DNA of 64,000 nt from Granulicella tundricola MP5ACTX9 (GTDB lineage Bacteria; Acidobacteriota; Terriglobia; Terriglobales; Acidobacteriaceae): contig NC_015057.1 in the NCBI RefSeq assembly GCF_000178975.2, forward strand, positions 310,001 to 374,000, read 5' to 3'. Position numbers and translations under genes: made by a program. Shown here piece after piece: positions 1 through 64,000 of this stretch; within the stretch, counting starts at the first letter, position 1, and every line of letters starts with the position of its first letter. The notes under the pieces were generated by a model, which was not told the DNA's origin, did not search any database, and saw only the letters and a program-made list of their open reading frames with translations.

Positions 1-578
1 TTGGCGGTGTATCCGGCGTAGTCTGCGAACGCCTTGGCGACGTCCTTGTTCTCCCATCCGCCCTTGTCCTGGAGGGTCTGGGGGAGGTCCCAGTGGTAGA
101 GGGTGCAGAAGGGCTGGATTCCGGCTTCAAGGAGGGAATCGCACATGCGGTTGTAGAAGTCGACGCCCTGCTGGTTGGGCTGGCCGGTGCCGGTGGGAAA
201 GATGCGGCTCCAGGAGACGGAGAAGCGGCAGGTCTTGAGGCCGATGTCCTTCATGAGGGCGATGTCTTCTTTATAGCGGTGGTAGTAGTCGTCGGCGACG
301 TCCCCGGTGTCTCCGTTGGCGACCTTGCCGGGGGTGTGGGAGAAGGTGTCCCAGATGGATGGGCCGCGGCCGCCTTCCTTGACTGCGCCTTCTACCTGGT
401 AGGAGGCGGTGGCGGAGCCCCAGAGGAAGCCCTGAGGAAAGTGGCGGCGAGGGTCAGTGCTGATGGCGGGTGCGGCCTGCGCGGAGGCGGGCGTGGTGCC
501 GAGATTGGCGAGCGAGAGCGCTGCGGTCGAACCGCCGATTACCTTGGCGAAACTGCGTCGAGAGAGTTTGTCGGACAC
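1..578 (-). CDS. GH1 beta-glucosidase, N-terminal part (cut by window edge)
   Basis: About 192 residues are visible, read right to left from a GTG at 576-578 and running off the left edge. AAGGAG lies 5 bases upstream of the GTG (584-589). The N-terminus has a twin-arginine-type signal ([11 protein letters not shown], then a small-residue stretch ending ASAQA), so a folded, exported enzyme is expected. The mature part begins with the GH1 signature ([19 protein letters not shown]), followed by the family's [18 protein letters not shown] and [10 protein letters not shown] segments. GH1 enzymes release glucose or other sugars from beta-linked disaccharides. Both catalytic glutamates would lie beyond the edge. 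The gene follows the Oar-like receptor at 849-4379 on the same strand, so a cello- or xylo-oligosaccharide role is inferred. Confidence 0.93.
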
Positions 579-793
579 GGAGGCTCCTTGGCCTTTTGGG
601 GATGAGGGTTGATCTTGATGAGGCTGGTCCGGCGGGAGGGTTGAAGCTCCTGCCTGATTATCTGACAGTGCGGGTGCGAATGCTACGGGTGGGGCTAAGG
701 TCAATCGTTTGCCTAAGCGCGGCGTACTTGGTTTGGAGCTGTCGTGGTGCTGGGGTCTGTTTTTGGGGCTTGCGAAACAGTGGGGAGGATGCC

Positions 794-824
794 GCCGGAT
801 CGAAGCTGTTGGCTTCGATCCGGC
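794..824. other. Perfect 13-bp stem-loop between receptor and GH1 gene
   Basis: Arms GCCGGATCGAAGC (794-806) and GCTTCGATCCGGC (812-824) pair perfectly around a 5-base loop. It lies 24 bases beyond the receptor stop and well upstream of the GH1 start. No T-run follows on the minus strand, so it is not a textbook terminator there. It may protect the receptor mRNA 3' end or reduce read-through into GH1. Confidence 0.7.
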
Positions 825-848
825 GATTTCCTTTGCAACGGATGCTGG

Positions 849-3800
849 TTAGAACTGCGCCTTGAGAGCGAACTGGAGCTGACGAGGGTTGTAGTTCGGA
901 TCGTAGTTGGTGACCTGTCCGAAGGTTGAGCTGCCGAGTTGTGCGTTGGCAACGTTGTTATTGCCAATGTAGTAGTCGGGAGTGTTGGTCAGGTCGAAGG
1001 CTTCGGCGCGGAACTCCAGGTTCACCCGTTCGGTGATGTGGAAGTCTTTGAAGATCGACAGGTCGATGTGGCGGAAGTGCGGTCCGAACTCAGAGTTGCG
1101 CTGAGCGGTGCCGATCGTTCCAAGGGGCTGAGGAGCGTAGTTTGCTGTGTTGAAGTACTGGGTCAGGGTCTTGGGACCCTTTGCATTGCCGATCTTGTTC
1201 GGGCGATCGCTGCCGCCGCCGTTGATCGGTGTTGCACGGTTGCCATAGACGCTTCCTGCTGCGCCGGAGGGGAGGAGTGTGAAGTCGTTCTGTCCACCGT
1301 TCAGGATGGAGAACGGCTTGCCGCTCTGCCAGACCAAGATGGTATTGGCCTGCCAGCCGCCGAGCGCAAGACGCTTCAGACCGGTAAAGTTCTTGCCGTA
1401 CTGCAGTTCATAGTTGACCGAAAGCGCGAAGCGGTGTTCGATGTCGTTCTCCGCAACGCCATAGTCGATTGCATTGATGCGGGTTGGGTCTCCGTTGCTC
1501 CAGCCCTGGTTCCCTTCCTGCGAGAAACCTGTGTTGGTGCTGAGCGCCTTGGCGTAGGTATAGTTTGCGTCGAATGCGAGGCCCTTGGTGAAGCGCCGCT
1601 GGAATGAGGTCTGTAGTGAGTTGTAGTTGGAGTAACCGCCGCTCGAAAGCCAACCGACTCCGCCCAGGTTTGGAAGCTGGGTCTGAAGGCGGAGGTTCTG
1701 AGCGCTTGCCGGGGCGGTGAGTGGGTTGAAGGGTGCCGGTGAGTTGATGTTGTTGATGGTCTGAGCGAGATGCTGGCCCAGGTTGCCGACGTAACCGACG
1801 GTGAAAACGTTTGAGCCAAACTGCTCCTCAACCTGCAGATTGAACTGCTGAATGAGGGCTGAACGGAAGTTTGGGTTTTCCGCCACGAAGGATAGCGAGT
1901 TGCTGTTCAACGTCTGCGCCGCCGGGAGTGGGAGGCCAGCAGCGAAGTTGCTGGTTCCATCGTAGGTTGGCGAGATGGTTGTCGTGCCGGGCGTGAAGCA
2001 GTGGTTGTTGAAGCTCGCCGCTGCCGTTGGATTTGCGGTCGTTCCAGGGGTACCAGCCGCAGTCGTATTGGTCTGAATCCGAAGCGCGGTCAGTGCCTGG
2101 GAGCAGTTTGGCGAGTAGACGGAGACGAAAGGAGCATTCTTTAGATCGGCGTTGGAGGTGTAGTTGCCGGGGAAGAAGCTGAGTCCATATCCGCCGCGGA
2201 CGACGGTCTTAGGGTTGACGGAGAGGGAGAAACCGACGCGTGGAGCGAAGTTGGAGTAATCGGTCTTGATGCCGGCATGGCCATCTACCCCGTTGACGCC
2301 GGCTACCTTGAGAGCGGAGCCGACTGTGGCGGCCGTGCTGCCTGAGGCCTGCGTGAAGTCAAAGTTCGAGATGCGGTTATGAGCTTCAGTGAACGGCGTG
2401 AAGACGTCGTAACGTACGCCGTAGAGAACCGTCAGCTTGGGGTTGACCTTCCAGCTATCGAGCGCGAAGAAGCTCGGCTCCCAGCTGCGATAGTCGGGCG
2501 GATTGAGATCGTAGTTCCGGCTTTCTCCCGTAAACGCGCCTACGAGGGATGAGGCCAGCTGGTTGATCTGGGTCTGGGTTGTGCTGGCGACGTTATCGGT
2601 TGAAAGGCCGAAGGTGTACTGACCGGCCGCGAAGGCGCTTTGTACGTTGCGAGCCTGGCGACGGATAAGGCCGGCACCAAACTTCAGGTTGTGGTTACCT
2701 TTCGTGTAGCTGACCGATCCGGAGTACTGGAAGGTATTGTCGATATCCTGCAACGGAACATAAGCGCCGTCACCGATGTCCGAGAAGCCTCCGAACTGGA
2801 TGGGGGTCAGGAACGAGGAGAGGTTGTTGAAGTTCATGTTGGAACCAAAGCCAAGCTTGGTGTCTGGCGCAGTTCCGTTATTGAGCGGCAGGGAAAGATT
2901 ATTGATGCGGGTGTAAGCTGCGCGCAGATCGACCAGCAGATTCTGGCTGAAGATGTGCGTGTAGCCCAAGCCGTACTGCATCGCCTTATCGGTTGCGGGT
3001 CCGGCAAAGATGTACCGGCCGCCGCTGATCGCAAGGCCATTCTGCGTTCCGAGCGCCTGGGGAGTGTTGGTGTCCACCTTGTTATAGGTGTAGCGGGCGA
3101 AGAGGTTGTTATTCCCGTTGAACTTATGATCGACGCGTGCGTCGAAGGTGTTGCTGGTCTGGGTCTTGCTGGGGCTGACCACGTAGTTATTGGTCACGCC
3201 GGCGTTGGTTGGAGCAGGGAAGAGCTTCAGATAAGCGAGGGCGATGGGATCGAGAGCGTACGTCTGTGTTCCATTTCCTTGTGCGATTAGCTGCTGAGGT
3301 GTTCCGCCGCCGATGCTGTTGATCTGGTTGTACTGCGCGATCTGGGGCACTGAACTGGTGTAGGTAACGCCTGAGACGAGACGAAGACCCTCATAGTCGG
3401 CGAAGAAGAAGGTGCGATCTTTGAAGATCGGGCCGCCGATGCTGCCGCCGAACTGGTTCTGGCGAAGCTCCGGCTTGCGTCCGGTTCCCTGGAGCACGTT
3501 GCGGGCGTCGAAGATGTCGTTGCGGAAGAACTCGTAGGCCGATCCGTGGAACTGGTTGGTGCCGGAGCGGGTGATGATGCTGACGACGCCGCCAGCGGTA
3601 CGGCCAGCTTCAGCCGAGTAGCTGTTGGTTTCTACCGTGATCTCCTGGATGCCTTCCACGTTCGGACGGACGCCGATGGTGCCGATGACGCGCTCGTTGT
3701 CGTCGGTGCCGTCGATGATGAAGTTGTTGAGGGTGTCATCCTGGCCGTTGACGGAGAAGCTGGCGCTTGCCCGGCGATCGTCCGGACGGCCGCCGCTGAC

Positions 3801-4379
3801 GAGACCGTTTCCGGGGCCTTCATTTGCGCCTGGGACGATCTGGACCAACTGGACGAAGTTACGGCCGTTGAGCGGCAGATCCTGCACGGCTTTGGCAGTG
3901 ACGGTGGAGCTGACGGTGGCGTTGTCTGCCTGGAGGAGAGGGGTCTGGGCTTCGACGTTGACGGTCTGCTCTTCTCCGCCGGTCTCGAGATGGACGTCGG
4001 CGCGGGCGCGGTCGCCGGCTTCCACGGCCAGGTTATTGGTGGTGGCGGTCTTGAAGCCTGACGATTTTGTGGTGACCGTATAACGACCGACCGGCAGGAG
4101 GGTGAACTGATAGTCGCCGCTGCCGTTGGAGGTGGCGGTGCGCTGGTCGTGGGTCTCTACGTTGGTTAGGACGACGGTGGCGTTGGGGATGACGGCGCCG
4201 GTGGCGTCGGTGACGGTGCCCAGGATGTCTGCGGTGGTGAGTTGAGCCATCGCGGATGGGGTGAGGAGGGCGGCGGCGAGGATGGGCGCCGTCGAGAAGG
4301 CGAGGGCCATGCCCAGGCTCCTTAGTTTGCTCTTGCACTGGCCAGTGGCAAGGGATGTTGCTTGCTTTCTATCCATCAT
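849..4379 (-). CDS. Oar-like TonB-dependent receptor with N-terminal carboxypeptidase-regulatory domain
   Basis: A protein of 1176 residues, predicted to import a bulky ligand across the outer membrane using TonB energy. A signal peptide ends near SAMAQ. A carboxypeptidase-regulatory-like beta-sandwich follows (ADILGTVTDATGAVIPNATV to VHLETGG). Then come a plug-like region (VQDLPLNGRNFVQLVQIVPG) and a long beta-barrel. The chain ends in a terminal Phe (LQFALKAQF), the usual BAM signal. I chose the ATG at 4379 because AGGA lies 7 bases upstream; a GTG 30 bases earlier lacks a site. It is divergent from the regulator at 4666 and is followed by GH1, which suggests a sugar ligand. The substrate cannot be read from sequence. 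Confidence 0.93.
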   Translation of the reverse strand: MMDRKQATSLATGQCKSKLRSLGMALAFSTAPILAAALLTPSAMAQLTTADILGTVTDATGAVIPNATVVLTNVETHDQRTATSNGSGDYQFTLLPVGRYTVTTKSSGFKTATTNNLAVEAGDRARADVHLETGGEEQTVNVEAQTPLLQADNATVSSTVTAKAVQDLPLNGRNFVQLVQIVPGANEGPGNGLVSGGRPDDRRASASFSVNGQDDTLNNFIIDGTDDNERVIGTIGVRPNVEGIQEITVETNSYSAEAGRTAGGVVSIITRSGTNQFHGSAYEFFRNDIFDARNVLQGTGRKPELRQNQFGGSIGGPIFKDRTFFFADYEGLRLVSGVTYTSSVPQIAQYNQINSIGGGTPQQLIAQGNGTQTYALDPIALAYLKLFPAPTNAGVTNNYVVSPSKTQTSNTFDARVDHKFNGNNNLFARYTYNKVDTNTPQALGTQNGLAISGGRYIFAGPATDKAMQYGLGYTHIFSQNLLVDLRAAYTRINNLSLPLNNGTAPDTKLGFGSNMNFNNLSSFLTPIQFGGFSDIGDGAYVPLQDIDNTFQYSGSVSYTKGNHNLKFGAGLIRRQARNVQSAFAAGQYTFGLSTDNVASTTQTQINQLASSLVGAFTGESRNYDLNPPDYRSWEPSFFALDSWKVNPKLTVLYGVRYDVFTPFTEAHNRISNFDFTQASGSTAATVGSALKVAGVNGVDGHAGIKTDYSNFAPRVGFSLSVNPKTVVRGGYGLSFFPGNYTSNADLKNAPFVSVYSPNCSQALTALRIQTNTTAAGTPGTTANPTAAASFNNHCFTPGTTTISPTYDGTSNFAAGLPLPAAQTLNSNSLSFVAENPNFRSALIQQFNLQVEEQFGSNVFTVGYVGNLGQHLAQTINNINSPAPFNPLTAPASAQNLRLQTQLPNLGGVGWLSSGGYSNYNSLQTSFQRRFTKGLAFDANYTYAKALSTNTGFSQEGNQGWSNGDPTRINAIDYGVAENDIEHRFALSVNYELQYGKNFTGLKRLALGGWQANTILVWQSGKPFSILNGGQNDFTLLPSGAAGSVYGNRATPINGGGSDRPNKIGNAKGPKTLTQYFNTANYAPQPLGTIGTAQRNSEFGPHFRHIDLSIFKDFHITERVNLEFRAEAFDLTNTPDYYIGNNNVANAQLGSSTFGQVTNYDPNYNPRQLQFALKAQF

Positions 4380-4665
4380 GATCGTTTCCTGAGTTTCTTT
4401 GGGTGTCACAAGTCGGTTTTGGCGAGAACGGGCGTTTGCCCCAAGGGCTTTTCACCGCGCTCGCGGAGGAGGTTTGAGTTCGGCCTGAATAATAGGCACT
4501 GAAAATTCAATACGTAACGGTTCTTCTGGTATCTCACCTGGAGGTAAAGAGCGATTTGGCCCAAAAACGGACAAAAAGCCTGGGTAAAGGGGGCAGGTAA
4601 AGAGTTCCACTTGTCAGCTGTTGCAACAGGGGCCTATTCTGTTCCGCAGTTGAAAGAGGTAGAAG
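4380..4665. promoter_or_regulatory. Divergent promoter region, receptor/regulator, with GCCT..AGGC element
   Basis: This 286-base gap must hold promoters for both divergent genes. At 4483-4497 it contains GCCTGAATAATAGGC. On the minus strand this reads GCCTATTATTCAGGC and resembles the perfect palindrome at 46708-46724 beside the paralogous regulator, differing by a 2-base gap and one substitution. The AT core could also serve as a -10 box. A shared operator for the paralogous regulators is inferred, not shown. Confidence 0.4.
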
Positions 4666-5997
4666 ATGCGTTCTGTACTTGACGAGACGGCGCAGTGGAT
4701 TCCAATGAGCACGGCGGAGCAGGACAAGGTCCGGGAACAGATGAATCGGCTGCTGGAGACGAACCACTTCAAGAACAGCCGGCGCTATCCGGCGCTGTTC
4801 CGGTTCATCGTGGAAGAGACTCTGGAAGGCCGCGGAGAATATCTCAAGGAGCGCTTGCTCGGCATCCGTGTGTTTGACCGGCCTGCCAATTACGACACGG
4901 CCACCGATCCGATCGTCCGGGTGACCATTGCCGAGATCCGCAAGCGGATCGCGCAGTATTATCACGACGAAGCGCACGACGCGGAGATGCGGATCGAACT
5001 GCTGCCCGGGCACTATGCGCCGGAGTTTCGCTTCCGAAAAGAAGCGGATTATGAGCGGCAGGCAGCGATGCCCCCCCTGGAGACTCGTCACGTCAGCGCG
5101 CCACGCGCCAATGTCCGTCAGACGACAGAGGCGGGTGCAGAAATTCCAGCAAAGCCTGTGCCCTTGGCGGCGAAAAAAGGCCTGGGTTCCCGAACCTGGC
5201 TGGCAATCTCCTCGGTTGCGTTGATTCTGGTATGCGCTGCCTCCACGCTTTTATGGCGTGCGGCCCATCCGTCTGCGCTCGAACAGTTCTGGGGTCCGGT
5301 TCTGGCTGGCCACAAGCCTGTGCTGCTTTGCATCCCGACCGGCGCAGGAAAGACCGGGGGAATGGCCGCCTTTACCTCCGCCGATCTGCACTCTCGTCCG
5401 GGGGTGCCGGTCATCCCAGGCGGCCCAACCTTTCTGGATCATGAGTCTCTGGAGGAGAACGTCGTCTTCTCCGATGTGCTGGCGATGGTCAAGGTTGGGG
5501 GGCTGCTCGCCGTGCGGGAGCAGGAGTATCGACCGCGTCTTAATACGTCAACGTCGCTGGACGATCTGCGGGAAGGTTCGGCGGTGCTGATCGGCGGTAT
5601 GGACAATCAGTGGACCCTGGAGGCGATTGCACCGCTGCGGTATCGCTTTGCCGGTTCGGATGCGACCAGTTATTGGATTTTGGACACCACCAATCCCACC
5701 CAGAAGGACTGGTCGCTGGACCTGAAGACGAAGCTGGTGAACGTTCGGCGCGATTACGCGATCGTCGCCCGGCTGCACAGCGATCAGACCGGGCAGATGG
5801 AGGTCGTCGTGGCGGGGATCGGAATGGCTGGGACGGCGGCGGCGGGCGAGTTCGTGGTCGATCCGCAGCAGATGGAGGGGCTGCGGCAGAAGATCGGCAA
5901 GGACTTTGCGACTCATGATTTTGAGGCCGTGCTGGGGACGGATGTGATCAACGGGATTGCGGGCTCGCCGAAGGTGGTGGCGGTCTGGGTGCGGTAA
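4666..5997 (+). CDS. Membrane-anchored regulator-like protein (winged-helix-like N-domain, one TM, periplasmic domain)
   Basis: This 443-residue protein has three parts. Residues about 14-124 form a conserved domain (LKERLLGIRVFDRPANYD, DPIVRVTIAEIRKRIAQYY, RIELLPGHYAPEF). Its order resembles an OmpR/CadC winged helix, with the recognition helix around EIRKRI. A transmembrane helix spans about 177-197. A C-terminal domain begins EQFWGPVLAGHKPVL and is probably periplasmic. Similar N-domains occur in acidobacterial and rhizobial proteins often labelled adenylate cyclase or TPR proteins. The start has AGAGG 6 bases upstream. It diverges from the Oar-like receptor at 849-4379 and is paralogous to 45415-46692, which sits identically beside another receptor. 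A ToxR-like one-component activator is inferred; DNA binding is unproven. Confidence 0.75.
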   Translation: MRSVLDETAQWIPMSTAEQDKVREQMNRLLETNHFKNSRRYPALFRFIVEETLEGRGEYLKERLLGIRVFDRPANYDTATDPIVRVTIAEIRKRIAQYYHDEAHDAEMRIELLPGHYAPEFRFRKEADYERQAAMPPLETRHVSAPRANVRQTTEAGAEIPAKPVPLAAKKGLGSRTWLAISSVALILVCAASTLLWRAAHPSALEQFWGPVLAGHKPVLLCIPTGAGKTGGMAAFTSADLHSRPGVPVIPGGPTFLDHESLEENVVFSDVLAMVKVGGLLAVREQEYRPRLNTSTSLDDLREGSAVLIGGMDNQWTLEAIAPLRYRFAGSDATSYWILDTTNPTQKDWSLDLKTKLVNVRRDYAIVARLHSDQTGQMEVVVAGIGMAGTAAAGEFVVDPQQMEGLRQKIGKDFATHDFEAVLGTDVINGIAGSPKVVAVWVR

Positions 5998-6043
5998 GTT
6001 TGCTGGCTTGAATCGTCAAGGACCTTACTTATCGTGGAGTGGT

Positions 6044-6069
6044 TATGACAGAATGGTGCGGATGTCATA
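6044..6069. promoter_or_regulatory. Inverted repeat upstream of the GntR-type regulator gene
   Basis: TATGACA (6044-6050) and TGTCATA (6063-6069) are exact reverse complements separated by 12 bases. They start 54 bases before the regulator ATG. The position fits an autoregulatory operator of the downstream GntR/LacI hybrid. The half-site ATGACA also occurs in the palindrome at 26888-26905. Confidence 0.4.
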
Positions 6070-6097
6070 GCAGCCCGGCAAGAAGAGAGACGAGACC

Positions 6098-7243
6098 ATG
6101 CCACGCCCGACGGTTGCCGATCCACGGAGTCATAAAACCGCCTCATCCCCAGAGATGTCGAGGCATCGCGCCATCTACGAGGAGTTGCTGAAGGAGATCC
6201 GGAGCGGAACCTATCAGCCCGGTGATCGCCTGCCGAGTGAAGCTGCCTTGTGCGAGCGGTTCGACGCTTCTCGGATCACGGTGGCGAAGGCGATCCAGAC
6301 GCTGCAGCAGGATCGGCTGGTGATGCGGCGGCCCGGATCCGGCACCTACGTCGAGCGGCCGGAGCAGGTGGCTTCGATGCAGTTTGGGCTTCTGATTCCG
6401 GACCTGGGCACGACGGAGATCTTCGAGCCCATCTGCCAGGGCCTGATGCGCTCGCCGGTGGCAAAGGCTCACTCGCTGACCTGGGGCCACTCCGATCCTG
6501 GCGTTCAGAATCCTGAGGTCGTCGCCGACCAGCTTTGCCAGCAGTATATTGCCCAGCGCGTGGCCGGTGTCTTCTTCGCACCCATGGAATATACCGAGAC
6601 GAGCGACCGCGCGAATCGGCGCATTGCGGCCACGCTGGAGCGTGCCGGAATCCCCGTGGTCCTGCTGGACCGCTGCGTGGAGCGCTATCCGGACCGGTCC
6701 AACTTCGACCTGGTAGGCATCGACAACCAGAGAGCCGGCCATCTGTTGACGCGGCACATGATCCAGGCGGGGGCCAAGCGCATCCTGTTTGCGGCCAGGC
6801 GGTTCTCCGCCTCAACGGTCGAACAGCGGATAGCTGGCTATCGCGAGGCTTTGCTTGCGGCTGATCGGGGCGCCACATTCGCGGTTGTGACCGGAGACTT
6901 CGAGGATGTCGCCTTCGTGCAGAAGATGCTCCAGAGCGAGCGGCCGGATGCGATCATCTGCGCGAACGATGCCACTGCGGCTCGGCTCATGCAGACGCTG
7001 CTGGGCCTGGGAGTCAGAGTTCCGGAGGAGATCCGCATGTCGGGAGTCGACGACGTGCGCTATGCAAGATTTCTGCCCGTTCCTTTGACCACCATCCGCC
7101 AGGACTGCCTGGAGATGGGCACGGTCGCTATGGGAATTATGATGGACCGGCTGAATAGGCCCGATCATCCTGTGCGCGATGTGCTGGTCAAGAGTGAGTT
7201 GATTGTACGAAGCTCCAGCGGAATGCCGCAGAGTGTTGAGTAG
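6098..7243 (+). CDS. GntR-family transcriptional regulator with LacI-type sugar-binding domain (AraR-like)
   Basis: A 381-residue regulator of the AraR architecture. Residues about 23-90 form a GntR winged helix (RHRAIYEELLKEIRSGTYQP, LPSEAALCERFDASRITVAK, LVMRRPGSGTYVE). The rest is a periplasmic-binding-like effector domain of the LacI type, with the late family segment VPEEIRMSGVDDVRYARF and a C-terminal VPLTTIRQDCLEMG. It should bind DNA as a dimer and be released or activated by a sugar. It lies 77 bases upstream of an MFS sugar porter on the same strand and near GH2 and GH105 genes, so it probably controls uptake and hydrolysis of a plant cell-wall sugar. An in-frame ATG at 6155 is an alternative start; the Shine-Dalgarno at 6098 is weak. 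Confidence 0.9.
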   Translation: MPRPTVADPRSHKTASSPEMSRHRAIYEELLKEIRSGTYQPGDRLPSEAALCERFDASRITVAKAIQTLQQDRLVMRRPGSGTYVERPEQVASMQFGLLIPDLGTTEIFEPICQGLMRSPVAKAHSLTWGHSDPGVQNPEVVADQLCQQYIAQRVAGVFFAPMEYTETSDRANRRIAATLERAGIPVVLLDRCVERYPDRSNFDLVGIDNQRAGHLLTRHMIQAGAKRILFAARRFSASTVEQRIAGYREALLAADRGATFAVVTGDFEDVAFVQKMLQSERPDAIICANDATAARLMQTLLGLGVRVPEEIRMSGVDDVRYARFLPVPLTTIRQDCLEMGTVAMGIMMDRLNRPDHPVRDVLVKSELIVRSSSGMPQSVE

Positions 7244-7320
7244 GACCGTACATCTGCTCTGACGGGTGCTATGGTGAGTTGCTGAAATAAGCTGTTGAGG
7301 AAGGCTCTGGGGATCTCTGC

Positions 7321-8670
7321 ATGGATGCAACACGGATGAAGGCAATGGTGCTGCTGGGCAAGAGCGCCATGACGGGCGCGCTGGGCGGTCTGCTGTTCGG
7401 CTTTGATACGGCGGTGATCGCCGGTGCGACACACGCGTTGACCGTGCAGTACGGATTGACGCCGTGGCAGCTTGGTCTGACGGTGTCGATCGCGCTTTGG
7501 GGCACCGTGGCGGGCTCGCTGGGCAGCGGCGTGCTGGGTCAGAGGATTGGAAGCCGCGCCGCGCTGCGGATCATGGGTGTGCTCTACGTCATCTCCGCGC
7601 TGGGTTGTGCGTTTGCGCCGAGCTGGTGGTTCTTCCTGGTGTGCCGCTTCATTGGCGGGATCGGGATCGGCGGGTCCTCTGTGCTGGGGCCTGTCTATAT
7701 TGCGGAGCTTGCGCCGGCCAAGTGGCGTGGGCGGCTGGTGGGGCTGTTTCAGATCAACATCGTCATCGGCATTCTGCTGGCGTATCTTTCAAACGCCATC
7801 ATCGCGCACTTCAGCCTGGGGATGCTGGAGTGGCGGGTGGATCTGGGTGTCGCGGTGCTGCCTGCGATCCTGTTCCTGATCCTGCTGCTGAGCGTGCCGC
7901 AGAGCTCACGCTGGCTGGTCTCGCAGAACCGCATCGACGAGGCCATGCTGATTCTGCAGAGTATGGGCTCGCCTGACTCGAAGGCCGAGGTGGATGCCAT
8001 CCAGGCGGGGCTGCGGGACGAGGTCGGTGAGGCGCAGAGCAGTCTGTTCAACAAGCGGCACAGCCTGCCTATTTTTCTGGCTATTACGATCGGCATGTTC
8101 AACCAGCTCAGCGGCATCAACGCCATCCTTTATTACCTCAATGACATCTTTGCCAGTGCGGACTTCGGACAGGTCTCGGCCAACATCCAGGCGGTGGCCA
8201 TCGGCTTTGCCAACCTGCTAGCAACGATGCTGGGGATCTCGTTGATCGACCGGCTGGGACGCAAGACGCTGCTGATGATCGGTGCGGTGGGTTGTGCGCT
8301 GTGCCTGGCTGGCGTGGGCGTCGTCTTTGCGATGAACGCTCACCAGGGCCTGCTGCTGCCGCTGCTGATCGGCTTCATCATCTTCTTCGCGGTATCACAG
8401 GGCGCGGTGATCTGGGTCTACATCAGTGAGGTCTTTCCGACCAATGTTCGCTCCAAGGGCCAGAGCCTGGGCTCATCCGCGCACTGGATCATGAACGGCA
8501 TCATCACGCTGGCGTTCCCGGTGGTCGCGCGTTACTCGAAGGCGATGCCGTTTGCGTTCTTTGCGGCGATGATGGTGGTGCAGTTCGTGGTGGTGCTGAT
8601 GATCTATCCGGAGACCAAGGGCTATTCTCTGGAGATGCTGCAGGAGCAGATGCATAAGGGTCGTAAGTAA
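7321..8670 (+). CDS. MFS sugar porter (sugar:proton symporter family)
   Basis: A 449-residue inner-membrane transporter with twelve predicted helices. Sugar-porter hallmarks are visible: GGLLFGFDTAVIAGA in helix 1, a GSRAAL-type loop after helix 2, the ELAPAKWRGRLVG motif after helix 4, QLSGINAILYYLNDIF in helix 7 (the family's QQxxGxNxxxYY sugar-site helix), DRLGRKTLL between helices 8 and 9, and VFPTNVRSKGQSLG followed by PETKG at the end. It should import a monosaccharide with protons. GGGGA sits 7 bases before the ATG. It probably shares a transcript with the regulator at 6098 and ends 3 bases from the convergent GH2 gene. The specific sugar (xylose, arabinose, galactose) cannot be told. 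Confidence 0.93.
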   Translation: MDATRMKAMVLLGKSAMTGALGGLLFGFDTAVIAGATHALTVQYGLTPWQLGLTVSIALWGTVAGSLGSGVLGQRIGSRAALRIMGVLYVISALGCAFAPSWWFFLVCRFIGGIGIGGSSVLGPVYIAELAPAKWRGRLVGLFQINIVIGILLAYLSNAIIAHFSLGMLEWRVDLGVAVLPAILFLILLLSVPQSSRWLVSQNRIDEAMLILQSMGSPDSKAEVDAIQAGLRDEVGEAQSSLFNKRHSLPIFLAITIGMFNQLSGINAILYYLNDIFASADFGQVSANIQAVAIGFANLLATMLGISLIDRLGRKTLLMIGAVGCALCLAGVGVVFAMNAHQGLLLPLLIGFIIFFAVSQGAVIWVYISEVFPTNVRSKGQSLGSSAHWIMNGIITLAFPVVARYSKAMPFAFFAAMMVVQFVVVLMIYPETKGYSLEMLQEQMHKGRK

Positions 8671-8673
8671 CTT

Positions 8674-11600
8674 TTACTGATACACATCTGCCTCGATGAC
8701 GTTCAGGATGGCTTTGCTGTCGTGCGTCACAGGCGCTACGCCTGCGCCGTCGTACTTGCCGTTGACCTCTATGGTGGCGGAGGCGGGCTTGTCGTCGATG
8801 GGCGCGCCCGTCAGCGCGATGCGAAGGTGGGTGCCTTGCGCGGGCTTCAGCGGAATCGTCGTATAGCCGAGGTTCATGGGCGTGATGCCTTCATAGATCG
8901 GGGTGCCGTCAAGCGTGATGCGGATCGGGTAGCGGCGCGTGCGGAAGGCGTTCAGCTTCAGGTCGATTTGGGTGGGCGTAGAGGCTTGCTTGAGTGTCAG
9001 GTCGATCCAGGCCGTGGAGAGCTGACCGTCGTTCGACCAGGAGGTCGTTTCGTTGTCGTCGTAAGCGCGTGCGGCTGTGTCAGGGTTCGAGCCTGCAGTT
9101 GCGCTGACTATGGGGATGGACGTGCGTGTGATGTGGACGGACGAGCCTGTGGGCGTTGGGCCACGCAGCAGGTTGGACGGTAGCGCGGCTGCGGGATCGT
9201 AGGTCGCGAGACCGTTGTCGACCTTGACCGGCACGGCCAGCAGCGTGATCATCGCAGAGCGCAGGCCGGGTGAGGTTGCAGTCACTGTGATCTTGCCCGC
9301 TGTGGGTTGCGTGCGAATGAGGACGCGGTTGATGCCGTCTTCGACAGGAAGAGTCCTGGAGAGGATGTAGTTGGAGAAGCTGGGAATGTCCGTGCCGGCC
9401 GCTGGTTGCGCAATGCCGCCGCGCCATTCCGCCGGGCCGTCGATGGCGAACGAGATCATGTTGTTCGCGGTGGGGCAGCGGCGGCCCAGCGAGTCCATCA
9501 CCTCTACATCGACTAGCGCCAGGTCGGAGCCGTCGGCATGAAGACCGCCGGGGCCAGCATGTGCGAAGAGGCGGATGGAGGCTGGTTCGCCCGCCGTCTG
9601 AAGATGCGTGTCCGTGATGCGCTTGCCTGCGGCGTCATAGCCGATGGCCTCCAGCTTGCCTGTGGCAAAAGCAATGTTGGGGAAGGCGAAGAGGAAGTCG
9701 CTGGACTGGCCTGCGGGCACGCCAGCCTCATGGGGCATGTCAGGCAGAGCAGCCGTTCCAAGGGGCAGCGCGCGTGCTGGATTTGGATCCGTGTCGGATG
9801 CCGTGACCGAGCCGACCGTCTTACCGTTTAACGTAAGCTGCACACGTGCGACCTTGGCTGCGACGACGTACACCGTCTTTGTTGTGCCGGCCGGATAGCT
9901 CCAGTGGCCGAGGATGTGCATCGCCGGACGCTCGGGATCGACCCATCCGTTCCACATCACCTGGCCTGCGTAGAAGCCGTCCTTGGGCAGGCGCATTGCG
10001 TCCACGGCGCCGGAGCGGCGGTAGTTATTGTCTCCACGATGATGCGTGTTGGAGTCCGCGAAGATGATCTTGACGCCGCCCGCGCTGACGCGGTCACCCG
10101 TGCCCGGACGCGCGCGGTAGTAGTCATCCCAGCGCAGCACGTCTTCAATGGCGTGCGAGTCCTGATTGCGGTTGTACAGCGGCGAGTCTTTATGGAAGGG
10201 CGCGGACTCGTTATCCCAGAAGGCGCGTGCGGCCTCATCGCGGCTATACTCATGCGCCCAGAGCGGCTTGCTCGCGGACTTGTCGACGTAGAGCATCTCG
10301 CCGCCGTACTCGGCCACATGGCTCGCGAGCATCTCGCGTGAGCCGATGGCGCGGCCTCCGTGCGGATCGTACCGATCGCGGACGGCCTTCATCTCCGCCA
10401 TGTGCTCATCCGAGATGCTCTTGTTGCCGGACTCATAGAAGAGGATGGAGGGGTTGTTGCGGTTGTAGATGATGGAGTCGCGCATGAGCTCCACGCGCTG
10501 CTCCCACTGGCGGCCCTTGGAATCTCCCTCAGAATCGCCTGCGGGCATGGACTGGATGAGACCCACGCGGTCGGCTGAGTCCGTATCCTGGCGCGATGGT
10601 GTGACGTGCATCCAGCGCACGAGGTTCGCGTTGCCTTCAACCATCAGGCGGTTGGAGAAATCGCTGAGCCAGGGTGGCAGATCGATGCCGATTGCGGGCC
10701 ACTCGTTGGTGGTGCGCTGGGCGTAGCCGTGGATCTGCATGACGCGGCCGTTCAGGGTGAGCTCGCCGTGATCGAAGGCGGTCTGGCGGAAACCGGTGGT
10801 CGTGGTCACGGCATCGATGGGCTTGCCGTCGATCGAGATCGTCGTCGTGACCTTATAGAGATAGCCGTAGCCCCAGCTCCAAAGGTGGAGATGCGCTACC
10901 GGCTGTGAAGCGGAGACGACTTGCATCTCACCCGGCGCAAGTGTCACATCCGAGCCTTTCATCGTTCCGACGAGGAGATGATTCGCGTCCTCGATGCGTG
11001 CCGTGTAGCCGATGGTCTGCGGTGTCATGCTGTCGTTGCGAACCTGTGTCTCTGCGGTGATTTTGGCGGAGTTGGTTGCGAGATCGAAGTCGCCGGCCCA
11101 GATATACGTTCCCGTGGTGCCTAGTGATGAGAACAGTGGAAGCGTCTGATGGACAGGCCCGGTTACATGCAGCCAGACATTCTTGCTGATGCCGCCGTAG
11201 TTCGCGTAGAAGTTGGTGTCGTTCCAGTGAAAGGCCGTGCCGGTGGCGATCTCCTTGTATTTGAAGTCGTTGTCCGTGCGTACGGCAAGGATGTTGTCCT
11301 CGGCTGCAGGCTTCAGGGCGTCGGTGATATCGAAGCCGAAGGCGGAGACGCCGTCTTCATGCCGCCCCAGCAGCTTGCCGTTGAGGTACACGACGCCGGC
11401 CATGCGGATGCCTTCAAACTCAAGGTGGACACGCTGACCCGGCGCACCGGCGGGCACGCGAAAGTGCTTGCGATACCAGGCAATGCCCGTGGGAAGCTTG
11501 TCGATGCTGACCTTGAATGCGGAGTCCTCATTCCATGCATAGGGCAGCGTGACGGGCTTCCATGCCGAGTCGTCAAAGCCGGGCGCCTGGGCGTTGGCGG

Positions 11601-11733
11601 GATCGCCCGTCTGGACGAGCCATCCTGGATTGAAGTTAAAGCGGCTTCGATGAGGAGCCTGTGCTGGTGAAAGGCCCGAGCCAAAAACAAGAAGGACAGC
11701 CAGCACGAACTTAAGCAATACAGTTCTCCCCAT
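8674..11733 (-). CDS. Secreted GH2-family glycosidase (beta-galactosidase-like), atypical acid/base motif
   Basis: About 1019 residues. I start at the ATG at 11733 because it gives a clean Sec signal (MGRTVLLKFVLAVLLVF, ending SPAQA). Domains in order: GH2 sugar-binding jelly roll (GIAWYRKHFRVP, LEFEGIRMAGVVYLNG), Ig-like domain, catalytic barrel, a DUF4982-like domain (GHWSYPAGTTKTVYVVA), further beta domains, and a C-terminal discoidin-like segment. The usual acid/base motif (NPSxxxWxxGNE) reads NNPSILFYESGNK here: Lys at 438 replaces Glu, although Glu434 is close. Glu495 in AHEYS is a plausible nucleophile. It follows the GH105 gene by 11 bases, so the two are an operon. Pectic or hemicellulosic oligosaccharides are likely substrates by context only. 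Confidence 0.88.
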   Translation of the reverse strand: MGRTVLLKFVLAVLLVFGSGLSPAQAPHRSRFNFNPGWLVQTGDPANAQAPGFDDSAWKPVTLPYAWNEDSAFKVSIDKLPTGIAWYRKHFRVPAGAPGQRVHLEFEGIRMAGVVYLNGKLLGRHEDGVSAFGFDITDALKPAAEDNILAVRTDNDFKYKEIATGTAFHWNDTNFYANYGGISKNVWLHVTGPVHQTLPLFSSLGTTGTYIWAGDFDLATNSAKITAETQVRNDSMTPQTIGYTARIEDANHLLVGTMKGSDVTLAPGEMQVVSASQPVAHLHLWSWGYGYLYKVTTTISIDGKPIDAVTTTTGFRQTAFDHGELTLNGRVMQIHGYAQRTTNEWPAIGIDLPPWLSDFSNRLMVEGNANLVRWMHVTPSRQDTDSADRVGLIQSMPAGDSEGDSKGRQWEQRVELMRDSIIYNRNNPSILFYESGNKSISDEHMAEMKAVRDRYDPHGGRAIGSREMLASHVAEYGGEMLYVDKSASKPLWAHEYSRDEAARAFWDNESAPFHKDSPLYNRNQDSHAIEDVLRWDDYYRARPGTGDRVSAGGVKIIFADSNTHHRGDNNYRRSGAVDAMRLPKDGFYAGQVMWNGWVDPERPAMHILGHWSYPAGTTKTVYVVAAKVARVQLTLNGKTVGSVTASDTDPNPARALPLGTAALPDMPHEAGVPAGQSSDFLFAFPNIAFATGKLEAIGYDAAGKRITDTHLQTAGEPASIRLFAHAGPGGLHADGSDLALVDVEVMDSLGRRCPTANNMISFAIDGPAEWRGGIAQPAAGTDIPSFSNYILSRTLPVEDGINRVLIRTQPTAGKITVTATSPGLRSAMITLLAVPVKVDNGLATYDPAAALPSNLLRGPTPTGSSVHITRTSIPIVSATAGSNPDTAARAYDDNETTSWSNDGQLSTAWIDLTLKQASTPTQIDLKLNAFRTRRYPIRITLDGTPIYEGITPMNLGYTTIPLKPAQGTHLRIALTGAPIDDKPASATIEVNGKYDGAGVAPVTHDSKAILNVIEADVYQ

Positions 11734-11744
11734 TGGTTCAAGCA

Positions 11745-12836
11745 CTAGCGTAGCAGCGCGGAGGCGGCCCAGAGCATCGGGGCTTGCCCGTGGAAGTCGC
11801 CCGTACGGCGTTTGCGTGCGAGGTAGTACGCCCGATCCGCAAGCTTGTTCGTGCCTTCGCACACGCTGGTGATGTCATGGTTCTGATCGACATAGCCCAC
11901 CGTAGCGATCCAGCCGCGCCGCGCCGCAGGACCATACGACGCGGCATCCAGCCAGCCGTTCTTCACGCCCGTGATCATCGCGAAGCTGAACATCGCAGAG
12001 CTTGATGATTCAGGCCACGCATCGTCCTGATCGATCAACTGCCGCCACATGCCGTCCTTGCCCTGGTACTTCAGCAGCGCGGCCATCATCTTCTTATAGC
12101 CCGCCAGAATCGCAGGCCGCTGTGGATGATCCGCAGGGAGGCTGCGAAGCATCTCAGCCATGCCGGCTGCGACCCATCCATCACCGCGTCCCCAGTAGAA
12201 GGGCACATCCTGCGCATGGAAGAAGAGCCCTTTAGGCTGCTGCAGCCTGGCCAGGTACGAGACCATCTCCCTGGCGTCGCGGTCGAGATACTTGCGGTCA
12301 CCGGTCGCGCGGAAGGCCTCCAACTGCAGGATCGTCAGCATGTACATATCGTCGATCCAGTAGCGTGTCTCGGAGGAAAGGCCATCAGGCTGCGGATTCT
12401 CCCACTGCCGGTCCGCCCACTTCTTGCCTTCGGTGAGGAAGCGAGGCTCTTTGGTTTGAAGGCCGATCTCCAGCGGGACGATGCCGAAGATCTCATCGTC
12501 CACATGCTTCCGCAGTGGAATGTGCGAGGCCTCAGCGCCGCCCGGCATCAGCGGCTCAAACTTCTTGATCAGCTCCGCGCGGAGTGCGTCGTCATGCGTC
12601 AGTTGCGCGAAGGTCAGCGCACCGTACCAGCTTGCAGCTTCCGAGTAGTGGATGGTCGCCGTGTACTGGTGGGGGCTGGTCACGAAATGTTCCGAGAGCG
12701 CCTTGCCCACCTCTGCAGGCGAGGTACCCTGCGGCCAGTTGTTGAAGTAGTCTGTCTGTGCGCCCGCCACCACCGCGCCCGAAGCAAGGATCAATCCCGC
12801 AGCCAGGCCTGTCAGCCTTCGTCCCATACTCATCAT
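11745..12836 (-). CDS. Secreted GH105/GH88-type unsaturated glucuronyl / rhamnogalacturonyl hydrolase
   Basis: About 363 residues. It starts at the ATG at 12836, where GAGG lies 7 bases upstream; an ATG at 12863 lacks a site. The signal peptide ends around VVAGAQ. The alpha/alpha-barrel family motifs are present: HVDDEIFGIVPLEIG, RYWIDDMYMLTILQLEAFRA with its catalytic-type Asp pair, and FYWGRGDGWVAAGMAEML with the second conserved Asp. A later SSSSAMFSFAMITG segment also fits. Members remove the delta-4,5-unsaturated uronic acid left by polysaccharide lyases from pectin (GH105) or glycosaminoglycan-like chains (GH88). It is the first gene of a two-gene operon with GH2 (8674-11733), which supports a role in pectin side-chain breakdown. 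Confidence 0.88.
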   Translation of the reverse strand: MMSMGRRLTGLAAGLILASGAVVAGAQTDYFNNWPQGTSPAEVGKALSEHFVTSPHQYTATIHYSEAASWYGALTFAQLTHDDALRAELIKKFEPLMPGGAEASHIPLRKHVDDEIFGIVPLEIGLQTKEPRFLTEGKKWADRQWENPQPDGLSSETRYWIDDMYMLTILQLEAFRATGDRKYLDRDAREMVSYLARLQQPKGLFFHAQDVPFYWGRGDGWVAAGMAEMLRSLPADHPQRPAILAGYKKMMAALLKYQGKDGMWRQLIDQDDAWPESSSSAMFSFAMITGVKNGWLDAASYGPAARRGWIATVGYVDQNHDITSVCEGTNKLADRAYYLARKRRTGDFHGQAPMLWAASALLR

Positions 12837-13015
12837 TCGTATCCCTCGTCTTTTGTTTCCCATGAAGCATACCGCCGCGCGTGGGCGCTTGTCGCGTCTT
12901 CTATTTCAAATAAAGAACTGTTTCTTTTCGGCCTTGGCTGAGGCTTGGTAAGGCTGTCCCCGCCGCACAGGGTATGATGGCAGACGCTGAACCCGCTTTC
13001 GTTCAGCCGGTAACC

Positions 13016-14887
13016 ATGGCCATGTCATCCGCTCGTTCGCTCCGACTTTCGCTTGCACTTCTCGCCGTATGCTCGCCGCTGCTCGCGCAGACTCCGTTGG
13101 AAAGCCAGAAGCAATCCGCGCAGGAGGGTGCGCAGGCTCCGGGGCATGGAGGCTCCGGGACCGCCGGCATCTTTCCGCCCGTGCTTGATTCCGCCAAGCG
13201 TCCTATCACCGCGGGCGGCACGGTCAAGACTGGCCCCATTGTGTTTGCGGACATCGCCCAGAAGGCCGGGCTGACAAGCTGGCACCACACCATGGGCTCG
13301 CCGGAGAAGCGCTACATCATTGACACGCTTGGTTCCGGCGTCGCGCTCTTGGACTACGACAATGATGGCTGGCTGGATATCTACCTCGTCAACGGCAGCA
13401 CCGCGCCAGCGCTCGCAGGCAAACAGCCCTCACCGCACGCTGCGCTCTTCCACAACAACCATGACGGCACCTTCACGGACGTGACCGCGAAGGCCGGCGT
13501 GGCGAACGATCGCTGGGGCATCGGCGTGGCTGTCGGGGACTACGACAACGATGGCTGGCCGGACCTGTACGTCACCAACTTTGGCGGTAACCGGCTCTTC
13601 CACAACAATCATGACGGCACCTTCACGGATGTGGCCGTCAAGGCGGGCGTGGCGCTCGGCAACTGGAGCACCGGCGCAACCTGGGGCGACTACGACGGCG
13701 ACGGCAAGCTTGATCTGTTCGTCCCCGGCTACGTCCACTATGACCTCAAGAATCAGTCCGGTGACGCCACCGTTCCGCTGACCTTCTGCCAGTATCGCGG
13801 CGTCAAGACCATGTGCGGTCCGCGCGGTCTCCCTGGCGAGTCCGATCATCTCTTCCACAATAACGGCGATGGCACCTTCACCGACGTGAGCGAGAAGGCC
13901 GGCGTCAGCGACAAATCCGGCTACTACGGGCTGGCCTCCGTCTTCATCGACGTCAATAACGACGGCCGCGCGGACCTGCTCGTGGCCAATGACTCCACCC
14001 CGAATTATCTCTATCTCAACCAGGGCAACGGCACGTTTGAGGACGTCTCCTACGCCTCCGGCTACGCGCTCAACAAGGATGGCCGCGAGACTGCGTCGAT
14101 GGGCATTGCGGTGGCGGACTACCGCAACAACGGCCTCATCGATATCTACAACACCACCTTCTCAGACGACTATAAGCCGCTGTACCGCAACGACGGCGAC
14201 GCCAACTTCACCGACATCAGCTACGAGACCCACATCTCTGAGTTGACCATCCCGTTCCTCGGCTGGGGTACTGCGTTCCTCGACTACGACAACGACGGCT
14301 GGCGCGATCTGCTGGAAGTCAACGGCCACGTCTACCGCAACGCCGATACCAACAACTGGGGCACCACCTGGGCGCAGCGTCCGCTGCTGTTCCACAACGT
14401 CGCAGGCAAAAGCTTTGACACGGTTCCGGCGGTCGAGGGCACCGGCCTGGCTGCCGCCATGACCTCGCGCGGCCTGGCTGTGGGAGACCTCTTCAACGAT
14501 GGCCGTACGGATGCGGTCATTAATAACCTGGACGCGGCTCCGGCGTTGTTGCGCAACGTGGACAACGATAAGCACCACTGGGTCGCCTTCCGCCTTACTG
14601 GTGGCCCGAAGAGCCCACGCGACGCCATCGGCGCAACGCTTTACCTCACTGCCAACGGCATGAGGCAGCGTGCGGACATCTTCTCCGGCGGCAGCTTCGC
14701 TTCCACCTCCGATATGCGCCCGCACTTCGGCCTGGGCAGCGCGACTACGGTTGAGAAGCTTGAGGTTCATTGGCCCAGCGGACTCAGGGAGCAGTTTGCC
14801 GTTCCCACCATCGACCAATTTCAATCGATCACGGAAGGGAAGGGAACGGAGATTGCGAAGCCGACCACCGTGCCGGACTCGAAGTAG
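13016..14887 (+). CDS. CRTAC1-family protein (FG-GAP/VCBS propeller with ASPIC/UnbV C-terminus), copy A
   Basis: About 623 residues, exported: MAMSSARSLRLSLALLAV, cleavage near LLAQ. The mature protein is a repeat propeller with many Asp-rich calcium-type loops (DYDNDGWLDIYLVNG, DYDNDGWPDLYVTNFG, DYDGDGKLDLFVPGY), each followed by LFHNNxDGTFTDV. It ends in an ASPIC/UnbV segment (LEVHWPSGLREQFAV). A C-x8-C-GP-R-GL insert begins at Cys258 and is shared with the two other CRTAC1 proteins here. Function is unknown; the name comes from a human cartilage protein, and ligand binding or adhesion is inferred. The start is uncertain (12974, 13016 or 13022); I chose the one giving the best signal peptide. 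It is followed by a pentaheme cytochrome. Confidence 0.88.
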   Translation: MAMSSARSLRLSLALLAVCSPLLAQTPLESQKQSAQEGAQAPGHGGSGTAGIFPPVLDSAKRPITAGGTVKTGPIVFADIAQKAGLTSWHHTMGSPEKRYIIDTLGSGVALLDYDNDGWLDIYLVNGSTAPALAGKQPSPHAALFHNNHDGTFTDVTAKAGVANDRWGIGVAVGDYDNDGWPDLYVTNFGGNRLFHNNHDGTFTDVAVKAGVALGNWSTGATWGDYDGDGKLDLFVPGYVHYDLKNQSGDATVPLTFCQYRGVKTMCGPRGLPGESDHLFHNNGDGTFTDVSEKAGVSDKSGYYGLASVFIDVNNDGRADLLVANDSTPNYLYLNQGNGTFEDVSYASGYALNKDGRETASMGIAVADYRNNGLIDIYNTTFSDDYKPLYRNDGDANFTDISYETHISELTIPFLGWGTAFLDYDNDGWRDLLEVNGHVYRNADTNNWGTTWAQRPLLFHNVAGKSFDTVPAVEGTGLAAAMTSRGLAVGDLFNDGRTDAVINNLDAAPALLRNVDNDKHHWVAFRLTGGPKSPRDAIGATLYLTANGMRQRADIFSGGSFASTSDMRPHFGLGSATTVEKLEVHWPSGLREQFAVPTIDQFQSITEGKGTEIAKPTTVPDSK

Positions 14888-14890
14888 CCG

Positions 14891-14910
14891 CCTCCACCTT
14901 TTGGTGGAGG
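14891..14910. other. 8-bp perfect stem-loop after CRTAC1 copy A
   Basis: CCTCCACC (14891-14898) and GGTGGAGG (14903-14910) pair around a TTTT loop, 3 bases after the stop. No T-run follows, so an mRNA-processing or partial-terminator role between this gene and the cytochrome gene is more likely than full termination. Confidence 0.6.
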
Positions 14911-14975
14911 ACAACCGTCCCCATGATCCCATAGAATTCGCCAGTTAGCTAAAGCTGCTGTCCGTACCGATCGTC

Positions 14976-17318
14976 GTGAGCCAAGCCATCCGCAATCCGT
15001 CTCCAACTCGTTCCCGGCTCCTCGGTCTCTTCGCCGTACTGACGGTCGCCATCCTCTCTCTGTCTATGCCGCACGGAGTGCGCGCAGGCTCAGAGAACGA
15101 TGCTGCCGCAGACGCGCGCAAGGCCTACAGCGCCAAGGAAGCCAAGGCCTACACCTACAAGTTCGATTCGACGAAACCGTTTCTCCCTTCGAACATGCAG
15201 ACGGATACGGGCGAGTTCATCGACCCCAAATCCTTCCCCACGGCGCAGTACTGCCAGCACTGTCACCAGGCCGCGCATGCTCAGTGGCGTCAGTCCGCGC
15301 ACGCCAACTCCAACCGCGTCCCGTACTACCTGCGCAACGTGAACCTGCTCATCGCGGAGAAGGGAATCAGTTTCTCTCGCCACTGCGAGGGTTGCCACGA
15401 TCCCGTCGCGATGGCTGCAGGAGCGATCACGGATGGCGCGCCGCGTAAGCGTCCGTACGACCAGGACGGCGTTACCTGCATGGTCTGCCACTCCATCAAG
15501 AGCGTGGACACGCGCGGCACTGGCAGCTATGTTCTCGCGGAGCCCGCGGTGCTGGTCGACGAGACCGGCCAGCCCATCCACCGGCCTGTGTCCGATGGCG
15601 AGATACTGTCCCATCTGGACCGCCACTCCGCCGCAGTCATGAAGCCGCTCTACAAGACCCCCGAGTTCTGCTCCACCTGCCATAAGGCCGCGCTGCCGCA
15701 TCAGCTCAACGACTACAAATGGCAGCGCGCCATCTCGCTCTATGACGAGTGGCAGAACTCCTCCTTCGCCAAAGAATCGCCGCTGCCGTTCTACAAGAAG
15801 GACGTGGTCTCCACCTGCCAGACGTGCCACATGCAGCGTGAGGATCTTGGTTCAGCGTCAGACTCCGGCGCGAAGAAGAACCAGCTTGTCTCGCATCGCT
15901 GGCTCGGCGCGAACACCGTCATTCCGCAGATCTATCACTATCCCGAGCAGGGCGAGAAGGTTACTGCCTTCCTGCAGAATGCAGTGTTCAACGTAGACCT
16001 CTTCGCGCTCGAGCCTGAGGCTACCGCATCCGGTCAGCCTGCGCTGATCGCACCGCTCGGCATGTCAGCTTATACGCTGACGCCCGGCCAGCGAGTCACC
16101 GCCTCCGTTGTCATCCAGAACAAGGGCAACGCCCACTCGCATGTGCCGGAGCAGCGTGACATGTACGAGTCCTGGGTTGCCTTCACGGTGAAGGACGCCG
16201 CCGGCAAGACCATTGCGGAGAGCGGGTTCATCCAGCCTGGCGGTGAGCTTGATGAGTCTGCACATAGCTTCACCAATCGCCTGATCAACAAGCAGGGAGG
16301 CATCAACAGCCTGCACCAGGTTTGGGATAATCGAGTCGTCGCGTACAACAACACCATTCAGTCTGGCCGCTCGCAGTTGATCCGTTACGCCTTCACGATG
16401 CCGAAGAGTGGCCCCGTTACGGTCACTGCAGCCGTTCGTTATCGCCGCTTCGACCAGCACTTTATTGACTTCGGCATGAGCATGCCCGCAGGGCAGCACT
16501 ATCAGCAGCCCATCGTGGATATGGTGTCTACTACCCGCACCTTTGCAGTCGGCGTGAATTCCGCCATCAAGCCTCTGCCCAACGAGAATCCGGAGTGGAT
16601 GCGCTGGAACAACTACGGCATCGGCCTACTGGACGCTCAGCAGTACGCCGGCAGCGTCGCGGCCTTTGAGCACGTGGCGAAGCTCCGCCCGGACTACCCC
16701 GATGCGCCCACCAACATCGGCCTCACCTACATCCAGTGGGAGAAGTACGACGAGGCCATGCCTTATATTGAAAAGTCTCTCGCGCTTGGCAAAGATAACG
16801 CCCGGGCCCTGTACTATCGGGCCCTTGTCGAGCGCAATCAGGGTCAGGTTGACGAAGCAATCGTCGATCTGCAGAAGGTGGCAGCCCAGTTTCCGCGTTC
16901 CAGAGATGCACACCGGGAGCTGGGCTTCTCCTACTACCAACAGCATAAGTACCCGCTTGCCCGCGCCGAGTATGAGACCGTCCAGTCGATCGATCCCGAT
17001 GATCTGGCCGCGCACTATAACCTTGCAATCCTCTATCGCCGCCTGGGTCTCAAGGACAAGGCCACCGAACAGGCCGCCTACTTTGCGGACCAGAAGGACG
17101 ATCCCACCGCGAGCGTCTACGCGCTGGAGTACCTGCGCAAACATCATGAGATCGCGCAGGAGTCCGTCCCATGGCACGTCCACGATCTCGACCACAAGGG
17201 TAAGGACGAGCCGCTCCCGGCCACCGCTGCGTCGGCTTCCGCTACCATGGCTGTCCTTCACCGCCTGGAAGCGCCGGAGCTTTTGCCTGACCCCACCGCC
17301 CAGGGCGGGCTCCACTAA
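14976..17318 (+). CDS. Exported pentaheme cytochrome c with C-terminal TPR domain
   Basis: A 780-residue fusion. A GTG start gives a Sec signal ending about HGVRAG. The N-terminal third has five CxxCH heme sites (CQHCH, CEGCH, CMVCH, CSTCH, CQTCH). The first carries the cytochrome c554-type spacing (YCQHCHQ, then W, S and H). A beta-rich middle follows, then about four TPR units near residues 530-720 (YNNxGIGLLDAQQYAGSVAA-like, PDAPTNIGLTYIQWEKYDEA, RALYYRALVERNQGQVDEA, DLAAHYNLAILYRRLGLKDK). It probably accepts or relays electrons outside the cytoplasm while the TPRs dock partners. Its stop is 9 bases before the monoheme cytochrome gene, so they are an operon. The redox partner is unknown. 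Confidence 0.9.
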   Translation: MSQAIRNPSPTRSRLLGLFAVLTVAILSLSMPHGVRAGSENDAAADARKAYSAKEAKAYTYKFDSTKPFLPSNMQTDTGEFIDPKSFPTAQYCQHCHQAAHAQWRQSAHANSNRVPYYLRNVNLLIAEKGISFSRHCEGCHDPVAMAAGAITDGAPRKRPYDQDGVTCMVCHSIKSVDTRGTGSYVLAEPAVLVDETGQPIHRPVSDGEILSHLDRHSAAVMKPLYKTPEFCSTCHKAALPHQLNDYKWQRAISLYDEWQNSSFAKESPLPFYKKDVVSTCQTCHMQREDLGSASDSGAKKNQLVSHRWLGANTVIPQIYHYPEQGEKVTAFLQNAVFNVDLFALEPEATASGQPALIAPLGMSAYTLTPGQRVTASVVIQNKGNAHSHVPEQRDMYESWVAFTVKDAAGKTIAESGFIQPGGELDESAHSFTNRLINKQGGINSLHQVWDNRVVAYNNTIQSGRSQLIRYAFTMPKSGPVTVTAAVRYRRFDQHFIDFGMSMPAGQHYQQPIVDMVSTTRTFAVGVNSAIKPLPNENPEWMRWNNYGIGLLDAQQYAGSVAAFEHVAKLRPDYPDAPTNIGLTYIQWEKYDEAMPYIEKSLALGKDNARALYYRALVERNQGQVDEAIVDLQKVAAQFPRSRDAHRELGFSYYQQHKYPLARAEYETVQSIDPDDLAAHYNLAILYRRLGLKDKATEQAAYFADQKDDPTASVYALEYLRKHHEIAQESVPWHVHDLDHKGKDEPLPATAASASATMAVLHRLEAPELLPDPTAQGGLH

Positions 17319-17327
17319 ACTGAACTC

Positions 17328-17669
17328 GTGCTGACTCCTTTCAAATCGATCCTGAACGTCTGTCTCGCGCTGACCTCAGTCTTTGCGGCACGCCTCCTGG
17401 TCTCTTCCGCCACAGTCCACGCCGACTCGACCTCCGTCCGCCGCGGGGCTGAATTATTTGCAGAGAACGGCTGCGCGCACTGCCATGGCACCAACGGCAT
17501 CGGCGGAGGCAAAGGGCCGGACCTGAATAACGTCGCTCACCATATGAAACCAAAAGAGATAGCGACTCAGATCCATGATGGAGGCAAAAATATGCCCCCT
17601 TACGGCGACGCTCTCAGCGATCAACAGGTGGCAGATCTGATTGATTATCTTCACTCAAAACGCCGCTAA
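17328..17669 (+). CDS. Small exported monoheme cytochrome c
   Basis: A 113-residue class I cytochrome c. A GTG start follows the pentaheme gene by 9 bases. The N-terminus is a hydrophobic signal or anchor (SILNVCLALTSVFAARLLV). The single heme motif is CAHCH in FAENGCAHCHGTNGIGG, followed by GPDLNNV. A Met in KNMPPYGDALSDQQVADL is the expected distal ligand, and the last helix VADLIDYLHSKRR completes the fold. It probably exchanges electrons with the pentaheme protein encoded just upstream. Confidence 0.92.
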   Translation: MLTPFKSILNVCLALTSVFAARLLVSSATVHADSTSVRRGAELFAENGCAHCHGTNGIGGGKGPDLNNVAHHMKPKEIATQIHDGGKNMPPYGDALSDQQVADLIDYLHSKRR

Positions 17670-17849
17670 ATGAGCCTCTACTGCGATCTTTGAGACAATC
17701 CTCGCCCTTCAAACTGCATCCAAACTCCTCAGCAGCAACGGTCTTGTCCGCACTCTTTCGCCTTTTGAAAAAGTTGCGGACGACATACCGATCAGCACCG
17801 TGTTTGACCTGAACATGAGCGGCAACCAGCCGCTGAGGAAGAGACGACC

Positions 17850-18140
17850 ATGCTCAAGAAACTGGCAGTCGCAACACTATTCGCCTCCCTTTTGCCCCTC
17901 GCATCGCAGGCCCAGATTGCGATCCGTATTGGGCCACCGGCGCCCGTCGTCGAGCACTACGGGCCACCCCCGCATCCCGGCTATGTATGGCAGGGTGGAT
18001 ATCATCGCTGGGATGGTAACCGGTATGCATGGACCCCCGGCCACTGGGGCCGTCCGCCACGTCCCGGCGCGGTGTGGGTGCCTGACGCCTACGATCATCG
18101 CGGCGATGGATACCACTATCACGCGGGTTACTGGCGCTAA
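17850..18140 (+). CDS. Small exported WXXGXW-repeat protein
   Basis: A 96-residue protein with a Sec signal (MLKKLAVATLFASLLPLASQ, cleavage near QAQ). The mature part is rich in Tyr, Trp, Pro and His, with repeated motifs of the YXWXXGXW type (GYVWQGGYHRWDGNRYAW, TPGHWGRPP, YHYHAGYWR). The family is common in Acidobacteriota and Proteobacteria and has no assigned function; the aromatic/His repeats suggest a surface or metal-binding role (inference). It is separated from the cytochrome gene by 180 bases, so probably has its own promoter. GAGGAAG-like purines lie upstream of the ATG. Confidence 0.85.
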   Translation: MLKKLAVATLFASLLPLASQAQIAIRIGPPAPVVEHYGPPPHPGYVWQGGYHRWDGNRYAWTPGHWGRPPRPGAVWVPDAYDHRGDGYHYHAGYWR

Positions 18141-18160
18141 ACCTTAAATCGATCTCAACC

Positions 18161-18190
18161 GGCGTACCAGTCCTATTGGGCTGGTACGCC
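18161..18190. terminator. Bidirectional terminator between convergent genes
   Basis: GGCGTACCAG (18161-18170) and CTGGTACGCC (18181-18190) pair perfectly around a 10-base loop. The hairpin lies between the stops of the + strand small protein (18140) and the - strand CRTAC1 gene (18196). T-rich sequence follows on the + side (GATCTTTATT) and an A-rich stretch (CCTTAAATC) precedes it. Confidence 0.75.
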
Positions 18191-18195
18191 GATCT

Positions 18196-19893
18196 TTATT
18201 GCACCAGCTTGCCTTTGCCTTCAACGAACTCGACCATCCGATCCACTCCCGCAACCGTAAACACTTCGGATTCGCCATTAGGCCAGCGGACCGTTACATC
18301 CGCCACATGCATCTCTGCCCCCAGCCCAAAGTGCAGTCGGAGATCGTTGGAGCTGTTATAGCTCGAGCCGCTCCGCACCTCATCCACCCAACTCCGCTTC
18401 GTACCCCGCACCACCACACGCCCGCCGATCCCATCCCGGTTCGACTTAGTGCCGGTGAGCTTGATCCCAAGCCAATGATTTGTGTTCTTCGCCTCATTCA
18501 CCAGCAGCATCGGACGGTCGCTCAGATTGTTTACGATAGCCTCAAGCCGCCCATCGTTCCACAGGTCAGCGATCGCTAGCCCACGCCCCGCCATCGGCTC
18601 CGTCATGCCTGGCCCCGCACCCTTCGACACATCCTTGAACTTGCCATTGCCTTGATTCCAGTAAAGAAAACGAGGCTCCCGATAAGCCGCGCCCAGCTTG
18701 GCTGAATCAACCTCCGGGTACACATGCCCGTTCACCACGATCAGGTCCGGATACCCATCGTTATCGACGTCCGCGAACATCGCTCCCCAGCCCAGCGCAT
18801 CGGAGTTGATCCCTAAGCCCGCAGCGAAGGTCTCATCCGTATACGTGCCGTCGCCGTGTGACTTGTAGAGGGTGGCCGTGTCGTCGGAGAAGTTCGTCTT
18901 GAAGAGGTCGAGGTGCCCGTCGCCGTCATAGTCCGCAGCCGTCGCGCCCATGCCCGCCTGCTCGCGCCCATCCTCATTGAATGCCACACCCACATCCGCT
19001 GCGACATCCGTGAACGTCCCATCATGATTGTTCCGGTAAAGGATCGAAGGTGTCGAATCACACGCCATGTAGATGTCCGGCCAGCCGTCTTCGTTATAGT
19101 CCAGCGTGGTGACGGAGAAGCAGTAGTGCCCAGCCGTCTTCTCGATCCCTGCCGCCTTACTGACGTCTGTGAACTTTCCCCCGCCGTCATTATGGAAGAG
19201 GATATTCGGCGCACTCGGCAACCCACGCGGCCCACACATCACGGGTGACCCCTTCCACATGCAACCCGCGTCCGCACCCGGCGCAGGAGTCTTGGCCAGG
19301 TCGAAGTGAACGTAGTTCGCGATCACCAGATCCAGCTTGCCGTCGCGGTCATAGTCGACGAACGCACACCCCGTTCCCCACTCCTTGCCGCTCCCCGCCA
19401 CGCCCGCAGCCTCAGCAACCTCCTTGAAGCTTCCGTTGCCGAGATTATGAAACAGCCGGCCCTTGCCATAGCCCGTCACATAGATGTCGTCGAACCCATC
19501 GTTGTCATAGTCCCCAACGCAAGCGCCCTGCCCCCAGCCGGTCGAGACCATGCCTGCCTTCGCAGTCACATCGGTAAACGTGCCGTCATGGTTGTTGTGT
19601 AGGAGATGATTGCTCGCCGCCGTCTTGCCCGCGGAGCCCAGGTCAGTCCCGTTCACCAGGAAGATATCCGGCCAGCCATCGCGGTCATAGTCGATGATTG
19701 CCACGCCCGACCCCGTAGCCTCAACGATGTACTTCTTGTGTTCCTCGCTGCCGTTGACGTTGCGAACCGTGATGCCGGCCTTAGCCGCAACATCGACAAA
19801 CCACGCCGGCGTTGGGTGCTCCGCGCTGGCCGGATACACCTGCTGAGCCTGCACACCCACAGCCAGCAGCAAAAATAAGAGAAGCATCTTCAC
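18196..19893 (-). CDS. CRTAC1-family protein, copy B
   Basis: A 565-residue exported protein: MKMLLLFLLLAVGVQAQ is a short Sec signal. The propeller repeats have Asp-rich loops (DYDRDGWPDIFLVNGTD, DYDNDGFDDIYVTGYG, DYNEDGWPDIYMACDST) each followed by HNxxDGTFTDV, and the chain ends with the ASPIC/UnbV segment (DVTVRWPNGESEVF). The C-x8-C-GP-R-GL insert starts at Cys211. Its ATG overlaps the stop of copy C by 4 bases, so the two are translationally coupled in the operon TPR, copy C, copy B. Function is unknown. Two unlike paralogs made together suggest a heteromer or successive binding partners (inference). Confidence 0.9.
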   Translation of the reverse strand: MKMLLLFLLLAVGVQAQQVYPASAEHPTPAWFVDVAAKAGITVRNVNGSEEHKKYIVEATGSGVAIIDYDRDGWPDIFLVNGTDLGSAGKTAASNHLLHNNHDGTFTDVTAKAGMVSTGWGQGACVGDYDNDGFDDIYVTGYGKGRLFHNLGNGSFKEVAEAAGVAGSGKEWGTGCAFVDYDRDGKLDLVIANYVHFDLAKTPAPGADAGCMWKGSPVMCGPRGLPSAPNILFHNDGGGKFTDVSKAAGIEKTAGHYCFSVTTLDYNEDGWPDIYMACDSTPSILYRNNHDGTFTDVAADVGVAFNEDGREQAGMGATAADYDGDGHLDLFKTNFSDDTATLYKSHGDGTYTDETFAAGLGINSDALGWGAMFADVDNDGYPDLIVVNGHVYPEVDSAKLGAAYREPRFLYWNQGNGKFKDVSKGAGPGMTEPMAGRGLAIADLWNDGRLEAIVNNLSDRPMLLVNEAKNTNHWLGIKLTGTKSNRDGIGGRVVVRGTKRSWVDEVRSGSSYNSSNDLRLHFGLGAEMHVADVTVRWPNGESEVFTVAGVDRMVEFVEGKGKLVQ

Positions 19894-21758
19894 TTCTTCA
19901 CGCCGTCCATCGCCATCGTCTTCAACACCTTGCCACCCTCTTCAATGACGTATAGCTTATTCGCCGCAAGCCCCGTCAACGTATCCTTCGCGCCTGACGG
20001 CCAAGCCAACTCTACATCCGCCGTCTTCGCCCCATCCAACCCAAAGTGAATCCGCAGATCGTTCTGCGAGTAGTAGCTCCCCCCACTCCGCACCTCATCG
20101 ATCTGCCTGAGCGGCTGCTTCCCCATGCCACTTTTATCCTGCGCCGCAGTAGCCGCAATCACGGTGATGCGCGTGCCAATCCCCGCGCGGTTGCTCTTCT
20201 TCCCCACCACCCGGATCTTGATCCAGTTCCGAGCTACGGTGGAATCACACCGCAGCAACTGGGGCAGGGAATTGACGCAGTTCACCACCACATCCATGTC
20301 CCCATCGTTATCAAAATCCCCGAACGCACACCCCCGCGCGGCCACGGCATCGGTCATGCCATTTCCAGCCAGGTTCGTTACTTCCTCAAACTGTCCATTG
20401 CGCAGATTCCGATAGACATACTTGTGCTCTGCATACGGCGCGTCCAAATGTGACCCATCGACCTCCGGGTAGACATGGCCATTGGAGATGAAGATATCCA
20501 GCCAGCCATCGTTATCCAGATCCACGAACCCCACGCCCCATCCGAGATAACGCGTATTCACCCCAAGCCCGGACAGATACGTGTGATCCTCAAACGTCCC
20601 ATCGCCCAGGTTCTGGTACAGCGAATCCGTATCTCCTGCAAAGTTCGTCTTCACGATATCCAGCAGCCCATCGCGGTTGAAATCACCAACCGCCACACCC
20701 ATGCCCGCCTGCGGCTTGCCGTCAGGCGAGTACGCAATCCCAGCCTCGATCGCCGTATCCTTGAACGTGCCATCCTTCTGGTTCTGGTAGTACGTCGCCG
20801 CGGTCGAGTCGTTCGCGACATAGATATCCGGCCAGCCATCGTTGTCCAGATCGGCGACGGTGACGCTCAGTCCATACGTCCCGATCGTCCCCCACATCCC
20901 GGCCTTCTCGCTGACGTCGGTGAAGGTCCCATCCCCATTGTTCCTGTAGAGAATGTTCTTCCCGCCTTCGAGCCCCGGCGGTCCGCAAGCCACCTGCATC
21001 CCCTTGTACGCGCAGCCCGCTGCCTCCGGCAGAGGAGCCGTCTTGATATCGAAGTCGATATAGTTCGCCACAAACAGATCGAGCTTGCCGTCCTTGTCGT
21101 AGTCCACAAACGCGCAGCCCGAGTTCCATCTCATCTTGCTCTGCGTCAGCCCCGCCTTCGTCGTCACATCGGTAAATGTGCCGTCGCCGTGGCTCTTGTA
21201 GAGGATGTTCTGCCCGTAGTACGTGACGAATAGATCGTTCAGCCCATCGTTGTCATAGTCGCCGACGCAGCAGCCCTGCCCCCACCCGGATCGGGTCATC
21301 CCGCTCTTAGCCGTGATGTCCGTGAACGTGCCGTCGCGGTTGTTCTTGAACAGATGACTCACCGGCTCCTGACCCTTGGCGAAGCCTTCCAGCCGAGTCC
21401 CATTCACCAGAAACAGATCCAGCCAGTCGTCATGGTCGAAGTCATAGAACGCGACGCCGCAGCCGGTCGTCTCCAGCAGATACCTGTTCTTGTGCTCGCC
21501 CCCATAGATCGTCTTCGTGGTCAGCCCGCTCTGCTTCGCGACATCCACAAAGCTGTACCCCAGCGGAGTCCCCGTCACCGGGGAAGCCACCCCCTTAGGC
21601 GCCGGCCGAGGCTTCGTGTCATACGTCGGCCTCGCCCCAACCTGCTGCGCGACCTCTTGCGCTCCCGCAGGCCACGCGAGCTTCAGCACATCCTCAAGCG
21701 TCAGCACTACAGCCGTGCGCGAAAGCGACTTGATCAATCCACGTCTCGTCCAGATCAC
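19890..21758 (-). CDS. CRTAC1-family protein with Tat-like signal, copy C
   Basis: About 622 residues. I start at the GTG at 21758 because AAGGAG lies 9 bases upstream (21768-21773); a GTG at 21782 is possible. The N-terminus has paired arginines (TRRGLIKSLSR) before a hydrophobic run, resembling a Tat signal, unlike the Sec signals of copies A and B. The repeats carry calcium-type loops (DFDHDDWLDLFLVNG, DYDNDGLNDLFVTYYG, DLDNDGWPDIYVANDS), with the CX8C-GP-P-GL insert from Cys249 and an ASPIC/UnbV end (VELAWPSGAKDTL). It lies 30 bases after the TPR gene and overlaps copy B. Tat export would imply folding before export, a possible sign of a cofactor. Confidence 0.88.
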   Translation of the reverse strand: MIWTRRGLIKSLSRTAVVLTLEDVLKLAWPAGAQEVAQQVGARPTYDTKPRPAPKGVASPVTGTPLGYSFVDVAKQSGLTTKTIYGGEHKNRYLLETTGCGVAFYDFDHDDWLDLFLVNGTRLEGFAKGQEPVSHLFKNNRDGTFTDITAKSGMTRSGWGQGCCVGDYDNDGLNDLFVTYYGQNILYKSHGDGTFTDVTTKAGLTQSKMRWNSGCAFVDYDKDGKLDLFVANYIDFDIKTAPLPEAAGCAYKGMQVACGPPGLEGGKNILYRNNGDGTFTDVSEKAGMWGTIGTYGLSVTVADLDNDGWPDIYVANDSTAATYYQNQKDGTFKDTAIEAGIAYSPDGKPQAGMGVAVGDFNRDGLLDIVKTNFAGDTDSLYQNLGDGTFEDHTYLSGLGVNTRYLGWGVGFVDLDNDGWLDIFISNGHVYPEVDGSHLDAPYAEHKYVYRNLRNGQFEEVTNLAGNGMTDAVAARGCAFGDFDNDGDMDVVVNCVNSLPQLLRCDSTVARNWIKIRVVGKKSNRAGIGTRITVIAATAAQDKSGMGKQPLRQIDEVRSGGSYYSQNDLRIHFGLDGAKTADVELAWPSGAKDTLTGLAANKLYVIEEGGKVLKTMAMDGVKK

Positions 21759-21788
21759 CGCTCCACACTCCTTCGCGTCCACCCAATC

Positions 21789-22886
21789 TTAGTGCAGGTT
21801 CTCGAGCTTCGGTTCGCTCGCCGTTTGCAGCTTTTGTGCGGTGGACGTCTCGCGGCTTGCATCCTCCGTCCGACCCATCGTCCGGTAAGCCTGCCCCAGC
21901 AGCGAGTGCGTCATATAGTTCGCCGGGTCCATCTTCACCGCACGCTCCAGGTATGTCGTCGCACCCAGTGCATCACCCTGCTTCAGCATCGTCTTACCCA
22001 GCAGGATGTATGGCCCAGTGGAGTTCGGTTCCAGCAATACCGCCTCCTGCAGACTCGCTTGCGCGTCCGTATACCGGGCCGCACGGCCATACGCATCCCC
22101 CAGCCGGTCATAGACGCTCGGCTCCAGCGGGTTTGAGATCTTCTCCTTCTCAAACTGCGCGATTGCCTCCTCCAGATGATTCCCCGCCAACGCAATCTCC
22201 CCCAGCAACGCATGAGCGAGCGGCAGTCCCGGCTGCAACGCCAGCGCCTTCTCCGCGAACCCCTGTGCCACTGGCAGATACTCCCGCCTCAGCAGCATCC
22301 GAGCCGCCAGCAGATACGCCCCCGCCCCATCCGGCTCCATCCCGAACTGCGCTGCAAACGCATGCCGCGCATCGTCGTACTTGCGCGTGTCGATATAGCA
22401 AAGCGCCAGGACATAGTTCGGATCGGCCTTTCGGTCGCCTCCGTTCGCCTTGCCCTTCGACCCCTCGAGCAACGGAATCGCGTCCGCTGGCCGTCCCAGC
22501 CGGAACAACGTTAGCCCCCGCATCTGCGCGGACTCCACATCGCCCTTGTCCTCCACCAGCGCATCCGCAAACGCGGTGTCGGCCTCTCGCAACTTCCCTT
22601 GTGCGAACAAAGCGAGCCCTTCCATCCGGCTGAGCCCCGCCATCCGGTAGCCGGCGGCCCCCGGACCCGCCGTTCGCAGGGAGACAATCCGCTGCAAAGC
22701 CTCATCCGCATGCCCCGTATCGATCTGCTTCCGAAGGCCCCGCAGCGTCTCCGCCTCAGCCGTCGTTGCAGAGGCTCCCTGCGCCGCCGCAGCTGGCCGG
22801 ACCTGTAGGCCCTTTGAATCCGTGCTCTGTGCAAGCACCCCGAAACCGCCTCTGATACAGAGCAGCCCCACCAACACCCACTTCAT
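21789..22886 (-). CDS. Exported TPR protein, first gene of the CRTAC1 B/C operon
   Basis: About 365 residues. The N-terminus is a signal (MKWVLVGLLCIRGGFGVLAQ). The rest is tandem TPR-like helical repeats, the best being PSVYDRLGDAYGRAARYTDA, STGPYILLGKTMLKQGDA and NYMTHSLLGQAYRTMGRT, so it is probably a periplasmic scaffold. The start is uncertain (22886 ATG, 22901 GTG or 22916); I chose the one at the signal peptide. Two CRTAC1 genes follow at 30 bases and then with an overlap. The cytochrome on the other side of the island also carries TPRs, so TPR plus CRTAC1 is a recurring pairing here. A strong terminator at 22955-22988 separates it from the receptor gene upstream. Confidence 0.85.
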   Translation of the reverse strand: MKWVLVGLLCIRGGFGVLAQSTDSKGLQVRPAAAAQGASATTAEAETLRGLRKQIDTGHADEALQRIVSLRTAGPGAAGYRMAGLSRMEGLALFAQGKLREADTAFADALVEDKGDVESAQMRGLTLFRLGRPADAIPLLEGSKGKANGGDRKADPNYVLALCYIDTRKYDDARHAFAAQFGMEPDGAGAYLLAARMLLRREYLPVAQGFAEKALALQPGLPLAHALLGEIALAGNHLEEAIAQFEKEKISNPLEPSVYDRLGDAYGRAARYTDAQASLQEAVLLEPNSTGPYILLGKTMLKQGDALGATTYLERAVKMDPANYMTHSLLGQAYRTMGRTEDASRETSTAQKLQTASEPKLENLH

Positions 22887-22954
22887 CTTCTCGATCGTCA
22901 CGTAGCCCAAACTCAAAGCCTCAATCTTCCTTCGCTTCAGAAATCACGGTACCA

Positions 22955-22988
22955 AATAAAAAGCGGGAGAGCAGAATCGCTCTCCCGC
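22955..22988 (-). terminator. Rho-independent terminator of the frameshifted receptor gene
   Basis: Read on the minus strand, GCGGGAGAGC and GCTCTCCCGC (22979-22988 and 22963-22972) form a perfect 10-bp stem with a 6-base loop, followed by TTTTTATT. It starts about 20 bases after the receptor stop at 23009. Confidence 0.92.
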
Positions 22989-23008
22989 AGTTCGACGTGT
23001 TTCGCTGG

Positions 23009-26000
23009 TTAGAACTGAAGGCGGCCCGAGAACTGTAGCTGCCTTGGGTTGGAGGAGGAGTTCGGGAACGGTCCGGAGCCGATTGCGCCGCCGTTCTCGA
23101 TGTTGCCATTGGGCGTTCCGAAGTTGATGTGGTTGAACGCGTTGTAGCCGTCCGCCCGCAGTTGGAAGACCGTACCTTCGTGGATAGTGAAGCTTTTCTG
23201 TACGGAAAGGTCCGTGTTGAAGAAGTGCGGTCCGAAGGCAGTATTGCGGCCAACATTACCGAACGTATTCAAACCCGGAGCGGTGAAGGTGCCTTGTCCA
23301 GGAGAAGAGAAGACGTTGTCGGCTGCGTTATGCGCGAACGCCTGGTAGAACGTGAGGTTCTGACCGGGAAGCCCGCTCTGCTGCGAGTGGAAGTTGTTGA
23401 TGTCTCCGCTCACATAGCACGGTGCGCCACTGACGTTGGAGCCCGTGCAGTTGTTGTAGCTGAGGGTGTATGGCAAACCACTGGAATAATTGATGACCGG
23501 GCTGATCTCCCATCCACCCACAATCTGGTTCACGATTCCGTTCGAGTGATTCAGGAACTGCTTGTGTGCACCGAAGGGAAGCTGGAGGAGCCCGTAGACG
23601 ATGACCTGCTGCTGACGCAGAGCAGCCGTCACGTCCACGAACCACCGCACGATCCCATGTGGAATAGCCGGTCGCTTCACTGATCGCTTTCTGCCAGGCG
23701 TAGCTTACGTTGAGGGAGTAGCCATGGGACAAGTTCTTGGTGATCGTAGCCTGCATGGCGTTGTAGTGCGTGTCCATGTCATCGCCAAGGTATTTGATCC
23801 CATTCGTCCAGCCGCAACCGCCGTTGGCCGCATTGATGCCGCCAGCCGCTGCGTAGTTGACATCGGAGCAAGCAGGGAGCTTCACACCGTAGTACCGCTG
23901 AAGATAGTTGACGTTAGATGTTCCATTGTTTGCGCTGATACCAGTCGCAACCGAAGGATCGTAGTGAAGTGCCTGACCGTTGATGCTGTACTGCGCCGGC
24001 AGGAAATCACCTGGTTCGTTCGGATTCGTCTGCTGACCGGACTGGTCGCCCAGCGTATGGGTTCCCTTGTTGGCGACGTAAGCCAGGGTCGTAGACCAGC
24101 TTGATCCAATGGCCTGTTGTACGGCCATGTTCCAGGCATCCAGGGTCGGAAGCCGTTCAGTGGTCGGACGGGCGAATGAGCTGACTGCGTTGCCCGGATT
24201 GGGCAACTGACCGCTCGCCGGGGAGGTGATGAACGTTGGGTTGCTCGGACCTTGCGCCAAGGTAAACGCGTAGTTGGTGTTAGTCGCGCTATCGCCGCCG
24301 GGAGCCACAAGTGACTGCCCTGCGAGAACCGGAAGGTTCTGTGTCGCCGCATGTCCGAAGACAGAGCCGAAGACGCCGATATCGAAGCTACGACCGTATC
24401 CCGCGCGAATCACGGTACCCGGCTTCGCCTCCCATGCCACGCCAAGGCGCGGGTTGAAGGCATACTTGGGTGCTGCAATGTTCATGTCGCTTGCGACACT
24501 GCCCACACCCGCAACCTGGAGGTAGCCGGTCGCAAGGTTGAGCAGGGAGCCGTTGGAAGGCGCGTTGATGGTTTCAGGCGCGTAGTACTCGTACCGCAGC
24601 CCAAGGTTCAATGTGAGGTTGGACTTCGCACGCCACGTATCCTGCGCGTAGCCGAACGCACGCTTCTGGAACTCCTTGGCGTTTGTCGAAGTGCTCACAA
24701 ACCGGCCGAACGTCGGAACCTCGCCCAGGGCGAAGGTTGCAAAGCTCAGGCCGTTGCTGCCGGATCCATCGCCGGTCGGGCCGGTGCCGATATTGAGGGC
24801 GCCGGTACGATCCGTGTCAGACGGGACACGCAGGTTGCGTGCATAGCGCAGGTCGACGCCGAACTTGACCGCGTGGTTTCCGAGCGTCTTGGTCCAGTTG
24901 TTTGCCAGTTGGTACTGATCCTCATGCTCCGTCAGCGGGCAGTTGCAATGCGTGAAGCCAAGCCCCTGACCATAGACGGAAGAGTTGTTGCTGTTGCCAT
25001 AGGATCCCGGGTCGGCGAGGAAGAAGCCAGGCGCACCGCTTGTGATGATATCGCCCTTGTTCAGGTTTGGAATGCCAAGCAGCGTCGCGTACTGAACGCC
25101 TTCGTCATATTTGTGCGTCGTGATGTTGTAGCGGAAGTATCCAAGACGAACGTCGAAGACCAGCTTGGAGTTGACCGCTACGTCTACACCCGCCGCTGCG
25201 CTGGTGTTCTTACCCTGTGACGAGCCGGAATAGCCATTGAGCCCGAAGCCCTTGCCGCCGGCCTGCCCGAAGATCGGCGAACCGCTCAGAAGGTCGGTGA
25301 AGCGGCTGAAGCGTCCGAAAGCGTGAATGCTCTGGCTGAGCGAGTAGTCCACACGAACGTCGTACTGATCGTCGTTCAGACTGCCCTGTCCGCTGGCTGC
25401 ATAGTTGTTGACCAGGCCCCCGAGGCTTCCTGCTGTGTTCGGCTTGTAAACCGAAAGCTGCTTCAGGAAGGCCAGGAACTGCGGCGAAAGGCGACCGTTC
25501 GGGATGATGCTGTTCGGGAAGGGGCAACCGTTCCCAGTGGAGTTGTCGAAGATATACGCGACGCCCGTTCCGCAGGCAGCGGTATTCTTCGTGTTCGCTT
25601 TGCCGAACTGCTTCGTATACTCGCTGAAGTCGCAGCCCGTGCCGCTCAGGCAGCTCGTGTAGACCAGATTCGTTGGAACGGTCTCCAGATTGGCCAGACC
25701 GACCTTCTGCCGAACGCCCTGATAGTCCAGGAAGAAGAACAGGCGATCCTTGAGGATGGGACCACCCAACGATCCGCCGAACTGATTCTTCAACCCACCC
25801 GGGAACGGGTTGGTCGCTGTGAGGCTGGACCGTGGCTGAGTAAAGGGATCTGTAGCCAAGTTCGCGTTGCTCTCGCGATAGTCAAAAGCCGAACCGTGGA
25901 ACTTGTTTGAACCGGACTTCGTCTGCACCGTTACGACCGACGAAACAGCTTTACCGAACTCGGCGTCGAAGTTCTGCGTCGTGATCTTTGCTTCAGAGAG

Positions 26001-26666
26001 CGAATCGACGTTCGGGTTGATGACGATGATTCCAAGCAGGGGATCCTGGTTATCCGTTCCATCCAACTGGTAGGAAACGCCGGCAAACGCCTGTCCATCG
26101 ACTTCAATCTGCTTGGACCCCTGGGGGTTTTCGCTGGCTGCGTGACCCCAGCCAAGCTGCTGCGCACCCGGAAGCAGAAGCTGAAGATTCGTGAAGTTAC
26201 GATCCGGGATTGGAAGCTCCACAATCTCCTGAGCGCTGAAGGTCGTCGCGACGTCCGCACGATCCGCCTTCAACTGGGGAACCTGGTCTGCGTTGACCTC
26301 AATCGTTTGGTCTGCAGCGCCGATCTCAAGCGCCGCGGTGACCTTCGTCGCCGTATCCGCGAACAAGGTGATCTGTGTCTGCTGGAAGGTTTTGAAGCCG
26401 GTCGCCGCGACCTTGACGGTATATACGTCGGGGATAAGGTGATCTGCCGTAAACTCGCCCGAATCGTTGCTCTTCAGGGTCACGCTTGTGCCCTTGGCCA
26501 AGTCCGTTACGGTAACCGTTGCATTCGGAACTGCGGCACCCGTTGAGTCGGTCACGTTTCCGTTGATCGATCCGAAGATTGCCTGCCCAAATGCCGGAGC
26601 CACCAGCAGCAAACCCGTTGCTGCCAGGGAAGCGCCCCTCCGGAATTGCTTGAATAATGTTGTCAT
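23009..26666 (-). pseudogene. Oar-like TonB-dependent receptor with a +1 frameshift near 23626
   Basis: Start ATG at 26666 with GGAGG 7 bases upstream. The signal peptide ends PAFGQ; then come the carboxypeptidase-regulatory domain (IFGSINGNVTDSTGAAVPNA), plug-like region (VELPIPDRNFTNLQLLLPGA) and barrel. The frame runs well to TWDRAVVRGRD and then turns into Arg/Cys-rich nonsense. Barrel sequence resumes in another frame (ALRQQQVIVYGLLQLPFG) and ends LQFSGRLQF. Removing one G at 23626-23627 restores RGRD-AALRQQQ and a 1218-residue receptor. As read, the product lacks its last 200 residues, including the BAM signal, so would not insert properly. A sequencing or assembly error is a real alternative because the rest is undamaged. 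Confidence 0.85.
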
Positions 26667-27089
26667 TGCCACTCCTCCAAAAATTGCTGCCATGTCGCGG
26701 TCAGAATCGTTCGTCCTCAAACCGTCCTCGAAGAACGTCGTTCAGTCTCCAAGCCGGCGTGCATGGCTTGGGTTCCTATCGTTTCAACGGGGGAAAAAGG
26801 GCCTGTCTGTTTGCGTTGAGAACACTACCGGCAGGAGGACGGCGATGTCAACCTTTTTGTGGAGAGGAACTTCTTCAAGAAACATGCAAGCTGTCATGAC
26901 AGCTTTCCATCCTCCCGAAATCCATAGAAAGTAAAGATAAAGTGGCCGGACCACACGGATTTTCATATCATTCCACAGCTCAGGGCAGGTTCTCGCCCAG
27001 CCCTTTCGCGGGAAACCTGTTATGACAAAGCCGAGCCACCCGTCTCCACCAAATGGTATAGTCCTCTCCGTAGCTTTCGGAGGACTTTC
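26667..27089. promoter_or_regulatory. Divergent promoter region, receptor / GH13, with perfect 18-bp palindrome
   Basis: This 423-base gap holds promoters for the receptor (minus) and the GH13 gene (plus). At 26888-26905 it contains AAGCTGTCATGACAGCTT, identical to its reverse complement over all 18 bases, with a TGTCATGACA core typical of dimeric LacI/GntR-type sites. No gene on either strand is supported here; the open frame crossing it on the minus strand is antisense to GH13. Confidence 0.6.
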
Positions 27090-28931
27090 ATGCACCATTC
27101 CACGACCCGGCCAGCCCGTTTCCGAGCCCTTGCGCCCCTGTTCGCAGCACTCATTCTCGCCGCCTCGGCGTCTCTTCCGGCCCCGGCCCAGACGGTCCCG
27201 GTCAACATCGCCGCGCCCGTCACCTCGGACGTCTGGTGGAAGCACGCCGTCGTCTATGAGATCTATCCCCGCTCCTACCAGGACTCCAACGGCGACGGCC
27301 TCGGTGATCTCAACGGCATTACCCAGCGCCTGCCCTATCTCCAATCCCTCGGCGTGGATGCCATCTGGATCGCACCCATGTACCCATCGCCCCAGGTCGA
27401 CTTCGGCTACGACATCTCGAACTACGAGTCCGTCGACCCGCAGTACGGCACTCTTGCCGATATGGACAAGCTCATCGCCGCTGGCAAGCAGCACAACATC
27501 CGCGTCGTCCTGGACATGGTCCTCAACCACACCTCGGACAAGCACCAGTGGTTCATCGACTCTGCCAGCTCCCGCACCAATCCCCGCCACAACTGGTACG
27601 TCTGGAACGACGGCATCCCCGCCGACGGCCCCGGCGTCACCGCCTACCAGAAGAAGTATGAGCATGAGGACCTGAACGGCAAAAAGGTCGTCCCACCCAA
27701 CAACTGGACCTCCGGCTTCGGCGGCTCGGCCTGGGAGTGGGTCCCTGCCGTCCACCAGTACTACTACCACTTCTTCTACATCCAGCAGCCGGACCTCAAC
27801 TGGCGCAACCCTGAGGTTGAGAAGGCAGCCTTCGGAGCCATGCGCTTCTGGCTCGACCGTGGCGTAGCCGGGTTCCGCCTGGACGCCATCCCCACCCTCT
27901 TTGAAGATCCCAAGCTGACCAACGCACCGGAGCTCGGTGGCCTCAACAAGCAGGGCGATCCCAACCTGAGCGACAAGTACCAGTCCAATCTGCCTGAGGT
28001 TCACGACGTCATCCGCCGCATGCGGGCGATGGTCGCCTCCTACGCCGGCAACCGTGTCCTGATCGGCGAGACCTACCTCCCCGATACCGCCGCTCTCGTC
28101 CCCTGGTACGGAGGAGAAAAGCTGAATGAGCTCCAGCTCCCGATGAACATGCTCGTGGGCTTCCACGGCGACCACGACAAGCTCAACGCAGCATCCTTCC
28201 GCACTCGCATTGAAGAGGCGGAGAATATCCTCCCCGGCTCCCAGCCTCTCTTCGTCTTTGACAACCATGACAACGTCCGGTCTTGGGAGCGTTATGGCGA
28301 TGGTGTCCACAATGAAGCCATAGCCCGCACCATCGCTGCCGTTCTCTACACCTCACGCGCCACCGCCATGACCTGGGAAGGTGCGGAGATCGGCATGGTC
28401 ACCACCACGCCCACCCGCAAGGAAGACGTGAAGGACCCCATCGGCATCACCGGCTGGCCCAACGAGAAGGGCCGCGATGGCGAGCGCACCCCCATGCAGT
28501 GGGATACCTCAAAGAACGCCGGCTTCTCCACCGCCGATAAGACCTGGCTCCCCGTTCCTCCCAACTACAAGACCATCAACGTAGCCACGGAAGAGAAGGA
28601 ACCGGACTCGCTGCTCAACTGGAACAAGAAGCTGATCGCGCTGCGCCGTTCCAACCGCGCCATGCATGACGGCGGCCTCACCATGCTCAACCCCAACGAC
28701 CCCAGCGTCCTCTCCTGGCTGCGCAGCACCGCACCCGGACAACCCGCCGTCGTCGTCGCCATGAACATGTCGGCCGAGCCGAAGACCATCTCGCTCGATC
28801 TCTCCACAACCGGCTTCAAGGGCAAGACCGTCAAGACTCTTCTGACAGACCAACCCTCCCTCGCCAACACCTCAACCGTCACCAACATCACCCTCCCACC
28901 CTTCGCCTCCTGGATCGCACAAATCCAGTAG
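27090..28931 (+). CDS. Secreted GH13 alpha-glucosidase / oligo-1,6-glucosidase-type enzyme
   Basis: A 613-residue enzyme. A Sec signal (RALAPLFAALILAASAS) ends at PAPAQ and GGAGG precedes the ATG. The GH13 regions are all present: EIYPRSYQDSNGDGLGDLNG at the barrel start, region I DMVLNHTSDKH, region II GFRLDAI with nucleophile Asp265, region III GETYL with acid/base Glu327, and region IV FDNHD with Asp394. A C-terminal beta domain ends ITLPPFASWIAQIQ. Members split alpha-1,4 or alpha-1,6 glucosidic bonds of short oligosaccharides. The next gene is a trehalase, so an alpha-glucan/trehalose module is likely. Odd point: the usual GDEIG after region IV reads EGAEIG. Trehalose synthase activity cannot be excluded. 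Confidence 0.9.
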   Translation: MHHSTTRPARFRALAPLFAALILAASASLPAPAQTVPVNIAAPVTSDVWWKHAVVYEIYPRSYQDSNGDGLGDLNGITQRLPYLQSLGVDAIWIAPMYPSPQVDFGYDISNYESVDPQYGTLADMDKLIAAGKQHNIRVVLDMVLNHTSDKHQWFIDSASSRTNPRHNWYVWNDGIPADGPGVTAYQKKYEHEDLNGKKVVPPNNWTSGFGGSAWEWVPAVHQYYYHFFYIQQPDLNWRNPEVEKAAFGAMRFWLDRGVAGFRLDAIPTLFEDPKLTNAPELGGLNKQGDPNLSDKYQSNLPEVHDVIRRMRAMVASYAGNRVLIGETYLPDTAALVPWYGGEKLNELQLPMNMLVGFHGDHDKLNAASFRTRIEEAENILPGSQPLFVFDNHDNVRSWERYGDGVHNEAIARTIAAVLYTSRATAMTWEGAEIGMVTTTPTRKEDVKDPIGITGWPNEKGRDGERTPMQWDTSKNAGFSTADKTWLPVPPNYKTINVATEEKEPDSLLNWNKKLIALRRSNRAMHDGGLTMLNPNDPSVLSWLRSTAPGQPAVVVAMNMSAEPKTISLDLSTTGFKGKTVKTLLTDQPSLANTSTVTNITLPPFASWIAQIQ

Positions 28932-28944
28932 CTGAACATAAACT

Positions 28945-28987
28945 GGGTGCCCCATCCTCGGCGCAGTCTCATCGCGACAGGGTGGGG
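28945..28987. repeat. Dispersed palindromic (REP-like) repeat, copy 1
   Basis: The unit starts GGGTGCCCCATCCTC and ends AGGGTGGGG, with a GCAGTCTCATCG middle. CCCCATCCT pairs with AGGGTGGGG through 9 bp including one G-T wobble. A second copy lies at 54412-54458 in the same orientation. It lies 14 bases after the GH13 stop, so may also act as a terminator-like hairpin. Confidence 0.7.
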
Positions 28988-28988
28988 T

Positions 28989-29010
28989 ATCGTTTGCGGT
29001 AGCAAACGAT
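28989..29010. promoter_or_regulatory. 9-bp perfect inverted repeat upstream of trehalase
   Basis: ATCGTTTGC (28989-28997) and GCAAACGAT (29002-29010) are exact reverse complements around GGTA. The element directly abuts the REP-like repeat and ends 49 bases before the trehalase ATG. It could be an operator or simply part of the repeat. Confidence 0.45.
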
Positions 29011-29059
29011 GCACTCCGCCGTAGCAGTACAATCTCGAAGCATTCCACGAGACCCACTC

Positions 29060-30673
29060 ATGCCCAAACTCTTCCTCGCAACAATCCTCCTCACCACCTC
29101 CGCCATCGCTCAGGCGACCCTCCAGCCCGCCCCCGCTCCACCCTCCACAGACATCCACGCCTACATCGCCAACGGCTGGCAGACCCTCTCCCGCTCCATG
29201 GTCGAGTGCAAATCAGTCGTCGACCCCAAGGTCACCACGACCCCCATCCTTTACCTCCCCGCCGGCCTCCCCACGCCACCGGAGGTCACCGCGATGCAGC
29301 AGCAGTGCCACGTAGAGGTCCGCAGCCTCCCGCACAAGATCAAGGACCTCGGCGACCTACGCCCCTCCGAACTTCCCAAGGAAGGCCTCCTCTATCTCCC
29401 CAAGAAATACGTTGTCCCCGGCGGCCGCTTCAATGAAATGTACGGCTGGGACAGCTACTTCATCCTCCTCGGCCTCGTCCACGATAAGCAGTTGGATCTC
29501 GCCCGAGGCATGGTCGAGAACTTCTTCTTCGAGATTGAAAACTACGGCGCCATCCTCAACGCCAACCGCACCTACTTCTTCACCCGTTCGCAGCCCCCGT
29601 TCCTCAGCAGCATGATCCGCGAGGTCTACGAAGCTCCCGGCGCACCGCAGGACCCCAAGTGGCTCGCCCATGCCTATGACATGGCCCGCCGCGACTATGC
29701 CCTCTGGACCTCGCCCGCTCACCAGGCAGGCTCCACCGGCCTTGCCGCCTACCACGACCTCGGCGAAGGCCCCGTCCCCGAGATGGCAGACGACTCCGCC
29801 TACTACCCCGACGTCATCCGCTACCTCGAAGCCCATCCCGACTCCGACCAGCAATACCTCGTCCCCGACTCCTCCGACCCCGCCACCGTAGCCCGTACCT
29901 CCTGCGACACGCAGATGTCCAAGGTCTGCGCCGCTGCCGTCGTCGACGGTCACCGCCTCTCCGCCGCCTACTTCCGCGGCGACCGCGCCATGCGCGAATC
30001 CGGCTTCGACACCACCTTCCGCTTCGGCACCTTCTCGGGCTCCACAGACCACTACGCCCCGGTCTGCCTCAACGCTCTCCTCTTCAAGTACGAACAGGAC
30101 ATGGCTCATCTCGCCACCCTTCTCCATCGCCCCGCGGAGGCTGCCTCATGGAAGGCCCGCGCAGAGATCCGCCACCAGGCCATCGACAAGTTCCTCTGGA
30201 ACCCCGCCGCCGGCATGTATTTTGACTATGACTTCGTAGACCAGCACCGCTCCACCTATCACTACGTGACAACCTTCTACCCCCTCTGGGCTGGCCTCGC
30301 CTCGCAGGTCCAGGCCACCGCCGTCCGCAGCCACCTTGCGTACTTCGAGCGTCCCGGCGGCCTCGCCCTCTCGGACGTCACCTCCGGCGTCCAGTGGGAT
30401 CAGCCCTACGGCTGGGCCCCCACTACCTGGCTCGCAGTCTCAGGCCTCGAGAAGGCTGGCTTCCACGAAGACGCCACCCGAATCGCCAAATCCTTCTCCG
30501 CGACGGTGGAGGATAACTTCAAGCGCGACGGCACCATCCGCGAAAAGTACAACGTCGTCAGTGGCTCAGCCAACGTTCAGGTCGCCACCGGCTACAAGTC
30601 CAACGTGGTCGGCTTCGGCTGGACCAACGGCGTCTACCTCAAGCTGCAGGACCTCATCCAGCCCACAAAATAA
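29060..30673 (+). CDS. Secreted GH37 trehalase
   Basis: About 537 residues. The ATG at 29060 gives a Sec signal (MPKLFLATILLTTSAIAQA). GH37 signatures are clear: PGGRFNEMYGWDSYF near residue 130 (signature 1, PGGRFxExYxWDxY) and GVQWDQPYGWAPTTW near residue 455 (signature 2, QWDxPxGWxP). EKYNVVSG with its conserved Glu is close to the C-terminus. The (alpha/alpha)6 barrel hydrolyses trehalose to two glucose molecules, here outside the cytoplasm. It follows the GH13 gene on the same strand, separated by about 130 bases of repeat and hairpin. Length fits periplasmic trehalases (TreA about 565). Confidence 0.95.
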   Translation: MPKLFLATILLTTSAIAQATLQPAPAPPSTDIHAYIANGWQTLSRSMVECKSVVDPKVTTTPILYLPAGLPTPPEVTAMQQQCHVEVRSLPHKIKDLGDLRPSELPKEGLLYLPKKYVVPGGRFNEMYGWDSYFILLGLVHDKQLDLARGMVENFFFEIENYGAILNANRTYFFTRSQPPFLSSMIREVYEAPGAPQDPKWLAHAYDMARRDYALWTSPAHQAGSTGLAAYHDLGEGPVPEMADDSAYYPDVIRYLEAHPDSDQQYLVPDSSDPATVARTSCDTQMSKVCAAAVVDGHRLSAAYFRGDRAMRESGFDTTFRFGTFSGSTDHYAPVCLNALLFKYEQDMAHLATLLHRPAEAASWKARAEIRHQAIDKFLWNPAAGMYFDYDFVDQHRSTYHYVTTFYPLWAGLASQVQATAVRSHLAYFERPGGLALSDVTSGVQWDQPYGWAPTTWLAVSGLEKAGFHEDATRIAKSFSATVEDNFKRDGTIREKYNVVSGSANVQVATGYKSNVVGFGWTNGVYLKLQDLIQPTK

Positions 30674-30711
30674 CTCGCCTCCCACGTAAGTGCATGACAT
30701 AATTCACCCAA

Positions 30712-31788
30712 ATGGAACCTACCGCTAATCCTGAAGGCCCCGCCCGCCGAGCCTGGGGCGTCATCCTCGCATGGATCGGCGGCATCACCGCCGTCATCGG
30801 CTTCATCGGAACCGTCACCGGCACCTTCACCACTCTCTCGGACCGCCTCCACCGCAACTCCGACTTCGACGCCCAGATCGCCCTGGCTCAGGCCCAGGTC
30901 AAGCAGTCCGAGTATCCGCAGGCCGTTCAGACCTACGCCGCCGTCCTTAAGCAGGACCCCCACTACCGCCCCGCCCTCGATGGCCAGCTCCAGACCGTCG
31001 AGCACTGGGTCGAAGACTTCCGCGTCCCGCCCCGCGAAGACGAAAAGACCACCGTCACCGCCAGCAATCTGCTCGACCAGATCTTCCCCGTCCTGGACGC
31101 AGCGCTGGTCCGCACAAAAGCGCTACAAACCGCAGACATCCAGGCCCACATCGGCTGGGCTCACTGGCTTAATCAGCACATCGCTGAGCGCGAGTTCGGC
31201 TCAACCGCAGTAGACAATCTCCACGCCGCCCTTGTCACCGATCCCAACAACGTCTATGCCAACGCCATGCTCGGCAACTGGATGCTCCAAAACCACCAGA
31301 GTCTACCCGAGGCCATCCGGCACTTTGACACCGCAGTCGCCACTGGCAAGGAGCGCCCACTCGTCCGCCGATATCAGCTCGCTGCCTACGACAATCTGGA
31401 CGCCCCGGGAGGCCGCACCGCCATCCTCAAGGCCGTCAGCTCAATGCGCCAGGCCAATGAGCCTCTCGACTCCGAGCGTCGCCGCAATGTCTTCGTCTAC
31501 TGCTGCCGCCCCGGCACCATCTTTCGTAATGAGCTCGTCGAATCCTTCACCGCCCTTCCGCAGGACGAGTTCTGGCAGACCTATCTCTGGCTTGACGCAG
31601 ACGACCCCCCGGAAGGCGAGCAGATCCGGCAGCTCAACCGCCGTTACATCCAGGCCTCACTCGCTGAAGTAGCCGGTCACCGCGCGGATGCCCTCACCCA
31701 GTTCCGCGCTCTGAAAAAGGACGTTCAGATTCCTGGCACCTCCCTCGACGAACTGGTCGCCGAAGCCATCCAGCGCCTCTCTACCTAA
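30712..31788 (+). CDS. Membrane-anchored TPR-like protein of unknown function
   Basis: A 358-residue protein with a short N-terminal tail and one transmembrane helix at about 15-37 (WGVILAWIGGITAVIGFIGTV). A soluble region follows with TPR-like helix pairs (IALAQAQVKQSEYPQAVQTY, NVYANAMLGNWMLQNHQSLP, YIQASLAEVAGHRADALTQF). The soluble part probably faces the periplasm and mediates protein contacts. It lies 38 bases after trehalase on the same strand and may be co-transcribed, but nothing ties it to trehalose. The neighbour at 31812 is convergent. I do not recognise a named family. Confidence 0.75.
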   Translation: MEPTANPEGPARRAWGVILAWIGGITAVIGFIGTVTGTFTTLSDRLHRNSDFDAQIALAQAQVKQSEYPQAVQTYAAVLKQDPHYRPALDGQLQTVEHWVEDFRVPPREDEKTTVTASNLLDQIFPVLDAALVRTKALQTADIQAHIGWAHWLNQHIAEREFGSTAVDNLHAALVTDPNNVYANAMLGNWMLQNHQSLPEAIRHFDTAVATGKERPLVRRYQLAAYDNLDAPGGRTAILKAVSSMRQANEPLDSERRRNVFVYCCRPGTIFRNELVESFTALPQDEFWQTYLWLDADDPPEGEQIRQLNRRYIQASLAEVAGHRADALTQFRALKKDVQIPGTSLDELVAEAIQRLST

Positions 31789-31811
31789 AAGTCACGCAGC
31801 TCTCCCACCGG

Positions 31812-33185
31812 TCATTGCAACAGCACGGCGCTGTCCCCATTCAACGGGGAGCCTATGTCCAGCGACGAGTAGTCGTTCCCGAACGTACTCAACACGTTGA
31901 CATTGAATTGCAGCGTCTTCGCCACGACGATCGTATAAGCCGAAGAGATCGCACCCACGCCATAGGTCAGCATGGCGTTCGGAAGATAGATCGCACCTTC
32001 CAGCTTGCTCCCTGACACCAGGCTCGCAAGGAACACTCCAGTGGAAGTATTGCCGGGGTCCTGAAAGAACAGCACTCCTCCGTACTCGCCGCTGGTGGGC
32101 GCAGTCAGTGAGAAGTTACTCAGCCCCAGCGTAGCCGGAGCTGTAATCGAAATTCCCCCCACCGGCCCATAGTTATAAAACGTAACCCCTTGCCCCTGGA
32201 TATTGGAAAGCAGACTGACGGTCAGGTTCAAACCTCCGGACGGTATCCCTAATAGCCCCGGCCCGGTCTTCAGGATGTACATTCCGGGATTGAACGTCAC
32301 ATTCGTCCCAATGCCTGCCGTTATGGAGATCCCTCCACAGTAGACCCCCGGATTGAACACGTAGTTACCAGCCAGCAGGATGGTCACAGCAGAGGCCGAG
32401 CCGTAGTAAGAATTCCCAACCTTGGACCCGCAGGCACCAACCGCAGGCGCCGGCAGGTAGGCCAGCGGATCGGCAGGGGTCGGATTCAAAGCCCCGGTCT
32501 GAAGACCGCTGCCCAGGCAAAGCAGCCCGGCCGCGCCCCCATGCACCTTGATGTACGGCGCGGTAAAGCCCAGGCCAAGCAGGCAACTGAAGGCATACGG
32601 CGAACTCGATTCAACCACGATCCCGCACTGTGAACTGATCCCCAATCCCACCGCGATCGACATGGCCCCTGCAGCCGTAGGGTCCAGTGCATAGATACAA
32701 GCGCCGCCGGGATTCCGCGCTGCCTCTGATCGTGCAGAGATATTGAATTGACTGATTCCCAGCATCTTCATGAAGTAAGTCGGCACGTGTTGCGCCACCT
32801 GGACCTCCACATACCCGCGCTTTCCATAGTTCGGGTCCGCAGACCCCATTGCGCACGGCGGAGAGTTGAGCACCAGCGTCAGGTCGTCCGAGCTCGTCGC
32901 GCAGTTCAACAGCAGCGGCGTAGCTGGATAGCCATTCTCGATAAAGGAGCTCTGCACCGCCGACTGCATGGCTGGGCAGCTCACCAGGCTTCCACACACA
33001 CGAATCTCCAGCGCCGCCGCAGTCGCCGCCGTATCGGTCGCGCTCTGCAGCCTCAGCTTGGACAGTTGACGATGTCCAACGTCGATCGAAATTCCAAGGA
33101 ACCCCAGGATGACCAACAAGCTGACCGCAGCGGCCACCAGCACCTGTCCGCTTTCGTTCGATACCAGGAAGATTCGATTCCGCAT
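31812..33185 (-). CDS. TadG/TadE-like secreted protein (orphan)
   Basis: About 457 residues from the ATG at 33185, with GAGGA about 9 bases upstream. The N-terminus is the TadG-like signature: ESGQVLVAAAVSLLVILGFLGISIDVGHRQLSK, written here only as its key parts ESGQ, the hydrophobic helix and DVGHRQLSK, then LQSATDTAATAAALE. In Tad pili this helix is an anchor with a prepilin-like context. The rest is Gly/Ser/Ala-rich and beta-prone (VTFNPGMYILKTGPG, NIQGQGVTFYNYGPV), without the von Willebrand domain of long TadG proteins. No other tad genes are in the window, so a role in a pilus is unsupported; a surface protein using the same export route is possible. Confidence 0.75.
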   Translation of the reverse strand: MRNRIFLVSNESGQVLVAAAVSLLVILGFLGISIDVGHRQLSKLRLQSATDTAATAAALEIRVCGSLVSCPAMQSAVQSSFIENGYPATPLLLNCATSSDDLTLVLNSPPCAMGSADPNYGKRGYVEVQVAQHVPTYFMKMLGISQFNISARSEAARNPGGACIYALDPTAAGAMSIAVGLGISSQCGIVVESSSPYAFSCLLGLGFTAPYIKVHGGAAGLLCLGSGLQTGALNPTPADPLAYLPAPAVGACGSKVGNSYYGSASAVTILLAGNYVFNPGVYCGGISITAGIGTNVTFNPGMYILKTGPGLLGIPSGGLNLTVSLLSNIQGQGVTFYNYGPVGGISITAPATLGLSNFSLTAPTSGEYGGVLFFQDPGNTSTGVFLASLVSGSKLEGAIYLPNAMLTYGVGAISSAYTIVVAKTLQFNVNVLSTFGNDYSSLDIGSPLNGDSAVLLQ

Positions 33186-33462
33186 AGATGCGATCCTCGG
33201 ATGGGGCAAGCTCAAGTCACTGGAGATCTCACGCACAAATCAAAGTCGAGGTGTCGGCTGCATCCTGAAAGACAAGCTTCGTGCGGAGACGCAGTTCGAG
33301 TAAGGTAACCCTCAGACCGGCCCCAGCGACGTTCCGTCCGCGATAGCCATTGAACTCGTCTTGTGATATGAAAATGCTGAATATCGGGCAAATCCGCGCA
33401 TATCTGCCCGGAAAGTTGTATTGGGCACGACGCTTACGTGTCAGCGTCTATGAGCGGCATTC

Positions 33463-35892
33463 CTACCGGTGATCGTCGTGATCGGAGACTGAGCCTCGAA
33501 GACTATGAAGAGGTGCGAAGTTCGGATCGGCAGTGCGCCAGATCTCTTCCAGGCTTTCCTTCATGGCTCGGGCTCGTTCCGCCTGGCCCCCAGCCGCATA
33601 CAGCTTCACCAGCGCCAGCCGCGAGAGCGGCAGATAGACCGACCGTGGACGCTGGTGGGCATTGGCCAGCAGCCGCTCGAACTCCGCCGCCGCTCCAGCA
33701 CGATCGCCAGAGGCCAGCAACGCCCGCGCCCGGTAATAGATAGGCATCAACTCCATGGAGTTGTTGAGATCGTAGGGCCGGGCCGGAGCAAGCACCGCCA
33801 CCGCATCGCGCGGCCGCCCGGCATGAAGCGCAACGATGGCATACGCCACCGGAAGCTCAGACTCATTCAGCAGCGTATCGGTGGGAGACAGCGCCTTGGC
33901 CGCCGCCGCAAACTCCCGTGCACGGCTCTCGTTACCCAGCGTCGCCCACACCATGGCGGCGCTCGCGTCCAGATCCGCTCCAGGCTGGGAGTGCGCCTGC
34001 TCATCCTCCGCCCATCTCACTGCGGTCGCACTCTCGCCCAGTTCGGCAAAGATCCCCGCGCCGTTCAACTCGATCACCGAAGCCAGCTCCGGCATCGCAT
34101 GAGCACGCGCGGCATCGATCGCACCCTGAAACATCTCGGCCGCACGTCTCAGGTGCCCGCCGTAGACCTCAGCCTCCGCCGCATCGTTCAGCAACAGCGA
34201 CTCCAGCGGCGTGCCATGGACGAACCGCTCCTCACTCTGCTGACGGCCCTGGTCTCCCTGCACGATCGCCAGCTCATGACACGCCATGTGGAAGCCCATG
34301 GAGGTCGATTCCTCCCGCTGCCGGTCATTACAAAGCGTAGAGAGGGCCGGCAAATCCCCACTGATCAGCAGAGCCTGGGCAAGCGTCGTATACGGCACAG
34401 GCAGCGCCGGCTCAAGCGCAATCGCACGCCGCACGGACGCAACCGCCTTTTGACCTTCTCCCAGCGAGAGGTACTCCGTCGCCAGGTTGTTCGCAGGGAC
34501 CACATCATGCGGATAAAGCGAGCTCCAAAGCTCATACGCGCTGATCGCACGTCCCAGTTCACCGGTCGCATAGCCGTAGTAGCTCGTCGCAATGTATAGC
34601 TTCTCGCGGTCCGTCGTCCGGTCCCTCAGGTCGAAGGCCTTCTGGTAGTAAGCCCGCGAGAGCGACCGCTCGCCGTTATTCGAGTAGCTCCGCCCCATCT
34701 GCAGGTACGCCAGCGCAAAATTCGGGTCCAGGTCGATCGCCAGCTTGAAGTCCTCGCGTGCTTCAAGATCCCGCCCCGCAAAATGCTTCTGTTCACCCTC
34801 GCGAAACGCCCTCAGCGCCGCGAGTGAACTGGTCGTCGCCTGCGTCAAGGGCACGTCGAACCGCCCCAGCGTCGCAGTCGGCTCGCCCAGCCGCAGACGG
34901 ATGGCATTGGCGGCGTCGCCCAGCGCGGCCAGCAAGGTCTCCGCGCTATTGGTGCTCGCCTCCGTCGACGCGATCTCGCGCCCGTCCGTACATCGTTCCG
35001 CCGCCAGCCGCACCGTGTAGCCGGAGCCCGACCGCAGCAAACGTCCGTTCAGCAGAGCTCGTCCCCCGGAGCTCCCGCAGACGGAAAGCTCCGCCGCAGC
35101 CCGTGAAAGCTTCGCCCCTTTACCCGATTGCAATACCGCACTCGCCCGCTCAAAGTGTTCCCCGGAGATGGCATGAAGAAACGGCGACTCCTCCATTTTG
35201 ATCCGGAACGCCAGCGACAGCGCATCGTCCAGCGACGCATCGCCCGTCTCGTTCTCGATGCTCCCCAGCGCAACCGTATCGCCCTCCGCAAGGATCGGCC
35301 GGTGATGCCGCCAACCCCATGCCATCCACACCGCCAACCCCACAAGCAGCACCGCCGCCAACCCCAGAAGCGCAAACGGCCGCCGCCCCCGGCCTTCATC
35401 GAGGGGGACCTGCGTCGTTGCATCGATATCAGGGAGTACGTCCACCCGCGGCGGCTCAGGCACCTCGGCTTCAGGCACAGGCACAGCCGCGGCGATCGTC
35501 TCCACCGCTCCCAGAAACCGGTAGCCCCGCCGAGCGACGGTCTCCAGGTATCGCGGCCCTGCGGCGCTGTCCTGAAGCGCCTCCCGCAACTTCGCAGCAG
35601 CCACTCGCAGGTTGTTATCGAACTCTACAAATGTCTTCTCGCCCCACAGCCGGTTGCGCAACTCTTCACGCGTCACGATCTCGCCGGGAGTCTCCAGCAG
35701 CACCATCAGCATCCTAAAGGGGAGATCCTGGATGCGGACGCGGTGTCCATTCCTCAGCAGCAACCCAGCCGCAGGCTGAGCCTCAAAGTCGCCAAACAGA
35801 ATCCGCCGCCCACCGCGCGCGGGACCCTCCGCAGCCCCTTCAGACGCAGTTCCAGACGGAGAGTTTCCAGATCCAGGAACGATGGCGGCCAT
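33463..35892 (-). CDS. OmpR-type winged-helix / TM / TPR membrane regulator (CadC-like)
   Basis: An 809-residue one-component regulator. Residues about 28-115 are an OmpR-type winged helix (ILFGDFEAQPAAGLLLRNG, VTREELRNRLWGEKTFVEFD, NLRVAAAKLREAL, YLETVARRGYRFLG). A transmembrane helix is at about 173-193 (FALLGLAAVLLVGLAVWMAW). The C-terminal 600 residues contain a TolB/adenylate-cyclase-associated-like region and TPR repeats (NFALAYLQMGRSYSNNGE, LPVPYTTLAQALLISGDL). It should bind DNA on the cytoplasmic side and sense through the periplasmic TPRs. It is divergent from the GloVer protein gene, with a perfect palindrome between them (35949-35962). The type is abundant in Acidobacteriota; targets are unknown. 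Confidence 0.88.
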   Translation of the reverse strand: MAAIVPGSGNSPSGTASEGAAEGPARGGRRILFGDFEAQPAAGLLLRNGHRVRIQDLPFRMLMVLLETPGEIVTREELRNRLWGEKTFVEFDNNLRVAAAKLREALQDSAAGPRYLETVARRGYRFLGAVETIAAAVPVPEAEVPEPPRVDVLPDIDATTQVPLDEGRGRRPFALLGLAAVLLVGLAVWMAWGWRHHRPILAEGDTVALGSIENETGDASLDDALSLAFRIKMEESPFLHAISGEHFERASAVLQSGKGAKLSRAAAELSVCGSSGGRALLNGRLLRSGSGYTVRLAAERCTDGREIASTEASTNSAETLLAALGDAANAIRLRLGEPTATLGRFDVPLTQATTSSLAALRAFREGEQKHFAGRDLEAREDFKLAIDLDPNFALAYLQMGRSYSNNGERSLSRAYYQKAFDLRDRTTDREKLYIATSYYGYATGELGRAISAYELWSSLYPHDVVPANNLATEYLSLGEGQKAVASVRRAIALEPALPVPYTTLAQALLISGDLPALSTLCNDRQREESTSMGFHMACHELAIVQGDQGRQQSEERFVHGTPLESLLLNDAAEAEVYGGHLRRAAEMFQGAIDAARAHAMPELASVIELNGAGIFAELGESATAVRWAEDEQAHSQPGADLDASAAMVWATLGNESRAREFAAAAKALSPTDTLLNESELPVAYAIVALHAGRPRDAVAVLAPARPYDLNNSMELMPIYYRARALLASGDRAGAAAEFERLLANAHQRPRSVYLPLSRLALVKLYAAGGQAERARAMKESLEEIWRTADPNFAPLHSLRGSVSDHDDHR

Positions 35893-35948
35893 GAGTCATC
35901 ATAGCAATGGCCTTTTGGCAAGCCCCCCGCGTTCTTCGCGCGCGGTCA

Positions 35949-35962
35949 TAATCAATTGATTA
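35949..35962. promoter_or_regulatory. Palindrome TAATCAATTGATTA in a divergent promoter, with a second half-site at 35993
   Basis: All 14 bases are self-complementary. The left half recurs as ATAATCAATT at 35992-36001, about 44 bases downstream (roughly four helical turns). The site lies 57 bases upstream of the regulator start (35892) and 80 bases before the GloVer gene (36042). An autoregulatory operator of the divergent winged-helix protein is inferred. Confidence 0.5.
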
Positions 35963-36041
35963 CAAAAGCGATAGCTGTTACCACCCGCTTAATAATCAAT
36001 TTCTTTGACTTAGCCCCTCCCGGTGCCGCCATCTATCTCCA

Positions 36042-38879
36042 ATGTCAAAACTTAGCCTGGTCTCAAGTGCTCCCTCGCTCTTGCCGGATGCAGTGTCTCC
36101 CGGTCGTCTGGTAGGACGTCTTCTGGTTGCTGCCGCGCTCTGCCTCGGAAGCCTCTGTCCCGCGCACGCTCAGAAGGCCACCGAATCCCTGGTCTACTCC
36201 TTTGCCGGAACCACGGACAGCCAGGTCCCAGCCGCGAGCCTCATCCAGGCCGGCGACGGTCAGCTCTACGGAACTACCATCGGAAACTTCTTCACAGACT
36301 ATGGCTCCGTCTACAAACTCGGCCTGAATGGTGCATACACCACCGTCTACAAATTCGGCGGCATCACGGACAGCGCCACGCCCTTCGCCCCGCTCTACCA
36401 GGCCGCGGACGGCAACCTTTACAGCACGACCTACGGCAATCTTCTCTTTGGCACTGACGGAACCGTCTTCTCCATCACTCCTGCCGGAAAGCTGACGACA
36501 CTCTACAGCTTCACAGGAGCGACCGACGGTGCCAATCCTGAAGGCGGCCTCGTCCAGTTGAGTGACGGCACCTTCTTCGGTGCCACTCCCAATGCAGCCA
36601 CAGGCTACGGAACGCTCTTCCAGATCGGCACAGCCAAACCCCTGACTACTCTTATCTCCTTCAACAAGTTCAACGGTGCAGGCGCAATTGCAGCCCCCGT
36701 AGAGGGAACCGATGGCAACTTTTACGGCGTAAGCGGGGTCGGCGGAGCCAGCGGCTTCGGTTCCATCTATCAACTCACACCGTCCGGAACGCTCACACCG
36801 ATCTACAACTTCACCGGCCTGGGCGACGGAGCCTCCCCCTTCGGCCCGCTGATCGAGGGCCCGGACGGCAACTTCTACGGCGCAACAGGAGCCAACGGTA
36901 CAGTCAAGGGCGCGGACAAGAACGGCACCATCTTCCGCATCACTACCGCTGGCGTCCTCACCACCCTGCACGTCATGAACCCAGCCACGGATGGATCGAG
37001 CCCCCTGGCTCTCTTTCTCGGCGGCGACGGCTTTCTCTACGGCAACACGACATCCGGCGGCGCCAACAGCGACGGCACCATCTTCCGCGTAAGCCTCACC
37101 GGCACCTTCACCAAGCTCTACGACTTCGCCACCGGTGATGCCACCGCCCCCCAGATGGGTCTCGTCCAGGCCAGCGACGGAACCTTCTGGGGCTCCGGTT
37201 CCTCAGGCGCTGCCAACAGCCTCGGCGGAGTCTTCAAACTCACGCTCTCCCCAGCTCCGCCCGCACCCGTTACCCTCACCGCCTCAGCCTCCACCATCAG
37301 CCTTGGAGACCCCGTCACCCTCACTTGGACCGTCACCAACGCCTTCTCCAACACCATGCGCCGCTGCAACGCGTCCATCTCGCCCGCGCCCGCATCCGCC
37401 GCCGGATGGTCCGGCACGCAGCCCGGAAAGTTTGACTCCACCACCAATCTCTGGAGCGGCTCCACCACCATCACGCCCGCCTACCCCGGCGTCTACACGT
37501 ACGGCCTCACCTGCGGCGGCACAGAATCCACCACAGCCACCATTACCGTAGGCAACGCGGCCGCGCTCACCATCACCACGCAGTCTCCGCTCTCCACCGC
37601 TTACATCGGCGTCCCGTACGCTCAGACCATCGGCGTCAGCGGCGGCGTACAGCCTTACACCTTCGCCGTAACGGTAGGCTCGCTGCCCGCCGGCCTAGCG
37701 CTCAACCCCACCACCGGCGCAATCACCGGCACACCAACCCTCACCGACTCCAGCGACTTCACCGTCAAGGTCACGGACTCGGACGCCGCCGGCGCATCCT
37801 CCGCCACTGCGAACCTCTCCATCGCGGTCCTGCAACCCCTCAAGCTCGTAACATCCTCGCTGCCTGACGGACGCCTGGGAGTCGCCTACTCCCAGCAGTT
37901 GACCGCCTCAGGAGGAACCGCCCCCTACCGCTACACACTCTCCCCCGGCAGCGCCCTTCCGGCCGGCCTCACCCTCTCATCCGGAGGCCTTATTTCTGGA
38001 ATACCCACTGCCGCCGCAACCAGCAACTTCGCCGTCCTCGTCTCTGACTCCGGCTCGCAGTCCATCTCTGCAAATCTCACCCTCACCATCGACCCGTTGA
38101 TCACCACCACCGGCAAGCTGACCCTCACCCCCGCAGCCATCAGCGTCGGCGGCACCACAACCGCCTCACTTACCATCACCGCGCCCGCCGGCTCTCCAGC
38201 CATGACGGGAACCGTGCAGTTCACACAGAACGGCCAGCCCATTGGCTCACCCGTCGCGCTCACCAATGGCACCGCATCCCTGACGACCCCGGCCTTCACC
38301 ACCACCGGCACCGTAGCCGTAACGGCCTTCTATAGTGGCGACGCCAACTTCCTCGCCCTCGGCTACCCCTCCGCGAACCTCACCGTCAGCGTCGCGGCCC
38401 AACCCGCACTCGTCATCGCTCCCGCTGTAGCCACGGTAGCAACCGGCGCTGATGTATCGGTGACCGCAACCCTCGCCAACTTCGCTTCAGGCGCAGCCGT
38501 AACCATGGCCTGCAGCCACCTCCCCACCGACGTCACCTGCTCCTTCTCAAACGTCACCACCACCTCCGCGACCATCACCATCCACACCTCCACAACCTCC
38601 GCCGCCCTCGCGCCTGAACCCAGGACCGCCACCAGCGAGCTGATGCTCTGCGCCCTGCCCGGAGTCATTCTGCTCGGCCTCGCAGGACGCCGCAGACGAA
38701 GGTCGTTGCATCGTCTCCTGATGCTCTCGGTCGTGACCCTCATAGGCCTTTCCATCGCAGGCTGCGGCAGTCACACCACCATCGACCACGCCGGCACCGG
38801 AACTTCCGCCATCACCGTCACCGCCACCGCGGGCGCCCAGACTGCAAGCGCACAGCTCTCCCTGGTGGTTCATAACTAA
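36042..38879 (+). CDS. Secreted GloVer-repeat / Ig-domain protein with acidobacterial C-terminal tail
   Basis: A 945-residue surface or secreted protein. After a signal ending CPAHAQ come about seven GloVer units (GNLYSTTYG-GTVFSITPAG, GNFYGATG-GTIFRITTAG, GFLYGNTTSGG-GTIFRVSLTG), which form a propeller-like domain. Then come putative Ig (He_PIG) domains (ITTQSPLSTAYIGVPYAQ, PAGLALNPTTGAITGTP) and a Big_3_5-type Ig repeat. The end is a hydrophobic helix, RRRRR, a second hydrophobic helix, AGCG and a short beta tail, as in the neighbour at 38950. Carbohydrate binding or adhesion is possible; no catalytic motif is seen. No clear Shine-Dalgarno precedes the ATG. Regulation by the divergent winged-helix protein is likely. 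Confidence 0.85.
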   Translation: MSKLSLVSSAPSLLPDAVSPGRLVGRLLVAAALCLGSLCPAHAQKATESLVYSFAGTTDSQVPAASLIQAGDGQLYGTTIGNFFTDYGSVYKLGLNGAYTTVYKFGGITDSATPFAPLYQAADGNLYSTTYGNLLFGTDGTVFSITPAGKLTTLYSFTGATDGANPEGGLVQLSDGTFFGATPNAATGYGTLFQIGTAKPLTTLISFNKFNGAGAIAAPVEGTDGNFYGVSGVGGASGFGSIYQLTPSGTLTPIYNFTGLGDGASPFGPLIEGPDGNFYGATGANGTVKGADKNGTIFRITTAGVLTTLHVMNPATDGSSPLALFLGGDGFLYGNTTSGGANSDGTIFRVSLTGTFTKLYDFATGDATAPQMGLVQASDGTFWGSGSSGAANSLGGVFKLTLSPAPPAPVTLTASASTISLGDPVTLTWTVTNAFSNTMRRCNASISPAPASAAGWSGTQPGKFDSTTNLWSGSTTITPAYPGVYTYGLTCGGTESTTATITVGNAAALTITTQSPLSTAYIGVPYAQTIGVSGGVQPYTFAVTVGSLPAGLALNPTTGAITGTPTLTDSSDFTVKVTDSDAAGASSATANLSIAVLQPLKLVTSSLPDGRLGVAYSQQLTASGGTAPYRYTLSPGSALPAGLTLSSGGLISGIPTAAATSNFAVLVSDSGSQSISANLTLTIDPLITTTGKLTLTPAAISVGGTTTASLTITAPAGSPAMTGTVQFTQNGQPIGSPVALTNGTASLTTPAFTTTGTVAVTAFYSGDANFLALGYPSANLTVSVAAQPALVIAPAVATVATGADVSVTATLANFASGAAVTMACSHLPTDVTCSFSNVTTTSATITIHTSTTSAALAPEPRTATSELMLCALPGVILLGLAGRRRRRSLHRLLMLSVVTLIGLSIAGCGSHTTIDHAGTGTSAITVTATAGAQTASAQLSLVVHN

Positions 38880-38949
38880 GCCGCCCGCCGCGCCGCCGCT
38901 CACGGATTCGATACCCATCACGCACGGAACAAGTTGGAGAGGACTGCCC

Positions 38950-41900
38950 ATGATTCGCAGCTCATTTGAAGTTTCCACCATCGGCATGCGGCGCATCGCC
39001 CGCGCCATGATGGCTGCCGCCCTGCTCGCACTACCCGCCGTCTCACTCGCCCAGACCGCAGTACGAAACCTCGTCACCTCCCCGGTCGATAACGCCATCC
39101 GCAGCACGCTCCACGGCTCCACGCCACCGCTGGTCCGGCTCTCGCAGGATCACGGCGCGCTCCCGGACTCCACTCCCGCCAACCGCATGCTGCTCGTCCT
39201 CAAGCGCTCTGAACTCCAGCAAGCCCAGCTTGACCAGGCCCTCGCCGACCTCCAGAACCCTCACACCGCCAGCTATCACCACTGGCTCACGCCGGACACA
39301 TTCGCCACCCGCTTCGGTCCCACCGACGCCGATATCACCGCAGCCAATACCTGGCTCACCAGCCAGGGCTTCGCCATCAACAAGCTCTCCAAGGGCCACA
39401 CCGCCATCGAGTTCTCGGGCACCGTAGCCCAGGTCCGCAACGCCTTCGGCACACAGCTCCACAGCTACACCGCCCCGGACGGCCGCGCCTTCCACGCCAA
39501 CAACACCGATCCCCAGATCCCCGCAGCTCTCGCGCCCGTAGTCGCAGGCGTAGCAGCGCTCAACAACATCCCCGCCCAGGCTTACTCGCACGTCGTAGGC
39601 CAGGCAAGGTTCGACGCCAAGACTCACGCCGCCACGCCAATCAACTCCGCCAACTGGACCTATCCCGTCTCCACCGGAGGCGTCTACCTCGTCACCGCAC
39701 CCGGCGATCTCGCACTCCAGTACGACATCAACCCCCTCTACACCGCGGGCAACAAGGGTGACGGTGAGATCATCGGCATCGTCAGCCAGGCCGGCGTAGA
39801 CAACACCATGGTGGCCAACTACCGCAAGCTCTTCGGCCTCTCCACCACCAACCTCCCCACTGAGATCGTCGACGGCTTCGACCCCGGCATCAATGGCGAC
39901 GGCGCAGGCATTGAAGCAAACCTCGACGTAGACGTTGCAGGCTCCACCGCGCCCAACGCATCCCTCTACGTCTACACCGGTTACGACACCCTCGTCAGCC
40001 TCGGCCTCTTCAACGCCGCCATTCGCGCCGTCGATGACAACCGCGCAGACGTCATCGGCATGAGCTACGGCATCTGCGAGCCCACGCTTGGCCTCGCCGG
40101 CAATCTCCTCTTCAACCAGCTCTGGGCACAGGCCGCTGCACAAGGCCAGACCGTCATCGTCTCCTCCGGAGACAGCGGCGGAGCAGGCTGCGATAACGGC
40201 CAGTCCTCCGGCTTGCACGGCCTTTCCGTCAACGGCATCACCTCCACCCCCTACAACCTCTCCATGGGCGGCACAGACTTCTACTACGCCGCATACGGCA
40301 GCAGCGGTCTCGCCGCCACCGTCAATAGCTACTGGAACAAGACCGCCTCGCCTTCCCCCAGCACCAGCATCCTCAAGGTCATCCCGGAGCAGCCCTGGAA
40401 CGATGCCTTCGGCCTCAATGCCGGCGGCCCACCCACCACGGGCACGATCGCCGCAGGCAGCGGCGGCCCCAGCAGTTGCGTCAGCGGAGTCTCAGCCCCG
40501 CCAACCGTAGGATCATCGGTAGACAGCTTCATCTCCTGTGCTGCCGGAACGCCCAAGCCCTCCTGGCAATCCGCGCCCGGCGTCCCCACGGACGGTGTAC
40601 GCGACATCCCCGACATCAGCCTCTTCGCCGCCAACGGAGCCAACTACAGCTTCTATCCCATCTGCGCCGTCGCCGGTGACTGCCTCGCCTCCACCGTCGA
40701 TCCCACCACCGGTGCCATGCAGATCACCGGCGTCGGCGGAACATCAGCCTCCACGCCCCTCATGGCCGGCATCATGGCCCTCATCGACCAGTCCCTCAAA
40801 GGCCGCCAGGGCAACATCAACTACGTCCTCTACTCCCTCGCCAACTCCACCCCGGCCGTCTTCCATGACATCACCGTTGGCAGCAATAACGTCAACTGCA
40901 CCCAGGGCACGGCCAACTGCGCCCTCGATAAGAACGGCTTCTACTCCTACTCCAACTACGCGGCAGGGAAGGGCTATGACCTCGCAAGCGGTCTAGGCTC
41001 CATCGACGTAAACGCCCTCCTCACCAACTGGTCCAAGGCCACCTTCGCCACCACCACCACGTCTCTCTCCGCCTCATCCATGAGCTTCACCCACGGCTCC
41101 CCCACTATCCTGACCTCGGTCGTCTCCTCGACCACAGGAACCCCCACCGGAGTCGTCTCGCTGGTCGCCACCAGCACAGCCTCGCCGCAGACGGGATTCG
41201 GCACGATGGGTCTGTCGAACGGCACCGCCCAGTCCACCCTCACCTCGCTGCCCGCAGGCACCTATCAACTCCTCGCCCAGTACGGCGGCGACGCCACCTA
41301 CGGCCCCAGCATCTCTGATCCCGTCACCATGACCGTCACCCCGGAGAACACCAGCCTCGCCGTCTCCGGCCTCTACTACGGCGTGACCAGCACCGGCGAC
41401 ACCGGCCCTATTCTCCCTATCTCCAACAACATGACCTCGCTCTACGGCAGCTTCTTCTTCATCGACGTAAAGCTCTTCGGCTCATCCTCCACCGCGGCCG
41501 CACCGGGCGGTCTCCCCTCCGGCATCGTCACCGTGCTCGATAACGGCAAGACCGTCACCACCCTCCCCACCTCTACCTCCGGCTTAGTCGAACTCCAGAC
41601 CGGTTCGCTTGCCGTCGGCACCCACGCTCTCACCTTCGCTTACAGTGGCGATGGCAGCTTCAACGCCGCCACCTCCACGCCCTTCAACATCATCATCACC
41701 CCCGGCGTTCCGCAGATCAGCTTCGCTTACTCCGTTCCTGCGGGCATGCCCATCGGGGCCATCCTCAACGTTCCGGTAGAGGTCTCGAGCTCTGCCGGCC
41801 AACTGCCCCTGACTGGATCGTTGACGATCACCTTCGGCTCCCAGACCAGGACCATCTCAAACCTGCAGCAGTCCAGCTTCGGCGGTCTCTCGTCCATCGG

Positions 41901-42876
41901 CTACGGCACCGTCACCTTTGACACCAGCACCGCCGGGACCTTCACGCTGGATGCCTCTTACTCCGGGGATTCAAATCTCGCGCCCGTCGCCCACGCCTAC
42001 AATCCAACCTCCGTCACCATCCTGAAGAGCGCCCTCACGCCGACGATCACGACCCTCACCATGAGCGCCAGCACCATTGGCCCCAACCAGACCATCAACG
42101 CCATCGTGAAGGTCACCGGCGGTGCCACCGCCCCCACCGGCTACCTCGCCCTTTTCCAGAACAGTAACTTCCAGACCATCCTCGTACCCCTGGACGCCAC
42201 CGGCTCAGCCGTCATTCCCGTCAAAGACACCGCAATCCTCGGCAACGGCAACGTGCAGTTCCTCGCCAGCTACGGCGGTGACAGCTACAACTCGGCCAGC
42301 ATCTCCAACGTCCAGGTCGTCGCCGCCAACACCGGTGAGTTCTCCCTCACCGTCTCCCAGCCCGCCGTCTCCATGTCCGCCGGCACCACTGCCACGTCCA
42401 TGGTCGCCGTCGGCGCACCGTACGGTCTGCGACTCAGCGGCACCGTCGCCCTGAGCTGTGCCGTCTCCTCCCCAGCGCTCGCCTGCTCACTCTCGTCCTC
42501 CTCCCTTACCCTCCCCACCGACGGAGTCTCCGTCGCCAACTCCACCCTCACCATCACCTCCCAGGCCGGCACCGTAGCCGCCCTCCAACCTCACCCCGGA
42601 CTTCCTCTCTCGATCCTCGGCGGCTCGGGCACCCTGTTAGCCCTCTGCATGATCGTCCTGCCCTCAGCCCAGCGCAAAAAGCTCCCCGCCATCCTCGCCA
42701 TCTTCCTCCTGGCAGCGGCCTTGTGGCCCACCGCCGGCTGCGCCACCACCACCACGACCACCAATCAACCCCCCGTCAACACGGCATCCTCAAACGCCGG
42801 AACCTACACCGCCACCGTGACCTCCACCTCCGCCGGCATAACCAAAACCCTGCTCGTCAAGGTGGTCCTCAAGTAA
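38950..42876 (+). CDS. Pro-kumamolisin (S53 sedolisin) serine-carboxyl peptidase with Ig-like domains
   Basis: A 1308-residue secreted peptidase active at acid pH. The signal ends SLAQT and GGAGAGG precedes the ATG. Residues about 60-200 are the activation prodomain (SYHHWLTPDTFATRFGP). The catalytic domain has Glu322 and Asp326 (GIEANLDVDVAG), the oxyanion-hole segment SSGDSGGAG, and Ser599 in GGTSASTPLMAG, giving the complete Glu-Asp-Ser set; YDLASGLGSID is the calcium site. About five Ig-like (Big_3_5-type) repeats follow (AQYGGDATYGPSI, FAYSGDGSFNAAT, ASYSGDSNLAPVA, ASYGGDSYNSASI). The C-terminus has the TM-RKK-TM-AGC-tail pattern. It lies 70 bases after the GloVer gene, same strand. It fits protein scavenging in acidic soil. 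Confidence 0.94.
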   Translation: MIRSSFEVSTIGMRRIARAMMAAALLALPAVSLAQTAVRNLVTSPVDNAIRSTLHGSTPPLVRLSQDHGALPDSTPANRMLLVLKRSELQQAQLDQALADLQNPHTASYHHWLTPDTFATRFGPTDADITAANTWLTSQGFAINKLSKGHTAIEFSGTVAQVRNAFGTQLHSYTAPDGRAFHANNTDPQIPAALAPVVAGVAALNNIPAQAYSHVVGQARFDAKTHAATPINSANWTYPVSTGGVYLVTAPGDLALQYDINPLYTAGNKGDGEIIGIVSQAGVDNTMVANYRKLFGLSTTNLPTEIVDGFDPGINGDGAGIEANLDVDVAGSTAPNASLYVYTGYDTLVSLGLFNAAIRAVDDNRADVIGMSYGICEPTLGLAGNLLFNQLWAQAAAQGQTVIVSSGDSGGAGCDNGQSSGLHGLSVNGITSTPYNLSMGGTDFYYAAYGSSGLAATVNSYWNKTASPSPSTSILKVIPEQPWNDAFGLNAGGPPTTGTIAAGSGGPSSCVSGVSAPPTVGSSVDSFISCAAGTPKPSWQSAPGVPTDGVRDIPDISLFAANGANYSFYPICAVAGDCLASTVDPTTGAMQITGVGGTSASTPLMAGIMALIDQSLKGRQGNINYVLYSLANSTPAVFHDITVGSNNVNCTQGTANCALDKNGFYSYSNYAAGKGYDLASGLGSIDVNALLTNWSKATFATTTTSLSASSMSFTHGSPTILTSVVSSTTGTPTGVVSLVATSTASPQTGFGTMGLSNGTAQSTLTSLPAGTYQLLAQYGGDATYGPSISDPVTMTVTPENTSLAVSGLYYGVTSTGDTGPILPISNNMTSLYGSFFFIDVKLFGSSSTAAAPGGLPSGIVTVLDNGKTVTTLPTSTSGLVELQTGSLAVGTHALTFAYSGDGSFNAATSTPFNIIITPGVPQISFAYSVPAGMPIGAILNVPVEVSSSAGQLPLTGSLTITFGSQTRTISNLQQSSFGGLSSIGYGTVTFDTSTAGTFTLDASYSGDSNLAPVAHAYNPTSVTILKSALTPTITTLTMSASTIGPNQTINAIVKVTGGATAPTGYLALFQNSNFQTILVPLDATGSAVIPVKDTAILGNGNVQFLASYGGDSYNSASISNVQVVAANTGEFSLTVSQPAVSMSAGTTATSMVAVGAPYGLRLSGTVALSCAVSSPALACSLSSSSLTLPTDGVSVANSTLTITSQAGTVAALQPHPGLPLSILGGSGTLLALCMIVLPSAQRKKLPAILAIFLLAAALWPTAGCATTTTTTNQPPVNTASSNAGTYTATVTSTSAGITKTLLVKVVLK

Positions 42877-42889
42877 ACTGCCTCCAACC

Positions 42890-43246
42890 ATGACCGCAGA
42901 CGACTTCAAACGAATCGCCCTCAGCCTACCCGGCGCGGAAGCAGCCCAGCACATGGGCTCGCCTGACTTCCGCGTCGGCGGCCGAATCTTCGCCACCCTC
43001 GCCCACCTCAACCTGGGTTACGGCAACCTCATGCTCGACCCCCAGCACCAGCAGGACTTCCTCGCTGAAGCCCCAGACCTCTTCCTCCCCGTAAAAGGTG
43101 CATGGGGTCTCAAAGGCGCAACCCACATCCGCCTCGCAGCAGCCAATGAAGCCGTCCTCACCGGAGCCCTCCAAGCCGCATGGAAGCTCAGACTAGCCCG
43201 CAATAAAGGAACGCCTCGCCCCAAACCCTCATCCAACCACGGATGA
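42890..43246 (+). CDS. MmcQ/YjbR family protein (DUF419)
   Basis: A 118-residue cytoplasmic protein with the CyaY-like double-winged fold typical of MmcQ/YjbR. Visible family features are DDFKRIALSLPGAEAAQHMG at the start, FRVGGRIFATL in the first sheet, the late HIRLAAANEAVLTGAL segment and the final KLRLARNK. These proteins have been called DNA-binding, but no function is settled. The ATG follows the kumamolisin stop by 13 bases and its stop overlaps the next start (ATGA at 43243-43246), so it is coupled to the amidohydrolase. Confidence 0.92.
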   Translation: MTADDFKRIALSLPGAEAAQHMGSPDFRVGGRIFATLAHLNLGYGNLMLDPQHQQDFLAEAPDLFLPVKGAWGLKGATHIRLAAANEAVLTGALQAAWKLRLARNKGTPRPKPSSNHG

Positions 43247-44211
43247 GAACCATCACCCTTGAAGAGCACTTCGTCACCGACTCCTTTCTCCGCGCCACCG
43301 GCGCTTACGACAAACCCGCTCCCCCCTGGCTCGCCCAGCTCCAGCCCAAGCTCCTCGACCTCGGAGACGGCCGCATCGCCGCCATGGATGAAGCCGGCAT
43401 CGACCTCCAGGTCCTCTCCCTCGCCGCCCTCGGCTTTGACGCGCTTGACGCCGCCACCGCCACACCCCTAGTCCATGACATCAACGACGAGCTGGCCGCC
43501 GCCGTTCGCGCCAATCCCACCCGCCTCGCCGCCTTCGCTTCGCTCGCCCTCAAAGACCCTCAATCCGCAGCCCGGGAGCTCGAACGCGCCATCCAGAAAC
43601 TAGGCTTCCGCGGCGTCCTCCTCGACGGCACCACCGACGGCCTCTTCCTCGACGACCCCCGCTTCACCCCCGTCTTCGAAGCCGCCGTAGCCCTCAACGT
43701 CCCCATCTATCTCCACCCCGCGCCGCCCCCGGAGTCCGTCTTCGACACCTACTTCACCGGCCTCCCCGAAGGTGTAGGCCAGATGCTCTCCATCGCCGGC
43801 TGGGGCTGGCACGCCGAAACCGCGCTCCACACCCTCCGCCTCATCACCAACGGCGTCTTTGACCGCTACCCCACCCTCCAGCTCATCATCGGCCACATGG
43901 GCGAGATGCTCCCCATGGCCCTCGCCCGCACCTCCAAAGCCCTCTCCCACGCCGCCAGGCTCCGCCAGCCCGTCGCAGCTTACTTCCAATCCAACATCCA
44001 CCTCACCACCAGCGGCTACTTCACCCAGCCCCCCCTGCGCTGCGCCCTGGACGTAGTCGGCATAGACCGCCTCATGTTCTCCATCGACTACCCCTTCAGC
44101 GCCAACACCCTCGGCCGAGACTACCTCACCGAACTCGAGCAGACCCTCACCCCGGAAGACCTCGCCAAGCTAATCCACCGCAACGCCGAGTCCCTCCTGA
44201 ATCTTTCTTAG
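43243..44211 (+). CDS. Amidohydrolase-2 family enzyme (ACMSD / gamma-resorcylate decarboxylase-like)
   Basis: A 322-residue metal-dependent TIM-barrel enzyme. The family begins with a metal motif ExH; here TLEEHFVT. Further motifs: AAMDEAGIDLQVLSL, LPEGVGQMLSIAGWG, a metal His in YLHPAP, GHMGEMLPMAL with the second conserved His, and the Asp in MFSIDYPF. Members decarboxylate aromatic or picolinic acids such as 2,6-dihydroxybenzoate or ACMS, or hydrolyse related compounds, without a separate cofactor. Translation is coupled to the MmcQ/YjbR gene by a 4-base overlap. The substrate is not readable; breakdown of plant-derived phenolic acids would fit the lifestyle. Confidence 0.88.
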   Translation: MRTITLEEHFVTDSFLRATGAYDKPAPPWLAQLQPKLLDLGDGRIAAMDEAGIDLQVLSLAALGFDALDAATATPLVHDINDELAAAVRANPTRLAAFASLALKDPQSAARELERAIQKLGFRGVLLDGTTDGLFLDDPRFTPVFEAAVALNVPIYLHPAPPPESVFDTYFTGLPEGVGQMLSIAGWGWHAETALHTLRLITNGVFDRYPTLQLIIGHMGEMLPMALARTSKALSHAARLRQPVAAYFQSNIHLTTSGYFTQPPLRCALDVVGIDRLMFSIDYPFSANTLGRDYLTELEQTLTPEDLAKLIHRNAESLLNLS

Positions 44212-44219
44212 CCTTCAAA

Positions 44220-45045
44220 GGTCGAGGCCTTCTTTCATGTTCACTCGCCCGGTGCAGACCTTGGAAGAACTCGTTGTCAGTTATGCTTGAGCTTGCTTGG
44301 GTAGCCATCGCGTTTGGAAAAGCCCGGTAGTCCTTACCACTCAAGAGTACCGCCCACGCGACCCGCGCCAGCTTGTTCGCCATCGCGACAATCAACACGT
44401 TCTTCGGGCCCTCGTCTCCAGCGCTGTCATCCATCCACACAGAGCGATGCGGTCTCGCTTCGATCTCAGCACCACTGCCCGTGCTCCATGCACCAGGATC
44501 TTGCGAAGATAGCAGTTGCCGCGCTTGCCGATCCCATATAGCTTCGCCTTGCCGCCAGTCGAGTACTGCCTCGGCACCAGACCCATCCAAGCCGCGAACT
44601 CTCGCCCCTTCTGGAAGGCTGTCCCGTTGCCAATCGAAGCGATGATCGCGGTTTCCACCAGCGGCCCGATACCCGGGATTTGACGCAACCGGATGCAAGC
44701 TGCATCGATCGAAGCGATCCGTTTCACTTCATCGTTCCTCTCGACGATCTGAAGCTCCAGATCCTTCCACTCGCTCCGCAACATTGCGACCAGGTTCCGC
44801 ATTCTCGAGGTGAGGTTCTCGCTCGCGTTCTCCAGCACCTCGGGGATCGCTTCTCTCAAGCGGATCGGGCTCTTCGTGAACACCATGCCGCATTCTAAGA
44901 GTAAGGCACGAATCTGGTTGATTACAGAAGTTGATGAGTTGCTTCTGGATAACTTCTTCTTAAACCGCACCTAGCCGTTATCGCCAAGGGCTACAAGATG
45001 AAAGGTTGTCTTACCAAGGTCAATGCCTACCGAACGAATCTGCAT
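44220..45045 (-). mobile_element. Decayed IS110-family transposase (amber codon, internal deletion, frameshift)
   Basis: Reading left from the ATG at 45045 (AGGAGA upstream): MQIRSVGIDLGKTTFHLVAL is the N-terminal DEDD-type start with the first catalytic Asp. A TAG interrupts it at codon 25, then VRFKKKLSRSN follows. The frame then jumps to SVINQIRALLLECG, so about 110 residues holding further acidic catalytic residues are missing. The C-terminal transposase_20 half is good (LRQIPGIGPLVETAIIASIG, FAAWMGLVPRQYSTGGK). A one-base loss near 44408 moves KNVLIVAMANKLARVAWAVL to another frame. Three lesions make it inactive. The exact left end is unclear, and no inverted repeats are seen, as usual for IS110. 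Confidence 0.88.
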
Positions 45046-45414
45046 AGCGAAGTCTCCTGAAAGAACCTGCCTACAAGATGACTCACCCTTCAGTGAGAGA
45101 TCAAGCGGCGCTCCATCTCAGTAACACCGTTTTATTTAACGAGTGACATAGAGGTAAATGGAGTCACCCGCACGCGATCCATCGGGTCTTCATATGTGGA
45201 GCGTTGCAATGTTGTCGCGCACAAGATGAGCTAGCGCAGGCACAACTTGGAGCCGTCCTGCGGAGCCCTTCAGCGCCCTGTTGCATACCGCATCCATTGC
45301 GATCACCATCATTAATCCACCCTTGCTTCACCTGCACTCAGGGAGTCAGCCCCTTGAGCCGGCTCCCTTCTTTTTGCAAGCTCTAGAGTAATCAACCGAA
45401 GCGACCACCCACCC
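45046..45414. other. Intergenic stretch with no supported gene
   Basis: Between the IS110 start and the stop of the regulator gene I see no coding pattern on either strand. A 60-codon open frame at 45204-45386 is Cys/Pro/Ser-rich with no Shine-Dalgarno and is not credible. The segment is probably IS flank or debris. Confidence 0.6.
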
Positions 45415-46692
45415 CTACCAGACCTTGCTGACCACAATCTGAGGCCGCGCGCCATGCCCGTCGACCGCCTCGGTTTCGATGATCACCTCAAAGTTCGCAT
45501 TCCCCTGGGCGATGGCACGGATCGATTCGAACTCAGGCGACGTCAACAACTTGCCCGCAGCCTGCGTACCCTGCGAAGAGATCCCCGCCACCACCACCAC
45601 GGGCTCCCCCGTCAGCCGGCTGGTGAAGCGTGCCACAATCCCGTAGTCGTGAGCGATGCGCTTATGCGGCATATCGATGTCCACCGTCCAGCTCTTCGCA
45701 CCGCCTGAGCTGGAATCGAGAATCCGCCCCGTCCGGTGATCCGGAGCCTCCTCAAAGACGAACGGCAGGTCCCGCATCAGCCGGATCGTCCACGCGTTAT
45801 CGAGCGCCCCAATCAGAATCGCCGGCTCCGTCTGCAACTGATCCAGCGCCACCTCGGAGGACGACACGAACTGAAAACGCCGCCCTTGCCGATCGATCTG
45901 GCTGGCAATGCGCGCCCCGATGTCGGTGTCCTCAAGAGACAGATTCGGTGACACAGAAACACTCCGTCGCTGAGTCTCGGCGTCCTTAATATTGTCGCTG
46001 CCGATGACGGGCATCACGATCAACGCACGCTCGGAGTTCGCCATGAGGCCGGACCAGAACTGATCCTGTGGCGTATGTGACTGCTTCCACATCCGCTGGA
46101 TCAGCGCTCCGGTCACCCCCACCAGAAGAACGCCTAGCGTCCCGGCGACCAGTGGCCAGCGCAAGCCGCTCAGGCGCTGCCGCCCAGTCCCCTCGGGCAG
46201 CTCCTGGACCGCTTCAACAGGAGTCTCACCAGCCGGCGTAACGGCTTCGGCTAAGTCAGCTTGCGGCTGCTCTGCCTGATCAGCAGCCGCGGCATCCTCC
46301 CGCACCGACCTCCGGAACCGGGGCAGATAAGACCCCGGCGGCAGCTCGATGCGGATCTCGTCGCTATGTCCGTCCTCGTAGTAGTACTGCGCCAGCTTCT
46401 TCCGCAGCTCGGTAGCGGTAACCCGCACGATGGGATCGGAGTTGTTGTCGTAGTCCGGCTTGCGCCCAAAGACCTCGATCCCGACGGTCCGTTCCTTGGT
46501 CGATCCCTGCCCGCCCTGCGCAAGTGAAGTGTCGACGATGTACCGCAGAAAGATAGGCAGACGCTTGCTCTGGTGAAAGAGCGGGTGCTCCAGAATGCGC
46601 TCCACCTGCCGGTCAATATCCTCCCGGTCCTTCGCGTTCATAGGTTCCGGCTCGACCGCCAACTTAGTCACCGCCCTGCCGCTCTCCACCAT
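45415..46692 (-). CDS. Membrane-anchored regulator-like protein, paralog of 4666-5997
   Basis: A 425-residue protein with the same plan as the one at 4666. The N-domain is at about 20-130 (STKERTVGIEVFGRKPDYD, DPIVRVTATELRKKLAQYY, RIELPPGSYLPRF). A Pro/Glu/Ala-rich linker leads to a transmembrane helix near 175-195 (WPLVAGTLGVLLVGVTGALI). The probably periplasmic domain begins QDQFWSGLMANSERALIVMP. The N-domain order resembles a winged helix with its recognition helix at ELRKKL. AGAGG lies 6 bases before the ATG. It diverges from the receptor at 46961, just as its paralog diverges from the receptor at 4379. The palindrome at 46708-46724 overlaps a TATAAT just upstream of its start. A sugar-responsive activator is inferred. 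Confidence 0.75.
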   Translation of the reverse strand: MVESGRAVTKLAVEPEPMNAKDREDIDRQVERILEHPLFHQSKRLPIFLRYIVDTSLAQGGQGSTKERTVGIEVFGRKPDYDNNSDPIVRVTATELRKKLAQYYYEDGHSDEIRIELPPGSYLPRFRRSVREDAAAADQAEQPQADLAEAVTPAGETPVEAVQELPEGTGRQRLSGLRWPLVAGTLGVLLVGVTGALIQRMWKQSHTPQDQFWSGLMANSERALIVMPVIGSDNIKDAETQRRSVSVSPNLSLEDTDIGARIASQIDRQGRRFQFVSSSEVALDQLQTEPAILIGALDNAWTIRLMRDLPFVFEEAPDHRTGRILDSSSGGAKSWTVDIDMPHKRIAHDYGIVARFTSRLTGEPVVVVAGISSQGTQAAGKLLTSPEFESIRAIAQGNANFEVIIETEAVDGHGARPQIVVSKVW

Positions 46693-46707
46693 CGCATGCC
46701 TCTTGAA

Positions 46708-46724
46708 GCCTGTATTATACAGGC
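46708..46724. promoter_or_regulatory. Perfect palindrome GCCTGTATTATACAGGC overlapping a -10-like TATAAT
   Basis: Eight-base arms flank one central base. On the minus strand the centre reads GTATAATAC, which contains the consensus -10 TATAAT, 16 bases or more upstream of the regulator ATG. An operator over its own promoter is the natural reading. A related element is at 4483-4497 beside the paralog. No good -35 is visible. Confidence 0.55.
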
Positions 46725-46872
46725 CCTTCCCGACGTGCGTAGCGGCAGTAAGCCATTGATAAAAATGGCCTTAGCTTCAGGACGAGAAGCTGCGCAGGGT
46801 ACGTACTGTAATGCACGCTTCGGACGGTCCTATCAGCCGGTTAGAGTGTGCGGCGTTGCATAAGTAATCAAA

Positions 46873-46911
46873 AACGCGTCGCGAAAGGCAGCAGCCTTCG
46901 CCAGACGCGTT
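46873..46911 (+). other. Long stem-loop in the leader of the third receptor gene
   Basis: AACGCGTC (46873-46880) pairs with GACGCGTT (46904-46911), and GCGAAAGGC pairs with GCCTTCGC inside it with small bulges, around an AGCA loop. It ends 49 bases before the GTG of the receptor. No T-run follows, so an mRNA-stabilising or regulatory leader structure is likelier than a terminator. Confidence 0.55.
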
Positions 46912-46960
46912 AGATCACAACCCGCATACGCCGGGTGCATCAGGTCCCCTTGGAGGTTTT

Positions 46961-49900
46961 GTGAAGCAGATCGTCTCAAACGTACGGCAGCATCGATTCG
47001 GCTCAGTCAAACTACAGGCAGCCGGGCTGACCTTAGGGCTCGGCTCTCTCTTGTCAACGCCCATCCTCCTGGCTGGATCGGCAACCGCCTTGGCGCAGAA
47101 CACAAACGCCACTATCCGGGGTCAGGTGCTGGACCCCGCCGGCGCCCTGGTGCCTAACGCCACCGTCGTCATCGTCGAAAAGAACACCGGCGTCACAGCC
47201 TTCCGCGGCCCCACCGATTCAGCCGGTGTCTTCGTCGCCCCGCAGGTCATCCCCGGCACCTACACGATCACCGTAACGGCCACCGGCCTCAAAGCTGCGG
47301 TCATCGACAACCTCATCGCCAGCGTCGCACAGGTCGCCAATGTAGATGTGAACATGCAGATCGGAGCAACCTCCGAGGTCGTCACGGTCCAGGCCAAGGG
47401 AGAACAGTTGGCAACCAGCACCTCCGATATCTCCACCGCCATCTCCCCCGAAGACGTCCAGAACATCCCCGTCGTCGGTCGCACGGTCGAGTATCTCTTC
47501 GCCCTCGTCCCGGGCGTCACCCACGGCGGCTCGGGAGACACCCCCTCAACCTCCGCGATTTCGTTCAACGGCAGCCGCTCTCTCAACTCAGAGATACTCC
47601 TCAACGGCGTCTCGATGATCGTCGCTTCCACCGGCGCTCCCGTCGCCCTGCCTTCGCCGGACGGTATCGACCAGGTACGCATCTTCACCTCAAACGCCCC
47701 CGCTGAGTACGGGCGCACCTCAGGCGGCGTCGTCACCGCCAACTCAATCTCCGGCACGAACGTCTATCACGGCAACGCCTACTTCCTGATCCAGAACGAA
47801 GCACTCAACGCGAACTCTTACTTCAATAAGCTGACGCTGGTCAACGGGGCGGTGATTCCTCGCGCACGCGACCGGTTCTTTCAGGCGGGCGGCTCGCTCG
47901 GCGGCCCCGTCTGGATTCCGCATCTCTATGACGGGCATAACAAGACATTCTTCTTCGTGAACTACGACCGCACGATCTCCAATGCACCAACACTGCTATC
48001 TCTCACCGTCCCAACCGCCGCCCAGCGCACCGGAGATCTCTCCAACGCGCTTGCGACCACCGACGCACTCGGCAGAGCACGTACAGCGCAAAGGATCTTT
48101 CAACCAACCGGCGTAAACTCTCCTGCCTTCACCAACAACCAGATCAGTCCCATCGATCCCGCGGCCGCCAGAATCTTAGCGCTTCTGCCTCTGCCCAACA
48201 CCCCGGGCACCTATGACGCGACCAACAACCGGTACACCGGGAACTGGACCTCGCAACAAGCGCCAGTCAACGATACCCTCCGTCTCGTCGCCCGGCTGAA
48301 CCAGCAGATGACGACCGCCGACCGCATCAGCCTGAATCTGTACCGTTACAACTCCTCCGCGCCAAACCCGGTGTACTACAACAATCCGCTCCTCAATTCC
48401 ACCTTCGATTGCACCTGCAGCAATGCGTGGCTGCCGTCGATCGACTACACCCGCGTCTGGAGCCCCTCGCTGGTGATGGACCTCAACCTCGGTTACTTCC
48501 GCAACGTCGTCATCCGCAACCCACCCGGAGCCGGTCTGAACGCCAAGCAGCAGACCGGCATCGCCTCCCTGCCGCTCGATCAGATGCCGGAGCTGACCTC
48601 CCCTGGCTTCAGCAACATCGGCTCCGATACCAACACCGATCAACTGAATACCACCAACACCTTCACCCCCTTCGGCTCGGTAACCAAGACCGTGGGTCCG
48701 CATACCTTGAAGTTTGGCGCGTCGCTGCGCAAGAATCAGTTCAACTCCTTCAACCCCTCCGGCAATCCGGAAGGAACGCTCGCCTTCAGCGGAACCCTTA
48801 CCAATCACGGGACTACGGGCAACGCCAACACCGGTCTTGCCGACTTTCTCCTGGGCAAGATCACCACCGGCAACTATCAGCTCCCCATGCCGGAGACCGG
48901 CCGTCGCAACTACAGCCTGGGCGTCTTCGCGCAGGACGACTGGAGAGCCACCCCGCGGCTCACCATCAACGCGGGCCTTCGTTACGAGTATGAATCGCCC
49001 ATGACGGTCAGCAAGAACATCTACACCCGCTTTGATCCGAACTCAGGCCAGTTGCTTGCAGCCGGCCTCAACGCCTCCAACTCGCTCAACATCAACACGC
49101 CCAAGATCGACATCTCGCCGCGTTTTGGCCTGGCTTTCAGCGTTGACGATAAGACTGTGATCCGCGCCGCATTCGGCACCTTCTACGGCACCGTCTTTCA
49201 GAACCTCGGAGGACAGGTAGCCTTCCCCGGCTACGACGTGGTCGATTCGTACAACAGTCTTGGAACCGCCGTCGGTCAGCCCTTCTCGCTCTCGCAGGGC
49301 TTCCCTCTGAACGCCACGCGCGACCTGAAGAATCCATTTGCCGCGCTCGTAGGCGCGTCAGCCTCCAACCCCTTCACCATCTCCGGAGTCTCCTTCAATC
49401 AACTGAATCATCTATCGCTGGTACAGCAATGGAACCTGGGCGTTCAGCGCAGGCTGCCGCTCTCTCTCATCCTGGAGGTCAACTACGTAGGCAACCACGC
49501 CCTGCACCTGCCGTATGTGATCCCGGTCAACATCGTGCCGTTCGGTCTATCGGACGCAGTCACCCAGACCAACACCACCACCGCAACGCAGAACGCCAAA
49601 CCCTTCCCCACCCTCGGCAGCTTCACCGTCACCAACGATGTAGGCAACTCCAATTACAACGGACTCCAGGTGACCCTGCGCCGTCAGTTCAACACCCAGC
49701 TTGCCATCCTCTCCAACTACACCTTCGCCAAGAGCCTGGATGATGGCAGCAGCATCTTTGCCAACGGAGTCCCCAATGGAACGGCCAACCCGCAGTACAT
49801 CGCGGACCCTGCCCTTCGGCGGCAGGACTACGCGGTCAGTAACTTCGATACCAAGCACACCCTGAACATCGCGGTCGTGTACACGACTCCCGGACCCAAG

Positions 49901-50449
49901 TGGCTGCACAACATTGTGATCTCGCCCATCTTCTACGGCCACACCGGCCTGCCGCTCAACATCACTCAGACCAACGAGGTCCCCAACGCCTCACAGCAAC
50001 GGCCCAACGGAGATAGCTCGCGTCTTAAGCTCGCCCACACCACCCTCAACGGCTCAGCCTTGCAATATCTGGATAACCCTTCGATCGACAAGACAGCCTT
50101 CCCGCTCACTCCCACCGGCCCCATCTACTCCACCATCAACGGCGTTCGGACCCGCATCGTTGAAACCGGCCTGGGCAACGTTCCTCGGGACTCCATCCGC
50201 GCCCCCGGCGAGGTTGAGTTCGATGCATCCGTCTCCAGGTCGTTCACGGTCTACAAAGCGGTCAAGTTCCAATTCCGCGTAGATGCCTTCAACGTCCTCA
50301 ATCACACCAACCTCTCTCCTCCCAGCACCTCACTCACCGTCACGGCCGTCGGCACCGCTGCCAGCTTCGTCAACAGCTCAACCTTTGGCGAAATCACCGC
50401 CGCACGCCCCACCAGAAGACTTCAGGCACTCGCCCGCTTCACCTTCTAG
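46961..50449 (+). CDS. Oar-like TonB-dependent receptor, upstream of GH10 xylanase
   Basis: A 1162-residue receptor. The GTG start has GGAGG 6 bases upstream. The signal ends ATALAQ. The carboxypeptidase-regulatory domain follows (ATIRGQVLDPAGALVPNATV, then GTYTITVTATGLK), then the plug-like part (VQNIPVVGRTVEYLFALVPG) and a barrel that ends LQALARFTF with the terminal Phe. It is followed after 46 bases by a GH10 xylanase and diverges from the regulator at 45415-46692, so uptake of xylo-oligosaccharides is a reasonable inference. No TonB box can be pinned down by eye. Confidence 0.93.
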   Translation: MKQIVSNVRQHRFGSVKLQAAGLTLGLGSLLSTPILLAGSATALAQNTNATIRGQVLDPAGALVPNATVVIVEKNTGVTAFRGPTDSAGVFVAPQVIPGTYTITVTATGLKAAVIDNLIASVAQVANVDVNMQIGATSEVVTVQAKGEQLATSTSDISTAISPEDVQNIPVVGRTVEYLFALVPGVTHGGSGDTPSTSAISFNGSRSLNSEILLNGVSMIVASTGAPVALPSPDGIDQVRIFTSNAPAEYGRTSGGVVTANSISGTNVYHGNAYFLIQNEALNANSYFNKLTLVNGAVIPRARDRFFQAGGSLGGPVWIPHLYDGHNKTFFFVNYDRTISNAPTLLSLTVPTAAQRTGDLSNALATTDALGRARTAQRIFQPTGVNSPAFTNNQISPIDPAAARILALLPLPNTPGTYDATNNRYTGNWTSQQAPVNDTLRLVARLNQQMTTADRISLNLYRYNSSAPNPVYYNNPLLNSTFDCTCSNAWLPSIDYTRVWSPSLVMDLNLGYFRNVVIRNPPGAGLNAKQQTGIASLPLDQMPELTSPGFSNIGSDTNTDQLNTTNTFTPFGSVTKTVGPHTLKFGASLRKNQFNSFNPSGNPEGTLAFSGTLTNHGTTGNANTGLADFLLGKITTGNYQLPMPETGRRNYSLGVFAQDDWRATPRLTINAGLRYEYESPMTVSKNIYTRFDPNSGQLLAAGLNASNSLNINTPKIDISPRFGLAFSVDDKTVIRAAFGTFYGTVFQNLGGQVAFPGYDVVDSYNSLGTAVGQPFSLSQGFPLNATRDLKNPFAALVGASASNPFTISGVSFNQLNHLSLVQQWNLGVQRRLPLSLILEVNYVGNHALHLPYVIPVNIVPFGLSDAVTQTNTTTATQNAKPFPTLGSFTVTNDVGNSNYNGLQVTLRRQFNTQLAILSNYTFAKSLDDGSSIFANGVPNGTANPQYIADPALRRQDYAVSNFDTKHTLNIAVVYTTPGPKWLHNIVISPIFYGHTGLPLNITQTNEVPNASQQRPNGDSSRLKLAHTTLNGSALQYLDNPSIDKTAFPLTPTGPIYSTINGVRTRIVETGLGNVPRDSIRAPGEVEFDASVSRSFTVYKAVKFQFRVDAFNVLNHTNLSPPSTSLTVTAVGTAASFVNSSTFGEITAARPTRRLQALARFTF

Positions 50450-50495
50450 GGCCATTCACCACATACAGCCAGAAAAAAGAGAAAGCATCCCGTAC

Positions 50496-51626
50496 ATGAA
50501 GCCTCAACCAAATCGCCGCACCTTTCTTCAAACTGCAAGCGCCGGTCTCCTCGGATCGGCGCTCCCCGCCCCACTCCTCGCGCTCAGCGACAACAAACAG
50601 CCATGGACCCCACTCGGTCGCCTCGCCCAGGAAAAGAACATCTCCTTCGGCTTCGCGCTGAACTACCGCCTGCTCTCCGGCAACCAGGACTACGACGCCC
50701 TCGTCTCACGCGAGTGCACCATCGTCACCCCGGAAAACGCCATGAAATGGGAGGCAGTCCACCCGGAGCCTGACCGTTACACCTTCACCCAGGCCGATGC
50801 CATCCTGGACTTCGCCCAGCAGCACGCCATGAAGATCAGAGGCCACGCCTTCTGCTGGCACCGCGCTCTGCCCGCCTGGGTCACCCATGACGTAACTAAA
50901 CAAAACGCGGAAGAAGTCCTGCGCCAGCACATCGCCACGGTAGCCGGCCGCTACAAAGGAAAACTCCACTCCTGGGACGTCGTCAACGAGGCCATTCAGC
51001 TAAAGGACAATCAACCCGGCGGCTGGCGAAACTCCTTCTGGTTCCAGCAGCTCGGTCCGGCATACCTGGACATCGCCTTCGACGCCGCAAGCCAGGCCGA
51101 TCCCGCCGCCATCCTCACCTACAACGACTACGGCCTCGAGTACGAAAATCACTCGGACAGCGCCAAACGCAAGGCCGTCCTCACCATGCTGCACGATCTC
51201 AAAAAGCATGGCATCCCCGTCCGAGCCCTAGGCATGCAGTCTCATCTCCGCGCCGGCACAGGAGAGAGCTTCGGCAGCGACCTACCTTCCTTCATCAAGG
51301 AGGTCCGCGACCTGGGCCTGGAAATCTTCGTCACCGAGCTCGATGTCGACGACAGCCACCTCACCGTACCGGACCTCGCACGCGACAGCGCCATCGCCGA
51401 CGTCTACAAGCGCTACCTCGATCTCGTCCTCTCAACCACCGCCGTATCGGTCGTCATCACCTGGGGAGCCTGGGACATCGTCAAGGTAACGGGAGCGGAA
51501 GCCACCTCCGGCCCAAGCGCCCAGCATCCCTTGCTCTTCGCCCCCGGCGGCCTCCCCAAGCTTGACGCGGCCTTAGTCGCACAAAGCTTTCGCACCGCTC
51601 CCCTGCAGCACCAGGTCCGCGGCTGA
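50496..51626 (+). CDS. Exported GH10 endo-1,4-beta-xylanase
   Basis: About 376 residues. The ATG at 50496 gives a Tat-like signal (NRRTFLQTASAGLLGSAL); longer upstream frames overlap the receptor and are not needed. The GH10 core is complete: FGFALNYRLL, TPENAMKWEAVHPEPDRYTF, IRGHAFCWHRALPAWV, WDVVNEAI with acid/base Glu165, and FVTELDVDD with nucleophile Glu281. Further fits are AILTYNDYGLEY and VITWGAWD. It cuts internal beta-1,4 bonds in xylan. It is 46 bases after the Oar-like receptor, so probably one transcript: degradation outside, uptake of the products by the receptor. Confidence 0.95.
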   Translation: MKPQPNRRTFLQTASAGLLGSALPAPLLALSDNKQPWTPLGRLAQEKNISFGFALNYRLLSGNQDYDALVSRECTIVTPENAMKWEAVHPEPDRYTFTQADAILDFAQQHAMKIRGHAFCWHRALPAWVTHDVTKQNAEEVLRQHIATVAGRYKGKLHSWDVVNEAIQLKDNQPGGWRNSFWFQQLGPAYLDIAFDAASQADPAAILTYNDYGLEYENHSDSAKRKAVLTMLHDLKKHGIPVRALGMQSHLRAGTGESFGSDLPSFIKEVRDLGLEIFVTELDVDDSHLTVPDLARDSAIADVYKRYLDLVLSTTAVSVVITWGAWDIVKVTGAEATSGPSAQHPLLFAPGGLPKLDAALVAQSFRTAPLQHQVRG

Positions 51627-51901
51627 AGAACCATCGGCATCTATCCCGCCCGTTCGCGCGTGGAGACGCCAGCGCGGATTGTAGATCGAGGAAACAACCC
51701 AACGCTGTGCCGTTTGGAACACTGGCTGCATATCGTTCGTGGAATGGCTCCTGAGCTTTCATCGCGGCTATCTTGAGTTACCGAAGCATATTCGGACCTC
51801 CCGGCTTACAGAGTCTGCAGAGGTTGGAGGCCGCGAGATCCAACCTCTGCTCAGCCACCAATACTCGCTCGTGCCGTATCACCACGTTGGGAACCCTCCA
51901 C

Positions 51902-53830
51902 ATGACAGCCGCTCAAGAAACCTATCAGGCCAGCCCCAAAGAGGTCAGAACCCTGTTTGAGGAGCGGCACAAGCAACTCTGCGCCAGGACAGACCGCAGC
52001 ATCGCCTTCATCATGTGCATGCAGTGGATCATCGCGATCCTCGCCGCCTACATCATCTCCCCACAGACCTGGCAGGGCTCCAGCCCCTCGATTCATCCCC
52101 ACCTCATCGCCGCCATCTACATCGGCGGCCTCATCACCCTCTTCCCCGTCTACATGGTCATCCAGTTCAGGGGCGACCGCTTCACCCGTCACATCGTCGC
52201 CGCCTGTCAGTTGCTCATGTCCGCGCTCCTCATCCACATCACCGGCGGACGCATCGAGACCCACTTCCACATCTTCGGCTCGCTGGCATTCCTCGCCTTC
52301 TACCTCGACTGGCAAGTCCTCCTCACCGCCACCGTCACCACCCTCCTCCATCATTCTCTCTTCGGCTACTTCGCCCCCGTGTCCATCTTCGGCACCGTCA
52401 ACGCCAGCGCCTGGCGCTTCTCTGAACACGTCCTCTGGGTCGTCTTCTTCGATATCTTTCTCATCATCTCCTGCACCAAAGGCATTCAGAACCTCAAAGA
52501 CGTCGCCCAGCGTGAAGCCGACCACATCTTCCGTTCCTTCCACGACTCCCTCACCGGCCTCGCAAACCGCGCGCTCCTCCAGAAAGCATTTGAAGAAAAC
52601 AACGCCACCTCGCCTGAAGACCGCGTCCTCATGGTCATGGATCTTGACCGCTTCAAGCAGGTCAACGACACCCTCGGTCACCGTGTCGGCGATCACGTCC
52701 TCGTAGAAGTCAGCCGAAGGATGAAGGACATCCTCGGCGAAGAAACCCTCCTCGTCAGAACCGGTGGCGACGAATTCGCCGCGCTCATCGACAACCCATC
52801 TTCCCTTCAGACAGTCGAGCTCCTAGCCTCTCGCATCGTCAGCATCCTCACACTCCCCATCCTCTCCGGCGAACACATCATCCAGATCGGCGTCAGCATC
52901 GGCATCTGCCCCCGCGATCAGGTCAACGCATCCCTCTCCGATCTTCTGCACTGCGCGGACCTCGCCCTCTATAAGGCGAAGAACACCGGCCGCAACCGCT
53001 ACCTGGTCTTTGAGGAAAGCATGAAGGCCCGCTCCCTGCAGGAGATGAGCATCGAGTATCGCCTCCGCAGCGCCATCGACCAGGGCAGCTTCAAGCTCCA
53101 CTATCAGCCCATCGTCAGCGCCGATGCAGTCCTGCTGGGTTTTGAGGCGCTCCTGCGCTGGGAAGACGGAGCCAACGGCGAGATCCCTCTCAGCGACTTC
53201 CTGCCCGTCGCCGAAGACACCGGCCTCATCGTTCCCCTCGGCGAGTGGGTCATCCGCGAGGCTTGTGCCCAGGCCGCCGCCTGGCATCGCTCCGGCAACA
53301 AGCTCGTCAAGATGTCCGTCAACGTCTCAGCCCGCCAGCTCGCCAGCGAGTCCTTCGTCGGCAACGTCCTGCGTTGTCTCGTCGAGTCCGGCCTTCCGCC
53401 GGCGCATCTCTGCCTTGAGATGACAGAGAACGTTCTCGCCCAGAACTATCCCGAAACCTCCGGCCCCCTGCGTCTCCTCAGCAACTACGGCGTAGAGCTT
53501 TCCATCGACGACTTCACCATCGATCCATCCTCATGGACCTACCCGGCCGACCTGCCCATCCACACCCTCAAGATCGACCGCCGCGTCACCAGGGCCATGA
53601 TGCAGTCCGACGACTACGCGGAACGCATCGGCGCAGCCATCGGCATGGCCCACATGCGCCGGCTCACCGTCGTGGCAAAAGGAGTCGAAACCAGGGAGCA
53701 GTTGGAGCTCCTTAGAGGAATGGGCTGTGACGAGATTCAGGGCTTCCACATCTCACAAGCCGTCTCCTCAGAACGCGCCAAGGAACTCCTGGAAACCTAC
53801 TCCAAGGTCGATTATCTCTCCACGAGCTAG
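51902..53830 (+). CDS. Membrane GGDEF-EAL protein, EAL domain probably inactive
   Basis: About 643 residues. Six or so transmembrane helices fill residues 30-205, including an HFHIFGSLAFLAFYLDW segment seen in other membrane sensor proteins. GGDEF is intact at 288-292 (LVRTGGDEF), but the inhibitory RxxD five residues before it is absent, so diguanylate cyclase activity is likely. EAL is at 415-417, with SVNVSARQL and LEMTENVL intact. However, the metal-binding Glu of the usual AEGVET reads AKGVET (Lys593), and the DDFGTGYSS loop is DDFTIDPSS. The EAL half is therefore probably a non-catalytic c-di-GMP or GTP sensor. I start at the ATG at 51902; an upstream TTG adds 43 unlikely residues. Confidence 0.92.
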   Translation: MTAAQETYQASPKEVRTLFEERHKQLCARTDRSIAFIMCMQWIIAILAAYIISPQTWQGSSPSIHPHLIAAIYIGGLITLFPVYMVIQFRGDRFTRHIVAACQLLMSALLIHITGGRIETHFHIFGSLAFLAFYLDWQVLLTATVTTLLHHSLFGYFAPVSIFGTVNASAWRFSEHVLWVVFFDIFLIISCTKGIQNLKDVAQREADHIFRSFHDSLTGLANRALLQKAFEENNATSPEDRVLMVMDLDRFKQVNDTLGHRVGDHVLVEVSRRMKDILGEETLLVRTGGDEFAALIDNPSSLQTVELLASRIVSILTLPILSGEHIIQIGVSIGICPRDQVNASLSDLLHCADLALYKAKNTGRNRYLVFEESMKARSLQEMSIEYRLRSAIDQGSFKLHYQPIVSADAVLLGFEALLRWEDGANGEIPLSDFLPVAEDTGLIVPLGEWVIREACAQAAAWHRSGNKLVKMSVNVSARQLASESFVGNVLRCLVESGLPPAHLCLEMTENVLAQNYPETSGPLRLLSNYGVELSIDDFTIDPSSWTYPADLPIHTLKIDRRVTRAMMQSDDYAERIGAAIGMAHMRRLTVVAKGVETREQLELLRGMGCDEIQGFHISQAVSSERAKELLETYSKVDYLSTS

Positions 53831-53894
53831 TCGCACTCGTCCACAGTCTTGCCCCACCATCCCCCCCCGGAGCTGCGGTACACTTCAGCCAGGT

Positions 53895-53954
53895 ATGCTC
53901 CTCCCTTTTTCAATCCGTAAGACCATTTCGATTAGCAGCCGTGGCGCGCCTTAG
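53895..53954 (+). CDS. Possible ilv-type leader peptide (19 aa)
   Basis: MLLPFSIRKTISISSRGAP, with three Ile and two Leu codons, ends 24 bases before a terminator-like hairpin and an ACT-domain frame. This order (short Ile/Leu peptide, hairpin, ilv gene) matches transcription attenuation of branched-chain amino-acid operons. The peptide itself has no family to compare, so the call depends on position. Confidence 0.35.
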   Translation: MLLPFSIRKTISISSRGAP

Positions 53955-53978
53955 AGGCCAGCGACCCTGCTGCCCTGA

Positions 53979-54009
53979 GCCGCCAAACGCGAAAGCGATG
54001 GCGGCTTTT
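53979..54009 (+). terminator. Hairpin plus TTTT, attenuator-like, before the ACT-domain remnant
   Basis: GCCGCCA (53979-53985) pairs with TGGCGGC (53999-54005). Inside, CGC and GCG close a GAAA tetraloop. TTTT follows directly (54006-54009). It lies 24 bases before the GTG of the ACT-domain frame, so it is a leader terminator rather than the end of the GGDEF-EAL gene. Confidence 0.65.
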
Positions 54010-54033
54010 CTCTTGCCCTGAAAGGAGCCCACC

Positions 54034-54297
54034 GTGCAATGTACCTACCAGATCCTCGCCACTCCGCAGCCGCGTGTCCTCGCGCGTGTACTCCAGCTCT
54101 TCGACCAGCAACTCATGCTCATGCAATCTCTCGTCTTCACCCAAAGCGAGGTCGAGAGCCAGATCCGAATCTCCGCCGAGATATAGCCCGCGCTGGCCCA
54201 TCGTCTCCAAGCAAAGCTCCTCCATCTCTTGGCGATCGAAGACGTTCAGCTTGAGATCTCCTCGAGTCACAACGAACCGGAGGCCTCTCAAGCGTGA
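54034..54297 (+). pseudogene. Small ACT-domain (IlvM-like acetolactate synthase regulatory subunit) gene with in-frame TAG
   Basis: A GTG at 54034 with AAAGGAG 6 bases upstream opens an 87-codon frame. Codons 1-50 read as a beta-alpha-beta-beta ACT pattern (CTYQILATPQPRVLARVLQL, SLVFTQSEVESQIRISAEI). A TAG stands at codon 51 (54184-54186), then the second helix and last strand follow (PALAHRLQAKLLHLLAIED, VQLEIS) to a TGA. Length and helix placement match E. coli IlvM (87 residues). The valid start and leader show it was once real. No ilvB/ilvG-like large-subunit gene follows, so the operon has probably been lost or moved. Assignment to the acetolactate synthase group is inference from length, pattern and leader. 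Confidence 0.55.
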
Positions 54298-54411
54298 GTC
54301 GGATAAAACCGAACCCAAAGCAATTCGTCTTACCGGCAACCTGAGCCCTCCGCACCCCAAAACAACAGAGTTGGTCAAACGCCGTTTTCCACGAACTAAG
54401 CAGGAACACAG

Positions 54412-54458
54412 GGTGCCCCATCCTCAGACGGCAGTTCATCGTCGGATAGGGTGGGGGA
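54412..54458. repeat. Dispersed palindromic (REP-like) repeat, copy 2
   Basis: It starts GGGTGCCCCATCCTC and ends AGGGTGGGG exactly as copy 1 at 28945-28987, with GCAGTTCATCG in the middle. The outer arms pair. It is 115 bases after the ACT-domain remnant. Confidence 0.7.
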
Positions 54459-54865
54459 CCGCTCCCCTTACCCCAGGCGCGCAAGAAGAAGCCGACCGAT
54501 GATTGTTGACGGGTTCTGCTCGAGCGCCACTCCAAGATAGTCTGGCAAGATCCCGGGCGTTGAATCGGTACTTGCGGAGCTGGCGCACGGCTATCGAATA
54601 AACGCAACTTGAGAACAACGGATTTGAACATGTGGAAGCCTCAATCAGCAGATCGAAAGAAATTTCTTACATACAAATGAAGTCGGCTGGATCTTTAGCG
54701 CTCCCCTTTACTGCAGATGAGGGCGGCCAGCTCTTCATTGAAGAGCAATCAAAGTACATAGCCTTGTGGAAAGACCTATTTTCAGATTTTGCACATATTT
54801 ATCATTTTTAGATTGAATACGATTATGTATACTATTGCGAAATCATTCGTCATTGAGGAGTCATT

Positions 54866-57472
54866 ATGTGTACGTCTTTCAAAGGATCCAAACCCATATT
54901 TCTTGCGATGTTTGCTATGTGGGCGAGTATCCCCACCCCCGGGCTCTCGGGGCAGGGAACGCTTGCCGACTATCAGCGTGGGCATGAGTTGCAGGCGAAG
55001 GCGAAAGGGCTGGTGGTAAACACGCCGGGGCCGACGAACTGGATTGGAGAGACGGACCACTTCTGGTACACGCGGGCGGTAAAGGGCGGGACGGAGTTCG
55101 TGCTGGTGGATGCGGACGCTGGAACGAAGAAGGCCGCGTTCGACCAGGAGAGGCTCGCGGGCGCGATCTCAAAGGCGACGAATCATCCATACACGGCGTT
55201 GATGCTGCCGTTTGCGCCGATGACGGGGCGTGGGGGTGCGGCACGGCCGATGCCGGGTGCGGCGATGAGCGCTCCGCTGACATTTGTCGATGGGGAGAAG
55301 GCGATTCAGTTTGGAGTGAGTGGATCGTTGTACAAGTGTGGGTTGGCGGACTACTTGTGTGCCAAGACGGGGCCGGTTCCCGAGGAGGATGGGCGGGGTG
55401 GGCGTGGGGCGAGTCCGGAGGACGAGGCTCTGATCAGTCCGGAGGGTCCGGGGGGCGATCCTGTGGATGGGCTGGAGTATCAGCCGCCAGCTTCGCAGGC
55501 CAACGATGCTGGGCACTACGATCGGGTACAGCATGCTTGTGCGGAGGTTCCGCAGGGTGGTGCGGGACGTGGGCGCGGGCAAGTGCGTGGTGGCGCTGGT
55601 GGGGCGAGGTTGGGTGTGGGCTCGCAGTTCCTTGGGCAGTTGCCGGCAGAGGCTCCGGAGACGTGTGCTTCGTTCGATGGGAAGTGGGTGGCTTACATTG
55701 AAAACTTCAATGTGTTCCTGAAGCCGGTGGGCGGAAAGGAAGACGGTGTTCCATTGAGCTTCGATGGATCTGAGGGGAACTACTACTCGTTACGGACGCT
55801 GGCCTGGTCGCCTGACTCAAAGAAGCTTGTGGCTTACCACACGCGGCCTGGATATGACCGTGAGATCACGTATATCGAGTCCTCTCCAAAGGACCAGATC
55901 CAGCCAAAGCACACGACGATCCACTACGCGAAGCCGGGCGATACGCTGGACATTGCTTATCCGGCGCTGTTCGATGTGGCGACGAAGAAGGAGACGGAGA
56001 TCGATCATGGGTTGTTCCCGAATCCATATTCGATCAGCGCTCCGGTGTGGTGGAAGGATGGACGCGGGTTTACGTTCGAGTACAACCAGCGCGGGCACCA
56101 GGCTTATACGGTGATCGAGGTGAATGCACAGACGGCACAGACCAGGCCCCTGATTGCAGAGGAGACGAAGACCTTCTTCTATTACAGCAATCTTGGACCG
56201 GGGCTTTCGGCGGGACGGAAGTATCGGTATGACGTCAACGATGGCAAAGAGATTATCTGGGCCTCCGAACGCGATGGATGGGAGCACCTTTATCTATATG
56301 ACGGCGTGACCGGCAAGGTGAAGAATCAGATTACGAAGGGTGACTGGCTGGTGCGTGAGGTTGAGCACGTCGATGAGGCCAAGGGGCAGATCTGGTTTTA
56401 TGCGGGCGGGATTGTGCCGGGGCAGGATCCCTACTTCACGCAGTTGTATCGGATCAACTTCGATGGGAAGGGCCTGACGAAGATGACGGATGCGGATGGG
56501 ACGCATACGGTTTCGTTCTCGCATGACCGCAAGTTCTATACGGATACGTGGCAGCGGATCGACCTGGCTTCGGTGGCGCAGTTGCGGAAGGCGGACGATC
56601 AGAAGGTGGTGATGGACCTGGATAAGGGTGATACGTCCGCGCTAACGGCAGCTGGGTTCAAGTTCCCTGAGGTTTTCGTTGCGAAGGCGAGAGATGGAAA
56701 GACGGATATCTGGGGGACGATTACGCGGCCGATGAACTTCGATCCGGCGAAGAAGTATCCGGTGATCGAGAACATCTATGCGGGTCCGCAGGGGTCGTTT
56801 GTGCCGAAGACGTTCAGTGCTGTCGCGCCGGATCAGGCGATGGCCGAGCTTGGGTTCATCGTGGTGCATGTCGATGGAATGGGGACGAGCAATCGCTCGA
56901 AGGCGTTCCATGATGTGGCGTTCAAGAACCTGGGCGATGCGGGCTTTCCGGACCGGATTCTGTGGCATCAGGCTGCGGCGGCGAAGTATCCGTACTACGA
57001 CATATCGCGGGTGGGGATCTTTGGGACTTCGGCGGGTGGGCAGAGCTCGCTGGGTGGGGTGCTGTTCCATCCGGAGTTCTATAAGGTCGTCGTGACGAAC
57101 AGCGGATGCCATGACAACCGGATGGACAAGATGTGGTGGAACGAGCAGTGGATGGGGTGGCCGCTGGGACCGCAGTATGCGGCTTCTTCCAATGTGGACA
57201 ATGCTTACCGGTTGCAAGGGCGAGCGTTGATCGTGATTGGTGAGATGGACAGTAATGTGGATCCGGCTTCGTCTTTGCAAGTGGTGAATGCGCTGGTGAA
57301 GGCACATAAGCACTTCGACATGATCTATATCCCGGGGCAGAACCATGGGGTTGCGAGCTTGGGGACGGAGCACTATCGGGATGATTACTTTGTGCATTAC
57401 CTGCTGGGGGTCGAGCCTCCGGACTGGAACAAGGTTTCACTGCCTGCCGACGATGCTGCTGCTGGAAACTAA
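54866..57472 (+). CDS. Exported S9-family (DPP IV/prolyl oligopeptidase-type) serine peptidase
   Basis: An 868-residue peptidase. GAGGAG lies 6 bases before the ATG, and the N-terminus is a weak signal ([15 protein letters not shown]). Residues about 250-580 form the S9 beta-propeller ([33 protein letters not shown]). The C-terminal alpha/beta-hydrolase has Ser722 in GTSAGGQSS, Asp795 in [11 protein letters not shown] and His827 in GQNHGV, a complete triad in the right order. Members cut dipeptides, often Xaa-Pro, from peptide N-termini. Residues about 180-270 are unusually Gly/Arg-rich with no match to the family core. It is followed by an HExxH-protein gene after 9 bases. Codon use is G-rich, unlike the C-rich genes at 27-53.8 kb. 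Confidence 0.93.
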
Positions 57473-57481
57473 GGAGAGCAC

Positions 57482-59728
57482 ATGAGCTTTGGACGAGGAA
57501 GACTTCTGGCGCAGGCAGCGGTGTTGATGGTTCCGGCTTTTGGGCTGGCACAGTATCGGCAGGAGCCGGGGCACTCGCTTGGGACGGTGACGACGCAAGG
57601 GAACCTGATCGTACTGACGCTGGATGAGGGTGTCCTGGGGAAGGATCATCTGTTCAACCTGGCACATCGTACGATCCGGTTTACTCCTGATGGCGTGCGG
57701 TACAGGGCGGAGAACGTGGCGGAGCAGTGGGATGCGGATTTTGGTCCAGAGCTTCATGGCAATGAGGCGACGCTGACGAAGTTTGCGTTTCCCTTTTCGG
57801 GGAAGAGCTGGAGTTCGATCTCGGTGGGGATGACGGGGTCGATGACGTTTAGTGAGGCGCCGCTGGCTCCTGAAGGCGGACGGCGTGGGGGTGGGATAGA
57901 GATTGAGCGGTTTGCGGAGCTGTCGCAGGCTGCGGCGGGGCTGATCAATACGGTTCCGGCGATCAGCGTGTTCTTCAAGCCGCGGATGTCGGGGACCCGG
58001 TATGTGAAGGAGTTGGCGGACCGGGTGGTGTTGACGTGGAGCCTTACGGAGCCGGTGGGCGGGGTGCAGGATATGACGTGGACGCCTACGGTGAACAAAT
58101 TCCAGGCAGTGCTTTGGAAGGATGGGCGGATCAATCTCACGTACGACGAGGTGCATGCGCAGGACGCGATCGTTGGGATCTATCCGATGGTGGCGGGTGG
58201 GTTTGAGAAGGAGATTGGGTCGGTTGCGGGGGAGGATAAGAGCGGGATCGCTCCGAACCTGGATGTGATGAAGGTGAAGCTGAGCGCGGTGGATGGACTC
58301 TTGTTGAAGGCGACACTGGAGACGAAGGGGCCGGTGCCGGCGGCGAACGATCCTGCCGCGATGGGGGTGACATATCGAGTCTGCCTCGACAAGAAGAAGC
58401 CGACTGGAGACTGTGCGGTGGGCGGTCAGTCTGATGCTGTGTGGACCGTGCAAGCTGGCGGCGGGCGTGGGGGACGCAGAGAAGGGGCGACTCCAAGGTA
58501 TGTGGCTTCCGGGATGGGGATTGCTCCGGGCGTGAAGATTGACGGTAATACGATCTCTTTGCAGGGGACTCTGCCGGCTGGGTATAAGAGCGGCGATACG
58601 GTGTATGTTTCGGCTGGGGTGCAGACGGCTGGGAAGACTGTGGACCAGGTGGCGGCGCATGAGGTGAAGCTGGTGGGGCTTGGGAGTCCTGCGGTGGATC
58701 TGGCTACGGTGAAGAAGGGCGATGGACCGTTTGCGGTGGCCTATGAGTCGTTTCACTATATGAGGCCGCCGCGTGCCAACGATCTGACTTGCTCGGTGAT
58801 CAAGGCGCTGGGGGATAAGTACGACATGCTGGCCTATTACTCGGATTTCAGGATCGATAATCCTGAGGCTGGGACTTCCAGTACCGGGCCGCTGGGGGGT
58901 GGGCCTGCGGGGGGTGAGGTGACGGGGATTGGGGCCAAGCAGCGGAATCTGGCGAGCTACTGCAGCCAGGGGCGGTTTCAGTGGCAGTTCATCCAGCCGG
59001 TGTATGTGGGGGCGAACCAGATGCAGGAATATCCGCCGGATGGGTTGAAGGAGGCGGATACGCATAACCTGGTGAGCTACTCGCACCAACTGGAGGAGCG
59101 GACGTCGAATGGGAAGATCCCGCCGTACGACTACGCGATGTCGCAAATTGGGCATGAGATGGGGCACCGGTGGTCTGCGTTTGTGTCCGCCAAGGTGAAT
59201 GGGGAGACGATCCAACTTGGGCCGACGCACTGGGCCAAAGGCCTGCAGGCTCCGGTGGCGTTTCCGTATCAGCGGCCTACGGAGGCTTCTGCGATGGGTG
59301 GTGGAGTCTGGCAGGACAACTTCGACGGGACGTTTACGCAGCTCGATGATGACTACTATGTTCCTGCTACGGGCTGGTCTTATCTGGATCTGTATCTGAT
59401 GGGGATGATCTCGCCTGCGGAGGTTCCGGAGTTCTTTATTCTGCGGAATATGGTGGCGGCGGGTAAGGATGCGAATGATCATGCGATCTACAAGGCAGAC
59501 CGGACGAAGGTGACGGTGCAGGATGTGATTGCGGTGGAAGGGCCTCGGCTGCCGGCTGTGGATGCGGCGCAGAAGGGGTTTAATACCGGGATGGTGGTGG
59601 TGGTGGAGCATGGGAAGATGCCTAGTCCGCTGCTTGTCGAGCGGGTGAATGGGATTCGGGAGCGGTGGATGGATTACTGGACTACGACTACCGGTTACCG
59701 GTCCACGATGACGGCTGATCCGAAGTAA
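57482..59728 (+). CDS. Exported protein with HExxH zinc-peptidase motif, coupled to S9 peptidase
   Basis: A 748-residue protein. The signal is MSFGRGRLLAQAAVLMVPAFGLA. The N-terminal half is beta-rich (LSVxxxMTFSEAP-like strands, VVLTWSLTEPVGG) with a Gly/Arg insert near 335-345. The second half has YAMSQIGHEMGHRWSAFV with HEMGH at 558-562, the zincin core, followed at 631-641 by GWSYLDLYLMG and then EVPEF. A YSxLDLYLMG segment after HExxH recurs in secreted bacterial hypothetical proteins and may supply the third ligand or a Met-turn (inference). It starts 9 bases after the S9 stop, so the two are an operon and may act together on extracellular protein. I know no characterised homolog. Confidence 0.75.
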   Translation: MSFGRGRLLAQAAVLMVPAFGLAQYRQEPGHSLGTVTTQGNLIVLTLDEGVLGKDHLFNLAHRTIRFTPDGVRYRAENVAEQWDADFGPELHGNEATLTKFAFPFSGKSWSSISVGMTGSMTFSEAPLAPEGGRRGGGIEIERFAELSQAAAGLINTVPAISVFFKPRMSGTRYVKELADRVVLTWSLTEPVGGVQDMTWTPTVNKFQAVLWKDGRINLTYDEVHAQDAIVGIYPMVAGGFEKEIGSVAGEDKSGIAPNLDVMKVKLSAVDGLLLKATLETKGPVPAANDPAAMGVTYRVCLDKKKPTGDCAVGGQSDAVWTVQAGGGRGGRREGATPRYVASGMGIAPGVKIDGNTISLQGTLPAGYKSGDTVYVSAGVQTAGKTVDQVAAHEVKLVGLGSPAVDLATVKKGDGPFAVAYESFHYMRPPRANDLTCSVIKALGDKYDMLAYYSDFRIDNPEAGTSSTGPLGGGPAGGEVTGIGAKQRNLASYCSQGRFQWQFIQPVYVGANQMQEYPPDGLKEADTHNLVSYSHQLEERTSNGKIPPYDYAMSQIGHEMGHRWSAFVSAKVNGETIQLGPTHWAKGLQAPVAFPYQRPTEASAMGGGVWQDNFDGTFTQLDDDYYVPATGWSYLDLYLMGMISPAEVPEFFILRNMVAAGKDANDHAIYKADRTKVTVQDVIAVEGPRLPAVDAAQKGFNTGMVVVVEHGKMPSPLLVERVNGIRERWMDYWTTTTGYRSTMTADPK

Positions 59729-59732
59729 ATGA

Positions 59733-59760
59733 GGGGGGGTGGGTTACCCCCCACCCCCCC
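59733..59760. terminator. Strong G/C inverted repeat after the HExxH gene
   Basis: GGGGGGGTGGG (59733-59743) pairs with CCCACCCCCCC (59750-59760) through 11 bp around a short loop, 4 bases after the stop. No T-run follows, so it may stop polymerase poorly or protect the mRNA end. It lies between convergent genes. Confidence 0.6.
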
Positions 59761-59768
59761 GTAAATGA

Positions 59769-59857
59769 TGCAAAGTCTTCATTCGATGTTACTTAGGTCT
59801 GGACTGCCAAGATAAAGTCTTTGTTTTGTTAGGTGTGTATCTGCAAAGTCTTCATTC
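59769..59857. repeat. Direct repeat TGCAAAGTCTTCATTC, two copies 73 bases apart
   Basis: Exact 16-base copies are at 59769-59784 and 59842-59857, with a partial match (ATAAAGTCTTTG) between them. They lie in the 181-base gap between convergent genes, where operators are not expected. A duplication remnant or small mobile-element scar is possible. Confidence 0.65.
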
Positions 59858-59909
59858 CAGGGCACTTGACCGCATCATGGGACGCACTTTATTTCGGGTG
59901 CGCCTTGGG

Positions 59910-62900
59910 CTAGAAGACTAGCCCGAGGCGGAACTGGAAGGCTCGGGATGCGGGTGAGGTTCCGGGTGAGGTGGATGCGATGACCGCCGGGCTGGTGTTG
60001 ATGGCGGCCGAGTTGCCAGGGCTGCCGGGTCCGTAGGTGAAGCTGGGATGGTTGAAGACGTTGAGCATCTCAGCCTGGAAGTTCAGCTTGACCCACTCGG
60101 TGACCGGGAGAATCTTTGAAACGGAGAAGTCCGTGTTGACGAACTGAGGAGCGGTCAGGAAGACCTGCTGACCAATAACGCCGGGGGTGGATTCGCTGGC
60201 GACCTGAGCGACGCCATTGGTCTTGGTGAGGACGGCCGGATTAAGCAGCAGAAGCGGGGTGGAGACGCTCGGGCCGGGATAGTAGCCGACCGATTTTTGG
60301 AGCTGTTTGGCGTTGATTCCCGTGAGCACGAGGCCGGAGTCCGAGGTGTTGACGGTTGCGGTGCCGCCGGTCAGTTTGAAGTTTCTCCCGGACTGCCAGG
60401 TCAGGATGGGTGAGACGGTCCAGTTGTTGAGGACCTGCTTCATGAAGTAGCTATGGCCGGAGAAGGGCAGGGTGTAGACCGCGTAGGCCTTGAGGGCGTT
60501 GCGGATGTCGGATGGAGCGGGGTTGCGGTTGAGGCGCAGGTTGCGCAAGGTGATGAAGTCTACGGTCCCCGAGTCCGAGGTGGTGGTGTAACGAGTGCTG
60601 AAGGCGTGGCTATAGGTGTAGTTGACCTGGAGGGTGAGACCGTGTCCGGGGGGGTGCTTGATCTGGGTCTGAAGACCATTGTATTGCGACGATCCGGGGT
60701 CGGAGGTGAGCCTTGCAGTTCCAGAGGAGTATGGATTGGCCTGGAAGAAGTTGATGGGGTAGGCTGTGGCACCGACATATCCGAGTTTCGTGCAGGGGGC
60801 GAAGGTTCCTCCGCCTACGAGATTGCAGAAGTAGGTGCTGTTGGTGGCGATGGCGTTGGCGAGTGCGCCTGCCTGGCCTGATTGAACGTAGTTGATGAAG
60901 GTGGAGTTCTTGAAACCAGCTCCGGCTGCGCCTCCGAAGGCCTGGTTGAGGATGGGGAGGTCGGCGCCGTAGAAGGAGGAATTTCCGCCTGTACTTTTGG
61001 CTAGATCTGCCTGAGCTTTCTGGAACTCGGCGAGGAAGCCGTTTTCATAGATGTTGACTTCATTGATGTTGAAGGTCTGCCAGGCGTGGATGACATGGTT
61101 TCCGACATAGTTGGCTTCAAAGGCGGTGTTATAGCCGAGCTTGTGCTGAACGCCGAAGTACCAGCTTTCAACGTAAGGCGAGCGGATCTTGGGGTCCATG
61201 GCTGACAAGGTGTTGGTGAAGGTGAAGTTGGACTCAGGCAACGGGAAGGCAAAGGTTGCGGGTGAGGTGTTGAGGGTGGGGATGGTGCCGAGGGTGATGG
61301 AGCCGGGCGTGTACTGGCCGGTGCCGGTCCCAGGGAGGATGCTGGCGCTCTGACGGATGCCGGGGTTGGTGCTTGATGCTGCTTCCCAGTCTCCCCAGCC
61401 TTCGTCATAGTGCGAGATGGAGAAACCGCCGCGGACGACCATCTTTCCACCATCAAAGCCGGGGTTCCAGGCGAATCCGGCGTTGGGTGCGGGCTGGTTG
61501 AGGTCTGCGGAGTAGGTAGAGGGACGGAGGTAGATCTGAGGGTTGGCGATGCCGCCGAGTGAGCCGGGTGCGAACTCTCCGGTGGAGGGGCCGTAGAGGT
61601 CTGCAATGGTCGGGCTGGTGTAGATGTTGTTGGTGTTGTGGGTGGTGCCGGAGAACTGATAGCGCATGCCATAGTTGAAGGCGAGATGCGAGGTTGGACG
61701 CCAGGAGTCCTGGAAATAAAAACCGCCTACGGTCTGGGCTTCCTTGATGACAAGATCGCCGAGGACCTTGTAGTTGCCGGATGCTGTGTCGTAGGCGTTG
61801 GAGCCGGCGATGGAACTGACGCGACCGGTGAGGGTGGCATAGAGAGACTTGAGGTTATTGAGGTCCGGTGTGCTGCTGCCGCTGGTAATGAGGCCGGGGA
61901 AGTTGGCTTGGTTGAAGAGGCCGGTGTTGGCGGGGTCCGTAGTGGATATGCCGAGGGTGCTGACGGGCGGGTTGGAGATGGAGAGATCATGCGCGGTGGA
62001 GTTGCGCAGGTCCCCGCCGAAGGTGAAGGTGTGCTTGCCCTTGTTCCAGGTGACGTTATCGAAGACGTCGCGGACGGGGTTGTTGCGGGGCTCCGGGAGC
62101 GCAGCGGTATAGAGAGTTGGCGCGGCGACTGAACCGCCGTTGGTGAAGGTTGGGCTGGCGTAGAGGATGTTGTTGATGGCGGCGTAGGGAGTGAAGGAGG
62201 CGGTGACGTTGTAGCGCTCCTGATCGTTGAGGAGGCCGAGGTTGACCTGGTTGACGATGTGTGGGGTGATGGTCCAATCGGTGCCGAAGGTGAGGGTGGA
62301 GTAGCTGGAACGGAACTCGGTGTGGGTGGGGTCACCGGCGTAGACCTGGGAGCCGGGCAGGCTGCGCCACCAGAGGTCGTAGGCGATGTGAGCGTCGAGC
62401 GTTGGGGTGATCTGGTAGTCGATGCGCTCCGTGGGGTAGACGTTCTTGGTGATGGTGTTGAAGGACCAGTTCTCAAGATTTTGATACGGCAGAGGCGTGG
62501 CCTTGGCGACGGCGCCCTGGTTGTAGGTGTTGATCTGGGAGAGCTCACTGGCGATACGGGGGTTGATGGTGGAGTTGAAACCGGCGGTAGCTGCGGCGTT
62601 CAGGACATTGACGGGGTGGACGACGTTGGCGGAGTCTGTGTACGTGATGTTGCCGGCCTGGGCTGCGGTGGTGAGGGCGTAGGCAGTTACCTGGGTTTTG
62701 CCGTTGGCGAAGTTTTGCTCGTAGTTGGAGAAGAAGAAGACCTTGTTCTTCCAGATGGGGCCGCCGATGTTGCCGCCTTCATCGTTGGTGTGGGTTTTGG
62801 TCTTGGCGATTCCGGCTGCGTCGTTGCCATAGCTGTTGGCGTTGAGTAAGCTGCTGGAGTACTGCCAAAAGGCGCTGCCGTGATACTTGTTGGTGCCGCG

Positions 62901-63632
62901 TTTGATCTGATAACGAAGGGCGACTGAGCCTTCCGCGCCAGCATCCGCGGTCAGGCTGGAGGTGGAGACGGAGATCTCTTCCACGGCTCCGAGGCGAACG
63001 GGGGAGGGGGAGTAGTTGCCGGAGGTGCTGGTGCGGAACTTCTGGAAGTTGCTGTTCATGCCGTCTACGGTGATGTTGATGGCGGCTGCGGGGAGGGCGT
63101 TGAAGGTGGCGTAGCGTGCGTCGCCGGCGCTTTGGGAGCCGGGGGCGAGCTGGGTGAGGCTGGAGGCGTCGCGACCGTTGAGGGGCAGGTCCTGTACGGC
63201 GTCGGGCTTGATGGTTGCGGCGAGGGTGTTGGTGGTGGTCTCGAGGACTTCACTGCCGGAGATGACCTCGACCTCCGTGTTGGCGGCTCCGAGGACGAGG
63301 GCGACGTTGAGGTTGATGCTTCGGCCGGTCTCGATGCCGATGTCTTTGGTGACCGTGGTGGCAAAGCCGGGGTAGGTGGTGGAGAGGATGTAGGTGCCGA
63401 CCTGGAGATCCGAGAAGGTGTACGCGCCGACGGAGTTGGTGGTCTGGGTGTTGCGGGAGCCGGTGGCGGGGTCGGAGATGATGAGTTTGGCGTTGGGTAT
63501 GGCTGCGCCGGAGGGGTCGGTCACGGTTCCTGCGAGATTGCCGGTGGTGGTGGCTTGCGCGCCTGCTGGAGGGGTGGCTGCGAGGAACATGGTGGCGAAC
63601 GCGAGGAGGGTAAGGGTCAGTTTCCGGAGCAT
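59910..63632 (-). CDS. Oar-like TonB-dependent receptor, fourth copy
   Basis: A 1240-residue outer-membrane receptor. AAAGG lies 8 bases before the ATG. The signal is MLRKLTLTLLAFATMFLAAT, ending PAGAQ. The carboxypeptidase-regulatory domain (GNLAGTVTDPSGAAIPNAKL to GTYILSTTYPGF) is followed by the plug-like VQDLPLNGRDASSLTQLAPG and a barrel that ends FQFRLGLVF with terminal Phe. It differs from the other three by a longer extracellular-type barrel with many Asn/Thr/Ser-rich loops. The downstream gene set is convergent, so no partner hydrolase is adjacent. A possible LacI-type regulator remnant lies upstream on the same strand, which would fit a sugar ligand. Confidence 0.93.
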   Translation of the reverse strand: MLRKLTLTLLAFATMFLAATPPAGAQATTTGNLAGTVTDPSGAAIPNAKLIISDPATGSRNTQTTNSVGAYTFSDLQVGTYILSTTYPGFATTVTKDIGIETGRSINLNVALVLGAANTEVEVISGSEVLETTTNTLAATIKPDAVQDLPLNGRDASSLTQLAPGSQSAGDARYATFNALPAAAINITVDGMNSNFQKFRTSTSGNYSPSPVRLGAVEEISVSTSSLTADAGAEGSVALRYQIKRGTNKYHGSAFWQYSSSLLNANSYGNDAAGIAKTKTHTNDEGGNIGGPIWKNKVFFFSNYEQNFANGKTQVTAYALTTAAQAGNITYTDSANVVHPVNVLNAAATAGFNSTINPRIASELSQINTYNQGAVAKATPLPYQNLENWSFNTITKNVYPTERIDYQITPTLDAHIAYDLWWRSLPGSQVYAGDPTHTEFRSSYSTLTFGTDWTITPHIVNQVNLGLLNDQERYNVTASFTPYAAINNILYASPTFTNGGSVAAPTLYTAALPEPRNNPVRDVFDNVTWNKGKHTFTFGGDLRNSTAHDLSISNPPVSTLGISTTDPANTGLFNQANFPGLITSGSSTPDLNNLKSLYATLTGRVSSIAGSNAYDTASGNYKVLGDLVIKEAQTVGGFYFQDSWRPTSHLAFNYGMRYQFSGTTHNTNNIYTSPTIADLYGPSTGEFAPGSLGGIANPQIYLRPSTYSADLNQPAPNAGFAWNPGFDGGKMVVRGGFSISHYDEGWGDWEAASSTNPGIRQSASILPGTGTGQYTPGSITLGTIPTLNTSPATFAFPLPESNFTFTNTLSAMDPKIRSPYVESWYFGVQHKLGYNTAFEANYVGNHVIHAWQTFNINEVNIYENGFLAEFQKAQADLAKSTGGNSSFYGADLPILNQAFGGAAGAGFKNSTFINYVQSGQAGALANAIATNSTYFCNLVGGGTFAPCTKLGYVGATAYPINFFQANPYSSGTARLTSDPGSSQYNGLQTQIKHPPGHGLTLQVNYTYSHAFSTRYTTTSDSGTVDFITLRNLRLNRNPAPSDIRNALKAYAVYTLPFSGHSYFMKQVLNNWTVSPILTWQSGRNFKLTGGTATVNTSDSGLVLTGINAKQLQKSVGYYPGPSVSTPLLLLNPAVLTKTNGVAQVASESTPGVIGQQVFLTAPQFVNTDFSVSKILPVTEWVKLNFQAEMLNVFNHPSFTYGPGSPGNSAAINTSPAVIASTSPGTSPASRAFQFRLGLVF

Positions 63633-63811
63633 ATCGTGGCCTTTCTTTTTATCTTGCGTATTCTCGCATGTACTCTATTTTGTATTTGTAAGAAATTGCG
63701 ACGACAGATAACCGACAGCAGATGCGCCAAGATGGAGGCTTATCCTCCGATCCTGGAGATCGGCGTGAAGCTGGAGCGGTGGTTTTGAAATCAGGAAGTA
63801 AGTTGAATTTA

Positions 63812-64000
63812 TTAGGAATATTGCGATGTGTCCATCTTTTTTCGAGTGCTTCGTACTTTTTCGTTCAGCGTCGATGGAGCGGGTCCGTAAGTTGAGCGGG
63901 CGATGAAGCGAAGGGTGAGGGGTGATCAGGGAGAGCGATTCGGGTCGACGGGGGCGCATATGGAACATCTTCATCATTCGAATTCCAGTAGCACCCATAC
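63812..64000 (-). pseudogene. Possible C-terminal end of a LacI-type regulator, frameshifted (window edge)
   Basis: Read leftward from the edge, one frame gives MGATGIRMM then PESLSL, which resembles the last helix-strand of LacI regulators (MGxxAxRxLL, PxxLxL). The expected final strand appears in a neighbouring frame as LTLRFIARSTYGPAP, ending at a TAA at 63812. The match is short, so this is tentative. The 179 bases from 63633 to 63811 hold only the promoter region of the receptor. Confidence 0.3.

Follow-up and report, generated by a model that had tools for sequence, protein, structure and literature searches.

The window, the whole 64,000-nucleotide stretch of DNA analysed here, harbours genes for CRTAC1 proteins, TPR proteins and c-type cytochromes in two operons that face each other across a common terminator. 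The features of this island and its immediate flank are as follows (positions within the window):

12974-14887, plus strand: CRTAC1-a (P0001), FG-GAP propeller with UnbV_ASPIC domain, member of cytochrome-partner clade I (Pfam, tree)
14976-17318, plus strand: P0002, pentaheme cytochrome with TPRs fused at its C-terminus (five CxxCH motifs, Pfam)
17328-17669, plus strand: P0003, monoheme class-I cytochrome c, third gene of the plus-strand operon (PF13442, E 1.2e-16)
17850-18140, plus strand: small WXXGXW-repeat protein inside the island (PF12779, 23.3 bits, cut-off 18)
18160-18191, plus strand: terminator common to both facing operons, 14-bp stem (hairpin scan)
18196-19893, minus strand: CRTAC1-c (P0005), facing operon (Pfam, tree)
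19890-21782, minus strand: CRTAC1-b (P0006), facing operon (Pfam, tree), with a twin-arginine-like N-terminus as judged by eye
21789-22916, minus strand: P0007, TPR protein, first gene of the facing operon (Pfam)
22963-22988, minus strand: terminator-like hairpin that separates the TPR operon from the TonB-type gene, with a stem of 11 bp and a T-rich tail
23009-26720, minus strand: TonB/Oar-type receptor (CarboxypepD_reg and OMP_b-brl_4) with a frameshift near its end, a neighbour rather than a core member

Pfam matches and CxxCH motifs recovered every component that an earlier, sequence-only reading of this DNA had named, i.e. three CRTAC1 proteins, a TPR protein, a pentaheme-TPR fusion and a monoheme cytochrome. 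The terminator it had placed between two facing operons is likewise present, and its stem is the longest among the 13 terminator-like sites of the region scan (5.9 expected). The small WXXGXW gene was absent from that earlier gene list. On the plus strand, CRTAC1-a is separated from the cytochrome gene by 88 nt and the latter from P0003 by 9 nt, and the minus-strand genes of the facing operon are spaced by a 6 nt gap and a 4 nt overlap. Export of the island proteins was judged by eye from their N-termini, which suggest that the products of the plus-strand operon are exported.

The cytochrome P0002 consists of a heme domain (residues ~62-330) with CxxCH motifs at 93-97, 137-141, 168-172, 232-236 and 281-285, a beta sandwich (~338-524) and TPRs (~540-730). 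The Cys and His columns of all five motifs are invariant across 54 aligned sequences, and in more distant family members the first motif reads CxxxxCH. For the AF2 model (pLDDT 88.1, pTM 0.86) the top Foldseek match was the Thermochromatium tepidum penta-heme cytochrome c552, 5ze8, at 15% identity (E 1.7e-12, TMt 0.66 and TMq 0.35, rmsd 6.6, 489 alignment columns against a 385-residue chain), and a profile of the heme part matched 5ze8 with E 1.4e-10 and MccSep with 9e-5. The VIA list for the same model comprises 50 rows, all of them TPR or TPR-like chains, and therefore neither backs nor rules out the 5ze8 match. With five heme-binding motifs and a 5ze8-like fold by Foldseek, P0002 displays two features of the proposed PHC family (ExtKL, Gsu2801, cable-bacteria sPHC and lPHC), although its heme part scores only 23.3 bits with the ExtKL model NF040886 (cut-off 250). 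Judging from model and sequence, the heme part thus appears to resemble the Thermochromatium cytochrome c552, of the PHC/ExtKL kind, to which TPRs have been added. Both share five c-hemes and a beta sandwich, which is Ig-like in PHC, whereas the TPR solenoid and the pairing with CRTAC1 are peculiar to P0002; PMC11976967, on the PHC family, mentions neither TPR or tetratricopeptide nor CRTAC1 or FG-GAP.

The three CRTAC1 proteins combine an FG-GAP propeller (FG-GAP_3, E 4e-48 to 4e-56 each) with an UnbV_ASPIC domain above the Pfam cut-off (E ~2e-17), the two features that define CRTAC1/UnbV_ASPIC membership; identity to P0001 is 44% for P0005 and 40% for P0006. The best PDB match of the P0001 AF2 model (pLDDT 87.3, pTM 0.87) is murine CRTAC1, 9etn, according to Foldseek (E 6.7e-31, TMt 0.73), and VIA aligns the two over 469 residues (Z 41.3, rmsd 3.5). 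Propeller and UnbV_ASPIC-type fold are alike, but 9etn is an animal protein with ~20% identity. The animal protein is not known to have a heme partner.

To follow the cytochrome across genomes, loci were picked by cytochrome homology only. The initial 135 comprised all 37 closer-group loci outside the source genome, 20 hand-picked ones from the more distant group and the best 78 of 568; removal of six without an intact cytochrome in the ORF calls and of five duplicates left 124. Greedy longest-ORF calling misread some GC-rich loci (e.g. L195, L203, L207, L211), and in L086, one of the six dropped, other matches place a CRTAC1 ~370 bp from the cytochrome. Combined counts are given because a cytochrome length split at 760/960 misassigns at least L091, L124 and L155, and the farthest loci (L193-L212) were inspected by eye and kept out of the counts. 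A CRTAC1 gene lies within 700 bp of the cytochrome in 85 of the 124 loci, on the same strand in 82, with a median gap of 13 nt and 40 of the 85 at 10 nt or less; these gaps hinge on the choice of the first start in the open frame and overlaps may therefore be overstated. Clustering at 90% identity gave adjacency in 83 of 120 clusters. Where more than 3 kb flanked the cytochrome on both sides, CRTAC1 was adjacent in 75/105 loci, within 5 kb in 7/105 and absent from those 5 kb in 23/105; the latter include close relatives (61-64% identity), among them L058, which adjoins nuo genes according to the family search. None of 18 control windows contained a CRTAC1 gene.

At the genome level, PF07593 (UnbV_ASPIC) is present in 79 of 80 cytochrome-positive and 15 of 40 cytochrome-negative genomes (Fisher 2e-14, with kinship ignored although related genomes in the survey are not independent), and at least seven genomes of the same genus are devoid of the cytochrome family. 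The adjacency extends to Rhodothermus and Neomarinimicrobiota MAGs (L176, L194; L186, L193), so that the module recurs in one bacterial phylum and two other lineages. A gene with a single CxxCH and fewer than 240 codons, like that of P0003, occurs within 1.5 kb in 25/124 loci (24 downstream on the same strand, one upstream). More frequent is a small exported protein (CPW...GRVRD), the third member in 35/124 loci and always on the same strand. Four of its sequences were searched without a Pfam match. A search of 120 genomes gave 12 hits to it (E<=1e-8), every one at a cytochrome locus of this kind; the family is a specific marker for the module.

Phylogenetic analysis placed 76 of the 85 cytochrome-adjacent CRTAC1s in three clades. 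Clade I, with P0001, has 48 tips (support 1.0), of which 41 are cytochrome-adjacent and six do not adjoin a cytochrome; clade II (13, support 1.0) groups with P0006, and clade III holds 22 (support 0.976). P0005 belongs to a clade of four whose remaining tips are L109 and two further non-adjacent CRTAC1s. Exclusivity of clade I to the cytochrome was considered and rejected, because 9 of the 15 genomes that have CRTAC1 but not the cytochrome carry a P0001-like protein (>=60% identity). Among 20 loci examined, 14 have a CRTAC1-matching ORF of 1,141-1,292 aa after the pair, and the two that were run through the domain search are both TPR-FG-GAP-UnbV fusions. All three kinds of gene, CRTAC1, TPR and cytochrome, are common (PF07593 averages eight matches per genome and has at least one in 94 of 120 genomes), and such abundance could bring them together by chance. 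For the plus-strand operon, this explanation is ruled out, with a negligible probability left to it, by the frequency of adjacency, the partner clades, the short gaps and the empty control windows. The CRTAC1-pentaheme-TPR pair is a real conserved system, and the co-occurrence on which the sequence-only reading had staked its claim holds for the plus-strand genes.

The facing operon behaves differently. At the thresholds applied, TPR, CRTAC1 and TonB-type genes together accompany the cytochrome in only 5/124 loci (L054, L056, L071, L072, L142); in L054 they face it as in the window, but without the upstream CRTAC1, and in L109 CRTAC1s face the cytochrome. Close relatives of P0007 (276-376 bits) likewise occur at 5/124 loci (L054, L070, L135, L138, L141). 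The whole island is conserved only locally, and the proposal that all six genes contribute to a single extracytoplasmic complex has to be narrowed to the conserved, exported CRTAC1/TPR/c-heme unit, for which a redox or binding complex would be plausible. The facing TPR-CRTAC1-CRTAC1 operon looks like a separate uptake-type unit of the surrounding carbohydrate-uptake region, and chance is a possible cause of the juxtaposition of the two operons.

This region could indicate that the entire island serves glycan uptake: CRTAC1 and TPR proteins would be the sugar binders next to a TonB/Oar receptor, and the cytochrome would be a co-regulated passenger. Around the island lie the frameshifted TonB/Oar-type receptor gene, GH88, GH2-like, GH13, trehalase, GH10 and sugar MFS genes as well as GntR/LacI-type regulators; OMP_b-brl_4/CarboxypepD_reg are the families matched by the receptors, and a scan of a subset of the window proteins gave no SusD family, the partner of SusC in a SusC/SusD-type PUL. 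Two further CRTAC1 loci of the source genome (L009, L011) show TPR, TonB-type and putative glycosidase genes by eye, and a TonB-type gene lies within 4 kb in 9 of 20 CRTAC1 loci picked without regard to the cytochrome, compared with 3/18 control windows (p 0.09). The Foldseek matches of the P0001 model that follow CRTAC1 are GlcNAc lectins, though the next VIA ranks are LGI1 and WD40-type propellers. At cytochrome loci, however, TonB-type genes are no more enriched (19/102) than in controls (3/18), so that TonB was rejected as a regular part of the module, while CRTAC1 is adjacent in 85/124. As an account of the whole island, glycan uptake is therefore improbable; for the facing operon alone it may well apply. 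The 20 CRTAC1 loci picked without the cytochrome contained no PHC-TPR gene, and multiheme genes near three of them (0/18 controls, p 0.23).

For the plus-strand operon we favour, with moderate confidence, a conserved extracytoplasmic electron-transfer module in which the TPRs of the cytochrome dock CRTAC1. The C-terminal TPR solenoid of a PHC-type cytochrome (five hemes and beta sandwich) would bind the propeller-UnbV protein in the periplasm or at the surface, the pentaheme chain would exchange electrons with a small soluble protein, which in this operon would be the monoheme cytochrome P0003, and the electrons would pass on to the respiratory chain, with CRTAC1 as docking or substrate-facing subunit. 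Gene content, heme motifs, the fold relationship to cytochrome c552, the conserved pairing, the partner clades and a spacing typical of operons were observed directly, whereas export, the physical complex through the TPRs, the direction of electron flow, the substrate and the role of CRTAC1 are all inferred. Several observations fit this module poorly: the well-flanked cytochrome loci without CRTAC1, the P0001-like proteins of cytochrome-negative genomes, the clade I members away from a cytochrome, the same-genus genomes devoid of the family, and the source genome itself, where a second intact cytochrome copy (46% identity) has no FG-GAP match nearby and a third is broken.

The relationship to ExtKL of Geobacter, a PHC relative encoded with a porin gene (PMC11976967), could alternatively point to an outer-membrane conduit of the porin-cytochrome type for metals or humics. 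We regard this as very unlikely: the neighbour genes, compared by clustering, include no recurrent porin and no recurrent barrel except the non-enriched TonB type, a lipobox-like motif occurs in just 1 of 56 family members, and the same paper describes cable-bacteria PHCs without an adjoining porin gene.

A less remote alternative, which we still consider rather unlikely, is an enzyme in which one P0002 heme is five-coordinate and catalytic, with CRTAC1 as an indispensable subunit that shapes access to this heme, as propeller subunits do in hydrazine-synthase-like complexes. Opposite the five CxxCH motifs, the 54 aligned sequences offer four other invariant histidines (109, 217, 307, 387) and the nearly invariant H430; this ligand count comes from sequence, however, and Met, Lys or H430 might supply the further ligand. 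PMC11976967 places sPHC and lPHC, which are related to P0002, among potentially catalytic cytochromes. In PMC12758564 a CRTAC1 gene is described that has the hydrazine-synthase-like alpha gene on one side and the beta-gamma gene on the other, some with cytochrome c554 domains, as in that paper's clade I beta-gamma homologues. Two of our loci match it: in L221, CRTAC1 is flanked by an HZS_alpha gene (PF18582, E 6e-18) and by a propeller gene that matches CCP_MauG weakly, and L216 has CRTAC1 and a propeller-diheme gene. On the other hand, neither substrate nor catalytic motif was identified in the pair, and PF18582 has no match in the source genome, a weak negative, as the search controls were silent too.

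The hydrazine-synthase-like clusters resemble the present operon in placing CRTAC1 among extracytoplasmic c-heme proteins, but these are other heme proteins (HZS alpha; propeller and diheme type) and no PHC-TPR is among them. There are also sets (L071, L254, L257, L270) in which a multiheme-TPR gene adjoins CRTAC1, yet the cytochrome is a different one with seven CxxCH, accompanied by TonB-type and TPR genes. Among 39 matches to a heptaheme query, which are putative heptaheme proteins, CRTAC1 lies within 2.6 kb in at least 14 and within 5 kb in at least two more, and none is listed for 23; the linkage is partial. We tentatively suggest, with somewhat less than even confidence, that the CRTAC1/UnbV propellers of bacteria serve generally as partner subunits in extracytoplasmic complexes of multiheme cytochromes. 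One propeller family would then be linked to three or more cytochrome classes that are unrelated to each other (PHC-TPR, heptaheme-TPR and hydrazine-synthase-like), with TPRs coupling the first two, and the PHC branch would add the CPW...GRVRD proteins, observed to date at these operons only, as a new family of small exported subunits.

The assertion that no such system had been described holds for the combination of CRTAC1 and pentaheme-TPR, for which the open-licence literature yielded no describing paper and no function, but the hydrazine-synthase-like clusters qualify it with respect to CRTAC1 beside heme proteins in general. The same literature yielded no assigned function for bacterial CRTAC1 proteins. 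A cytochrome partner would give these numerous proteins their first testable role and would mean that a soil phylum possesses an electron-transfer unit not described before.

The island in the 5.5 Mb genome of Granulicella tundricola (G000) is surrounded by glycosidase, sugar-transport and additional TonB/Oar genes, and its features are arranged in two facing operons:

12974-14887, + strand: CRTAC1-a (P0001), first gene of the + operon
14976-17318, + strand: pentaheme-TPR cytochrome (P0002), second gene
17328-17669, + strand: monoheme cytochrome c (P0003), third gene, followed by a WXXGXW protein
18160-18191: terminator with a 14-bp stem, between the two operons
18196-19893, - strand: CRTAC1-c (P0005), third gene of the facing operon
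19890-21782, - strand: CRTAC1-b (P0006), second gene
21789-22916, - strand: TPR protein (P0007), first gene
23009-26720, - strand: TonB/Oar-type receptor gene, frameshifted towards its end, upstream of the facing operon

The frameshifted gene could be a pseudogene, or else the frameshift is an error of assembly. Between the CRTAC1-a and cytochrome genes (14891-14910) lies an inverted repeat with perfect 8-bp arms around a TTTT loop and without a T-run, a possible attenuator or mRNA processing site.

The pairing of the pentaheme-TPR cytochrome with CRTAC1 recurs in the family. P0002 had matches in 80 of 120 family genomes (E<=1e-30) and PF07593, the UnbV_ASPIC domain of CRTAC1, in 94; both were present in 79 genomes, the cytochrome alone in one, PF07593 alone in 15 and neither in 25 (Fisher 2e-14, kinship not corrected for). 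The single exception, G109, has a cytochrome match of just 26% identity. At the level of gene order, 135 loci were selected by the cytochrome alone (all 37 closer-group places in other genomes, 20 hand-picked distant-group places and 78 named ones, the best of 568), from which six lacking an intact cytochrome in the ORF calls and five duplicates were removed. In 85 of the remaining 124, the cytochrome has a CRTAC1 gene no more than 700 bp away, in 82 on the same strand; the median gap is 13 nt (<=10 nt in 40 and <=100 nt in 71 of the 85). Clustering at 90% identity yielded 120 cytochrome clusters, with CRTAC1 adjacent in 83, and where more than 3 kb of flank was available on each side (105 loci), CRTAC1 was adjacent in 75, within 5 kb in 7 and not within that distance in 23. 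No CRTAC1 was found in 18 hand-picked control windows of 18 kb each from the same family. Our confidence that the pairing is a functional module is high.

The best named relatives of P0002 by homology search (best of 568 loci) are from Acidobacteriaceae, e.g. Granulicella and Edaphobacter, and its family occurs in 89 of 297 phylum genomes (E<=1e-25); within the genus, eight genomes possess it and at least seven lack it. The adjacency is also found in MAGs labelled Rhodothermus and Neomarinimicrobiota (L176, L194; L186, L193), whose cytochromes carry a first heme motif CxxxxCH followed by four CxxCH. In a FastTree phylogeny of 138 CRTAC1 proteins, three clades hold 76 of the 85 cytochrome-adjacent ones. 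Clade I, with support 1.0 and 41 adjacent proteins among its 48 tips, contains P0001 and also six CRTAC1s not adjacent to the cytochrome, one of them from G000 (L010). All 13 tips of clade II (support 1.0) are adjacent; it is nested in an 18-tip clade that also contains P0006, and clade III (22 tips; support 0.976) comprises the partners of a longer cytochrome variant.

CRTAC1 is not confined to partnership with this cytochrome. Proteins at least 60% identical to P0001 occur in all nine genomes with an unlinked cytochrome copy (G044 among them also has a linked one) and in 9 of the 15 cytochrome-negative, CRTAC1-positive genomes. CRTAC1 is linked to other multiheme proteins as well: at least 14 of 39 matches to a heptaheme query have CRTAC1 within 2.6 kb; the gene order in L071, L254, L257 and L270 is TonB, TPR, CRTAC1, heptaheme, with an extra TPR gene in the last three. 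At L221:6116-14597, HZS_alpha, CRTAC1 and propeller-diheme genes are consecutive in a cluster with a periplasmic binding protein gene, matching the arrangement reported for other taxa in the available text of PMC12758564. Hydrazine-synthase-like clusters were seen in host relatives at L216 and L221. The cytochrome also has copies without CRTAC1 nearby: the second intact G000 copy (L019:8188-10512) has no FG-GAP match nearby, a third is broken into several frames (L021, about 7534-9786; G000 C1:151141-153066), and a close relative at L058, without CRTAC1 within 5 kb, lies beside nuo (complex I) genes by family search. By eye, neighbours of close cytochrome relatives without adjacent CRTAC1 at L059, L062, L120, L123, L124 and L164 are nuo-like in synteny. 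Read by eye, G000 C5:2126000-2160000 (L009, L010) also combines CRTAC1, TPR and TonB genes with putative glycosidase genes; the clade-I CRTAC1 at L010 has no cytochrome.

A third protein accompanies many pairs. In 35 of the 124 loci, a small protein with CPW-N near its start and GRVRD further on, recognised by a model made here from five seeds, is encoded 3' of the pair, always on the same strand and in 34 cases no further than 700 bp from the cytochrome or CRTAC1. Its motif string is CPW...AIGNEA...GRVRD (L145:4369-4836, L138, L077 and 32 more loci), and it is probably exported. Four members had no match in Pfam, and two had nothing above a cut-off in NCBIfam. A monoheme gene lies within 1.5 kb in 25 of the 124 loci, none of which has the small protein (Fisher 1e-4, uncorrected for lineage effects). 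With one member as query at E<=1e-8, 120 whole genomes gave 12 matches, spread over 11 of them, a lower bound as weaker members, e.g. at L087, are missed; by coordinates all 12 sit at cytochrome-CRTAC1 loci (compared with the P0002 matches and, for three, with CRTAC1 positions). G000 has no match at this threshold, its third gene being the monoheme cytochrome.

An AlphaFold2 model of P0002, built from 54 aligned sequences (mean pLDDT 88.1, pTM 0.86), has three parts: heme domain, beta sandwich and TPR solenoid. The top PDB match of the model in Foldseek is 5ze8, the Thermochromatium tepidum penta-heme cytochrome c552 (E 1.7e-12; TM 0.66 by target and 0.35 by query length, rmsd 6.6), and a profile of the heme part matches 5ze8 (1.4e-10), MccSep (9e-5) and cytochrome c554 (0.0075). 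The available text of PMC11976967 describes a PHC family of pentaheme proteins with Ig-like domains (ExtKL, Gsu2801, cable-bacteria proteins) resembling cytochrome c552; by its modelled fold P0002 fits this kind, but it scores far under the ExtKL cut-off (23.3 vs 250 bits). In the same text, sPHC and lPHC are classed as potentially catalytic because models show pentacoordinated hemes in them. That one heme of P0002 is catalytic is the main rival of the electron-transfer reading, judged less probable. Among the 54 sequences, non-motif histidines beside the five heme motifs are invariant at four positions (109, 217, 307, 387) and nearly so at 430, a count from sequence and not a ligand assignment. 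For the CRTAC1-a model, murine CRTAC1 was the first match in both Foldseek and VIA (Z 41.3), followed by GlcNAc lectins (Foldseek) and LGI1 or WD40-type propellers (VIA); CRTAC1-a may or may not bind a ligand.

The cytochrome loci show no enrichment of TonB-type genes (19/102 vs 3/18 controls), but these genes tend towards CRTAC1 loci not chosen by cytochrome (9/20 vs 3/18, p 0.09). On this evidence the facing operon appears to be a TonB/TPR/CRTAC1 unit that belongs to the carbohydrate region and lies next to the redox unit. TPR, CRTAC1 and TonB-type genes occur together beside the cytochrome in just 5 of 124 loci.

In the best-supported reading, the module would be an extracytoplasmic electron-transfer complex, in which the heme chain and sandwich domain would correspond to those of cytochrome c552, the TPR part would serve as docking site for the propeller of CRTAC1, and electrons would be exchanged between the pentaheme protein and a small soluble partner. 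That the proteins form a physical complex, and that it works in this way, is proposed with moderate confidence, overall slightly better than even. In 14 of 20 loci compared, the operon runs on into an ORF of 1,141-1,292 residues matching the CRTAC1 model; the two tested against Pfam are both TPR-FG-GAP-UnbV fusions, which unite the two partner folds within a single chain.
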